From Simmondsia chinensis (taxonomy: Eukaryota; Streptophyta; Magnoliopsida; Caryophyllales; Simmondsiaceae), in assembly GCA_018398585.1 (NCBI GenBank), contig JAGTTD010000005.1, positions 5,511,355 to 5,575,354 on the forward strand: DNA of 64,000 bases, written 5' to 3'. Shown piece after piece: positions 1 through 64,000 of this stretch. The notes under the pieces were generated by a model, which had not been told where the DNA came from, made no database searches, and worked only from the letters and a program-made list of their open reading frames with translations. Within the stretch, counting starts at the first letter, position 1, and every line of letters begins with the position of its first letter. The translations under genes and the position numbers were made by a program.

Positions 1-9538
<9,538 letters not shown>

Positions 9539-9724
9539 TATGGCTTCCGGTCTCAAGGGGAGAGAGGAGATGAACTTTGAGGCCGGAGGAACCTCAGTTA
9601 GATTTGACTTGTAAATTCTTGTCAATTGTTTTTTGTAGGATTCATTTTACTTACAGAGGAGAGCATAGCCCGTGGCAGAGAAGGTGGTAATTTGTCCATT
9701 GGAACCACAAATTTTTTTCCTTTT

Positions 9725-9862
9725 TCGAGTAGACGAGGGTGGGTCTTGGTACAGTCAATGAGATTGCTCATTGTAACTTGGAGCTCGTGAGTTCGAGTGT
9801 TGAAAATAGGTAACATCATGTTATATCTAACCCTTCTCAAACCCTGGGCGCTATGGGCACTT
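9725..9862 (+). mobile_element. tRNA-headed SINE with degenerate Angio-type tail
   Basis: A tRNA-like head with B box (GTGAGTTCGAGTG) is followed by GAAAATAG and a decayed tail (CTAACCCTTCTCAAACCCTG, then GGGCAC). It lies in the 3' flank or 3' UTR of the JmjC gene. It shows that the same tail type occurs here with a tRNA head as well as with the 5S heads. Confidence 0.5.
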
Positions 9863-10440
9863 TTCAGATGGGAAATAGGGAACTCAAATTTGACCCTTTT
9901 TTTTTTAATTTCTTTGTGACCTTTGTTATTTAGTTCTTTTTAACTCATGGGTTGGATCCAAACTCCGAAGTTGGTGTAAGAAAAGATGAAATCCTTTCCC
10001 CTTTTAGCTATATCCTGAGTTCGAAGTTTATGGATCTCCTTTTATCGGAGTTATTGTTCCTGTGTAGAGAATTTGTAATCTCTTAATCAATATTGTAATT
10101 AAAAGAGTTGAGAGGCGAGTTCCTACATTCGAGATTTTAGTTTCAGTCTCAATTTCAGGCAACTTGTACAGTAGAAGTCTCAATACGGTTATTCCAAGAA
10201 AACTAAGAACATACAAGGATCGATACATTCCTAGTACAACACTGATTTATACAAACGTGAAATAATAGCATTCCTACAACAATCTAAGCAGTCTTTTTCC
10301 ACTGAGCGGAGTCGACTGCACAGATCAAAGTACAGTCACTACCGAACGACGAACTTGATACAAGGAAATGAATAGAGCGGCCTGAGTGGCATAATAGAAA
10401 GAATCACAAAGAATGACGCTTACTAATGAAAGTAGGAACA
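9863..10440. other. Convergent intergenic spacer
   Basis: This lies between the 3' ends of the JmjC gene (+) and the isomerase gene (-) and should hold both 3' UTRs and poly(A) sites. I see AT-rich sequence but no confident polyadenylation signal, RNA gene or ORF. Confidence 0.5.
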
Positions 10441-13400
10441 TTATAAACCAGCAGAGACTAATCCATGCAGTGTAACTATTCCGATCAAGGCGCCTTGGTT
10501 GTCGATCACTGGCAGAAACTGCACCGGTGATGGTGGAGATTCCATCTTCTGCATTGCCTCAACCGCCATTGCGTCAGGTCCAATGATTCTTGGGTTCCTG
10601 TTATGAATAAAATTGGAGCATGTATAAGCAAATTTGTAAGTTGAGATGCGCATTTCACATATTTATTGTATTTCCAAGTGAGAATGGTGGGCATAGTAGT
10701 TAAAGCTTATCATCCCAGGTGCGAGGTCTTGGGTTTGAGCTCATCATCCCCCCATCCAAATGTGTTGGTGGCCCCTATTTTTTTTTTTTTTTTGACAAGG
10801 AGGTACAACATCTTCCTAATAAGGGGGGAGACAAGCTTCGGACCGAAGACCATATATGCTTGTAGATAGATAGCCTAATCACTATACTAAACCTCACAGT
10901 TCAAAAGGACAAATATTGATCTTCTTACCATAATAAGACATTATTAATATGAAATGCAAAGACGAGATTAACAGTATATCTAGTTGTGAAAAAAGTTATA
11001 TGAATGGCAAATGAATAGCAAAAAAGAAACTGGGAGAAGCATCTTGAGTAATCTTAAGCATAAATCAGAAAAGAACATGCAACTGGGACCTATACAAAGA
11101 CCAAGTATGATGAACCCCATGAGAAGTTTACGAATCATTACGCAAAAATAGAGTACTAGCTTTGATTTTGCAGACCCATAAACCCACATTTGTTACGATG
11201 AACAACCATAAAGCTATGTTCTCAATATATCATATCGCATTGTATCATATCTATACCAAAACATTTAACCAATTTGAAAGTGGTAAACATGAGGATGTCT
11301 TAGAAGGTCATCCATCCTAATACTATTCTTACCTAAGCAGTCTTTTAATTTTGGAAATTTGATGGGATTCGATGTCAGTGTAGGAACCTTACGAGTTCCG
11401 TACATGACTTGAGGATCCATGCAAGAAAATTACAAAATATTACGTTGGCTATCACTCTGCTCAAGGCAGTTTTCTATAAATATGGTCAGGGATGTAAATA
11501 AACCAAATGCTCGACGAACTACTCATGTTTGAAATTGATTGGCTCTTGCTCGTGTTCGTTGTAGGAATCGATAAGCTATAAAGCCATGTTTGAACAAGCT
11601 CGATAAACTTAACGAGTTGAGTTCAGACAAAGGGGTCCTCATCTCGTTAACTTCCGCAAATAGTTTGATAAGGGCTCAATAAAGGCTTGAAAATGGTTTG
11701 ATAGTAATCATATTGCTCAATTCGGTAGCAAACTCAACTCAATACCAAACTCGGCCCAATGAAAAGCTTGACCCGACTCGATGACGAGCTTAGTTCAGCT
11801 CGATTAGGCTAACAAGTAGATCTGATCCGAGTATCAAACATACTAATATCTTATCCATCTGAGTTTGAACAAAGGTGGAAAAGCTCAATAAAGGCTCGGT
11901 TTGAACTCGAGTTTGAACAAAGAGGATGCTTGACTCGACTTGGTTTGTTTACCCCCCCTAAAATACGGTCTTCTAGATTTAAAGGTCTTAGGATTTGGTT
12001 TACCTGTTGCACATCTCACCAACTGTGAGCTTAAAAATCCCCTCGCCACTAGCTTTAAGTGTGCGACGCAAGTCACCATCGGTAAACGTGCCAATCAAAT
12101 GGTAGTTATCATCAATAACAAGAAGACATCCACATCCTTTACTGGTGAGCTCTACTAGCTGCTCCATTATGAGATCTCCTTCCTTACAAACAGGAAGTTC
12201 GCTTTGCTTCTTCATAACATCCTTTACCTGCAAGACCCACATACTCAATTCAGTTCAAGAATCTAATACAACTAAAGTAAAAGATAATTAATTAGAAAAA
12301 AAAAAAAAAAAAAAAGCTCCCCCACTAATCAATCATAAATAGACAGATTGAATTTGAATTTCAACAGAAGTATCCAGAAAGATGGCATTTATGAACATAT
12401 TCTTTGCTTCTGCATTACCGGTTCATATTATACGCACTCAAACAAGTTGCTGAATCTCCTCATCAGTATTTAATGATAAAAAAACAGAAACTTTTCTATG
12501 CACATAGATAGTCTTCGAGCCCAGATAATTAGTGATCATCAGACAGTTGGAATCTTCAGTGAGACAATACTTTTTACGGTAAGCAGGGTTGGAAGTGAAG
12601 GGATTCGAACTTGGAACTCTTTTACTAAGGCCTCAATCTTAATAGTGTTTTACCACTTGATGGCGTTGTCAGCTTCCTCGGGACAATGCACAGAGAGCTC
12701 GTTACCGAAGGAGAAGAAATTTTCCTTGTCAGATCCCCTCTTAGTGAGTTTTATAGGCTATATTATTATACTAATTGTCGTTCTTCCAACCATTTATTAC
12801 AACATTCATTCTCACTACATCTATGTAGTCAAATGAACTGTACCGACATTAAATTTAGATCCTATGTAAAACTCTGATGTTAACTGAGTGCTTGGGCGAG
12901 AATAGTAATAGCACAGGTGACCTGCTGAAGTCCTCGTGTTGTACTTTCTTTCAAGGGTGGAAAAGGCTTGATATGGAGATAATTGGAACGATTTGTTTAT
13001 CTAGCGAAGTGATAGTTGTGTCACATTGCTTTTAGGATGGAGGGAAATTGGAGTGGTGTCGAGAAATTTACTCATTCAACTAGATGAATATCCAATTGGA
13101 TCCATCCAAAAGTTATAACTTTCATGTCTTTCTTCCAAGAACCACTCAACCAAACAAAATCCAGATGACAACAATTCAATTCATTTAAACATCATCAACC
13201 CAGTAAATCAAATCAGCAACCTCTCAAGTCCATCAAGAGCGATAATGGAGTTCCGTTCCATGGTGCCTTATGAATGTAATCAATGACATAAGAAGTATAG
13301 GACTGCAGAAGGCAAACATATCGGTGGTCACACATTCAAAGAGGCAAACGACACGGTTGATTGGGTGCGAAGCAAGGCATAAAGATACTCAGGGATAGAA

Positions 13401-15005
13401 TGTACTCCCCCCCTCTCTATCTTTCTCTCAGCTCAGATTATATTATTATCCTGGACTCTACAGGTATTTATACCTTTTTATTAAAAAATCAGCAACCTCA
13501 GAGTACCTCATTAACCATCAGATCTTGATTAAAAAAAGCAAAAGCAACCTTCCCAGTGCCCCAAGAGCTCCCGCCTAAGCAAGGTCTGGGGATGAATGTA
13601 TGCAACCTTCCCCCCTTCAAGGTGCTACCCTGAAACGAGGCTGTTTCCGAGAACTCCCAGCCTGTGGGGTATAACACGAGGACTTTCCAAAATCCAATTG
13701 GGAACAACATGACCCCAACAAAAGAAAAGAAAAGAAAAAAAAAAAAAAAAATTAAACAATTCACTATTTGATAGATATATTATCACTCTACGTAAGAGTA
13801 TAAAAACTAAAAATAAAACATTAAACAACTCACTATTTGATGGATCTATTATCAATCTATGTAAGAGTATAAAAACTATGTCATTCACCGACATAAACTT
13901 TTGAAATCTTTGACTTAATATCAAACCCTTGATATCCAAGATCCCATGAGTTTGAACCCCAAAAGCACCAACTTTTAAGCTCAAGGAATGAGATAACACT
14001 ATCACACTACCCAGAGCGGGACATAACCCTAATCAACCGTTTGGGCTCCAAAATTTAGGGGCTCAAATTTTAAGGGTTATATTTATAATATCAAAGTTTT
14101 ATGACTAAAATTTTATAATTTTTTGTATTAATATAATGTTACTAAGAAAAATTTTATTTACATTAAGAGCCTCATTTGAAACATTCGCTTTAGGGCACAA
14201 CAATGTCGGGACCAGCCCTGACCCTACCCGAGCTTCAACCCTAATGGGCAATAACGTGAGATGGCATACTACAGTGTAAAACTATTCATAAACCTTTACG
14301 CATCAACTTAAACTTTGAGACAGTTAGCGTTGTACAATCCAAAATCCCACTTCATACCCTAAAAATGAGGCTTTTGCCAATCTTCCCGGCAGGATGATTG
14401 GAAGCATACTCCTCTCTCGTCAAATTCCTCGCCCTCATCAACGCAATCGCCACCGTATCCCCAAATACCATCTGAATCGCCGTCGACGTCACCGGCGCCA
14501 TATCAAACGGGCACAACTCTCTCTCCAACGGCAACACCACATTCATATCACAATACCCCATCAACAAACTCCCCTCATTCGACGTAACCCCGATCAATTT
14601 CGCCCCTTTCGCCTTCACACACGGCGCCAATCTGATCAACTCCTCACTATTCCCCGACTTCGAGAACAACACAACGACGTCGTTTCGGGTCACAATCCCA
14701 ATGTCCCCGTGAAGAGCATCAACAGGAGAGAGAAATCCAGATTTGATCCCGAGGGAAACTAGGGTTTGAGAGATCTTCTGAGCAACAAAACCCGATTTTC
14801 CAACGCCGGAGAAGAAGATTGTTCCAGTTGAATTGAGCAGGGTTTGAGTGAAATCTAGGGTTTGAGAGAGATCAAGGTGATTGAAGAAGTAATTGAGGTA
14901 ATTTTGCTGGGATTTGAAGAGATTTAAGAGGGTAAATTGATCCATTTGGGATGTGGGTAGGGGTTGTTTATGAGGGATCTCTGCATCTGAAGGGAGAGAA
15001 CCCAT
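10441..15005 (-). CDS. Arabinose-5-phosphate isomerase (SIS + two CBS domains)
   Basis: The enzyme interconverts ribulose 5-phosphate and arabinose 5-phosphate, the precursor of Kdo used in pectin rhamnogalacturonan II. Exons in reading order: 14358-15005, 12004-12227, 10441-10597; all introns are GT-AG; product 342 aa, close to bacterial KdsD/KpsF and plant homologues. The SIS domain covers about residues 40-190, with [14 protein letters not shown] and [11 protein letters not shown] as sugar-phosphate motifs and the conserved [11 protein letters not shown]. Two CBS domains follow at about 217-280 and 291-340, ending [14 protein letters not shown] chose ATG 15005-15003 (MGSLPSDAE); an in-frame ATG 46 codons upstream would add a low-complexity leader (SLSLSLSL) encoded by a CT repeat that looks like 5' UTR. 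The Arabidopsis counterpart is SETH3. Both introns hold SINEs and other insertions. Confidence 0.93.
10684..10792 (+). mobile_element. tRNA-derived SINE (plus)
   Basis: An A-box-like segment (CATAGTAGTTAAAGC) and a B-box-like segment (TTGGGTTTGAGCTC) are followed by C-rich sequence and a T run at about 10778-10793. It abuts an oppositely oriented SINE. It lies in intron 2 of the isomerase gene. Boundaries are approximate. Confidence 0.55.
10793..10900 (-). mobile_element. tRNA-derived SINE (minus), relative of 9106-9212
   Basis: On the minus strand: TATAGTGATTAGGCTATC as A-box region and TCTTCGGTCCGAAGC as B-box region, followed by GGGGGGA and A-rich sequence running into the neighbouring homopolymer. 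It lies in intron 2 of the isomerase gene. I did not find a target duplication. Confidence 0.55.
11298..11392 (-). mobile_element. Decayed 5S-SINE head
   Basis: Read on the minus strand this aligns along its length with the 5S-like head of the SINEs at 50960 and 51435, from the ACCAACAC-like start through ATCCCATCA, ACTGCTTAGG, GAATAGTATTAGGATGG and ATGACCTTCT. It is clearly diverged and no Angio tail follows. It lies in intron 2 of the isomerase gene. Confidence 0.65.
11486..11960. mobile_element. hAT-type non-autonomous element, old
   Basis: The ends TCAGGGATGTAAATAAACCA and GGTTTGTTTACCCCCCCTA are inverted relative to each other. Flanking 8-mers AAATATGG (11478-11485) and AAATACGG (11961-11968) match at 7 of 8, as for an aged hAT target duplication. 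The interior has many GAGC/GCTCG motifs and no ORF. It ends about 45 bp from exon 2 of the isomerase gene. Confidence 0.75.
12570..12682 (-). mobile_element. tRNA-derived SINE with strong B box
   Basis: On the minus strand a tRNA-like head (AAGTGGTAAAACACTATTAA) precedes a perfect B box, GTTCGAATCCC, then CACTTCCAACC. It lies in intron 1 of the isomerase gene. The 3' end is uncertain. Confidence 0.6.
12910..12950 (+). repeat. Fragment matching the 3' end of 5S rRNA
   Basis: A short stretch (GGTGACCTGCTG then AAGTCCTCGTGTTG) matches the last part of 5S rRNA as seen in the 5S-SINEs, with one small gap. No tail follows. It may be an eroded SINE piece in intron 1 of the isomerase gene. Confidence 0.4.
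13528..13712 (-). mobile_element. 5S/Angio composite SINE, 5'-truncated
   Basis: On the minus strand the sequence runs from the 3' end of 5S rRNA (GAAAGTCCTCGTGTTATACC) directly into the Angio-type body (GGTAGCACC, GAAGGGGGGAAGGTTGC, CCAGACCTTGCTTAGGCGGG, CACTGGGAAGGTTGC). Most of the 5S head is missing. The plus-strand A-rich tract at 13726-13752 flanks the head side. It lies in intron 1 of the isomerase gene. Confidence 0.82.
13751..13888. repeat. 69-bp tandem duplication
   Basis: Two adjacent 69-bp copies begin at 13751 and 13820 and share TTAAACAA, CACTATTTGAT and GTAAGAGTATAAAAACTA. They have several substitutions, so the duplication is not recent. The GAGTATAAAA motif resembles the TRIM terminal repeat start found elsewhere in this window. 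Confidence 0.65.
13890..14012 (-). mobile_element. tRNA-derived SINE-like sequence
   Basis: On the minus strand an A-box-like region (TAGTGTGATAGTGTTATCTC) and a B-box-like region (GGGGTTCAAACTC) are spaced as in tRNA-derived SINEs. Divergence is high and ends are approximate. It lies in intron 1 of the isomerase gene. Confidence 0.45.
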
Positions 15006-15078
15006 TTTTTGAATGAAACTGGTTAGGGATTTGGTTTGCAATGTGAGGATGAAGATGAAGATGATGAACAAAGAGGAG

Positions 15079-15104
15079 AGGGAGAGAGAGAGAGAGAGAG
15101 AGAT
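15079..15104 (-). repeat. CT/GA microsatellite in probable 5' UTR
   Basis: A run of GA dinucleotides (CT on the coding strand) lies about 75-100 bp upstream of the chosen start codon of the isomerase gene. Pyrimidine-rich leaders of this kind are common near plant transcription starts. Confidence 0.6.
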
Positions 15105-15538
15105 TGAAGGAGGGAGATTGATGAGGAATAAGCAAGGAAGCATGCAAGTTATGTGGGCTCAGTGCTGAGAGGTTGTCAAAAATGGCTAAAAAATTATTAA
15201 AAAAAAATATTATTAAAAATTATCCATTTTAAAAAATATTTATTCAAATAAGCCAACAAATTTAAAATTTTAATTTTTTTTTTTTTTTTGGGTACCTCCT
15301 TCTCGGGGTGTTCATCGCTCTAAATCTGGACCGGATAGGACCGAAGAATGAAATAGGCCTCTTTTGAAGACCGAAGGCGGGACTTGATTTATCCGGTTCG
15401 ATCGATTATCATTTCTTTTTTTCTAATATAAGATCAATTTAGTATATTTTGTCAATTTTGGACGACTTTAAAGATATCTAATAAGAAAAAAGAATAAAAA
15501 TAAACAATAGAAATTATAGAAATATTAAATGATTATCC

Positions 15539-16391
15539 GACTTTTTTTGCAATATAGTACAATTTGAAAACAAATTTACAAAAGTGGTATAGTTTGAAAA
15601 ATATTTAGCAAAATGGGACGATTTACTGTAGATGACTGGTTACACGCCTTTTAACCAAAAGTCGTGCAAAGGAGAAAAATGACAGCCCAGGTGCCGAACC
15701 TGATGCACGACGTGCTGTACGTCATGCAACAGGAGATGAGGCCCCCAGGTCGTTGCACGACATGCCGGAGGGCGTGCAACGACCCCCCCCCCCCTCCATT
15801 ATTTTATGTACAGCTTTCTTGTTGGTCGTTGCACGACCTGCAGGATGGCGTGCAACGACCAACACCTCCATTATTCTTCATGTGCAGCAGTAGAGGAACC
15901 AGACTTAATCTAATAAGTAAGGGTCCAAGAATAACTTTATACTCTAACAATTACATTATATATTTTAAACTATTAAGATACATATGTAATAAATGATCAA
16001 ACATTATAACAGCTAGATAATAATTTCTCAAAATGATGAATCAATTTCAACACACGATCCAAAAGGATTCAAACGAGAGAGAGAGAGAGAGAGTACAGAG
16101 GAGTGCATCGTCCACGGTGTCGAGTGTAGAGCCATCCAGACCTTCGCTCACCATGAACCTCCAAGATACTGCAGGTGTTGCACGCCATCGGGAAGGTCGT
16201 GCATTGCACGGCGTGCCGCTCGGCGTGCAACAGGTCCGGCACCTGGGCTGTCATTTTTCTCCTTTGCACGACTTTTGGTTTGGCGTGCAACCAGCCATCT
16301 ACAGTAAATCGTCCCATTTTGCTAAATATTTTTCAAACCATACCACTTTTCTAATTTTTTTTTCAAATTGTACTATATTGCAAAAAAAGTC
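15539..16391. mobile_element. Mutator-like foldback element nested in the hAT element
   Basis: An 853-bp element with long terminal inverted repeats of roughly 190 bp, starting GACTTTTTTTGCAATATAGT and ending with its reverse complement. A 9-bp direct repeat TGATTATCC (15530-15538 and 16392-16400) matches Mutator-type target duplications. The arms include TTTAGCAAAATGGGACGATT and GTCGTGCAAAGGAGAAAAAT. The interior repeats hairpin units built on GTCGTTGCACGAC and GTGCAACGAC. Its transcript could form a long hairpin. A partial TRIM-like terminal repeat lies at about 15909-15952. Confidence 0.8.
16076..16093. repeat. GA microsatellite
   Basis: A short GA run inside the nested Mutator-like element. 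Confidence 0.7.
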
Positions 16392-16899
16392 TGATTATCC
16401 TCATATACAACGGCTCATAGCAAGTTATATTTACAAAACCCGACTCCGATGATTTGGCCCCTTAGATTTGATTCATATTTCTCAATTCTCCACTAATAAC
16501 CAAGGAAATTCTTCATAAATTAATTAGAAATAGTTATGCATATAAGCCGTAATAATATACATTATGCAATAGTTTATCATTAAAAAAAATAAGATAAGTT
16601 AATATGGGTGCTTATGAAATATTTTTAAACTAATTTTAGGCCCAAATTTTATAAGTCTAAATAGTCTACTTATAATCTAATAAAAGATATAGGATGCCTA
16701 ACAACATAATTCGGATTTTCAGTCCGGTCTTAGATTTTCGGGTTTGGATCTGACCGGACCGAAACCCAAAATAAGGTCAACAAGAGGATCAAAGACCAGA
16801 GCAAAATTAAATTAATCCGGTCTAATCTTAAACCGAATGACTGATTCGATCTAATTTTTTGGTCCGAACTGTTATTTGATCACCCCAACCTCCTTCCCT

Positions 16900-17408
16900 A
16901 CAAGGGAGGGAAAGTAGCAGGGTTTGTCCCACCGCCACTTCCTTTTTATTTTTTTTATTTTTAATAAGTTATTATTTATTAATTAAATTAAATATATTAC
17001 TTATCTGTCTATTATATTATTATCAAATCTCTTTCTCCTCAAAAGCTTTCAAGTACTAAATTGTCCAATTCTAAAGCCCCACCAAGTCCCTTCTTCAAAA
17101 GGTTATGTAAATGTCATATGTCTTGATGAAAGTACATACCTTTCATAATTAAATTTTTAAAATTTGCTGATATGAAGATTATTTGAGTAAATATCTTTTA
17201 AATTAGGCCATTTTTGCAATATATTATTTATTTTGGACCATTTTAGGCAACGGCTTTTTTAATACTTGGATACTTTTTATATTGTTGTTAAAAATTCAAA
17301 TAATTTTATAATTTTAATTGGCTTGAGACATTAAAAATTTAGGATTATTTGCACCAAGGTGTTTTATACTTTTCTTATAGTGTCGATTTATTTCTTGCAT
17401 TTTTAAAG
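16900..17408. other. AT-rich intergenic stretch, no gene seen
   Basis: AT-rich spacer. Part of it (about 16990-17150: a CTATTATATTATTA stretch, then CATATGTCTTGATGAAAG) resembles the region at 23320-23490, so it may be remnants of the same retroelement. I see no ORF or RNA gene. Confidence 0.5.
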
Positions 17409-17416
17409 GTCTCAAC

Positions 17417-17911
17417 TAAGGGTGTAAATGAGCCGAGCCCGGTTGCGAGCCGGCTCCTAATAAAGCTCGAAAAGCTTGGCTCGCTTTGAGCTCGAGCCGA
17501 CCAGAGCTGGCTCGTAGCTTATCGAGCCGAGCCCGAGTCTAGTGAAGCTCGAGCCCATAGGCTCGCGAGCCTAAACAAGCCTAAGCGAGTCTTTTTTATT
17601 ATAGTATATTTGCTTAAATATTGCTCAATGAAGCCACATTGGATCCTAAATGAGCTGAGCCCAAGTTTAAACGAGCCCAAACGAGCCTATATTGAGCTTA
17701 GATGAACCGAAACGTTACAAACTTAATGCGAAGTTTGCCGAGCTTAGAGCGAGCCGAGTCGAGCCTGAGCTTTTAACAAGCTGAGCTCAAGCCTGAATTT
17801 TTAAAGCTCGTTGAACTTCGAGCCCAGCCCGAGCCTAGCTTAATGGTAACAAGCCGAGGCTCGAGCCTGGAAGGCTCGAGCTCGGGTCGGCTCGGCTCAA
17901 ATACACCCATA
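17417..17911. mobile_element. hAT-type non-autonomous element, GAGCC-rich
   Basis: A 495-bp element with ends TAAGGGTGTAAATGAGCCGA and TCGGCTCAAATACACCCATA and a perfect 8-bp target duplication GTCTCAAC (17409-17416 and 17912-17919). The interior is filled with GAGCC/GGCTC and GAGCTCG motifs. No ORF. It is related to the element at 47989-48422. Confidence 0.87.
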
Positions 17912-17922
17912 GTCTCAACTTA

Positions 17923-18269
17923 TGCCTTGTTTGGCAACCGAGTAAAGGAGGTAAAGAGGGGGTAGATAAGTTAATATCTTATCCCTATTTAGATATGTCA
18001 AATTAAGAAGGGGTAAGGGTAACGAGGGGTAAATTAGTTACATTTATTTGGCAATTGGATAAAAGGGCAAAGGTAAAAAGAGTCGTAGTTAAAATTATAG
18101 CAAAATTGTCCAAGATTTCTTTAAAAATTGAGATAAAGATTGGTAAAAGGGGTAATGAAAGGAAAGTTCTAACCTCCCATTATTCCCCTTTACCTCTCAA
18201 AAGTATTTGCCTAGCAGGAGTAAAAAATTAACCCCTTTAACCCTCTTTATCCCGTTGCCAAATAGGCGG
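17923..18269. mobile_element. Tourist-type (PIF/Harbinger) MITE
   Basis: A 347-bp element with terminal inverted repeats TGCCTTGTTTGGCAAC and GTTGCCAAATAGGCGG, extended by imperfect AGTAAAGGAGGTAAAGAGGG pairing. The flanking trinucleotide TTA (17920-17922 and 18270-18272) matches the TWA preference of Harbinger elements. It begins only 11 bp after the preceding hAT element ends. Confidence 0.82.
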
Positions 18270-18272
18270 TTA

Positions 18273-18570
18273 GTTCCTCTGTAATTTCTATTTTGACAAT
18301 TTAGTCCTTTAAACAAATTCAAGTAAAGTTAATAATATAATTTTTAATGACAGAATCATGTTAGATGCAAATAATCAACTGTAGATCAACCCGTTGACTC
18401 AATTTAACTTAATCTATCGCCCAACCATTAAATTTTTTATTAATAAATTAACATAAATTTTACTTTAAAGAGCAAATTTTGACACATTACTATATGGATT
18501 AAACTAACACAGTTAAAATTGACATAATGAGTAAAACACATGGACCATTGATGTAAATAACTAAAAATTT
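18273..18570. mobile_element. MITE-like inverted repeat, TTATTTRCA...GGTCCAT family
   Basis: One end has CTATTTTGACAATTTAGTCC; the other ends with GGACCATTGATGTAAATAA, with AT-rich sequence and TTAGATGCAAATAAT between. The same structure recurs at 56698-57050, 38745-39010, 50040-50345 and more weakly 36060-36340. I could not define a clean target duplication. Confidence 0.5.
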
Positions 18571-19405
18571 TGTGACTTGATTATACTAAAGTCAAAAAAA
18601 ATTTCTTGGTTTTTTTGGAAAAGTTTTCTTTAAAGCTTTTATTTTTACTTAATTACCATTTTTTTTTTTAAGGAACTAAGTTCAAAAGTTTTCTCAATTT
18701 AAATTCTTATAGGTGATTCTCTAAAAAATAATAAAGTTACAGAGGGTATTTAAAAATAACTACTTTTCGGAAGTGATTGTTGTGGAAAAAAAAAAAAAAA
18801 ACCTCTTTTATCAATTAAATATCCTTTGTCAAAATGATTTTTTCTGGAAATATTAACACGTAATATGATAATATAAAAAAAAATGCTTACATATACATGA
18901 TTTAGGAAATATTTAACTAGCTTTTATTTAGAAATTGGTGAGTTTTTATAAATTATTGAATATTGTCTGAAAACACTAACTTATCTCATAGAGTCATGTA
19001 CTACGTCAACATTTCCTTTTAATATTTGAATTATGACAAAAATTCACCATCCGAACATACAGTATATAAATGATAAAACTTTTTGACATCAGCTTACCTT
19101 ATTTTATATATATATATATATATATATATGACAATGTCATATATCTAAATAATAAAATGCTCACCATACATAGATAATAATCTCTTGTTTTAATTTTATT
19201 ACACCTACTTTGTTAATTTATAGGTTATATTAGTTAAATTAATGGTATAATTTTGTCTAAATTTTTTTTCCATACCATAAGATTGCAAAGTATATTATGT
19301 TTGTACTTGTAATTCTGACTCGACTAGGCTCATGTCATTTACTAATAAATTACAACTAAGTAAAAGAAAGATAATTTAGGACCGTGTCCTTATTAAGTTA
19401 TGTAC
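18571..19405. other. AT-rich spacer
   Basis: Very AT-rich, with a TA microsatellite at about 19107-19129. I see no ORF over 60 codons, no RNA gene and no identifiable element. Confidence 0.5.
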
Positions 19406-19408
19406 TAA

Positions 19409-19746
19409 CGCCTCGTTTGATTGCAACGTGAATTGAATTCCTACGGAAAGTTGTATTTCCCGAAAATTCAATTTCTGTGTCAAAATTCCAGTAAGTAGGT
19501 CAAACATATTTGGTTGATAGGATGAAAAGTAAAACTTCCTTTGGAAGGCTGGTTAAAAACGAAGGAATTATACCTTATTTAAAGGGATAGGTAAGTTACT
19601 TCCTATGTTTTGAAGAAATTAAAAATTGCTTAACAATTTTCACTTCTTGCATTCTGCCTACTTTGTGCCAACCAAATAAGAGCCAGAATTCATACTTTTT
19701 ATGAATTTTTACTTCATACATCTACTCCTACGTATTAAACGAGGCC
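19409..19746. mobile_element. Tourist-type MITE
   Basis: A 338-bp element with ends CGCCTCGTTTGATTGCAACG and TATTAAACGAGGCC, flanked by TAA on both sides (19406-19408 and 19747-19749). Size, ends and a 3-bp TWA duplication fit a PIF/Harbinger MITE. No coding capacity. Confidence 0.78.
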
Positions 19747-20032
19747 TAAAATTATAAGTAAATTTCCCAAATTATCCTCATTTTTTTCTAGATGGGGGCC
19801 AACAGGAGGACCGCTTCCTATAGCCAATCCCCAGTCACCGACACTTGCATTTTATTGTTGGTACTTGTTTGATATCATTTTTTATTTTTTAAATTAAAAA
19901 ATATATTTAGAATAATTTTTTATATTTTATTTTAAAACTATTTTAGTTTACGTGAAACTGAAAATAGGAAACAAAAAACAGAAAAAAAATATTTTTAAAA
20001 CTTGATTTTGAGTTTTTAAAAAATTAAAGACT

Positions 20033-20152
20033 ACAACAACAACAACAAAAAGCCTCAATGGGCTCCCGCATAAGTAGGGTTTGGGGGATGGGATGTTTGC
20101 AACCTTACCCTGTTAGGGAGGCTATGTCGAATGGCCTCCCAACCTGAGAAGC
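20033..20152 (-). mobile_element. Angio-tailed SINE (minus)
   Basis: The plus strand shows the CAACAACAACAAC tail, then AGCCTCAATGGGCTCCCGCA, GTAGGGTTTGGGGG, GCAACCTTACCC and GGCCTCCCAACCTG, which is the reverse complement of the Angio-type body. Ends are approximate. The head, if any, is not recognisable. Confidence 0.75.
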
Positions 20153-20850
20153 ATGAAGGCATGAAAGTATGAGATCATAAAAGCATAAGAGTAAGGACAC
20201 GGCACAAGGCAAGCATAACGAAAGTATAAAGAAACGAAAGGCAAATAATATGCAAATAAAACAGCTCTCAGTTATATTAAGTACCCTAAAAACTACAAAT
20301 AGAAAATATAAAACAATACAAACAAGACTTGAATTAACTGAATTAAACTAAGCATCATTATATTTAAAACTAATTCAATAAGACGCTATATTTGTTATTT
20401 AACTCGCAGGTCTTATTGAGTCAAGTTAAGCCTATCTAGTTATCAAGTCAAATTATTTGAGCAACTAATGGGATATTTACTTCATTAGTTCATAATATTT
20501 ATAAGTTTATTCAACTTAGTCTTCAGTTATTCTTTATTTAAAATAGTCAATAATATTTTTAAATTTTCAATCTAATCCTTTATTTCTTTTTTTTTTGTTT
20601 AAAATAGTCCATAATATTTTTAAATTTGTTCAAATTGGTCTCTCATTCTTTTTTTTTTTTCAAAATTAATCTTTTATCTTTTTTAACATTTAACTAATTT
20701 TAGTCACTAGATGAGAGGCCACTTTTATCACAAAATAAATATTAGAGGCTCTTTCCAACAAAAGAAAATATAGAAAACTAATTTAATCAAACTTACAAAC
20801 TAGTTTGAACAAAAGAAAAAAAAAAACACCAGACCTATTTGAACAAACAT
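20153..20850. other. AT-rich spacer
   Basis: AT-rich sequence with poly-A and poly-T runs. I see no gene or definable mobile element. Confidence 0.5.
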
Positions 20851-20857
20851 ATAAACA

Positions 20858-21800
20858 TTGGGAACCAACAAAGTAAATAACTCGACCTATTGGGAGATGG
20901 ATCTCATATCTCATATGCCTACGCTCGGCCATTCTACCTACATTTCTTCAATCAAATCCCCAACTACCAGTTTTGGCTTCTTAGTTTCCGCTGCCTTACC
21001 GTGGAACCACGTCGACCTAGATGACGCAGCGGGGACTCAAGGCCCTATATCTACTCTTGTTATCCAGGTTTGGGATGCCAGTAATGATAATAATTCTGAG
21101 TCTTCTAGACCCAAGTACCCGGCGGGTTTTGGACCGCCTCCAGTAGTAATGCCCCTTGTCGCCAAGTCAAGTGAGAAAGGGAAGCAGAGAAGGACAAGGG
21201 TAGCAGGCCATTAGACTTCTGGCTTTATGTCGTCGAAAAAGAGCCAAAGAACTCAAAAGCGTAAGATGAAACAGTAAGAAAGCGGGACTAGCAGTGATTC
21301 ATTAAAGTTATGTCTCCAGGGAGCAGTGTGAAGAAATTGACAAATCCTGTAGGAAACAAAAAATGGGAAAGTTGGTAAGGATGGGAGACAATGCCACGAA
21401 TGTTGGTAAGCTTTCTGATGCAAAGCGTAGGTCAGAGTTTGGAAAAGGCTTGGTTTGGCATATGATGGTGATGAATCGGATATGATTGAGTTTTTTACGA
21501 GGATGAAGTAAGGCTTTATTTTAACCAATCCCCCTGCCATTTTCTCCCCAACTCTGTCATGATTCGATGTCTTCCCTTATACAGAGCCTGTCTGACCCAA
21601 TGCGAATGTAGCCATGTAGTGCCTGTTTTTGTTCCTCTATGCTTGTTTGTTATTTTTGCTTTGATTTCATGTTTTCTTGGTTGTTCTTTTGTTTTGTGTT
21701 TTACTTTCCTGATTTATTCGAGTTTTTTTAGGCCTAGCTTGTTTGAGTCGCTTGTTTTGTATCACGACTGTATCGCTAAATATTAAAAAAAAGAAAAAAA
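20858..21800 (+). mobile_element. LINE remnant: ORF1-like end joined to 3' region
   Basis: A 118-codon ORF (20858-21214; PTTSFGFLVSAALPWNHVDL, KYPAGFGPPPVV, basic C-terminus) is followed by a frame-disrupted segment resembling the one in 59690-60480 (ATGTCTCC-GGAGCAGTG, GGTGATGAATCGGATATGAT). A long T-rich stretch then ends in an A-rich tail at about 21784-21803. No reverse transcriptase lies between. I read it as an internally deleted L1-type LINE; the protein family is inferred, not certain. Confidence 0.5.
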
Positions 21801-21819
21801 AAACTATTAGCTATTAGTC

Positions 21820-21985
21820 TAGTAGAGCGGAATCGGGCATAAATTCTCCTCAAAAGGGACCACTTTTGTGCCTTATAGGGATGGAACCCAAGTCATGCTG
21901 TTAACAGTTGGGAAACTCCGTCACTAGTCTATGTCCCTAAGGGACATTGGGCATATACCATTAAGCTACATTAGTTATTGAGCCG
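21820..21985 (-). mobile_element. tRNA-derived SINE (minus)
   Basis: On the minus strand, TGTAGCTTAATGGTATATGC fits an A-box region and GACTTGGGTTCCATCCC a B-box region, with a palindrome TGTCCCTTAGGGACAT between. It lies just after the LINE remnant. Ends are approximate. Confidence 0.55.
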
Positions 21986-22341
21986 ATCCATTTGAGCTAC
22001 TCCTGTTACATCAAATATTCGACATTTAATGAGATATTTAAATTACTACTATTAGTCATTTTTAAACAACAAAAATAAAAATATAGAAAATAGAATGCCT
22101 AATAAAGAGAGAAAATGACATTTTCTAGAAAATAAAACAATATTACTTGCACCTTAAGTCCACGTATATTTTCCATAATATGTAAATTAAATTAATATAA
22201 TTTTAATCATGTCAATTTAATCTTTCAATGATTTAATTATAGCAAATTCGTCTTTATTTTTCAAATCTTGACAAAATTTAAACTATAAAATAATTAGATT
22301 AATATAATTATAAACATGAACCAAATTACTCCAGCAGATAA

Positions 22342-22493
22342 TTGGTGGTTTATTTGCAAGCATTCAATTACTTCGGGTTGGGGGTCCTCGGAAACAGCCT
22401 CCTTTCCACCCGGAAGGGGTAAGGCTGCGTACACCACCCTCCCTAGACCCTGCTTTCTGCGGGAGTCGCAAGGCACTAGGACTGTTGTTGTTG
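22342..22493 (+). mobile_element. Angio-tailed SINE, TTGGTGG head subfamily
   Basis: A 152-bp SINE starting TTGGTGGTTTATTTGCAAGC and running into the Angio-type body (GGTTGGGGGTCCTCGGAAAC, GGCTGCGTACACCACC, TAGACCCTGC) with a TTG tail. Flanking 15-mers at 22327-22341 and 22494-22508 match at 14 of 15. The head matches the SINE at 5880-6058, defining a subfamily whose head is not 5S rRNA. Confidence 0.88.
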
Positions 22494-22508
22494 TACTCCA
22501 TCAGATAA

Positions 22509-22890
22509 AATATATCGTAATAAAATACAATACGGGAATGAATTTATGTATTAAGTTAAAAGTTTGTTGACTTATAAAAAACATTATATATGATTACATT
22601 TATATCTATAACGACTTTCAGAATACTGATATAGTGGATGATATATAATTCTGTCAATGTAAGCACTTTTTTTTGATAGTGCTACTCATAATAGTGGTAG
22701 AAATACATATATCATATATTATAAGTCAATAATTTGGAAATTAATGTTACAAATTTAGAAAAATATAATTTATGAATACTTAATTTAGGTATAAGCATAC
22801 TTGTTTTCAACTAGTGATTTGACTTTCATTGGGAAAAAATACGAACACACATGATAAAACATATATTATACGGCTAACATAAGAAACACA
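22509..22890. other. AT-rich spacer
   Basis: AT-rich sequence. I see no gene or definable element. Confidence 0.5.
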
Positions 22891-22912
22891 CATCTTACTA
22901 TATTATTGATAA

Positions 22913-23154
22913 AGCAAGCAAAAAAAGCAACCCCAAGGGCTCCCGCCTAAACAGGGTCGTGGGGGGAGGACGAATGTACACAACCTTCCCCCTTTAGGGT
23001 ATTACCCTTGAAGAGAAGCTGTTTTCAAGTGCTTCCAATCTGAAGGTGAGGACTTCCCAGGAGATTACCTATCCTAGTACTGCTCTCGCCTAAGCATGCT
23101 TAATTTCGGAGTTCTAATGGGATGCGATGACGGCGTGTTGGTACCCTCTTTGGT
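22913..23154 (-). mobile_element. Full-length 5S/Angio composite SINE (minus)
   Basis: A 242-bp unit. On the minus strand it starts ACCAAAGAGGGTACCAACAC, continues through a 5S-like head (ATCCCATTAGAACTCCGAAA, GCGAGAGCAGTACTAGGAT, CTCCTGGGAAGTCCTC), then the Angio-type body (GGGTAATACCCTAAAGGGGG, GACCCTGTTTAGGCGGGAGC) and a T-rich end. Flanking 21-mers at 22892-22912 and 23155-23175 match at 20 of 21. The 5S A-box, intermediate element and C-box regions are recognisable. Confidence 0.93.
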
Positions 23155-23399
23155 ATCTTACTATGTTATTGATAATGATACATAATTTTTTTTTTAAAAT
23201 GTAAATAAAATAACTGATGATATAAAGGCCAGTGGATTAACGGTAGCACTATCATTTAAGCCCAGAAGCCAGGCCCGGACCGGACTAGCCCAGCCCAGTC
23301 CCTTCAAATCTATCTATTATATTATTACAAAACTCACACTCCCCACAAACCCCCCTAAAATTCTCCATTTTAAGAGTCCTACCATTCTATGCCATTTCA

Positions 23400-23720
23400 T
23401 CATAACGTGACTTTTCCAAACCAAAAAAAAGAATAATAATAATAAAGCACCCATTAAGAAAAAGACATATGTCTTAATGAAAGAACACATCTTTTAATAA
23501 ATAGACATGTCTTTGATATGTTACTCAGTAAAGAGACATGTCTTTTAGTGAAAAGACATATCTATTAAAGAAGAGACATATCTATTAATGATAAGACATA
23601 TATATTAACAAAAAAACTCGACCATTAATGTTTTAATGGAAGTCACCCCTTTTCTCTATAAATAAGATCTTGGTTCTTTGTCTACCATAACATATAAACC
23701 TATAAACATGAAAGAAAATT
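23400..23720 (+). repeat. LTR-like promoter region with palindromic tandem motif
   Basis: About 23463-23610 holds a series of degenerate repeats, roughly 20-30 bp apart, built on AAGACATATGTCTT or GAGACATGTCTTTTA (self-complementary GACATATGTC core), followed by CTCTATAAATAAG at about 23655 as a TATA-like box. Repeated elements upstream of a TATA box are typical of retrotransposon U3 regions. I found no LTR ends or coding region, so this is inference. Confidence 0.4.
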
Positions 23721-24449
23721 AAAAAGTAGTTAAGATGGAGAAATCAGATTTCTTCGACGTTCATACGCAACAGTCAATCGAGGATTGCTATTAATTAAGA
23801 TGTTCTTAATCTTAATGTGTGAATATTATAAAGTTCAAAATCTATCAGAATTTTTATTATATGCACTAATTTTTATGCATAATACAATTATAATATGATA
23901 ATATAAAAAATTAAAAAAATACAAATACCTCCATACATTGCACCGGATAAAACCGTAATTAATGATGGAAAAACTAAGACCTGTTTATAAGTTGTGAAAA
24001 TTATTATTAATTTGAAAATTAATTTTTTGAAAATCACTAGCTTTAAAATAATTTATTTGGATGATTAGTGCAGGTATTTTGTCTTAAACAATCTTCATTT
24101 TTGCCTCTAATTATATTATTTAAAGGAGAAGTACTCTGTTCTACTTCTTTCTAAAAACTTACCCCTTATTATTCTCTTTACTTCAATTTTCTTACCTTCT
24201 AATATGGGGTAAAGAGGAGGGCAAATATTTATAAAGATTTTATTTTTGTCCTTATTTTAATTATAATTCTCTTTATGCTTACTCTTTTACCTATAATCAT
24301 GTTGCACATCCAAAATTTAGGCATCTAATTGATAAGAATTGTAAACTCTAAGGTACTGTGGAAATAAAAAAATTTAAATATTAGAATATATCGATGTGTA
24401 TATATATATAATTGGTTCTTGTATATATCAACTATTTTTATAAGTCAGT

Positions 24450-24985
24450 AAGCAGAACAGTAAACAATCAAACATGGCAACGGAATTGATAGAGCGAGGA
24501 AAGATCTTACAAAATATTAACCGCGCCGTGGAGCAAGCTACTGTCCTAAAAGACGATTTTGCCACTGCCTAGGGTGCAAACAGAGTTTCTGGCAGTCATT
24601 CTCCAGGATTAACGCTTTTCGACCTTTAACGTGCACTTGTTAGAAGCCGGGTGGGATGCCGAGAGAACTTTGCCCAGACTTAGAGAGGAAGTATGAAGCG
24701 GAGTGAAGAGAGAGGTTAGAGGAAGAGAAGAGAAAGCCTTTCTATTTTTTGGATAGAAAAAATGGCTGATTAAATTGTAGTATTTATAGCCCTAATTGTA
24801 ACTGTTGGGAGTAGCCTTGAACTCCCAACGGTTAGCTTTGAAGGGGTGCATCTCGTGGGAACAAGAAGCGGTAATGGAGGTCTTGCTTGGGAGAGACAAG
24901 ACGCATATTTACGAGGCGCATTGGTAGCCGATGAGAGAAAAGAAAATATTTCCGATAAAATAAAAAATACCCGTTATAACACCCA
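24450..24985 (-). mobile_element. LTR-like remnant (minus)
   Basis: On the minus strand there is a TATA-like GGGCTATAAATACTAC, preceded by an inverted pair CCGTTGGGAG/CTCCCAACAG and followed by a pyrimidine-rich leader (TTTCTCTTCTCTTCC) and GC-richer sequence. This resembles the U3-R-U5 layout of an LTR. No TG/CA ends, partner LTR or internal genes are seen. Confidence 0.35.
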
Positions 24986-25937
24986 CACCCTCGCCCGAGC
25001 ACAGCGCTGCAAGCAGGCGGGCGGTGCGCGCGTGTGGTTCCCATCATTCTCTCACCCATTGCTTAGTTCAAGTACTCCTTATTACAAAGTCATATATATA
25101 GACTACCCCATCCTTCACTAAATTTTCCATGTGGGATATAAGTTTCAATTACTCATTGTGGTTAGGCTTTGTTACATTTTCAACAACTATGACATAATAA
25201 TACTTAGAAAACTAAGATAAAAATTAAGTAATATTGTGTCAATAACTATTCTGCCCCACCCGTAGCCACTCGTGGATGTATCGTGCCCTAGAAGCTGAGG
25301 CTTTCCTATACACGTGTTCCCCATTCGTGATGCTTGGCTTGGACGCATGACGTTCTCTCGTGTGCCCATATTGTGTTTTTGTGAAATCTAGACCATTGAT
25401 GCAATGATGTTGAATGGTAGAGATTATGCCACGCAAGGCATGACGGGTATTGAGGAGGTTTGGAATTTAAGGGTTGACGTTTTAGGGTTTCTTACAATTA
25501 ACTTCATCTTTCCTTGTGGTTTTCTCCTAACACACTCTCTCGCCTTTTCAAGCAGCTGTCCTCGAAAAGACGTTTTGCCTTTCTCCATCCTTCTTTGAGC
25601 TTTGACCATAGAGGCATTGTAAGATTCTTGTGTATGTATATATGCTGTATTTTTAGGGTTTGAACCACGTAAAAATATGATGTTCTTGTTTTTCTTTTTC
25701 GATATTTACATTGTATTCTTTAATTTGCACTTATATTTTTTCATAACATTGTTTGTTAGTTCCTTATCTCATTATTTTCTTGAGCCATTTTGAATCAATA
25801 CACACACACATACACATACATATATGTGTGCGCGCATGCGCGTGTGATAAGTTTTCAAATCTCATTACCCAAAAAAAAAAAAAATCTCGTTATATTAAGT
25901 GAAGAATATTTATTTGCATAACTTCATAGCAATTACT
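24986..25937. other. Spacer of unclear content
   Basis: Mixed composition with a GC-rich patch (about 24990-25045) and a CA/TG/CG simple repeat (25801-25845). Short ORFs have no recognisable family. I see no gene. Confidence 0.45.
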
Positions 25938-25942
25938 ATAGA

Positions 25943-26394
25943 TGATACAAACCCGACTTCCCAGATACCACCAAACCCTCAGACCTAGCTACAACCAAGG
26001 TAGCTCAATGCATGATGCCATCTGCCTCTCGCATCCGCCTTATCGCCAACAGCTGCTTGCACCCGTTAACACATGAGCATATCCAGCTTTCCTTATACCA
26101 CGTTAGCTTAGATATTTTACTATATATTTTTGCTTCATCTTCTATAAATAAAGGGGTTAGTTATTTTACGGTTCATGCTTATTGTGTGTGAACTTTCTCT
26201 CTGTCCCCCTTAAAAGCTCTCTTCTATGTCTTCTCCCCCTTCTTCCATGTAAATCCTCCATTAAAGAGTTTATACTTACACTTTACATAAATATATACAG
26301 AGGGGCAGTCAATTACAGCCCCATAGCCTTAACTTGTGCATTTATTGAGTGTTGATTGAGCTTGATTCCATTGTTTTGAGCTAGATCGGTATCA
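25943..26394 (+). repeat. 5' LTR of the Ty3/gypsy element
   Basis: A 452-bp LTR, TGATAC...GTATCA. It contains a TATA-like CTATAAATAAAGG at about 26143, a pyrimidine-rich leader and TCCATGTAAATCC. It is clearly homologous to the 3' LTR at 31056-31509 and to the solo LTR at 48900-49385. Confidence 0.93.
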
Positions 26395-26559
26395 ATTGGT
26401 ATCATAGCAGCTCAATCCTCGGCACCGATTATCGTTTTCTTTGAGCAGCTCATCAGCATTGATTGTAGAACAGATCATCTTCATCGACTGATTTTCTCAA
26501 GTTTAGCTCAACCATCTTCGATCCATTCCGGTACAGATTGCTACCATGGTAGAGGGAAC

Positions 26560-29500
26560 TCGTCTTAGGCAGCAATGAGGGAAATGGAGGAAGCTAACGA
26601 GCGCCGCTTTGTATCCATCGAGCACACCATGGAACGGATTACTGAAGTTGCGGATGCCTTGTCAATTCAGTGCACGGGACTTGTCCACCATGGAACGGAG
26701 GAAGCTAACGAGAGCCACTTTGTATCCATCGAGCACACCATGGAACGTATTAGTGAAGTTGTGGATGCCTTGCCAATTTAGTACACTACTCGTCCATCTA
26801 ATCACCCATACACCACCTCCTCTAATGCCAACTCTTGAATCGGCACCACCACCACCACCATGTGATGAGGCCCTGCCTTCCAGGCGCCAGCATTTGCTCG
26901 AGGTAACTACCAAGCTCCCACCCAATTTACTAAAATTAATTTTTCGAGATTTAGTGGTAAGGGTGTCGATAGTTGGTTATAAAGATGTGAGAGATACTTT
27001 GTGCTTGATGGAACCCCGAATGAGTTAAAAGTGATATTAGCTAGTGTATCAATGGAGGATGATGCACAGGAATGGCACAATTCGTTTGAAAAATCGTGGT
27101 CTCGAGGTGTTTATATTCCATGGGAGGTTTATGCCCCTCAAATTCGATCTCGAATCGGGAAAACCGCCAATGATCCATTGATTGAGTTAATGCGACTTCG
27201 GCAAGTAGGTGATGTTGATGACTTTTTGAGTAGATTTGAAGCACTAGTGAATCAATGTGGGTTGATTGAGGAGCAAATGATTCACATTCTTCTGGGTGGA
27301 TTGCGCGAAGAGATTTCGGGTCATATGCTTATGTTTAAACCTCAATCTATACGTGATGTGGTTACACTTGCTACGCAGCAAGAACGTAACCGTGCTCATA
27401 TGGACCGTATAACCGGTAAGAACCCAATGAAAACAACACCATTACTTCCATCACCGGGTCCACCTTGTGTGACACCTGCCCTCCCACACCTTAGACTGCC
27501 CGCCCATTTATTACCCGCACTAGGGAACACGCCTAGACCCCCTCCTTGAGGTCAATTAAGCTTGGCACCGGCCAAATTGGACGACCTTCGTGCTCGCAAC
27601 TTATGTTTTTATTGCCGGGAACGCTTCACCCCGTGTCATCAATGCGCCATGCACAATCGCGCTCGTGTGTTCTGGCTTGAGGCGGATGATGAAGATTAGG
27701 ATACCGCCAATACTCTCCTGCCAGATCTTGATCCAAATCCGATTACTGATCCACACATCTCAATCCATGCTTTGGAAGGGGTCCCACATTGTCAGACAAT
27801 GCGTGTTCAAGGTCACCATTTGAGTATTCTCATTGATAGCGGCATCACTCATAACTTTCTGGATGCCAACTTCGCAAGACTTATTGATTGTCCCATCGAT
27901 GCCGCCAATCGGCCCTCAGTCACTATCACGGACAGCAAACCGATAGTTTGTATGGGCATCTGCCATAACTTTAGTTGGTACCTTCAAGACGCCGCCTTCC
28001 AGTCCGATATGTTACTCATTCAGTTATCAAGCTGTGATATGGTACTCGGCATCCAGCGGCTCCGTACTTTGGGGATGTCCTTTGGAACTTTTAAGATCTC
28101 TACATGTCTTTCGGCCTTCAAGGTCGTCATTACACTCTTCAGGGGATCCACCCACATCCGTTGAAGGCCATCACCGAGAACATGCTCTCATCGCTTCTCA
28201 CGTCGTTCACTTCCTTTTTTCCATCTCAGTTATGGCACCGTCCAGCTCGCCACTTTGTTTCTCGGCAACAACGACTCCGCCAATGGAGGACACCCCGCCT
28301 GATCTGCAGGACTTACATAACGAGTATGCGGATGTTTTCCGCCTCTTCTGGACTCCCTCCCTCATGCCAGTTCTTCGATCACCGCATTTCGCTTAAGGAA
28401 GATAGTAACCCTGTCAATATTTCGCTGTCCTGGTATCCCCTTTTCAAAAAGACATCAACGACTCTCTGATCAAGGAAATGTTACTCGCCGAGATCATCCA
28501 GAATAGCAATTACACTTTCGCTTCACCGGTGGTCCTTGTCAAGAGGAAAGAAGGTTCTTGACGCCTATGTGCGGATTACAGAACCCTTAACAAAATGACT
28601 ATTAAGAATAAATTTCTGATACTAATCAATGAGGAACTCTTAGATGAGCTTGGCGGAGCTGCTTTCTTCTCCAAGATAGATCTTAAGTTGGGTTATTGGC
28701 AAATCCGAATGTCCGCTGATGATATTCCGAAGATCGCTTTCCGCATCCACTCTTATCCTTATGAGTTTATCGTGATGCCATTTGGATTGTCAAACACTCA
28801 GTCAACTTTTTAGAGTTTGATGAATGACTTATTTCGTCCTTTCAATTCGTCCTCGTCTTCTTCGATGATATCCTTATCTACCCACAACATTGCCCGCTCA
28901 CTTGCACCACATCCGTAAGGTCCTTGGCGTTCTGCACAATAATCATCTTACCGCTAATCGTGCCAAGTGCACGTTTAGCGCACACTGCTTTTGAATACTT
29001 AGGCCATTTCATCTCGAAGGATGGGGTCATTGCCGATCCAAAGAAACTTGAAGCTATCGCCAATTGGCCTTGTCCCCAATCTTTGAAACAACTCTGTGGT
29101 TTCTTGGGTCTTTCGGGCTACTACCGCCGCTTTATCACTCAATATGGCGTCATTGCTAGGCCCTTGACTGACCTCCTAAAGAAGGGCAACTTCTTCTGGA
29201 CTCCACAGGCTGAACTAGCCCTTGATCGCTTGAAGCACACACTGACGTCCACACTTGTTCTCGCTCTTCCAGACTTCTCACAGCCTTTCATCATTGAGAT
29301 GGATGCGTCTGGCCTTCGTGCAAGGCGGCAAGCCCTTAGCTTATATCAGTCGTACTCTCGCACTCCGCCATCAGGGTCTCTCGATATATGAGCGAGAATT
29401 GCTTGCTGTTGTCTTCACTTTCGAGAAGTGGGGGCAATATGTTACAGGTCATCACTTCATTATTCAGACTGATCAACAAAGCCTTAAGTTTCTTCTCGAG

Positions 29501-31040
29501 TAGTGGTTGTCCATTTCCCTGCAACATTTGTGGCTTTCCCGCCTAATTGGCTTCGACTATGATATTGTGTACAAGAAAGGCTCCGAAAACTGGGCCGCCG
29601 ATGTCCTCTCCCAACTTTCCGGTTCCGGAGATCTCCACATACCCTTATCATCCATCTCTTCTGACTTTTTCGACCGCTTAAAGGCGTCATGGTCTGCTGA
29701 CCCTGTTTTGTAGTGTATCGTCGCTAATAAGTTGGATGAACCACTATCCCATCCGAGCTACTCTTGGCGCCAGGGTCAACTACGCTACAACGGTCGACTC
29801 GTTGTTGGTTATGACACTAACCTATGCCAAGCTATCTTATTATGGCTTCATGACTCAGCCCAAGGTGGCCATTCGGGTGTAGACGCAACTTACCGTCACA
29901 TCCACCCATTGTTCGATCGAAAGGGCCTCCGCCATGATATCCAAGCTTACATCTGCCAATGTTCCATTTGCCAATGCAACAAGTACAACACTTTCACTCC
30001 AACTGGTCTTCTCCAGCCACTCCCGATCCCTACTTGGGTACGGAACAGTATTTCCTTGGACTTTATAGAAGGTCTATCCCCATTGGAGGACCGGTCAGTT
30101 ATTCTTGTCATTGTGGACCATCTGACTAAGTGCACCCACTTCCTGTCTCTTGCTCAGCCCTATACCACGATTGGCATCGCCAACCTCTTCTTGGATCATA
30201 TCTATCGTCATTACGATCTTCCCGAGACTATCATCAGTGATTGTGATCCTATCTTCACCAACCTCTTCTGGTGCGAACTTTTTTCTCGGCTAGGCACTCA
30301 CTTCAATCTTTCATCATCTTACCACCCGCAGTCTGATGGCCAGACCGAAGTATTCAACCGCTGTTTGGAAACATACTTATGCTGCATGATCAGTGAGTAG
30401 GCCCGACTTTGGACTCATTGGTTACCCTTGGCGGAATGGTGGTACAATACTACATTCCAATCCTCAGCGCAATCCACGCCTCATGAGCTGCTTTATGGCC
30501 AACCTCCACCAATTCACCTTCCTTACTTGCCAGGCAAATCACCCATTGGCGGCGTTGATTGCACTCTGTCTGGCTAAGAAGAAACTATAGCTAGCCTTTG
30601 TCATCACTTGTTTCGTGCTTAGAATCACATGAAACAACAAGTTGACCACCATCACGTTGATCGTGAATTTCAATTTGGCAACTATGTCTGGCTCAAGCTC
30701 CAATCCTACCGGTAGCATAGCGTTGAAACTCGGCTTTTCCACAAACTTGCCCCCAAGTTTTACGGGCCTTTCCAGATACTTGATCGGGTTGGAGCCGTTG
30801 CTTACCACCTAGACTTACCAACACACACCGCCATCCATCACACGGTGCATCTTTCGCTCTTAAAGCGCTGTTTCTATGTTCCCGCTTCCAGCATTCCCTT
30901 ACCAAATGTTTGGCCCCCAGTTGCAGCCTCTCCCCAGCCACTTGCCATCTTGGACCACTACATTGTCAAACGTCGACGCATTGCCACCACCCAGGTCTTA
31001 GTTCAGTGGGTGGGCCAATCCCTCGAGGATGAGGATCTTC
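26560..31040 (+). pseudogene. Degenerate Ty3/gypsy gag-pol
   Basis: Gag core at about 27001-27549 (DDAQEWHNSFEKSW, QIRSRIGK, VDDFLSRFEALVNQCGL), then a zinc-knuckle relic CFYCRERFTPCHQC (27603-27644). Protease about 27770-28160 with ILIDSGITHNFLD, where the usual DSGATH has I for A. Reverse transcriptase about 28380-29000 (FFSKIDLKLGYWQIRM, MPFGLSN, catalytic FFDDILIY). RNase H about 29280-29600 (IYERELLAVVFTFEKW). Integrase about 29870-30540 (SDCDPIFTNLFW, YHPQSDGQTEVFNR). The C-terminus (VLVQWVGQSLEDEDLL) is chromodomain-like. At least ten stops or frame breaks interrupt it. Confidence 0.9.
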
Positions 31041-31055
31041 TCAAGGGGACGACAT

Positions 31056-31509
31056 TGACACAAACCCGAGTTCCCAGATACCGCCAAACCCTCAGACCCA
31101 CCTACCGCGAAGACAGCTAAATGCATGACACCATCTGCCTCTCGCATCCGCCTTACCGCCAATAACTGCTTGCATCCATTAACACATCAGCATATCCAGC
31201 TTTCCTTATGCCACGTCAGCTTAGATATTTTATTGGATATTTTTGCTTCATCTTTTATAAATTGAGGGGGGTAGTTATTTTAGGGTTCATACTTATTGTG
31301 TGTGTGAACTTTCTCTCTCTCCCTCAAAAGCTCTCTTTTATGTCTTCTTCCCCTTTTTCCATGTAAATCCTCCATTAAGGAGTTTATACTTATACTCTAT
31401 ATTAAATATATACAAAGGGGTAGCCAATTACTGCCCCGTGGCCCTAAATTCTGTATTGATTGAGTGTTGATTAAGTTTGATTCCAATGTTTTGAGCTAGA
31501 TTGGTATCA
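31056..31509 (+). repeat. 3' LTR of the Ty3/gypsy element
   Basis: A 454-bp LTR, TGACAC...GTATCA, followed directly by the ATAGA target duplication. A purine-containing stretch (TCAAGGGGACGACAT) just before it is the probable polypurine tract. The pol frame runs into this LTR. Confidence 0.93.
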
Positions 31510-31514
31510 ATAGA

Positions 31515-32002
31515 TGTGGGGAGTATTTTTCTCAATTGATGCAAAATTGACTTCCCTCGGCGGAAGGGAAAACTTTTTCTTCAATTGAGGCAAAAATATT
31601 TTTTTGCAGTAATGTCTCATAATAGGTCCCACTTCAACTTGGCTAAGCACGAATCGCATATATATTTATTTCAAGCTTAAAAATAAAGAAAAAAATTTAG
31701 CAAAAATAATTTTTGGTTGAAAAAAATTACTTTTCAATTTTTTTTTCTTTTTTGAGAAGTTATTACTTTGATATCCTTATATTTGACTATTTTATGATCT
31801 AAGTACCATAATATTTTAAAATATATAATGAAATAACTTAAAGTTTGAAAATTTTATTACTTAGACTCAAATTTTAAATTTTTAATCAATCAAGTACCAT
31901 TATTCCAAAATTGCCTAGATTTTCATTGATTAATGCTTAAATAAAACATGCTTCCAATAATATATAAGTATATACATTATAATTTAATATTTTTTATCAA
32001 AA

Positions 32003-32037
<35 letters not shown>

Positions 32038-32230
32038 GTTTACATTCAAATCTACTTAATTTTTTACTCTAATTTGTTGAATTTGTTTGAAATATTGGCA
32101 TAACATATATATATATAGATATTTTTTGTTCAAAATTAGATTCATATAAAAATTTATTAAAGTTTAACTTAGGATACTGTGATAATAAAATATTTATATA
32201 TATATAAAAATATTAAAGTACTAACTAAAT
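31515..32230. other. AT-rich spacer upstream of the ankyrin gene
   Basis: AT-rich, with a TA microsatellite at about 32008-32036. I see no ORF or RNA gene. Its distal end should include the promoter of the ankyrin-repeat gene; I could not single out a TATA box. Confidence 0.5.
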
Positions 32231-33216
32231 GATAAAGAGAAAAGGAAGGAAAGAGAGGGACAGAAAACAGAGGCAAGTGGGGGGAGGAGAGAGAGGAAGG
32301 AGATCTGAATTGGGTGGTGGAATCGGGTCGAATCGTGTCCTGTCATTTCCCTGCTGTCCTCATTGAAGAGAGAGAAACAGCCGCAGTAGAGAGAGAAACC
32401 ATCTCTAGAGAGAGAAAGTCTCGATCACAGCAGCAGCGGTTATGGACTACCAGTAGATCCATCCCGACTCTGAATTCTAGATTAGATTGCACCGTCGCCT
32501 TTCATTCTCTCTCCTCTTCCTCCGATTTTCTCTCTCTACTTCATAAGCAGCAGCAGAAGAAGGAGAAGAATAAGAGTCAAAAGTTTGACCTATAGCTGAA
32601 TGGAAAAGCGAGGAAATTTGACGCTCGAGCCGATTTTCTGTTGCTTTTTAGGTTTTTGATGCTCATTCGAAGGTAATTTTCTCTGTTTTGTCTCAATAGA
32701 TGCATCGGATTGTAGTAATAGAAGTTAGGGTTTGAGTTGTGCGTGATATCGGATTTTTCGATGCGAAGGTGAGAAAGGAGAAATTGTGCGGAAATTAATT
32801 TCTCTTTTGATCAATCCGTGGTTTGGATTGTGTAGATTGATGTTTTGCTCTTTGTTAGGTTTAGATTTTTAGTTTTAAGTATGATTCTTGTCCATAATCT
32901 GACTGATCTGCGTGTTTGGTTTCTGTTTAATTGTTTTTCAGTTTGGAACTTGCGATTGGCACTGTATCATCCAGTGGAAATTAGGTCAAAATTTTGAACT
33001 TTGCAGCTTTGGTCAGAAATTAAAGTGATTTTACTGTAAGTTGAGCGTATGAACAGTCTCAAACCCTAGAAATCCTAATATAGTGGCAGTTGGGAAAGCC
33101 AAGTTTGGATCTGTGAGTGATTTGATTGATTGAATTACTGGTGAGGTATGGATGGGACTATAGCATAGGAGTTAAATCTGAGGAGAAAGGAGGAGAGGGG
33201 GAGAGAAAGAGGTCCA
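32231..33216 (+). promoter_or_regulatory. 5' leader of the ankyrin gene: GA-rich start, putative leader intron, teloboxes, two uORFs
   Basis: GA-rich sequence at 32238-32300 and CT/GA motifs down to 32540 mark the transcription start area. A leader intron is plausible from 32673 (AAG/GTAATT) to 32941 (TTTTCAG). Telo-box motifs occur at about 32725 (TTAGGGTTTGAG) and 33061-33069 (AAACCCTAG). Two minimal upstream ORFs are visible: 33049-33069 (ATG, five codons, TAG) and 33148-33168 (ATG, five codons, TAG). Functions of these are inferred. Confidence 0.55.
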
Positions 33217-36200
33217 ATGGAGGATTTGTCTAAGTATTCGCACAGCCCGGCTCATGTGGCTGTTCTTCGCCGTGATTATGCGGGGTTGAAGCGTTTGATT
33301 GCGTCACTTCCTAGATTGGCCAAGGCCGGTGAGGTCACCACTGAGGAAGAGTCCCTCGCTGCTGAGTTTCAGGCCGATGAGTTCTCTGCTGTGATAGATA
33401 GGCGTGATGTTCCTGGTCGGGACACGCCATTGCACCTCGCAGTGCATCTTAGGGATCCGATATCTGCTGAGATATTGATGTCTTGCGGTGCTGATTGGAG
33501 TTTGCAGAATGAGAATGGCTGGAATGCTCTCCAGGAGGCTGTTTGTACCCGGGAGGAGCAGATTGCTATGATAATAGCGCGGCATTACCAACCTCTTGCT
33601 TGGGCCAAATGGTGCCGTCGTCTCCCTCGTATTGTTGCGTCTGCAGCTAGGATTCGTGATTTCTATATGGAGATATCGTTTCACTTTGAAAGTTCAGTCA
33701 TTCCTTTCATAGGCCGGATTGCCCCATCAGATACTTATCGAATTTGGAAACGTGGCTCTAATCTTCGTGCTGATATGACCCTTGCTGGCTTTGATGGTTT
33801 TCGCATCCAACGGTCTGATCAGACATTTCTTTTCCTTGGAGAAGGATATTCTTCGGTAGATGAGAGTGTGTCCGTCCCTCCAGGTTCTTTGATTGTACTT
33901 GCTCATAAGGAGAAAGAAATCACAAATGCGTTGGAGGGAGCTGGTATTCAACCCTCAGAAGCTGAAGTTGCACATGAGGTAAAACTGATGTCTCAGACAA
34001 ACACATACAGGCCTGGGATCGATGTTACTCAGGCTGAGCTTGTTCCCCATTTGAATTGGAGGCGGCAGGAGAGGACAGAAACGGTTGGAAATTGGAAGGC
34101 TAAGGTCTATGACATGCTTCACGTGATGGTAAGCGTGAAATCTAGGAGAGTTCCTGGCGCAATGACAGATGAGGAGCTTTTTGCTGCTGATGAGGAAGAC
34201 AGGCTTGCAAACAGCGAGCATGATGATTTTGAGGATGTATTGACTGCTGAAGAAAGGAAACAATTGGATTCTGCCCTTAGTATGAGGAATTCAGAGAGTT
34301 TCTGTGAAGACGAGGACAATGTGGACGACTGCCATGAAAATGGTTCTAACGCTGCCCTCGAAAATGGTGAGTCTAATGGAGTTGTGAAAGAGAAGAAGGG
34401 TTGGTTTGGTTGGAATAGAAGGGGTTCTAAGAGTGCAGCTGATGATGGTGAGGATCCGAAAATCATCAAGAAGTTCTCCAGACCTGAAGGAGGCCACCCA
34501 AAACCCGCTGAAACCCAAAAGGACGATGCGGGTGATAATAGAAAGGGAAAGGATAAAAGCATCAAGAAGAAAAAGAAGAAAGTGACAGTTAGCGAGTCCA
34601 AGCATGAGAGCGAGTACAAGAAGGGTTTGAGACCTGTTTTATGCTTGACTCCGGATTTTCCTTTGAAGACTGAGGAGCTTTTGCCTTTGCTAGACATATT
34701 GGCCAATAAAGTTAAGGCAGTAAGAAGACTTAGGGAGCTCTTAACTACTAAGCTACCTCCTGGGACCTTCCCTGTTAAGGTATTGTTTTTACATTTATAT
34801 GTTTCTTTTTCACTCTTGTTCTCAGTATCACGCCTGACCTGATGAGTGCTATTTTGGAGTGCAAATTTGAATCTGGTCTATTCTGGCTGAAACTTTTGAT
34901 CTTCATGACTGTTAAACTTCTTTTTTAAATCAGTTTAAAACTGGGAAAATGAATATCTTTGGTTACATAAGCTCGGGGAAAGGGTATTTGAACATAGGAC
35001 CTATTGTCCTAAACTTCAATCTTCTCATGTTTATACCAGTAAACTGATGCCTTATTTGGCTGGGAAACGGTTACGCTTGTTATCAGTCTCTAATTCTAGG
35101 TAATTTCCACCCATGTTATGTAGTATAAAGAAACCCTTATTAGCTTGGGAGAAGCGTTTGGATCTGCTAATAGATCTCGGAATTAAACTGTTGAAGTTTT
35201 GATGCAATTTAATAAGACCTGGTGTGCTCTGAACTGTTGTGAAAATTGTTGTGTTTGCTAAGATTATGGTCAGGTTTCGCTGCATTTTGTCGTTCTTCTG
35301 CATATGATAACCTCAACATGCATCTTATCATTCTTCTACACATGATAACCTCAACAAGGACCCGTTAGCTCACCGTCGTACTCTGTTACTATGTGTATTA
35401 AGTGTTTGCAAAATTTAACTAGGGAGTGTACAAAGTTATCAATAGAAAGCATTCCCGGTGGTGTTTGCTAAAGAAATAGTCGATAATAGTAAACTCTACA
35501 ACTAGTATTTCACTTGCAGCACTTCTTGAGACGTCCTTGAAGTTTATGTTACTGTTTTTCGGTGATGAGAATCTCATATTGCATGTATTTTTATGTTTTT
35601 GATGTGATAAAACCGAGTGTGGTCATTGTCATTTCATTTCTCAATTTGGGGCCTGCTGTTTAGCAGTTATGTACTATGCCTGTCTGGCTCCTTGAGTTGT
35701 TGCATCATCATGTTCCACTTGTGATGGTCAAACAACCTCAATTTATTCTGATGTTTCTTTCTTCTCCCAATATTATTATTTGCTGGTTTATCAATACTGC
35801 TGATGTTACAATAAATGAACTATGGTCGGTCAAATTCTATTAATGTATAATATACCTACATGGTTAATCTCTCAAGCCTCATTCTGTTGCGAGTAGAGAT
35901 TATGGAAGTAGTGGTGATACTTCATACAGTATGTAGAACACGAACCACTATGTTTAACCCTGGGTAGCCTTGGCATCCTGATATTTGCCGCATCCCACTG
36001 TATCGTCAAAATACTTTGGAAACATGAGACCTCGTTCTCTCTCTCCATGTGCACTGTATTTTGCTTATTTTGTTAATTTAGTCCTTGCGTAATTGAGGTT
36101 GTTTCAATCAAGTCCAATGTTGAGAATAATGTCAATTTGCGGTAAAAATTTTAACATTAGTTAGCACTTATATATGTTCTCCACATGGAAGGTGTGTTTA

Positions 36201-37401
36201 GAAAGAGGTCAACATTTACAAGAGTGAATGTGATGTTACAATTTCAACCAAAAATTAACATTAAATTTAACGTTGGGTTTGATTGAAACGATTTAAATGG
36301 AAGTAAAGGGACTAGATTGATAACCTTACACACACACGCACACACAAAACTGCAGCCACATTTTAGAATAAACTATGTCTTACTGTGAACTGGATATGAC
36401 CTCTTAAAACACTTTTCATTTAGCCTATGTTTTGTGAAGTTATTTTCCTTGCAAAAATTTTCTAGTCAATATTTCAATGAATAATAAAATTCCCTTCAAA
36501 ATTTGCTTGTGTTTGGTTATGGAAAACAATTTTGCAGTATGACTAAACATGGGATTGGGATTTGGCTTATTAAAGACCGAAGCAGGTTTGGGGATGTGAG
36601 ATAACAATGGTAGAATCGATGAAAATGACTTTGTTTTTCCCCCAAGAAAAAATAAAACAATCTCTCCTTAGTTAAGGTGTTTGAGTCATTTTTGTTACAT
36701 ATATTCATATAAGCAAATTATAGAAATTGGATGAAAAGGATATTCCCTCGATGACACCATGCATCTGATGCATATTTTCTTGTTCATGGCTTCGTTAGAT
36801 TTTGCTAATGCCGCTTTTTAAGTTTTTGGTTTGGGAGAAATTGGGCTGGATTCTTTTAGTATGCATTCGCGGCTATAATATAATGTCTCCCTCCAAATTT
36901 TTGCAGCGTTTATCAGTATGCATTCACATAATACATCATTATACTGTATGGAACATAACGATGGGAAGATACCATTCGATTTTGTCGCTATCTCACTAGT
37001 TTTCTAACTTCTCCTTGCAGGTCGCCATCCCAATAGTCCCGACAATCAGGGTGGTTGTCACATTCACAAAGTTCGAGGAGCTTTCACCTGCAGAGGAATT
37101 CTCGACCCCACTTTCCAGCCCAGTACACTTCCACGATGCCAAGTCCAAAGAACCGGAAACTTCCACATCATGGATATCGTGGATGAGGGGGAGCCGTGGT
37201 GCACAGTCAAGTGACAGTGATAGCCATCAATACAAAGACGATCCCGATCCTTTCCATATACCATCAGATTACACGTGGGTCGACGCTAATGAAAAGAAAC
37301 GTCGAGTGAAAGCCAAACGAGCCAAGACCAAAAAACACCGCAAACCCACCGCATCCCGAACCGGTGATGCCGGTCCGCAGGCGAGCCAGGACGGAGAATA
37401 A
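33217..37401 (+). CDS. Ankyrin-repeat, GPCR-chaperone-domain protein (ANKRD13-like)
   Basis: Exons 33217-34779 and 37021-37401, GT-AG intron of 2241 bp, in-frame join after LPPGTFPVK; product 647 aa, as in plant ANKRD13-like proteins. Ankyrin repeats span about residues 10-125 (HVAVLRRDYAGLKRLI, DTPLHLAVHLRDPISAEILM, NENGWNALQEAV). The GPCR-chaperone/DUF3424 domain follows (FYMEISFHFESSVIPFIGRI, NLRADMTLAGFDGFRIQRSD, FLFLGEG). A charged low-complexity region at about 320-480 ends in a lysine run (KKKKKK). The second exon holds a conserved IVPTIRVVVTFTKFEEL and a basic tail (KAKRAKTKKHRK). Animal relatives bind ubiquitin or trafficking receptors at membranes; a role in membrane-protein quality control here is inference. 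The ATG follows purine-rich leader sequence and begins MEDLSKYSHSPAHVAV. Confidence 0.93.
36060..36340. mobile_element. Diverged MITE-like sequence in ankyrin-gene intron
   Basis: One side has GTTAATTTAGTCCTTGCGTA and the other GTAAAGGGACTAGATTGATA, inverted relative to each other, with AT-rich sequence between. This resembles the family at 56698-57050. Ends are uncertain. Confidence 0.4.
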
Positions 37402-38003
37402 TTCCAGAATTCTAGAAATCCACGTTGCGAGATCTGTGATTCAGATTCAAACTTCAAGGTTGAGGCTACATACCTAGACTCGGGTATGTGTTTAGAGGTT
37501 AGGCTCAATTACTTTCTACGTTCCTTTTTTGTTGTTTTCAGTGTTGCTGGCCTAATTTGAAGTATCCAAGTGTCAATACCAGCATCCAAGCATTCTTATC
37601 GAACAAGTACTTTTGGATGGAACAGAGAGTCGAGATAATCGTCGTAAAGGTAAGGCTCTTATGCACAACATCTAACGTTATTGTCTTGATGGGGTTGCGT
37701 AATTGTGGTGGTTGTGTTTGATTTCATGTGAAAATGGAGAGAAGCAGAGTGGTCTCCATGTTGTCGTGATAGATTTTTTTTTTTTTTTTAAATGATGATG
37801 ATGTTATGGTGATCAGGTTATGATATGTATCTATTTTTATTATAAAAATTCATGTTAATTTTATACATTATTATTAGTGGTTGCTTTTGTTTTCTGCCGT
37901 GTTATTTGGTGCTTGCCATTCATGTGATCAAGCTCATACATGGTGATGTCTACGGCTTTTACTTTACAGCTAATGCCAAGCACTTTCTTGGGCAAATTAT
38001 ACA

Positions 38004-38184
38004 ATTTTTTTTTGGTAACGAGGAACTGAGTTGTCCCAGCCAATCCCAGCCCATGAGGAAGCCCACAGTTCCCGTGAGTAGGTACTTCTTGAGTATGTTC
38101 TCAGCGTGAATTGAACTCCTGACTCCTGGGCGATGACCGCATGGGTAGGAGACGCTACCAACTGAGACGCGCTCATGATGGTCA
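38004..38184 (-). mobile_element. tRNA-derived SINE with A-rich tail
   Basis: A 181-bp SINE. On the minus strand the head has GCGTCTCAGTTGGTAGCGTC (A-box region) and CAGGAGTTCAATTCACG (B-box region), then CAGTTCCTCGTTACC and an A-rich end. A perfect 12-bp duplication GCAAATTATACA flanks it (37992-38003 and 38185-38196). The same family is seen at 62138-62191. Confidence 0.88.
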
Positions 38185-38744
38185 GCAAATTATACATGAT
38201 AAGTTTTCTTTTTTTTTTTAATACAAATGTTTTTCGGAAATAGCCTCTTCTCAAAATAGCACTCTCTAGAAATAAGGTTGTATACATCTTATCGATCGTA
38301 TGGTGACGATGACGATCACAAATATGCTTGGATGTTTCAAGAGCCTTTTCAATTATTAATCGATCTGATATTAAGTGATTAGATTCAGTTGAATTGGAGA
38401 AGGCTAGGGTTTGAAAAACTATCACATGTGAGGTTTATAAGAATTTCATATGTGAGTTTAGTAACAAAGTTACCTACACCTACGTGCATAGTAGGGTGCA
38501 GTGTTTAAATTGATGTCGTGTCACTTTTAGTGTGATGAGTCGCATCTTTATTATTATATAACATAGAGTTGTGACAAAGAAGTCGGTATGCGAACCTAAT
38601 AGGCTACTTCATATAATGCGAATTAAATTCGAGAGGGTTTCAATGTTTATAAGTTCATTCTACATAGTAGACCGAGTTCCATTGTCGGGGTAACCGCTTG
38701 ATCCCACTGAACACGATTTATATTCTTATTCTATATACTTTGAT

Positions 38745-39010
38745 CGTTGTGTTAATTTAATTCTTGAACTTTTAGTCTAATTTTAAAATTAGTGTTAATT
38801 TATGAATGACATTGTAACGTTAAGTAGTATTTGTGTATCTTTTCTTTTTCTAATTGAAATTGACATTAATTAGTCAAAAATTAGGTTAATTTAAAAACTA
38901 GACTTAATTATTTTAATTTTAATTTATATGAGAAGTAAATTGACATGATCAAAAATTCAGCTATTACACACAGAATAGACAAAATGCATGGACTAATCAT
39001 GCAAATAATT
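38745..39010. mobile_element. MITE-like inverted repeat
   Basis: Ends TACTTTGATCGTTGTGTTAA and ATGCATGGACTAATCATGCA fit the same family as 18273-18570 and 56698-57050. AT-rich interior and no ORF. No clean target duplication seen. Confidence 0.45.
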
Positions 39011-39211
39011 TTCAATTTTATTATATAAACACGTTTAATCTTTTTGAGGTTAAAAATAAGAGTACATTTAGTTGACAAAAAAGATATTTTTATATTTTTT
39101 TCACAGCTAAATGAAAAGATAAAAATTGTTCAATAATTAAGTAGAAAAAGGTTTTACAGAAAGTATTTTAAAAATACTATTTTAAATCTATACATCTATG
39201 ATGAAATGCTT

Positions 39212-39336
39212 CTCAGGTTGGGTGTCCTCGGAAACAGTCTCCCTTTATGGTAGCATTCTAAAGGGGGAAGGACACTCACCCCCTAGACCCTGCGTATGCG
39301 GAAGCTCCTGTGGCACTGGGACTGCTGTTGTTGACG
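39212..39336 (+). mobile_element. Angio-tailed SINE
   Basis: GGTTGGGTGTCCTCGGAAAC, GGTAGCATTCTAAAGGGGGA, a shortened GGACACTCACCCCCTAGACC, then CACTGGGACTGCTGTTGTTG. The domain is complete, but no 5S head and no obvious target duplication are visible. It lies between the ankyrin gene and the MYB-CC gene. Confidence 0.8.
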
Positions 39337-40211
39337 TTTTCTATTGTAATGGACAACCAAGATTTGTTGGACATTAAAAAAAAAGAATTTACTGAGCAAA
39401 TCTTGGCCATTTATTACAATGGAGGGTCAGGATTCGCTCCTCTCACGCTTTCACTCTCTCGTAAGAATATATATATAAGTTGATTTAATTGTGAGGTCAA
39501 GTCTTCCTATTCATAATTATTTAAAATTTGAGTTTTACTAGATCTATCTTTTTGCTACTAATAATTTTAATTACTAAGTTTTTCTAATACATAAAGAATT
39601 TTTAAAAGTCAAATAATAAACTAAATCCTATCAAAAACTAGCTAGCCAAATGAAAATTAAAATTTCGCATCGCTGTCCATACTTTCAATCTCTTATTGAT
39701 GGAAAATCGCTGCTCAAGTCATACGTATTAAAACTATCTTATATATTTTACATTGATCATTCTTTATTCTCTTATGTTATCATTTCAAGAAAAAAGTTAT
39801 TGTTTGTTAAAAATTATCGTTAGTAATTTGTTCTTATCAATAGTACTTTTTATTTGCTTTAGAAATTCATTAATAACTTTTTCGCATATCAATTGGAGTT
39901 TTTACAATTTATGTATTTTTATTCGGTTATCGGGTTAACCGACTTTACGAACTGAATTACTAAAAAGCCGTTTAACAGGTCATTTAGGTAACAGTAACAG
40001 TTAGAAATTTTTTAGCATTTTAGTTGTGATTAACTAAACCGAAATACTTTTCGGTACGGCTAACCGAACTATGAACACGCTGACCACCTCCTAACCACCA
40101 CTACCCCGTGGTTGCCTACACTCGGAGCATTTGCTCATCAGAATGGAAAAGTTTTCCTTCCCTCTTGGTGAGAGGATGCCAATTTCTATTCAAGAAACAA
40201 AACATTTTCTT

Positions 40212-40344
40212 GTCGTTGAAGGTTCTCGAAAACAGCCTCTCTTCAGGGTAGCCCCCTGAAGGGGGAAGACTGCGTACATCTACCCTCCCCAGACCTTGCT
40301 TATGCGGGAGCCCTTGGAGGCACTGGGTTTGTTGTTGTTGTTGT
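40212..40344 (+). mobile_element. Angio-tailed SINE with target duplication
   Basis: A 133-bp SINE: GTTCTCGAAAACAGCCTCTC, GGGTAGCCCCCTGAAGGGGG, CTGCGTACATCTACCCTCCC, a GCGGGAGCCC block and a long TTG tail. Flanking 17-mers at 40195-40211 and 40345-40361 match at 16 of 17. It lies about 290 bp downstream of the MYB-CC stop codon. Confidence 0.87.
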
Positions 40345-40634
40345 AAACATAACATTTTCTTCTTTAAGTTAATTGTTAGTAATGAAACGCATACAAAAAC
40401 CTTAAAAATACGACGAAAAAGGACTTCCCTCGTACCAAACAGAGCAAACGTTTCAGAAGCTTCCGGAGTTAAAATAAAGCATATATACAGCAATTTCGAC
40501 TAAACACTAACATCCTACCACCATCTTTTTTTGCTAAGAACACCATGAAACCTTTCACTCACACTGTCGCATCAAACCCCGAAACTCTTGGTTTTCATGT
40601 CATGTTATATCCGGGTTGCCCCACTGGATAATCA

Positions 40635-43600
40635 CTAGCATTGATCCGGGTCACCCATTTTTGGACGCTTCATGGGAGGAGGACTAGACCCGTGATTATC
40701 AGGACAATGATCTTCACTAGTTCTTGTTTGCTGTGCTGTTAGCTTCCCTTTTGAATTATGAGAACCCTCATTGGGTTCTAGGGTTGAAACACTGGTACTT
40801 GATAGTGCTCTAGATTGGTCCAACTCGGATGGGTCAGACTTGTCGTTAGCAGAGGGGCGAGTACCAGAGGATGACGTGGCTTGCAACTTCTCCTTCTCCA
40901 TCTTGCGTTGTTGCTCGAACATCTCTAGAAGGCGCTTCCCTTGTGCTTCCATTTCCAGCTGCAACTTTCTTTGTATCTGCAAATAAGTGTTAGAGCAGCG
41001 GAGGAATGGTTAAGGGAAAATTAAAATGGCTTGTATATCAGGTTCTTTTTTATTAGCAAGAAAACAATTTTTCTTCCGAATAATCTCTCTCAAAATGTTC
41101 TAAATATTATTATCTTAAAAAGTTCTCGTTTATGTAGCTCAGAAAATAATTACATACAATAAATTCATATGAAGTTTGCATTTGACCGAATTCAGGTTGA
41201 ATTGAGATATAATACATAAGAATATAACGCAAAAGGTTTTCACTTATGGGAAGGAAACTGACTTTCCCTCTCCTTGAGGAGACAAATTCACCTCTATGAA
41301 AGAAAACACTTTCAGTTTAGGTAATTATCGCTACTCGCATATTTAAGAGAACGATAAAAATGAGACGAAAGATTGTGCCCCCCAAACAAACTGAGCCAAT
41401 GGCGGGTCCTTCAAAGAACATTGTTTAGCTAATGCATTCATATCTCATAAATGAAACCAGATAGAGCAGGTGGAGTCGGCTACATGGATTCGACAAGGAG
41501 GACCCATAATGAAAAGACCCCATAAAGTTTTATTTCTTTTGGCTACCTAACACAAACCCTCCTCTCAGTTGAGTCGGTTACATATGCATCTCTATGAAGC
41601 GAAGTTCCATGAGAATCAAGCATTAGCACCAGACTGAAATCTGGCAATTCATTTGAGTTCGATAAGTCCAAGTCAAAACGACAAAAGCGTTTCAAGGTAA
41701 AGAAAGATCATTCGGATATGCCATATGTTCCTCTACATTGTCTAATTTCGTTACATTGGCAAGGCCAGGTGAGGGGGGAATGCCCATAGTGGGGAATCAA
41801 ACCCAGATGGCTTCTCTGTCCTCCCGAGTTCCCAACCACTAGGCCATTGTCCTTCAAGGACTCATTTACATTGTCTAATAAAAATGCGTCTTTCATGCTA
41901 TTGAAAACAAATGAGTTTTTTCCTTAGGACCAATGCAGGGGTGATTTTGGGGGTTTTTTTTCTTTCTTGTTTTTTTTTTTATGAGGGCAAATTACAACAG
42001 GAGAGGGCAAGAAGATTTGAACTCGGGCCATTTCCAAGTCAGGAGTAGTTACCACTACGCCAACCTCTGAAACCTCACAATAATTGGTGCGATAAAGGCT
42101 AGTTCACTTTGCAAAAGTTTTTCAATTTTCTAAAAACAAATTCAAATCCTTAAGTTTTCTTGGAAAAAATGCAGTCAAAAAGACCCATATTTCCAATTTT
42201 TTTTTTATAGAAAACATGGTTCTCCAATTTTCTTCTACTTTGTACTAAAAATTAGAAAACACTATTCCCTTGTTTTTTAAGTTTCCCTTCATAGTTCAAA
42301 ATTGCAGTTTTCCGCTTTCGCACTTGAACAAACAAATATAGAAACAACAACAACAACAACAACAGTCCCAGTGCCACAAGGGCTCCCGCTTGCGCAAGGT
42401 CTGGGAGGGGTAGGATGTACGCAGCTTTAACCCATTAGGGTGGGCCCCTGATGAGAGACTGTTTCTGGGGATGGTGTCGGACTTGAACAAACAAATATAG
42501 AAAATTAAGAAAAGTTTCCGTGGAACCAAATAAATCCTAAAATCATAACATAAGCAGAACTAAAACTGCCATCCCCATACCTCGAGCTGTTCATGAAGTT
42601 TCTTTTGAACTTCCATTTGCAGTTTCAGCGCTTCAGTAATGCCCACATTCCTGTCATTACAAAGGAAGACACTGTCCTCGTTAGTAACAAAGACTCGCAC
42701 AGCTTTTTTCAAGTTCGAGATAAGCCAGCAACAAATTCTTTTTCCCTTTCTATGAGGGTAAGAAAAGGCTAAGAGCCCTTCCCAGGAACGGAACAACCTA
42801 AATCATTTTATATGGAAGAGGAAGTGATGAGGGTCGAAGTCAGTCTACTTTCAAGTTGGAGCATGGTAGTTATGCCAACCTCTGGAACCTCGATAAGCGA
42901 GTAAAATGGTAGAAGGAGACCTCCTATCGATCAATGGAACTTAGAGACTGATTGATAAGGCAGAGAAACCCATGTTGGGGCAAGGTGACAAAGGAAGCAG
43001 TAGAACACAAAAAATTTTAATCAAAATATAACATCCAAGAATTTTGTTTCACGGTGGAAATTTAAAACTCATGGAATCAAATAAATGTTGTTGCGTGATG
43101 TATCTTAAGCTATGTGTCACGCAATGTGTATTGTCTATTATATACTAAAACATTTCTATATATTTATGTACCTATTCAAAACAATAAACAATATAAAAGC
43201 ATCGTACAGCTGTTCCTCCAAAATTTTCCAAACACAATGGGTAAAGAGTAAGCTTACGATCTACTTAAAACCCTTAAAAAATTTGTCATCACATAAAATC
43301 TGCCCCATTTGCTAATGAAAGAGAATCACTCCCATAGATGTACATGTTTCCCTTAAAGAAAATTGACTTACGTTTTCAAGTCCAAAGAAGCCACCAGATC
43401 AAGTGAGCTACTTTTCCTATCTGAAGTTACTGCAAGAGAACATTGGTGAAAAGATACATCAAGCAATTACATATGGCAGTTTCATCGTCCTGTTGAGGGT
43501 TCCTTTAGGAAGCAATAGACCTAGGGATTATGGATGTAAATAAGCCAAGCAAGCTTATTATATAAAAGCTCAAAAGGCGTCGGCTTGTTTTGAGCTCCAG

Positions 43601-45411
43601 CTGGGTCGAGCCGACTCCTTCAAATGAAGGAGTTGAGCTTGAGCCTAAAAATGCTCAAGCTAAGAAGCTTACCAGTCTAAATGAGCATATCTCAACATCA
43701 ATTATGGGTCTAAATTAGCCAAGCTCAAGCCTAATCAAGCACGAACCTAGTCTAGATTGAGCTTATATGAGCCTAGTGGAGCTCGCTGAATTAGTTTCAT
43801 GCTCGACCAAGCCCAGGCCAGCACGAGACCACTGCCAGGGGACCAGCACAACAAACCTTCCCTTTTGCATGATGATATTCAAAGAGATTAGTGAAGAGGA
43901 TCAGACAACTTTGACACAGGACATCCAAACGAACTGAGCGCTACCTTCCGATGGTTCCGGTCTGACCCTTGCTGTCCTGTATTTCTGAAATGTACAAAAG
44001 AAAAAAGTTCTTGAGCTGTTGGAACAAATGTAAGCGATGAGTGTATCAATAGAAAATCATACTTGCAGGTGGCTTTTCACATGGTAAATGGTTAAGCCTT
44101 CGACATTCATGAGCCTCAAGACACCCTTTGGAGTAGCTCCTACAATGTAAGTTCAAGTCAAAATAGAAGCAAACCCATGATTGATAAATGCATTTCATCC
44201 AGTTAAATTTCAAATGAAGGCTCAAACGCATGCATACTTTCACTACCACCAAGCTGATTGACAGCATCTACAAAGGCTTCATGAAGTTCTGGTGTCCAGC
44301 GCATTCGTGGCTTATTTGTTTGTGCAGAGGATGCTGGATTAGCAACGGCAGACACCTCGTTAGATGGCAAAGGATGCTGCTGCTGGACTTGGGCCTGTTG
44401 TGCTGGCAAGTTGGAGGACGACTGCAGCACCTGCAAGTGAGAATCAGAAACCGAAGGTGATGAGCATAATATAACCTGTAAGATCAGAAAACAACACCCT
44501 GGAGTAACTGAGAAATCACATGCTAAATTCAAAATTTTTGTTATCACTGCCCAAGTAGACAAAAGGAACAAATCCCTCAGGATAAAAGCTACAAATGAGT
44601 TACAAACGAGATTAGTTGGCTGGGCCCAATAACTTCTGTAATTCGGAAGAGAGGCATTATCAGCCTGGTTCTTCAATAGTCAATTACATATTCAGCAGAC
44701 AACCAAGCAAAGACATCTATTACTGTGGTGTTTAAATGCTCAGAGCCTTGACATAGTAAGCTTTCTGACACAGTCGAGAAAGAACTTTGTATAACACAGG
44801 ATGTGGAAACAAACCCTTGGTTGCTGGTCTGGAATGTCAGAATCAGCAAAGAAATCATTCCAGTTTGTCTCTGCAGGATCATCATTGTAAAATTCCTTCT
44901 CTATCAACTCCTTCCACTCATTTTGCTTGCCCTGCCCCTCAGGTGACATCACAACATCGCTACCTTCTACGTGACCGTTAGAAATTGGTCCATGGTCCGG
45001 AAAATCAAGTAAACTTTGAAGATGACCCGAGCTCCATGAATTTTCATCTTCTTCTTTGGAATAGTTGAGAAACCTAGTTGATTGAAATTCTCGAGATGAC
45101 TGGGAAATGAAAGGAGAATTGTGAAGAGGTCGCTCATGAGGAGAGAAAGATGAAAAATGTAGATCTGGTGGGAACCCGGAAATGAAGGTTGAATTGTGTG
45201 ATGGTCCGCTGTAAGATGCCACAGGAAGAGCCTGCATTTGCAAGGGATTTGTAGTCATGTCCCTTGCTAAGGCAATATCCAATGGTTCTGGTGATTTTCG
45301 ATGCTCTTCTTCCGAGGATGGCACAACAGGTGAAGACAGATATGGCCCAGAAACACGCATATTATTTCCACATTTTCCATTTGATTTCTGCATTGGTAAC
45401 GTGGGCCGCAT
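40635..45411 (-). CDS. MYB-CC transcription factor, PHR1-like
   Basis: A nuclear regulator of the phosphate-starvation family, expected to bind P1BS-type sites as a dimer. Coding exons in reading order: 44815-45411, 44238-44475, 44063-44139, 43945-43984, 43372-43429, 42581-42650, 40635-40976; all GT-AG; product 473 aa. The GARP MYB domain covers about residues 254-310 ([48 protein letters not shown]). The MYB-CC coiled coil is at about 338-395 ([18 protein letters not shown], then [20 protein letters not shown]). I chose the ATG at 45411-45409 ([12 protein letters not shown]); upstream on the minus strand are an AG acceptor and a small uORF, so the leader is spliced. The C-terminus is Ser/Pro-rich. 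Introns contain several SINEs. The exact paralogue (PHR1 or PHL type) cannot be decided. Confidence 0.92.
41747..41866 (-). mobile_element. tRNA-derived SINE in last intron of the MYB-CC gene
   Basis: A 120-bp SINE. On the minus strand TGGCCTAGTGGTTGGGAAC is a good A-box region and TGGGTTTGATTCCC a good B-box region. A perfect 13-bp duplication TACATTGTCTAAT flanks it (41734-41746 and 41867-41879). Confidence 0.87.
41968..42080 (-). mobile_element. tRNA-derived SINE, diverged
   Basis: On the minus strand, GTTGGCGTAGTGGTAACTAC fits an A-box region and CCCGAGTTCAAATCTTC a B-box region. Part of the same head recurs at about 42830-42895. Ends are approximate. Confidence 0.6.
42345..42480 (-). 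mobile_element. Angio-tailed SINE with 23-bp target duplication
   Basis: A 136-bp SINE in the last MYB-CC intron, in the gene's orientation. The plus strand shows a CAACAA tail, CAGTGCCACAAGGGCTCCCG, GCAAGGTCTGGGAGGGG and GATGTACGCAGC. The flanks 42322-42344 and 42481-42503 are a perfect 23-bp direct repeat (ACTTGAACAAACAAATATAG plus AAA). It appears young. Confidence 0.92.
42830..42895 (-). mobile_element. tRNA-SINE head fragment
   Basis: On the minus strand GAGGTTGGCATAACTACCAT and GACTTCGACCCTCATC resemble the head of the SINE at 41968-42080, with decay. Low confidence. Confidence 0.4.
43528..43830. mobile_element. hAT-like remnant with one recognisable end
   Basis: The left end TTATGGATGTAAATAAGCCA and many GAGC/GCTC motifs match the family at 17417-17911 and 47989-48422. 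I could not find a right end or target duplication. It lies in an intron of the MYB-CC gene. Confidence 0.4.
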
Positions 45412-46247
45412 ATTCACCCCAGTCCATAAATCATGAACACCACACCTGAGGGATTTATGCTTAGGTAAATCTATCTCGAGTCACTACTGTGCCCCCTTCA
45501 AATTCAATGGAATTCAAAGGCCTAACTGGCTGACTTTCGTAATTTCCGTTCAACAACAATATCAGGATTGACAAGTTCCAGAATCTACAAGATGGAAAGG
45601 GAAAAACATATCAGTTAACGTAAAGAATGAAACTAATATTATCCAACAATACATTTAACACGGGAAAACAGTAAATGAAATTTATTAACTTCAAGTACAA
45701 AAAGATAAGCCCATATTTCTGCTTAATACACCATATACTACTTGAAAAAATTAATTGCTATTGACAAGCCACAAACACAAGAAGGAAATCTATTATGAAG
45801 ATTCCAAAAGAGTAGCATTCTGTGTGCAAAATCAGAAAACGAAGGACAGGGTTTGATTTCACAGCAATGAACGCACTAAATACTTCCTTAGGTGCTGAGC
45901 AGCAAAGACTATCTTAGCGGCAAGTGTAGCTCATAAAAAGTTTCTTAGTCTTCTATCTCTATTTTCCATACTGGAAATGAAAAATTGGAGAACACTCAGA
46001 AGATTCTAGAATGTACGGAAAACCCCCTTCTCAATCACAAAAGGACGAAAACTTGAAAACTACGGTCATGTTTGGTATCATCTTTTGTTCGTAGATTTTG
46101 TTTTTGGATTTCAGTTTTAATTCAAACTAGGAAAAGAACTAAAAACAAAAAAAATTCAAAAACTAGAAAAACATCATTTTTAAAGCCTAAGTCTTAGTTT
46201 CTGAAAATTAAAAGCTTCAAACATGCAACGATATCAAACAAACCCTA

Positions 46248-46352
46248 CAACAACAACAAACACAATGCCACAAGGGTTCCTGCCAAAGCAGGGTCTGTTG
46301 GGGGGTGAGATGAACACAGCTTTACCCCTTCAGAAAGCTACCCTTAAAGGAG
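46248..46352 (-). mobile_element. Angio-tailed SINE (minus)
   Basis: The plus strand shows CAACAACAAC, ATGCCACAAGGGTTCCTGCC, AGCAGGGTCTGTTGGGGGGT, AACACAGCTTTACCCCTTC and GCTACCCTTAAAGGAGGCT, the reverse complement of the Angio body. The head is missing. It lies in the putative leader intron of the MYB-CC gene. Confidence 0.75.
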
Positions 46353-46954
46353 GCTAGAGCAGCAATAAAGCATGTAAGCAACGAGCAACAATAAAGCACG
46401 GATGCAAGCAACAATAAGGCAGCAACATTCGCAAACATGTAACCTTAGAGGCGTTATGAACTAGCTTCGTTGTGCTCCTCTATCCTAAACTGCTATGTTG
46501 GCTACATGTATTTTAACCCGCCACTCCTATCTAAGGCCAAATTCTCCTCATTTAGGTTTAATTGGGTGAAATCGTGTCTAATCGTCTTCATCCAACTTCT
46601 TTGAACAGGCCCTACATTTAACAATAAATGAAAATTGTGCACCTTTTTTTGTTGGGGCGAGTAATGTTTCTAAATTACAACCCACAATTTAGAAGAAATA
46701 AACAGCAGCATTATTTCTTCAGCTTCTACTTATCCACCTAATTCACAATCGCACAAAAGTGGGGCCCCTACTTATCATCTTAAAACCCTCTAATAACCAG
46801 AAAAATATTGTAATTCCCAATCATAACTCAACCACATCAAAACTTGCAAAATCACAACATAAATTCAAACGAAATTCACAGGAAAAGTAAATCAATTGAA
46901 CACTATGGCAGTATTCAGCATCCTATCAAACCCAAACCTAATTCAATTTCAAAC

Positions 46955-47430
46955 AGAGGCCTTATTTGGTCACCGGGAAGTAAGTATAGGAAATCTAATC
47001 TCACGAGAAGTGGACATTTGCCCTCTTGTTTGGTTACCAGGAGACTGACAGAACTTAAGAAGCAGAAATTCCTTAGCAATTTCTAATTTCCTTTAAAACA
47101 CAAGAAGTAACTTACTTAACTCCATTACAGAAGTTCTAATTCCTTATTTTTCACCAAATCCCCTGGGAAGTTCTATTTCTCATCTCGCAACCAAAACACT
47201 TTTGTACCTTCTTCCTCAAAACTTAACCTAGAAATTGAATTCCTGATAAATAAAACTTCCCTTAGAACCTCAATTCTTGCGTTAACCAAACAAAGCCTTC
47301 ATTTTTACCTCCCCCTCCACCCCAAGGAAACAACCAAACAATATGTGCCGACTTCACAGATCAAATTCATGAGAAATACAACTCCTCATGGGAATTCAAT
47401 TCAATTCATGTGTTAACCAAACAAGCCTAC
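46955..47430. mobile_element. Tourist-like MITE region, possibly nested
   Basis: A left end GGCCTTATTTGGTCACC and two right-end-like sequences, TTAACCAAACAAAGCC (about 47282) and TTAACCAAACAAGCC (about 47414), suggest overlapping or nested MITEs. I could not settle the target duplications. Confidence 0.4.
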
Positions 47431-47930
47431 AAAAACGGAACTAATTCCAAAAAAATCCGTTACAGCATTCAGATAACAAAAAAATCATACCAGAAAATCC
47501 TCCAGAAACAAAAGTTTAAGGAATCAATGGAGATTGACATAGAAATAGAGAATTAGACCTAGAAAAAGGCTGAAATCAAAATCAACATCAAAAAAATTCA
47601 AACAAAAGAATCGAACTAAATACGGAAACATAAATAGATGGATAAATTACGTAGAATGTCACGGCGCCTCCAGATTACGTGCGTTTTTGAGTTCTGACTT
47701 CAACAATTTTCAATCTTTTTCTGTACAAAACACACACAACAAACAGACTTTGAGAGAGAGAGAGGGAGAGAGCCGCCCTCTTGGCCCTCTAAAATTTGGA
47801 AACTTTCATTTTGATGATAAATTATTTAATTTAATTTATTACATTATAATATTACAATAATACAGCATAAAATTAAACCATTACGTTTATATTTTAATAC
47901 TTATATATATTGGCCTCTAAAATTTAGAAA

Positions 47931-48623
47931 GGGTGAATTATATATGAGTATCTTAAAGTTTGGCATATTAATTTTTTGATTCAAAGAATAGGGGTGGATT
48001 TCAGCCGGGCCGGGCCCGAGCCTGCCAGGCTCGAGGCGAGGCTAGTTGGTTTTAAGCTTGGCTGGAAGCTCGCGGAGCTTTGAAAATTCGGGTTCAAGCT
48101 CGGCTCGGCTTGGCTCGATCTAAGCTCAGTGAGCTTCAAATTAGGCTTACATTTAGGCTTATTTAAGCTCAATATAGGCTTGTTTAAGCTTGGACTTGGC
48201 TCATTTAGGCTCCTATATGGATTCATTGGGCAATATTTAAGCAACTATATTATATTAAAAAAATCTCGTTTAGGCTCGCGAGCCTACGAGCTCGAGCTTC
48301 AATAGGCTCGGGCTCGGCTCGATAAGCTAAACGAGCTGGCTCAGCTCGACTTGGCTCAAGCTCAAAGGGAGCCGAGCTTTTCGAGCTTTATGACGAGCCG
48401 ACTCGGCTCATTTACATCCCTACCAAAGAGCGATATACATTTAATAAAATAACCCAAAGAGCGATGTGTAAGAGTGTATAACAAGCCCCGCTTTCATTCT
48501 TTTATATCATTATTTGGATATTTTATTAAATACTTGTAAATTTTTGGATTTATTTCACAAAATTTTATTGACTAAAAAATTAATTAATACACTAAATATT
48601 AGATATTAATAGGTAATTTACCC
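47931..48623. mobile_element. MITE interrupted by a hAT element
   Basis: The outer ends GGGTGAATTATATATGAGTA and ATAGGTAATTTACCC match the uninterrupted copy at 50670-50920, which shares ATTTAATAAAATAA, ACAAGCCC and CTTTCA internally. The inner block 47989-48422 is a later insertion. Confidence 0.65.
47989..48422. mobile_element. hAT-type non-autonomous element, GAGCC-rich
   Basis: Ends TAGGGGTGGATTTCAGCCGG and TCGGCTCATTTACATCCCTA with many GGCTCG/CGAGCC motifs inside. The flanking 8-mers TCAAAGAA and CCAAAGAG match only partly (6 of 8), as expected of an older copy. Related to 17417-17911. Confidence 0.75.
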
Positions 48624-48899
48624 ATTTGGAAATTTTCTTAATGCTAAGAAATTATGACAATGTTATAACCAAGTCAAAATTATTATTGACATAGCAAGAT
48701 CGTTATTTTCAAATTATTTTGTGGCTTTTTATTTTTTGTAAGTAATGTCGTTACTTTAATAATAATAATTTTTGTTCCGGTAATATTAAGTCCCTATATA
48801 ATAATATTACAATAACAAAGCATAAAATTGAATCATTACATTTATAATTTAATAGTTATATAATATTTATTAAGGGCTCCACATGTAAGTTCAGTGGAA

Positions 48900-49385
48900 T
48901 GACAAGTACCCGACTTTCCAGCACCCGCCAAGTCTCCAGATCGCCTGAAGCCAAGGCCACAACTCGCGTACCCAAATGTTGCCTACTCCGGTATTCTTGT
49001 CTTTTAGGCACAACCAAGCCATCTTCTCTCTGCCACCTCATCACTAGATATTTTACTAAATATTTAGTATTTTCATCTATAAATAGGAGATTCTAGGTCG
49101 GTTATTGTTGTTGTTGTTATATCTATAAATAGGAGAAGTTAGTTATCTTAGGGTTCGTGGTATGTTGATGTAACCTTTCTTCTTCTCTATCAAAATCTCT
49201 TTCTATGTCTTCTCCCCTTTCTGTTATGTAATTCCTTCATTTTTTGAGTTTATACTCGTATTTACACATAAATATATACAATGGGCCAGGCAATTACGGC
49301 CCCGTAGGCCCAATTGAGTGTTGACTGTGTTTTTCGTTGAGTATTGATTCCATTGATTGAGCTCGATAGATCTATGTTCGTATCA
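48900..49385 (+). mobile_element. Solo-LTR-like relative of the 25.9-31.5 kb Ty3/gypsy LTR
   Basis: It aligns with the LTRs at 25943 and 31056: start TGACAAGTACCCGACTTTCC, CTATAAATAGGAG TATA-like box, GTCTTCTCCCC, GGCAATTACGGCCCCGTAGG, and end TTCGTATCA. No internal region or second LTR follows. The neighbouring 5-mers (TGGAA, TAGTT) do not match, so the target duplication is lost or an end is rearranged. Confidence 0.75.
49091..49120 (+). mobile_element. 30-bp TTG-ended insertion in the solo LTR
   Basis: A 30-bp segment ending in TTGTTGTTGTTGTTAT is flanked by a perfect 16-bp direct repeat ATCTATAAATAGGAGA (49075-49090 and 49121-49136). Related LTRs in this window have one copy of that motif and no insert. 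It may be an extremely 5'-truncated SINE; it duplicates the TATA box. Confidence 0.6.
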
Positions 49386-49766
49386 TAGTTATAAGAGGAA
49401 ATAAATTAATATATAAGCCTAGTAAGTTACTCTACTTAATGTCATTTGGTTTTAAGATGGAATCAACTTATATATGGATCTCATATGTGTTAACTCCGTG
49501 AGCTAGTATGCCCAATGAAATTTAACAATCTTCATTATATATTTAAACATTGTTCGGTGAACACGAGAAATAAGTTCTTAGAAGAAGTTGTATTTCCCAT
49601 CTCCGTTTACGGGATGGTTTAGGCCTCGCCGCTTCGAGGCCCGATATGTACTACAGCTTTGCCGTTAATTATCGAAAAAAAGGAAGTCGAGATGGAAAGA
49701 TGGAAAATATAACTACTCAAGAATTAGAACTTGCTTAGCCTCCTGTAAGTAAGTTAATTCTTATAT

Positions 49767-49899
49767 CAACAACCACAACAACAAGCACAATATCTCAAGG
49801 GCTTCCGCATATGCAGGATCTAAGAGGAGTGGGACGTACCCAGCCTTACCCTTTTAGAGTATTTGTCCGAGGACTCCCGACGTGGACAGCATATAAGCA
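49767..49899 (-). mobile_element. Angio-tailed SINE with 17-bp target duplication
   Basis: A 133-bp SINE. The plus strand reads CAACAACCACAACAACAAG, CAAGGGCTTCCGCATATGCA, GGACGTACCCAGCCTTACCC and GTCCGAGGACTCCCGACGTG. The flanks 49750-49766 and 49900-49916 are a perfect direct repeat TAAGTTAATTCTTATAT. Confidence 0.9.
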
Positions 49900-50039
49900 T
49901 AAGTTAATTCTTATATAATAACGGAATTTAAATTTCCTTCGTATTTGCTAACTTTTTGGTACCGAAACAAGAAAGCAAATATCTAATTCCAATAAATCCA
50001 AATCCATGCGTTCAAACAACCCCTTCAATTACAGTTATT

Positions 50040-50345
50040 TATGCTAATAGATTATGTACTTATCCCTTGTATTAATTTGATTATTGTATTTTAATTATAT
50101 TAATCAATTTAGATCCACGATAAAATTAGAATTACGATTATAGAATAACGTTTAACAGTGAACTATGTTAGATATAAGTAACTAATATAAATCCACTCGT
50201 TAAGTCAATTTAACTCACTCAAGATCCGATCAACAAAAATTCATTATTACTTAACATTAATTTTAATTTCTATTTAAATAACATAATATATATTATATAA
50301 AAATTAAGCTAAGTTAATATGAACAATAATATATGAAATGTATAA
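50040..50345. mobile_element. MITE-like AT-rich element
   Basis: TATGTACTTATCCCTTGTAT on one side, with internal motifs shared with 18273-18570 and 56698-57050 (TTAGATATAAGTAACTAATA, AACTCACTCAAGATCC). The second end is unclear. Confidence 0.35.
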
Positions 50346-50669
50346 ATATTAGTGAGTTGGGAGCATCAGTGCTAAATTTGTTGGGCTACAAGGGAGAGAC
50401 AACAAGACTATTTAGGTTTGATTTAAATCTGAGCCGTCGATGAGTGGAAAGATTTGTCGTTTTGCCTGCACTGATTCACATTGGACGGCTGTGATTTATT
50501 CAAAAATTTTGTATACAGTTTGCATTATTTAAGTGGCCAACAATAAAAGTTATGTGGAGTCCACGTGAAAGAGTATAGCTTTTAATATATAAAATAAAGT
50601 ATTATGGATTTATAAATTCTATCACTTGAATATCATAAAATATAAAAATTTTAATAATTAAATATTTTT

Positions 50670-50920
50670 GAGTAAATTGCATATTAGTATTTAAGATTTG
50701 GTGTATTAATTTTTAATACATAATTTTTCTAAAATAATTTTATAGTTCAACAAGTTACATGTATTTAATAAAATAATCCAAATAATGATACATAACGATG
50801 CATAACAAGCCCGCTTTCAATTTTTTATATCATTATTTAAAATATTTTATTAAACACATGTAAATTTTTAGACTAAAAATTAATATACTATACATCAAGG
50901 TATTAATATGTAATTTACCC
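50670..50920. mobile_element. MITE, uninterrupted copy of the 47931-48623 family
   Basis: A 251-bp element with ends GAGTAAATTGCATATTAGTA and TATTAATATGTAATTTACCC as imperfect inverted repeats. Flanking 9-mers AATATTTTT and AATATCTTT match at 8 of 9, which suggests a Mutator-like MITE. No ORF. Confidence 0.65.
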
Positions 50921-50959
50921 AATATCTTTTACTGAAATTAGATAGGTTTTAATTTAAAA

Positions 50960-51188
50960 CCAAAGAAGGCACCAACACGCCGTCATCGGATCCCATTAGA
51001 ACTCCGAAGTTAAGCGTGCTTGGATGAGAGTATTACCAGGATGTGTGACCTCCTGGGAAGTCCTCACCCTCAGGTTGGGGGCACTGGGAAACAATCTCTT
51101 TACAGTTTAACACCCTGAAGGGGGAAGGCTGCGTACCCCCCAAGACCGTGCGTAGGCGGGAGCCTTGAGGCATTGGGTATGTTCCTTG
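50960..51188 (+). mobile_element. Full-length 5S/Angio composite SINE with perfect 19-bp duplication
   Basis: A 229-bp unit starting CCAAAGAAGGCACCAACACG. The 5S-like head includes GGATCCCATTAGAACTCCGA, AGTTAAGCGTGCTTGG (A box), ATGAGAGTATTACCAGGATG and TGACCTCCTGGGAAGTCCTC (C box). It passes into the Angio body (GGTTGGGGGCACTGGGAAAC, GAAGGGGGAAGGCTGCGTAC, GTAGGCGGGAGCC) and ends GGGTATGTTCCTTG. A perfect 19-bp direct repeat GATAGGTTTTAATTTAAAA flanks it (50941-50959 and 51189-51207). This shows the composite was inserted as one unit. Confidence 0.96.
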
Positions 51189-51434
51189 GATAGGTTTTAA
51201 TTTAAAAGCACTTATATGGAACATAATTCAATAGACTCGGAGAATTTTTATTATAATGTGATGAATTTTTTGGTAAAAACACTAATTACAAATGTATCTC
51301 AAACATATTATCATAATTATATATTACATTAATGCTTTTAATAAAATTTACCCAATTCTATCAAAAATTTTCAAACCACATGGTACTTTATTGTGTGTCT
51401 TAAATATTAGAGTATGCAACTGATAAGTATTTAA

Positions 51435-51672
51435 CCAAAGAGGGCACCAACACGCCGTCACCGGATCCCATTAGAACTTCGAAGTTAAGCGTGCTTGGAC
51501 GAGAATAGTATCAGGATGGGTGACCTCTTGGGAAGTCCTCACCTTCAGGTTGGGAGCACTGGGAAACAACCTCTCTTCGAGTTAACACCATAAAGGAGGG
51601 AGGCTGGGTACATCCACCCTCCAGATCCTGCATGGGTGGGAGCCCTTGAGGCACTTGGTATGTTCCTTTTTT
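51435..51672 (+). mobile_element. Full-length 5S/Angio composite SINE, second copy
   Basis: A 238-bp unit with the same start (CCAAAGAGGGCACCAACACG), 5S-like head (CACCGGATCCCATTAGAACT, AGTTAAGCGTGCTTGGACGA, GGATGGGTGACCTCTTGGGA), Angio body (GGCTGGGTACATCCACCCTC) and end GTATGTTCCTTTTTT. A perfect 17-bp direct repeat AACTGATAAGTATTTAA flanks it (51418-51434 and 51673-51689). It lies 0.25 kb from the previous copy, but the different duplications show an independent insertion. Confidence 0.96.
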
Positions 51673-51689
51673 AACTGATAAGTATTTAA

Positions 51690-52655
51690 ATTTTGTAACA
51701 TGTTTAAGTGATGATTTTTCTTGTTTTTATTAATAATAGAGTATGCTCAAGCATGATTTAATATAAAGCAAAAAAAAAAAATTATTATTATCAGAACATA
51801 AATTATTATTAATAGAGTGATTATAAGACTTATAAAATATAAAAATCATAAAATTATTTTAAAAATAATAATTATATTCTGATAAAAATAGTTTTATACT
51901 GACAATAATATTAAGAAAAAGGAGTTAGATTAAATTGAGGCTAGATATTTTCCTTATCCTTTTCTTTTGTAGGTCCCTTTCGCTTAGTAATTTTATGATT
52001 GCTTTCAACGACGCAATCATTATTCAAATTGTACCACTTCTACTACTTCAATCGTGTTTTATTTTTTAAACATACGATAAGAAAATTACATAGATAGTAT
52101 TAAAAAGCAGTGTTCCTTAAATTTTTTAATCCAACTCTTTATAATGAAAGCAGGATTCGATTTCAAGTCTCGAACAACACTTCCCACTAAACCATCAATA
52201 TTGTGTTAAAGTATACTATATACCACTAATAGAAATACTGTGATGTTCTAGATGTTAGCGTAATGGTACTGTGTAGGAGGATTTTTGACATTTGGGAGAT
52301 TACGATGTTGTATTACTGACTTAGGTTGTTAAAACTGGTACTCCAGCTGAGTATTGCCATAATAAGTAGGTCGTGTTGGGACCTACTATGCAGTCTTGGT
52401 GACAGCTTTTGGTCTAATAAGAACCTCAGGGCCAATGGTAAGGCTACGATGTGAGAAGTTTAGGAAATATTTGTCTTTCGTGTTTTTGTTTTCTATTTTC
52501 AGTTTTTTCAAGTTTGAGGGAAAATAAAAAAAAATTTCACACCTTAAATAACAAAATTACTTTTAAAACTTAATTTTAATCTTGTAAAGCTTAAAAATAT
52601 AGACAAAAATCATAACAAACAGGCTTAAATTTTCAAAATGATCTTATCATTCTCA
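51690..52655. other. Spacer, AT-rich
   Basis: AT-rich sequence with a poly-A run near 51770. About 52140-52200 contains a degraded tRNA-SINE-like stretch. I see no gene. Confidence 0.45.
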
Positions 52656-52659
52656 TTCC

Positions 52660-54720
52660 TACGTTTGGTATATTATTTTTTTGTTTTTTTTGAACATAAA
52701 AGCCCGAGGGCAAGAAACTAGGTTAAAAAATCGGTCAAAGTTTACAAGGGAAATCAAAGGTGGAGGGGGGGCCGCCCACCAGTGATGAGTACAACGACGA
52801 CTCAAGTGACAACGAGCAACGAAATGGGCCACCCTATTACATGATCTAGGTGACCAACGAAAAAGACAAGAAATAAAACAAGCAGAAGAGGCTACCATGA
52901 AAATATCCTCAATAATAGCACTACAATCCCACGTAATGGGAGAAGAACGAGAAATAAAGTTAATAGCAACCAAACAATCAGACTCAATGATAACATTCTT
53001 CCAACCATAGGAGGATGCAAGGGAGCAAGCGGCTCTTATTGCAAGACGTTCGGCGATAAGCGGAGAAGAAGCTGAAACGTTGGCGCACCATCCTCCCACA
53101 ATCAAGCCCGAAAGAGATCGAGCTACAACCGCTAGGGCAGCTGAGGAGTGGGAGTCAAGAGCAGCGTTGGTGTTGATTTTGATCCAGTTATCCGGTGGTG
53201 GAGCCCAATGAGAGGGAGAAGCTGGAGGTGGAGTTGCTGGAGCTGCAGCAGCAGCCGGGAGGGGACCAGCAGCAGCCAAGAGAGGGTCAGCAGCAGGGGT
53301 GTGGCCAATGGCTGCGGAATTAGAAGCACAGAAAGCAGTTGACGTAGGCGAGATGACGGTTGATTCAAAAATAAGCTTGCATCGTCCTTTTCATATTTCC
53401 CAACAAAGGAGGGTGATCCTGGATAAAGAGTCAGCATTAAAAACGTTGCTAGAGCAAATTGAATCCCACCAATGATGGAAGCCATTGAACCCTTGCTCGG
53501 AAGGGCGGAAGCCAGGGGGGGAGACAAACCAACAAGCTTTTGCCCATGGGCAAAGAATGAGGGTATGCTCGGTAGACTCGATGATACCATCACAACGAGG
53601 ACAAAAGGGATGGAGTTTGAGATTTCTCTTCCAAAGGTTTTCTGAGGTTGCTAGAGCATTAGAGGAGGCTCTCCACATGAAGTGTTTTATTTTTGGTGGG
53701 ATGGGGAGAGACCAAAGTATACGAAGGCTAGAAGGGGAGCAAATGGAGGAACTTGTGGAAGTGGATGAATGATTGATAGGATTTTGAAGAAGAGACCACA
53801 GCTTATAGCCTGATTTGACGGAGTAGGTACCGTGTTTGTTGTGGTGCCAAATGAGAGAATCATCCCTGTATGGATTTCCGATTGGGATTGAAAGGATTGC
53901 CTCGGAAACACGATTGGGGAAAAGGTGTAAAAGAGAGTCGGCTTTCCATTTACGGGCACTTGGGATAATAAGATCTGAGCCCTTTGAGGGGACCTCGTTT
54001 CCCGCCGGTTTGGGCCCAACCGAAAAAGAGGGGAGCTGAGAGACCCATTGATCGTCCCAAATGTTAATGCAAGAACCACTGTTAACCTTAAGGATGGAAG
54101 AATTTTGGAAGTAGACACCTTTAAGAATTTTGACCCAAAAAGCGTTTAGATTTTGGAGGGCCCTCCAAACTTGTTTTGCAAGAAGAGCATTATTGATCCC
54201 TTGAAAATCGCAAAAACCAAGACCTCCAAAAATTTTGGGACGAGAAATGAAATTCCAACTTTTCCAATGGATACCTTTGTCCTCAATCGCACCTCCTTTC
54301 CACCAAAAAGGGGCAAGGGAGCAATTAAGCTTTTTAACGACACCAAGTGGAATTTTGTAGCATGACATGACATAAGAGGGAATGGCCGATACCACGGATT
54401 TAAGAAGAATTTCACGACCCGCGTGGGAAAGAAGTTTTGATTTCCATCCTTGCATTTTGTTACGGATTTTGTCAAAAAGAAAGTTAAGAGCGCATTTTTT
54501 TGATCGACCCCAAAGGATTTGAGTACCGAGGTACCTGTCATTCTCATCCATTTCAGTCACACCAAGAATCTCCATACATTCTTCTCTTACCCAAGAAGGG
54601 GTATTGGAGGAGAAGAAAGCATGGGATTTATGGAGGTTAATTTCTTGGCCCGAAGCCGCACAATATGAAAATGAGGTTAAAATAGTCACTCTTAATTTGG
54701 CATGTATTAGTGAGAGTGAG
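52660..54720 (-). pseudogene. 5'-truncated L1-type LINE: RT end, zf-RVT, RNase H
   Basis: On the minus strand one frame runs from the C-terminal part of a LINE reverse transcriptase (SGQEINLHKSHAFFSSNT, GREILLKSVVSAIPSYVMSC) through a zf-RVT region (PPKIKHFMWRASSNALATSE, CPRCDGIIESTEHTLILCPW) to a plant-type RNase H domain (DNWIKINTNAALD, AERLAIRAACSLASSYGW, IIESDCLVAI, SCNRVAHFVAR). It is interrupted by a single in-frame TGA at 53391-53393. The first acidic RNase H position appears as N (INTNAA). The frame ends in an A-rich 3' tail (T-rich on the plus strand, 52672-52690). The 5' part (endonuclease and RT core) is missing. Confidence 0.9.
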
Positions 54721-54762
54721 TATAAACAAATAATTTACCAATTACCATCCCATAGATTTTGG

Positions 54763-54763
<1 letters not shown>

Positions 54764-54797
<34 letters not shown>

Positions 54798-54820
54798 CTA
54801 TTATTATTATTATTTAATTT
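54764..54820. repeat. AAT/ATT trinucleotide microsatellite
   Basis: About ten TAA/AAT units followed by ATT units, giving a self-complementary AT-rich tract. It borders the truncated 5' side of the LINE. Confidence 0.85.
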
Positions 54821-55009
54821 TATTATTTGAGAGTAATTAAATAAAATTAAAATTAAAATTAAAAAAAATTATGAGCCCCAAATTTTTTTTCTATTTATAT
54901 TACCATATTTTTAAACTCAATCCCCCCTAAATATGAAAATATAGAAGTAATTCCCACTCCCGCAAACGAAACAGCCAAAACCCCCCTCATTTCTGCAAAC
55001 CAATAACCC

Positions 55010-55126
55010 CCATATTCTCGTGTTGCACCCCGCAGGTTGGGTGTTTTCGGAAACAGCCTCCGTTTAGGGTAGCACCCTGAAGAGGGAAGACTACGTACAT
55101 TCACTCCCTCGACTCTGCTTAGGCGG
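55010..55126 (+). mobile_element. 5S/Angio composite SINE, left part, split by a TRIM
   Basis: It starts with the 3' end of the 5S head (TTCTCGTGTTGCACCCC) and continues into the Angio body (GGTTGGGTGTTTTCGGAAAC, GGGTAGCACCCTGAAGAGGG, ACTACGTACATTC, CTCTGCTTAGGCGG). It is interrupted at 55127; the remainder (GGCGAGAACCCTTAAAACAC, GAGAATGTTG) resumes at 55361 to about 55392. Confidence 0.85.
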
Positions 55127-55360
55127 TATCAAGACTTTCCCAAAAGCTTAAGTTGATGGGTAAAGGCCCAAGAATAGTTTTATACTCTAATATGCCCCTC
55201 ACATTGTACTTAAATTGTTTTAATATTGAAAGTGGGGGCTGTTGAGATTCGAATTTGTGATCTCTTGGTCAACAAGGCTCTGATACCATATCAAGGAACC
55301 ACCTTTCTCAAAAGCTTAAGCTGATGGGTGAAAGCTGGAGAATAATTTTATACTCTAACA
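55127..55360 (-). mobile_element. TRIM-like miniature LTR element (234 bp)
   Basis: On the minus strand: a 72-bp terminal repeat (TGTTAGAGTATAAAATTATT to TCCTTGATA, 55289-55360), immediately TGGTATCAGAGCC (55276-55288), which fits a tRNA-Met primer-binding site, about 80 bp of non-coding internal sequence, a purine-rich GTGAGGGGCA, and a second 66-bp terminal repeat (55127-55192). The flanks GGCGG and GGCGA fit a 5-bp target duplication. It inserted into a 5S/Angio SINE. The size is at the very low end for LTR elements. Confidence 0.88.
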
Positions 55361-55564
55361 GGCGAGAACCCTTAAAACACTGAGAATGTTGCTTTAATAA
55401 GGCCCTTGTTTGACACCCCATCCCTAATACAATGATAATTGCACGTAATTGAAGAGGATAAGTTCAACATTGCATGGAAATGGATGTACGTATTCTCCAA
55501 TTCATTGCTTACCCACATTATAGACAATAATTAATTACACATAATATAAAATTAAAGGTATCAA

Positions 55565-55840
55565 TGTTAGAGTATAAAACTAATCTTAAACCTTTACTCA
55601 CTGGTTTTAGTTTTTGAGAAACTTTTCCTTCACGTGGTATTATAGCCTTGTTAACTAAGATGTTACGAGTTCGACTTCCAACAACCCCCACTTTAAATAT
55701 TAACAGAATTTAAGCACAAGATATAAAGTAGACTTATGAATTATCTACGCTTCAAGCCCAAAGTGCATGTTAGGAGTATAAAATCAATCCTGAATCTTTA
55801 CCCATTAGTTTAAGCTTTTAAGAAAATTAATTTCTTCACA
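55565..55840 (+). mobile_element. TRIM-like element, second copy
   Basis: Terminal repeats at 55565-55637 (TGTTAGAGTATAAAACTAAT) and 55768-55840 (TGTTAGGAGTATAAAATCAA), with a primer-binding-like TGGTATTATAGCC between and the shared internal GAGTTCGACTTCCAACAACC. No matching 5-bp flank was found. It is more diverged than the copy at 55127. Confidence 0.7.
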
Positions 55841-56249
55841 GTCAGCTAACTTAACTAATAGAGTCTTTGAAAGGTGGTGTCTGAGATCTAGAATCGAATT
55901 CTGACTTTGTCATGGGGAGATGGGTCGGGTGAAAGGGGATTCACATAGGGCCGGCACTCATGAGGTTCATGTAATTTCTTACTGTAGGTAAAAATTTTAA
56001 AAATATATATAGTATAAAATCATTAAATTACATAAAAGTAATATTAAGCAAATTATTTTTATTAAATTAATAATATTTTTTTGAAAAAAATAATAAATTA
56101 ATAATATTTTTGTGGGTGTCATTTTCAGTTAATTTCCAAAATAAGCAAAGCCAGAAAGAAATTAGGAGAAATTGTCAAGGCAACACCTACGTGATGTATC
56201 ACGTTAACTTCGTGATTAGCTGCTTGACCAAATTAATAATATTTTTATA

Positions 56250-56530
56250 CTCGTTTAAGTATAAAATTATTTTTAAACTTTCATTCATTAGTTTAAATTT
56301 TTGACAAAGTTGTTCTTGTTAGAATATAAAATCTATCATGAACCTTTATTCATCAGCTTAAACTTTTGGAACAGGTGATTTCTTGACAGTTCTTTGTCAA
56401 TGATACTAAAGCCTTATTGGCCAAGAGGTCCAAAAATATAAGGTTCAGGTGGATCTGTTAAAATATAAAATTATTTATTAACCTTTACCAATCAACTTAA
56501 CATTTTGACAAAGTTGATTTTTTGACGAGA
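56250..56530 (+). mobile_element. Cluster of decayed TRIM terminal repeats
   Basis: Three terminal-repeat-like segments (about 56255-56312, 56315-56385 and 56457-56525) share AGTATAAAATTATTT/ATATAAAAT, CATTAGTTTAAA/CATCAGCTTAAAC and TTTGACA, with a primer-site relic ATGATACTAAAGCC at about 56402. Probably one element plus a solo or partial copy. Confidence 0.55.
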
Positions 56531-56697
56531 CCTGCTATTTTAAAAGATTAAAATAAGAGGCAAACACATATATAAAAATTATTTTATACTATAATATTAT
56601 CTTTGTGTGAAAATGTTCATTAGATTTGAAGGTCTATCATGCACATGTCCACCTCATTGAGTCATGGTCATGTGCTAAAATAATATTAATATTAGAG

Positions 56698-57055
56698 TTA
56701 TTTGTAACAAAGGTCCATGTACTTTGCTCGTTGTGTTAATTTAGTCCTTGTACTTTTAATTGTATCAATTTATTTCCTCTACTATTTAAATTGTGTCAAT
56801 TTAGTCCAATTATCAAATTGAAGTAAAGTTAATGACGCAATTTTTAATGATATAATAATTTTAGATGCAAATAATTCACTACTAATTCATAACTCATTTT
56901 AACCTAACCCATAGCTGAACTATTAAAAAATTTCATCAAAAACTTACATAAATTTCACTCTAGGGACCAAATTGATGCAATACAAATAGCAGAGGGACTA
57001 AATTGATACAACGGACAAAGTATAGGGATCTTTGGTGTAAATAACCCTTAATATT
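56698..57055. mobile_element. MITE-like element with long imperfect inverted ends
   Basis: Left end TTATTTGTAACAAAGGTCCA, then GTACTTTGCTCGTTGTG and AATTTAGTCC; right end GGGACTAAATTGATACAACG, then GTATAGGGATC and TTTGGTGTAAATAA. The ends pair over about 60 bp. AT-rich interior. It is the best-preserved copy of the family also seen at 18273, 38745 and 50040. Confidence 0.65.
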
Positions 57056-57369
57056 AAAAGGAGGAATTGTTGAGATTTGAACATATGTTAAGAAAACGAT
57101 TAGCCCAAAAGTTTAAGCTATGACATGGAGTCAATATGAAATTTCAATTCCTTTACCCCCATCCAAAAAATTAGAACTCTTATTTTTAATTGAAACCCAA
57201 TTCAATAGAACCGGACATTGAATTTGCGATTCCAGTTCCAATTATTGGACCAAACAGTAGCATTACAATTTTTTAATTCAACTTCAATCCTAATTTTAAG
57301 CTCGAATTTCATACGCCAAGCAAGATCTCAATTATTTTTCCATTTTATAGAATCGATGCAGTGTGGACT

Positions 57370-57567
57370 AGGGTTCATTTACCAAGCACTAAAACACCGG
57401 ATCCCATTAGAACTCCGAAGTTAAGCGTGCTTGAGCGAGAGTAGTACCAGGATGGATGATCTTCTGTGAAGTCTTCGTGTTGCTAACCCCATAAGGTTGG
57501 GAATCTTTGAAAATAGCATCTCAGTAGGGTTATACTCTGGAGGGGTAAGACTGGGTACAACAAAGTT
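57370..57567 (+). mobile_element. SINE with complete 120-nt 5S rRNA-like head
   Basis: Immediately after the left target duplication the sequence follows 5S rRNA from its first base (GGGTTCATTTACCAAGCACT) through ACACCGGATCCCATTAGAAC, AAGTTAAGCGTGCTTGAGCG and GAGTAGTACCAGGATGGATG to GTGTTGCTAACCCC, 120 nt in all (57371-57490), then enters the Angio body (AAGGTTGGGAATCTTTG, GGGGTAAGACTGGGTACAA). A perfect 15-bp direct repeat GATGCAGTGTGGACT flanks it (57355-57369 and 57568-57582). The Angio tail is cut short. Confidence 0.93.
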
Positions 57568-57698
57568 GATGCAGTGTGGACTGATTACTAAATTTTTGGG
57601 CCAAGTTTCAGTTGGGCTGCAATTTGGGTTTTTTATTGACTCATCTTTTGGGCTTTTGGGTTTGAGGAATGCGACCAAGAAAAGGTGTTGAGAACTGC

Positions 57699-57770
57699 TA
57701 AGAAATTAACTGTTTTAAAAGCTTAAATTAATAGATAAAGGTTTAAAATTAATTTTATACTCTACTATAT
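57699..57770 (-). mobile_element. Solo TRIM-like terminal repeat
   Basis: On the minus strand AGTAGAGTATAAAATTAATT, ACCTTTATCTATTAATTTAA and GCTTTTAAAACAGTTAATTT align with the TRIM terminal repeats at 55127-55360. No internal part is present. Confidence 0.55.
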
Positions 57771-57825
57771 TTATATCCTCTCATGTAAATGCATATTGTG
57801 ATTGAAGAGTGAATATTGCCCAGGC

Positions 57826-58385
57826 CCCTTAAGGATGCACATCTGTCCAAGACTGGATCGAAGACTGAACTTCATCAAATCATGAGATTGAGGACTGGAC
57901 CAATTAAAACTAGGTTGGTCTGCCAGTTCGGATTGGACCGGACTGGTTTGGACTGAATTTTCATTTAGCAAATGTAATTATAAGTAGAAAAATATTTCCA
58001 TATGAAAGTTAAGAATTTTGGAAAATAACGATAGTGATATAGTTTGAACAATATATAGATAATTTAGGGATAATTATAAAGGTTATTTATATAATCATAA
58101 ATAGTAAAAAAGTTAATATTTAATTTTCTAAAATTTAATATTTTTAGATACATATAGTATATATTAATTATACAACTAAATTATGTATACAAAATATTTA
58201 ATGTGAAATTAACGTCGATCGGTCCGCGGTCTAATCATCGGATTTTCCGATCTTGGACTAGACAGGACCGAAGACCGTTTAAACACATATACTAGGATTG
58301 AAGATCGAACCGATATATGGTCAGTCTGATTTGGTCCTTAACCAAAATAGTCAGTCCAAACCGATTTTTGTTTACCCTCAGCCCT
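57826..58385. mobile_element. hAT-like remnant, GGACCGAAGACC-rich
   Basis: Both flanks carry repeated motifs such as GGATCGAAGACTGAAC, GGACCGGACTGG and ACAGGACCGAAGACCG, in inverted arrangement around an AT-rich centre, as in the hAT element at 15303-16888. The ends and target duplication could not be fixed. Confidence 0.4.
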
Positions 58386-59059
58386 CCCTTCCTCTCTCCC
58401 TCCCTCTTGGACTCGAATTCGAACTACAACAGCCTTTTCCTTCGGTTGTATTCTAAATATAAGATATTATCAAATATTTAGAGAGTTGGAATCTTGGTTT
58501 TATTAAATATCAATATTTGGACGTAAAAAATTATTTCATTGCAACAAATAGACTATTAAATATGAAATATATAACTTTTAGATTAAAAAATTATTTTATC
58601 AAATATCGAGATATTAAAGTATTCCAAAAAGAAATCGCATGAATAAAGGTGTTCGTTACCAACTCTATCAAGCTTCACTTGAAGAAGGCGAAGTCTCAAA
58701 GTCAAGGAAATATACGATGATTGTTCGCATAGGGCGAGAAGATGGTAGGGTTGCCTTTTCCCTTGATCAGGCGTCTTTGTCTTGAAGTTAGAAGTGTCGG
58801 TAGCCTAGTTCCAGATGTTCCGTTCATGTGATTGGTGCTTTTGTTATTGCTTGCTTTGTTGTGGTTCGATTTTAATTGACTATTTTGTTAGTTTATGGTG
58901 GTTTTGTTTCGTGTAGGTGGTGATGGTCTTCTCTTGTTTCAAATCGTTAAACCTTATCCTTTACTTTTGTGTCTTTAGGGCTTGTTCCATAACCATCAAA
59001 GCAATATATTTCTTTGATAATTAAGAGGATAAGATTCTCGAGAGTACATAGAGTCTATA
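58386..59059. other. Spacer, no gene seen
   Basis: AT-rich, then mixed sequence. About 58630-58990 holds short open stretches and ends in a CTTTGATAATTAAGAGGATAAG-like segment that could be a LINE 3' end. No confident feature. Confidence 0.4.
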
Positions 59060-59077
59060 GTATTAGAATGTTTAATA

Positions 59078-59317
59078 CCAAGATAGTACCAACAAATAAG
59101 CATTGGATCCCATTAGAACTCTACAGTTAAACATGCTTGGGCAAGAGTAGTACCAAGATGGGCGACTTTTTGAGAAGTCCTCGTGTTACACCCCTCAAGT
59201 TGGGGGTTCTTGGAAACAACCTGTCTTCAGGGTAGTACCCTAAAAGGGGAAGGCTGCATACATCCACCCTCCCAAACTCTGCTTTGGCGAGAGCCCTTGG
59301 GGCACTGGGAATATTGA
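59078..59317 (+). mobile_element. 5S/Angio composite SINE, first unit of a tandem pair
   Basis: A 240-bp unit: head CCAAGATAGTACCAACAAAT, 5S-like GGATCCCATTAGAACTC, GCTTGGGCAAGAGTAGTACC, GAAGTCCTCGTGTTACACCC, then the Angio body (GGGTAGTACCCTAAAAGGGG, GGCTGCATACATCCACCC) ending CACTGGGAATATTGA. It is preceded by GTATTAGAATGTTTAATA (59060-59077) and followed by a related 18-mer (59318-59335). Confidence 0.92.
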
Positions 59318-59335
59318 GTATTAGGGTCTTTAATA

Positions 59336-59564
59336 CCAAGATAGTACCAATAAACAAGCACCGGATCCCATTAGAACTCCGCAGTTAAACGTGCTTCGGC
59401 GAGAGTAGTACCAAGATGGGTGACTTCCTGGGAAGTTCTCGTGTTGCACCCCTCAGGTTCGAAACAACCTCTCTTCAGGGTAGTACCCTGAAAGAGGAAG
59501 GCTGCATACATCCACCCCCCAAACCCTGCTTTGGCAAGAGCCCTTGGGGTACTGGGAATATTGA
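59336..59564 (+). mobile_element. 5S/Angio composite SINE, second unit of a tandem pair
   Basis: A 229-bp unit starting with the same CCAAGATAGTACCAA, with a better-preserved 5S head (CACCGGATCCCATTAGAACT, CCGCAGTTAAACGTGCTTCG, GGGTGACTTCCTGGGAAG, CTCGTGTTGCACCCC), a small deletion at the start of the Angio body, and the same ATATTGA end. A third 18-mer GCATTAGGATCTTTAATA follows (59565-59582). Confidence 0.92.
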
Positions 59565-59689
59565 GCATTAGGATCTTTAATATTAGGGTAGTCTAATAGT
59601 GAGTATAGTGGGCCCCATTTAAAGAGGGATTATTCTATAAATAGAGGGGTCATTATAAGTTACCAACTCTAATATTAGAGGGATTTGAA

Positions 59690-60480
59690 CCATTGATTGA
59701 TCATGGTCATGTCGATGACGTGGACCTATATGTTAATTTGGCTCAAGATATCGCGGAAACCTCAAAGACAGAAGAAAGAAGAAGAAGAAGTGAGAGGCCG
59801 GGGCGCCGGGAACCTAATGGTGGTGCTTCTAAAAGGGATCGCAAGGCTCTCAAGCGCTGAAAAAAAAGATTAAGAGAAACAGAACCTTCAAGTGTTCTTT
59901 AAAGATATGTCTCCTGGTAACAGTGGGAAGAGAAGGCCTGAGAAAGTAACCAAGGCCAAAGGAAAGAAAAAGACTTGAAACAAGAACAAGAAATGCTTCA
60001 CAGCTGAGCAACTGCTCAAGGGGAAACGCTCTTTGGAGACCGGAAAGTTGCTTGGGTTGAGTTTTCATGGGGATGAATCCCTTATGATTGAGCGCTTTGC
60101 TAAAATGGACTAAGGTTTGGATTCGTTTGTGCTGTTCTCCCTTAGATCTTTGTTTCTGGACTCTTCTTCCTTCTCTTTCCAGCTCCGTTTTCTGGTCCAG
60201 ATCTGTTGCGCCTTTTTCTCCAGCTTTTGGTTTTACTTCTTGTCCGTGCTTTTCTTTGTTGCCCCTGGGTCTCCTTTTTCGAGTTGTGTTGTTTTGTTGG
60301 TTTTGTTTGTCTTTTGCCCTGTTTGTTTCTGTTGCCCCTCCCCCGTTTGTCTTTTCTCTGTTTTGTTTTGCTTGTTCCTTCTCCGTCTTTTGGAGTTGTT
60401 TGGGCTCGCTTTGTCGAGGCCTGGTGTTGTCCTTCGGCTTTGCCGATATTTATCCGAAAAAAAAGAGAGGTCATTGTAAT
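59690..60480 (+). mobile_element. LINE remnant: ORF1-like end joined directly to a T-rich 3' region
   Basis: An open stretch (VDLYVNLAQDIAETSK, then a basic RRRRSERPGRREP) is followed by a frame-broken segment encoding GKLLGLSFHGDESLMIERFA, a motif shared with 61067-61252 and 20858-21800. Then come about 350 bp of T-rich sequence and the end CCTTCGGCTTTGCCGATATT with an A-run, a 3' end type seen in plant L1 LINEs. No reverse transcriptase is present. The LINE assignment of the motif is inference. Confidence 0.5.
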
Positions 60481-60704
60481 CCAAATAATTCAATCAATAA
60501 AAATGTCATCTCTTATATTTCTGTTTATCTCTCTTTATTTTTAGTATTGTAATACTTTTTTTTAATTTATAGTTTACTTAGACTTAGGTTTGTATCGGGA
60601 AATGAGAGACAATGTGATGACAAGCATGGGGAAAAGCCATCATATAGGCAAAGTGTGCGTGTGTGTGTTAATGGGCATGGCAAATAGCACGCCACCGAAA
60701 CAAC

Positions 60705-60746
60705 CTAAGAGTCACTCCACCCACCACGTGCCCTCTTATCATTGGT
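60705..60746. repeat. 42-bp direct repeat, left copy
   Basis: A perfect 42-bp sequence (starting TAAGAGTCACTCCACCCACC, ending TCTTATCATTGGTT), identical to 61819-61860. The two copies bracket 1072 bp containing a LINE ORF1-like fragment and an LTR-like region. Confidence 0.9.
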
Positions 60747-61066
60747 TATTCAACTCCATGCCTTAGTTTTTAACTTCAGCTGCTTTGATTTTGTATCATT
60801 TTAGAGTCATACCATGGTGTCGGATTTAGAAAATTGTTCAGGATATGTTAGCCGTAAATAATTTAGGTAAAAATATTAGATTCAAAGACTTTGAAATTTG
60901 TCCATATAATAGATCAAGAAAATAGAATTATTGGACAGTTACAGGCAAAAATCATCAAGCACTACATGAGTACAGCCACCACCGGAAAGGATGAATTAAG
61001 AATAGGGGAAAGAGCCAATGTACTAAAGTTAGAAATGAAATTGATAGGGAGTTAGGTCAACCAACC

Positions 61067-61480
61067 TTAATTTTTCATTGCAATATGCTTAACTACAACC
61101 GATTCATTACTATCAAAATTTAGTCCAAGCTTTTTCCCGAACTTCCACGGACGCTCCGCAGCGAGAAGCTTGTCAACATCTTTAACACTTTCACCTTTCT
61201 TCGCCAACTTCTTCTTTTTTTGCTTACCATGAGGGTTGGCTGATCTATTCATGCTACTCCCAAGTAAGATATCCTTCAGGAATTCTTACAAGTTCTGCTT
61301 TACTTGCGTTTTAGACTTGTGCTTTTGTGCTCTCTAACTCTTCTTTCACGAATCAAAGTTAATCGCCTGACGATCCACCACCACCTTCCTTCTTCTCTCC
61401 CCCGCCTTGCTGGACTTCACCATATGTGACACCTGGACACTTTTTAAAGGACTCTTATCAATGTGCAGAGGCCTACCGAG
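61067..61480 (-). pseudogene. LINE ORF1-like C-terminal fragment
   Basis: On the minus strand: GRPLHIDKSPLKSVQVSHMV and AGERRRKVVVDRQAINFDS, a frame break, then an ORF (61067-61252) with KQKKKKLAKKGESVKDVDKL and RPWKFGKKLGLNFDSNESVV. The same GK-LGL-F--(D/N)ES motif occurs in the LINE remnants at 20858 and 59690. I take it as the end of a plant LINE ORF1; the family name is not certain. Confidence 0.5.
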
Positions 61481-61489
61481 GACAGAGGG

Positions 61490-61800
61490 CTCGAAACCTG
61501 GCAAATATTAGGCTCTGATACTAATAATACGAACCTAAACTGAAGTAAACTAAAAACTAAAGGAAATCATTAAAATACTGAAAATAAAAAGACATATAGA
61601 GAAAATATAAAGATGGCATTAATTTTCATTGATTGCCTTGGATTACAATGGCTGCTTCTATTTATAGAATATTCTCTCTCTAGGTGAGACCCACTATACT
61701 ATCTATTAGGTTATCCTATTATTACTATAAATCCAAATACCTAATTTGGATACATAGGCAAAGGGGATGTTTGTTAGTGCCACTTACCACCAATCGACAA
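61490..61800 (-). mobile_element. LTR-like promoter remnant with primer-site-like sequence
   Basis: On the minus strand: a TATA-like TTCTATAAATAGAAGCAGCC at about 61667, TTGTAATCCAAGGCAATC, an A/T-rich leader, then TAGTATCAGAGCC (plus strand GGCTCTGATACTA at about 61511), close to a tRNA-Met primer-binding site. No terminal TG/CA pair or partner LTR is evident. Low confidence. Confidence 0.35.
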
Positions 61801-61818
61801 CATCCCGTTCTCCAATCA

Positions 61819-61860
61819 TAAGAGTCACTCCACCCACCACGTGCCCTCTTATCATTGGTT
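61819..61860. repeat. 42-bp direct repeat, right copy
   Basis: Identical to 60705-60746. See that entry. Confidence 0.9.
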
Positions 61861-62137
61861 GCTTTTATCTCACTCACTTATAAGTTTAGTAAGAATCAAG
61901 CATTGGAGTTATGACAGATAAGGGTACGACATATATATAAGTCTAGAGATCAATTAGTTTTTAAGATTGAACCCTATTTTTGGCTTAACTGTTTCATATA
62001 TGTTAATTCTGTAGATCGGACTTGAATCTTAACATTTCTTAGGGCCATTTCAAGTTCTTGATGACCAATAGAATCTGAAAATGAAAAGATACAATATAAT
62101 CTAGTATTGTAAATCACTAAGAAAACACACACTGCCC

Positions 62138-62191
62138 ATCATAAGGGTGTCTCAGTTGTTGGCGTCTCCTACCCATGCGTAGCGGTGCAGA
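62138..62191 (+). mobile_element. tRNA-SINE head interrupted by an LTR element
   Basis: GGGTGTCTCAGTTGTTGGCG and TCTCCTACCCATGCG match the head of the SINE at 38004-38184 (read on its own strand). The match stops exactly at 62192 where an LTR begins, so the LTR element inserted into this SINE. The rest of the SINE should lie beyond the window. Confidence 0.75.
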
Positions 62192-62678
62192 TGTCACGAC
62201 CCGAGGGAGTCAACGAGCTATTTTCGCTTTTGATTTTTGTAACAACTATGTAATGTAAAATGTAAAATTAGTTAAAGTATAAAATAGTTTAGAATTTTTT
62301 TGAATGTGGCCGGTTGGAGGGAAGAATTAGGGAGGCAAAGGGTAAATTTAAAATTGTAATCATGTAATTACATTAATTAAGTGGGGCTATATCCTAGGGT
62401 CTAAGCTTAGGGGCAGCCGGCCCTCTCCCTCCATTTTTTTGTCTATTTAAACTCATGTAATGTGTGGCTTTTGGATCATCAATCAACAACAAATAATTGA
62501 ATCTTTCCATCTCTTTCTCTTCTCTCAAACCGTCTCCCCCCTCTTTCCCTCTAACTCTAACTTCTCTTCTTCTCTAACTCTCCTCCAAGTCTCTCTCTCT
62601 TCTATTTCTTCTCTAATTCTCCTCTAATTCTCCTTCTCTTTTAAAATCTATCCAAGTCACGGACTTAGATTCGTGACA
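62192..62678 (+). repeat. 5' LTR of a Ty3/gypsy element
   Basis: A 487-bp LTR with perfect inverted ends TGTCACGA...TCGTGACA. It has a TATA-like TCTATTTAAACTC at about 62442 and a CT-rich leader (62500-62640). It is followed by a primer-binding site at 62682 (TGGTATCAGAGCC), complementary to the 3' end of initiator tRNA-Met. Confidence 0.92.
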
Positions 62679-62791
62679 ATGTGGTATCAGAGCCATCTTC
62701 TGATCCGAAGAGGGCTTATCCTATCCTTATTTTTCCCCTATTCGGTTAAAACCGAATCAAAAAAAAAAAAAAACTGGCTATTACAAGAAGC

Positions 62792-64000
62792 ATGTCATCA
62801 ACCGGTCACACCGAAACCAACGAATGGGTCGACGCCGTTGACGGAAGGTTGGTCCGCTTGGAGGAAAGGATGGACCGACTAGAGGAGCAACAAAACCAAA
62901 ACAACACCGAAATGATGGCCACCATGACAAACATGGGGGCAGACATGGCGGAGATGAAGGCGGACATTAGGGCCCTAACCGATGCCGTTGATCGGTTAGT
63001 AAGGGCCCAAGAAAAGAGGCCCGAAGTAGAGACCGTGGCACCAACCGTGGGTGCCCGTGACAACGCCGTGCCCGGAGGGTCCGGCACGTACCCAAGAGCC
63101 GGAGATGGGATCCTCCCTCCACCAACACACTCCTCGAAGCTTAGAAATAACCGTGTCTCACCTTGGGTCATGGATGAAGGAGAATTTAGCCGGAGCCATG
63201 GCAGCAACCGCACCTTGTCCTCCCACACACCAAAGCTCGAGATTCCAAAATTCGAAGGTACGAACCGAATCCGTAAGTGCCTTAAATATTTTCGTTGGTA
63301 TCAAGTGCCCGAACATGAATGGGTGGAATATGCTTCGAGCCATCTTCATGAACATGGGGACATTTGGTTCCATGGGCTTGAGCTTAGACACCCACACATG
63401 ACGTGGCCATTTTTTATGGATGAATTGTGTAAACGTTTTGGAGACCGATCGCTCCAAGACATAGTAGAAGAGTTTAGCAAGACGTCTCAAAGCGGGCCGG
63501 TCGAAGATTATATTTTGAAGTTTGAAGAGTTGAAGAGTTGGATGCTAATTCATCACCCGACATTGAGCGAGGCATACTTTGTCTCGAGCTTTATTAGTGG
63601 GCTTAAGTCCGCCATCCGAGCATCCGTCAAGGAAAGCCGTCCGATCGACCTTAGCATGGCCTTTGAACAGGCCAAACTCCAAGAAGTTGCTGTAACCGAG
63701 ATCAAAACCGCTGCCAAACCTGTTGCCCGACCCAATTTCAGCACACGGCAGGTTCCCAGCAGCCGGCCAGCACCCTCGGCAGCGCCCCAGGGCTCGACCC
63801 AATCCCAGGGGTCCATGTCCAAGCCTGGCAGCACCCGGTCCAGCAGCAACAGCCACGCAGGGTCCAGCGCACCTAGACGAGAGCAGGGCCAATGTTATAA
63901 GTGCCATGAAAAATACTTTCCGGGGCACGTTTGTAAGAAGGCCTTGCAAAGTATGGAAGGTGAAGAGGTTGAAGATGAAGCACAAGAAGAGGAAGTTGCG
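62792..64000 (+). CDS. Ty3/gypsy Gag (3'-partial)
   Basis: The structural capsid/nucleocapsid polyprotein of the retrotransposon. The frame opens at ATG 62792 (MSSTGHTETNEW) and has no stop to the window end, 403 codons. Residues about 18-75 are a heptad-like coiled coil (DGRLVRLEERMDRLEEQQNQ). The gag core spans about 150-310 (LEIPKFEGTNRIRKCLKYFR, EYASSHLHEHGDIWFHGLEL, LCKRFGDRSLQDIVEEFSKT, FISGLKSAIRASVKE). A Ser/Pro/Gln-rich linker follows, then a zinc knuckle CYKCHEKYFPGHVC (residues 368-381) of the spacing common in Ty3/gypsy Gag, and an acidic stretch. The frame probably continues into protease and pol. Confidence 0.92.
   Translation, partial: MSSTGHTETNEWVDAVDGRLVRLEERMDRLEEQQNQNNTEMMATMTNMGADMAEMKADIRALTDAVDRLVRAQEKRPEVETVAPTVGARDNAVPGGSGTYPRAGDGILPPPTHSSKLRNNRVSPWVMDEGEFSRSHGSNRTLSSHTPKLEIPKFEGTNRIRKCLKYFRWYQVPEHEWVEYASSHLHEHGDIWFHGLELRHPHMTWPFFMDELCKRFGDRSLQDIVEEFSKTSQSGPVEDYILKFEELKSWMLIHHPTLSEAYFVSSFISGLKSAIRASVKESRPIDLSMAFEQAKLQEVAVTEIKTAAKPVARPNFSTRQVPSSRPAPSAAPQGSTQSQGSMSKPGSTRSSSNSHAGSSAPRREQGQCYKCHEKYFPGHVCKKALQSMEGEEVEDEAQEEEVA

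Follow-up and report, generated by a model that had tools for sequence, protein, structure and literature searches.

SINEs headed by 5S rRNA have been placed in vertebrates, insects and a fungus, and for one of the insect families, HaSE3, an RTE LINE is the presumed helper. All plant SINEs listed in a 2022 review are of the tRNA-derived kind, which is also how it describes them (PMC9033089), and a 2024 paper mentions genic promoters acquired by animal SINEs (PMC10853983). Many angiosperm SINEs carry a 37-bp 3' Angio-domain (PMC9033089), and Au-like SINEs are reported with T-run ends (PMC3747384). The L1 LINEs of flowering plants nearly always have a poly(A) end, and the RTE LINEs a (TTG)n or (TTGATG)n end (PMC3747384). 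Reported plant SINE/LINE pairs consist of a SINE ending in Tn and an RTE LINE ending in (GTT)n; in the LINEs as in their SINEs, a run of T is found about ten bases ahead of a target duplication whose first two bases are T and A (PMC13295347). A 5S-derived internal promoter, with an A box, intermediate element (IE) and C box, is also found in another plant retroelement, the TRIM Cassandra (PMC10853983). One paper mentions 5S-homologous sequences among SINE3 elements "including plants" (PMC3095306); the reference that it gives there is the same as for Cassandra, and we read the phrase as meaning that element.

The DNA analysed here is a stretch of 64,000 nucleotides from Simmondsia chinensis (the window). 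It contains a composite of 229 bp (e1, 50960-51188) that is bracketed by perfect 19-bp repeats and has the following parts.

50941..50959, no strand: left target-site duplication of e1, 19 bp, identical to 51189-51207
50960..51070, plus strand: 5S rRNA-derived head of e1 (Rfam RF00001 match)
50988-51063, plus strand: portion of e1 corresponding to 5S positions 30-105, internal promoter included
51071..51188, plus strand: body and tail of e1, related to a LINE 3' end
51140-51177, plus strand: block of e1 with the clearest counterpart in (TTG)n repeats and LINE copies
51189..51207, no strand: right target-site duplication of e1, 19 bp, identical to 50941-50959

The Rfam 5S model RF00001 matches e1 at 50959-51076 (60.2 bits; cut-off 38). 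Similarity to 5S begins at about its first base and extends through the internal promoter, and the 5S 3' end is shortened in the e1 subfamily. The body is common to many other repeats of the window. The flank repeat of e1 has a score of 19, which was reached by none of the random flank pairs taken from the window (up to 200 drawn; 95th percentile 8), and the chance of a 19-bp match at two fixed places is about 1e-11 with the base composition of the window. A sequence-only reading of this DNA had described a 229-bp unit with a perfect 19-bp duplication outside both parts, which proves exact to the base, and a 5S rRNA-derived head, which is borne out by the Rfam score and by the comparison with host 5S given below.

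BLAST and nhmmer identify six composites in the window, e1 to e6 (e4 without its 3' end), together with two truncated copies. Those other than e1 are as follows.

51435..51672, plus strand: composite e2, 84% identical to e1; duplication 17/17 at 51418-51434 and 51673-51689
22913..23154, minus strand: composite e3; duplication 20/21 at 23155-23175 and 22892-22912
57370..57567, plus strand: composite e4, without the LINE-like 3' end; duplication 15/15 at 57355-57369 and 57568-57582
59078..59316, plus strand: composite e5, first of a tandem pair; 5S 3' end kept
59336..59566, plus strand: composite e6, second of the tandem pair; 13/14 positions of the 5S 3' end kept
13538..13701, minus strand: 5'-truncated composite whose start is close to the 3' end of the 5S part; no flanking duplication found
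55012..55138, plus strand: composite truncated at both ends, starting in the 5S 3' end; no duplication found

Rfam 5S matches above the cut-off are present in e1 and four other window copies; the 5S part of e3 scores below it. Clear duplications of different sequence flank four of the composites (19/19, 17/17, 20/21 and 15/15). A tRNA-related head was not found, as ARAGORN predicts no tRNA in the window and Rfam at its cut-off reports only 5S. Among the window copies, the 5' end of e4 is nearest to true 5S. This element has a perfect 15-bp duplication even though the LINE-like 3' part, which should recruit the helper, is missing from it. At 59062-59582, e5 and e6 are arranged head to tail, and three related flank sequences (TATTAG..TTTAATA) accompany them; the element may have been duplicated in tandem or may have inserted into a duplication that already existed. 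The window also includes LTR-retrotransposon pieces at 26579-31120 and 62750-64000 (integrase zinc-binding, RNase H-like, gag and Ty3 capsid domains), a remnant of another LINE on the minus strand at 52659-54734 (zf-RVT and RVT_3 domains) and host gene exons at 3294-4736, 14352-15158 and 33169-34842 (C5HC2 zinc finger, SIS domain and ANKRD13-type protein). The best named matches of the ANKRD13-type protein, at 82-85%, are those of Beta, Bienertia and Amaranthus, which places the host probably in Caryophyllales.

The composites belong to a dispersed, multi-copy family. When e1 is used as a query against the 831-Mb genome there are 5,046 first-look candidates, and each of the 40 that were scored spans both head and body (40/40). 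Thirty copies, e1 among them, were fetched as the best matches to e1 and, because they were so chosen, represent a young part of the family, each 0.9 to 5.7% away from their 235-bp consensus. For 25 of the 30 the duplication score is at least 11, and the other five are without a duplication; in 1,000 mismatched flank pairs the 99th percentile is 11 and the highest score 12. The duplications of the fetched copies are approximately 12-23 bp in length. Retrotransposition of the composite as one molecule, as first proposed for e1, is supported for the family by these 25 of 30 top-scoring copies, whose duplications lie outside both parts and differ from copy to copy. Neither separate duplications of the 5S part and the tail nor an existing entry for such a family appeared in the searched material.

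An older subfamily was searched for using e5, giving 8,369 first-look candidates; among the matches listed beyond e5 itself, identity is 83-86%. Copy number was estimated from twenty 10-kb stretches at hand-picked round positions (200 kb in total). This sample has 3 composites (2 of them cut by a stretch end, one of which, L043, model 1-155, was counted by hand outside the script rule), 7 body-only matches and 0 5S-only matches (E 1e-4). The resulting density of 15 per Mb corresponds to about 12,500 copies per genome (95% Poisson interval 2,600-36,000). The window is denser than the sample, with 6 composites in 64 kb.

The host 5S genes are arrayed on contig C8, which accounts for 46 of the 47 scored matches (51,838 first-look candidates). 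The three host 5S sequences used for comparison, two array genes and the single scored match elsewhere, carry CATTAG and CCGAAG at positions where plant 5S in general has CATCAG and CCGCAG. CATTAG is present in 6/6 window composites. The A of CCGAAG is common to the young subfamily, e3 and e4, and is replaced by C in e5 and e6. The SINE consensus is identical to the host 5S gene at 73/76 positions over 5S 30-105 and at 13/28 over 5S 1-29, a pattern expected if the promoter alone is retained, and the C-box motif AGGATGGGTG, which is the canonical one (PMC10853983), is intact. The consensus is without 8 of the last 14 5S positions, of which e6 keeps 13. Elements start no more than about two bases from the beginning of 5S, a property to be expected if a pol III transcript was copied completely. 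Judging from these matches, the head evidently derives from the 5S rRNA of the host lineage. At 5S positions 81 and 95 the consensus differs from the present host gene and agrees with the general plant 5S, so the capture is probably older than those host changes. Given the 5S matches and the 3' end kept by e6, the captured RNA was probably the whole 5S, with the promoter stretch alone held constant.

Many repeats share the SINE body but are without the 5S head. Most of these end in TTG repeats, and their 5' cut points vary. The window includes the following.

40212..40344, plus strand: (TTG)n-ended repeat lacking the 5S head; duplication 15/17; 87.5% body identity to the SINE consensus (104 columns)
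42345..42480, minus strand: (TTG)n-ended repeat without 5S head, long duplication
49767..49899, minus strand: TTG-ended repeat without 5S head, duplication 17/17

A 44-bp fragment of the LINE-like 3' block at 178-221, carrying TTG repeats and flanked by a duplication of at least 13 bp, is an extremely 5'-truncated insertion. Some body repeats extend further, with pairs remaining alike up to about 590 bp upstream, where a conserved coding stretch is found. In some copies this stretch is the C-terminus of a reverse transcriptase. A database search gives 350 relatives of it at E 0.001 or better. Of these, 120 were listed, mostly with no name or as hypothetical proteins, and where a name is informative it reads reverse transcriptase or LINE-1. 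This C-terminal piece has no Pfam model, and a reverse-transcriptase core of the partner LINE was not seen in the copies read. In L044 (duplication 16/16) and L049 (18/19), whose duplications come from a longer search run with no null, the coding end, body and TTG tail are in a single insertion. The SINE body also matches another LINE copy, L032, at 85% identity (115 columns). Because the LINE copies have the coding end, the body and the TTG tail, the SINE body can be identified as a LINE 3' end.

A block of approximately 37 bp is common to the SINE and the local TTG repeats, and the 3' block of the SINE presumably resembles that of Au SINEs and the Angio-SINE superfamily. The Au/Angio-type tail assigned to e1 in the sequence-only reading holds in one respect only: (TTG)n-ended repeats and LINE 3' ends of the same genome have this sequence in common with it. 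The partner LINE appears to be RTE-type, on the basis of its TTG tail, the insertion signature described below and a protein motif that would fit the RTE clade. The 235-bp consensus folds no better than its shuffles (z -0.69), and a hairpin in the 3' block has stems paired in 87.5% of cells with no covariation.

Sequences around the insertion sites were compared for composites and LINE copies. In 23 composites, 45 of the 69 cells at positions -10 to -8 are T, against a background of 0.33 (p 5e-8, in one test picked after the counts were seen), and the duplication begins with T in 17/23. A wider, overlapping set of 37 full composites has 30 usable duplications; T is at -10 in 21/30, and the duplication starts with T in 21/30, followed by A in 15/30. 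The TTG/LINE copies have usable duplications in 14/35, with T at -10 in 12/14. A T-A duplication start is absent from these 14 (first base 6 T, 6 A and 2 G). The T peak ten bases before the duplication is common to SINE and LINE copies. The SINE consensus has no TTTT, and the copies have T-rich ends.

Cassandra could be the source of the 5S part, either because the copies are solo LTRs or because the head was taken from this element, which is widespread in plants and has the same promoter (PMC10853983). Three 5S-only stretches of the window (7863-7989, 11250-11392 and 12836-12975) do resemble decayed Cassandra; they have other downstream sequence, no LTR pair was seen among them, and they are perhaps decayed Cassandra LTRs. 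The SINE consensus, however, is a far better fit to host 5S (73/76) than to these stretches (55/76, 61/74 and 48/70), which are the Cassandra-like sequences compared, and old SINE copies retain the 5S 3' end. The SINE copies have duplications of 12-23 bp, whereas those of Cassandra and other LTR elements are 5 bp. The 5S is at the 5' terminus of the SINE and not, as in a TRIM, inside an LTR and away from its ends; in Cassandra, 5S is never at the LTR termini (PMC10853983). On identity, position and duplication length, a Cassandra origin of the head is very unlikely. The composite could also be no more than a 5S pseudogene adjacent to an Au-type SINE, the two having been duplicated together. 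Chance neighbours can occur, since repeats with the body alone are common (7 in the 200-kb sample), and e5 and e6 do form a tandem repeat. The same junction is nevertheless present on many contigs with different duplications and is spanned by 40/40 scored matches. Independent neighbouring repeats are refuted for the family by the copy-specific duplications outside both parts, and we give this explanation practically no weight.

The SINE could have been moved by an L1-type instead of an RTE-type LINE, as its tails are T-rich and not (TTG)n. An L1-like remnant is present in the window (52659-54734, minus strand, with the zf-RVT and RVT_3 domains). On the other hand, the SINE 3' sequence is shared with a (TTG)n-ended LINE, whereas the L1 LINEs of flowering plants are almost all poly(A)-ended (PMC3747384), and the upstream T stretch is that reported for RTE LINEs and T-ended SINEs (PMC13295347). 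Mobilisation by an L1-type LINE is improbable, and an RTE-type helper is preferred.

The reading that we favour, with a probability of about 0.88, is that of a 5S-headed SINE family that would be transcribed by pol III, moved by an RTE-type, (TTG)n-ended LINE and derived by template switching. The captured 5S would supply the internal pol III promoter (A box, intermediate element and C box) and, as this promoter is internal, transcription would start at the first base of the element. The putative pol III transcript would have no internal TTTT and a T-rich end. Through the shared LINE 3' end, the LINE reverse transcriptase would take up the SINE RNA, which would be inserted by target-primed reverse transcription, giving duplications of about 12-23 bp. 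That this LINE is the actual helper, and that it belongs to the RTE clade, is suggested by the sequence features above. The family was probably born by a template switch between a LINE-type 3' RNA and 5S rRNA.

A second junction of 5S and SINE sequence was noted elsewhere in the genome.

G000:C29:34924560-34925180: 5S copy and SINE pair (L054, L053, L055)

At C29:34924734, a 5S copy (75/76 over positions 30-105) ends in CCCC and is followed by nine bases and then a complete SINE. The pair is flanked by a 9-bp repeat, TATATTAAA, which is short and located in TA-rich sequence. It is possible that this is a 5S-SINE chimera formed by template switching and a snapshot of head capture, although the pair is suggestive only. 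A bolder proposal, that this is the first plant SINE3, born in one lineage, expanded to thousands of copies and still forming 5S-SINE chimeras (C29:34924734), has in our view an even chance of being correct.

The earlier suggestion that such an element is undescribed in plants is in line with the literature searched (which covered few subscription journals and lay outside Repbase, Dfam and SINEBase), where no description of a plant 5S-headed SINE was found. For other plants, three exact patterns had 0 matches in viral_contigs. An antisense frame of the consensus has 19 matches among predicted proteins, and the 11 examined are 5S-like antisense with no evident SINE body; because predicted proteins alone were covered, this is a weak negative. 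A 5S-headed SINE is likely, but not proven, to be new to plants.

The family has a 5S rRNA-derived head with an internal promoter, a 3' part from a LINE and dispersed copies with their own target duplications (25/30, and four distinct ones in the window), the features expected of SINE3. HaSE3 of Helicoverpa and PxSE4 and PxSE5 of Plutella are insect SINE3 families to which the plant SINE is likened by description; they likewise have a 5S head with A box, IE and C box and a 3' end shared with a LINE (PxSE5: 43 bp, 84%). The head of the plant SINE is identical to host 5S at 73/76 positions over the promoter, compared with about 63% for PxSE4/5 and a moth 5S. Among plant SINEs, tobacco TS likewise shares its 3' end with a LINE (PMC3747384) but, unlike the 5S-headed SINE, is listed as tRNA-derived (PMC9033089). 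Au and Angio-SINEs are also listed as tRNA-derived (PMC9033089), whereas the head of the Simmondsia SINE is 5S. Legume SINEs have Tn ends, RTE LINE partners with (GTT)n ends and the same upstream T stretch (PMC13295347). If a plant has a SINE with a 5S head and an identified LINE 3' end, head capture of the animal type occurs in plants too. Cassandra is an LTR element with 5S in mid-LTR (PMC10853983), whereas in the SINE described here the head is 5'-terminal, the duplications are long and the 3' end is that of a LINE. Kojima (2024) takes up again the speculative idea that insertion of a SINE3 into an LTR gave rise to Cassandra (PMC10886601). The present family looks too young and too local to be the Cassandra donor itself; a plant SINE3 is the type of donor that this idea needs and, if true, would make it concrete and testable.
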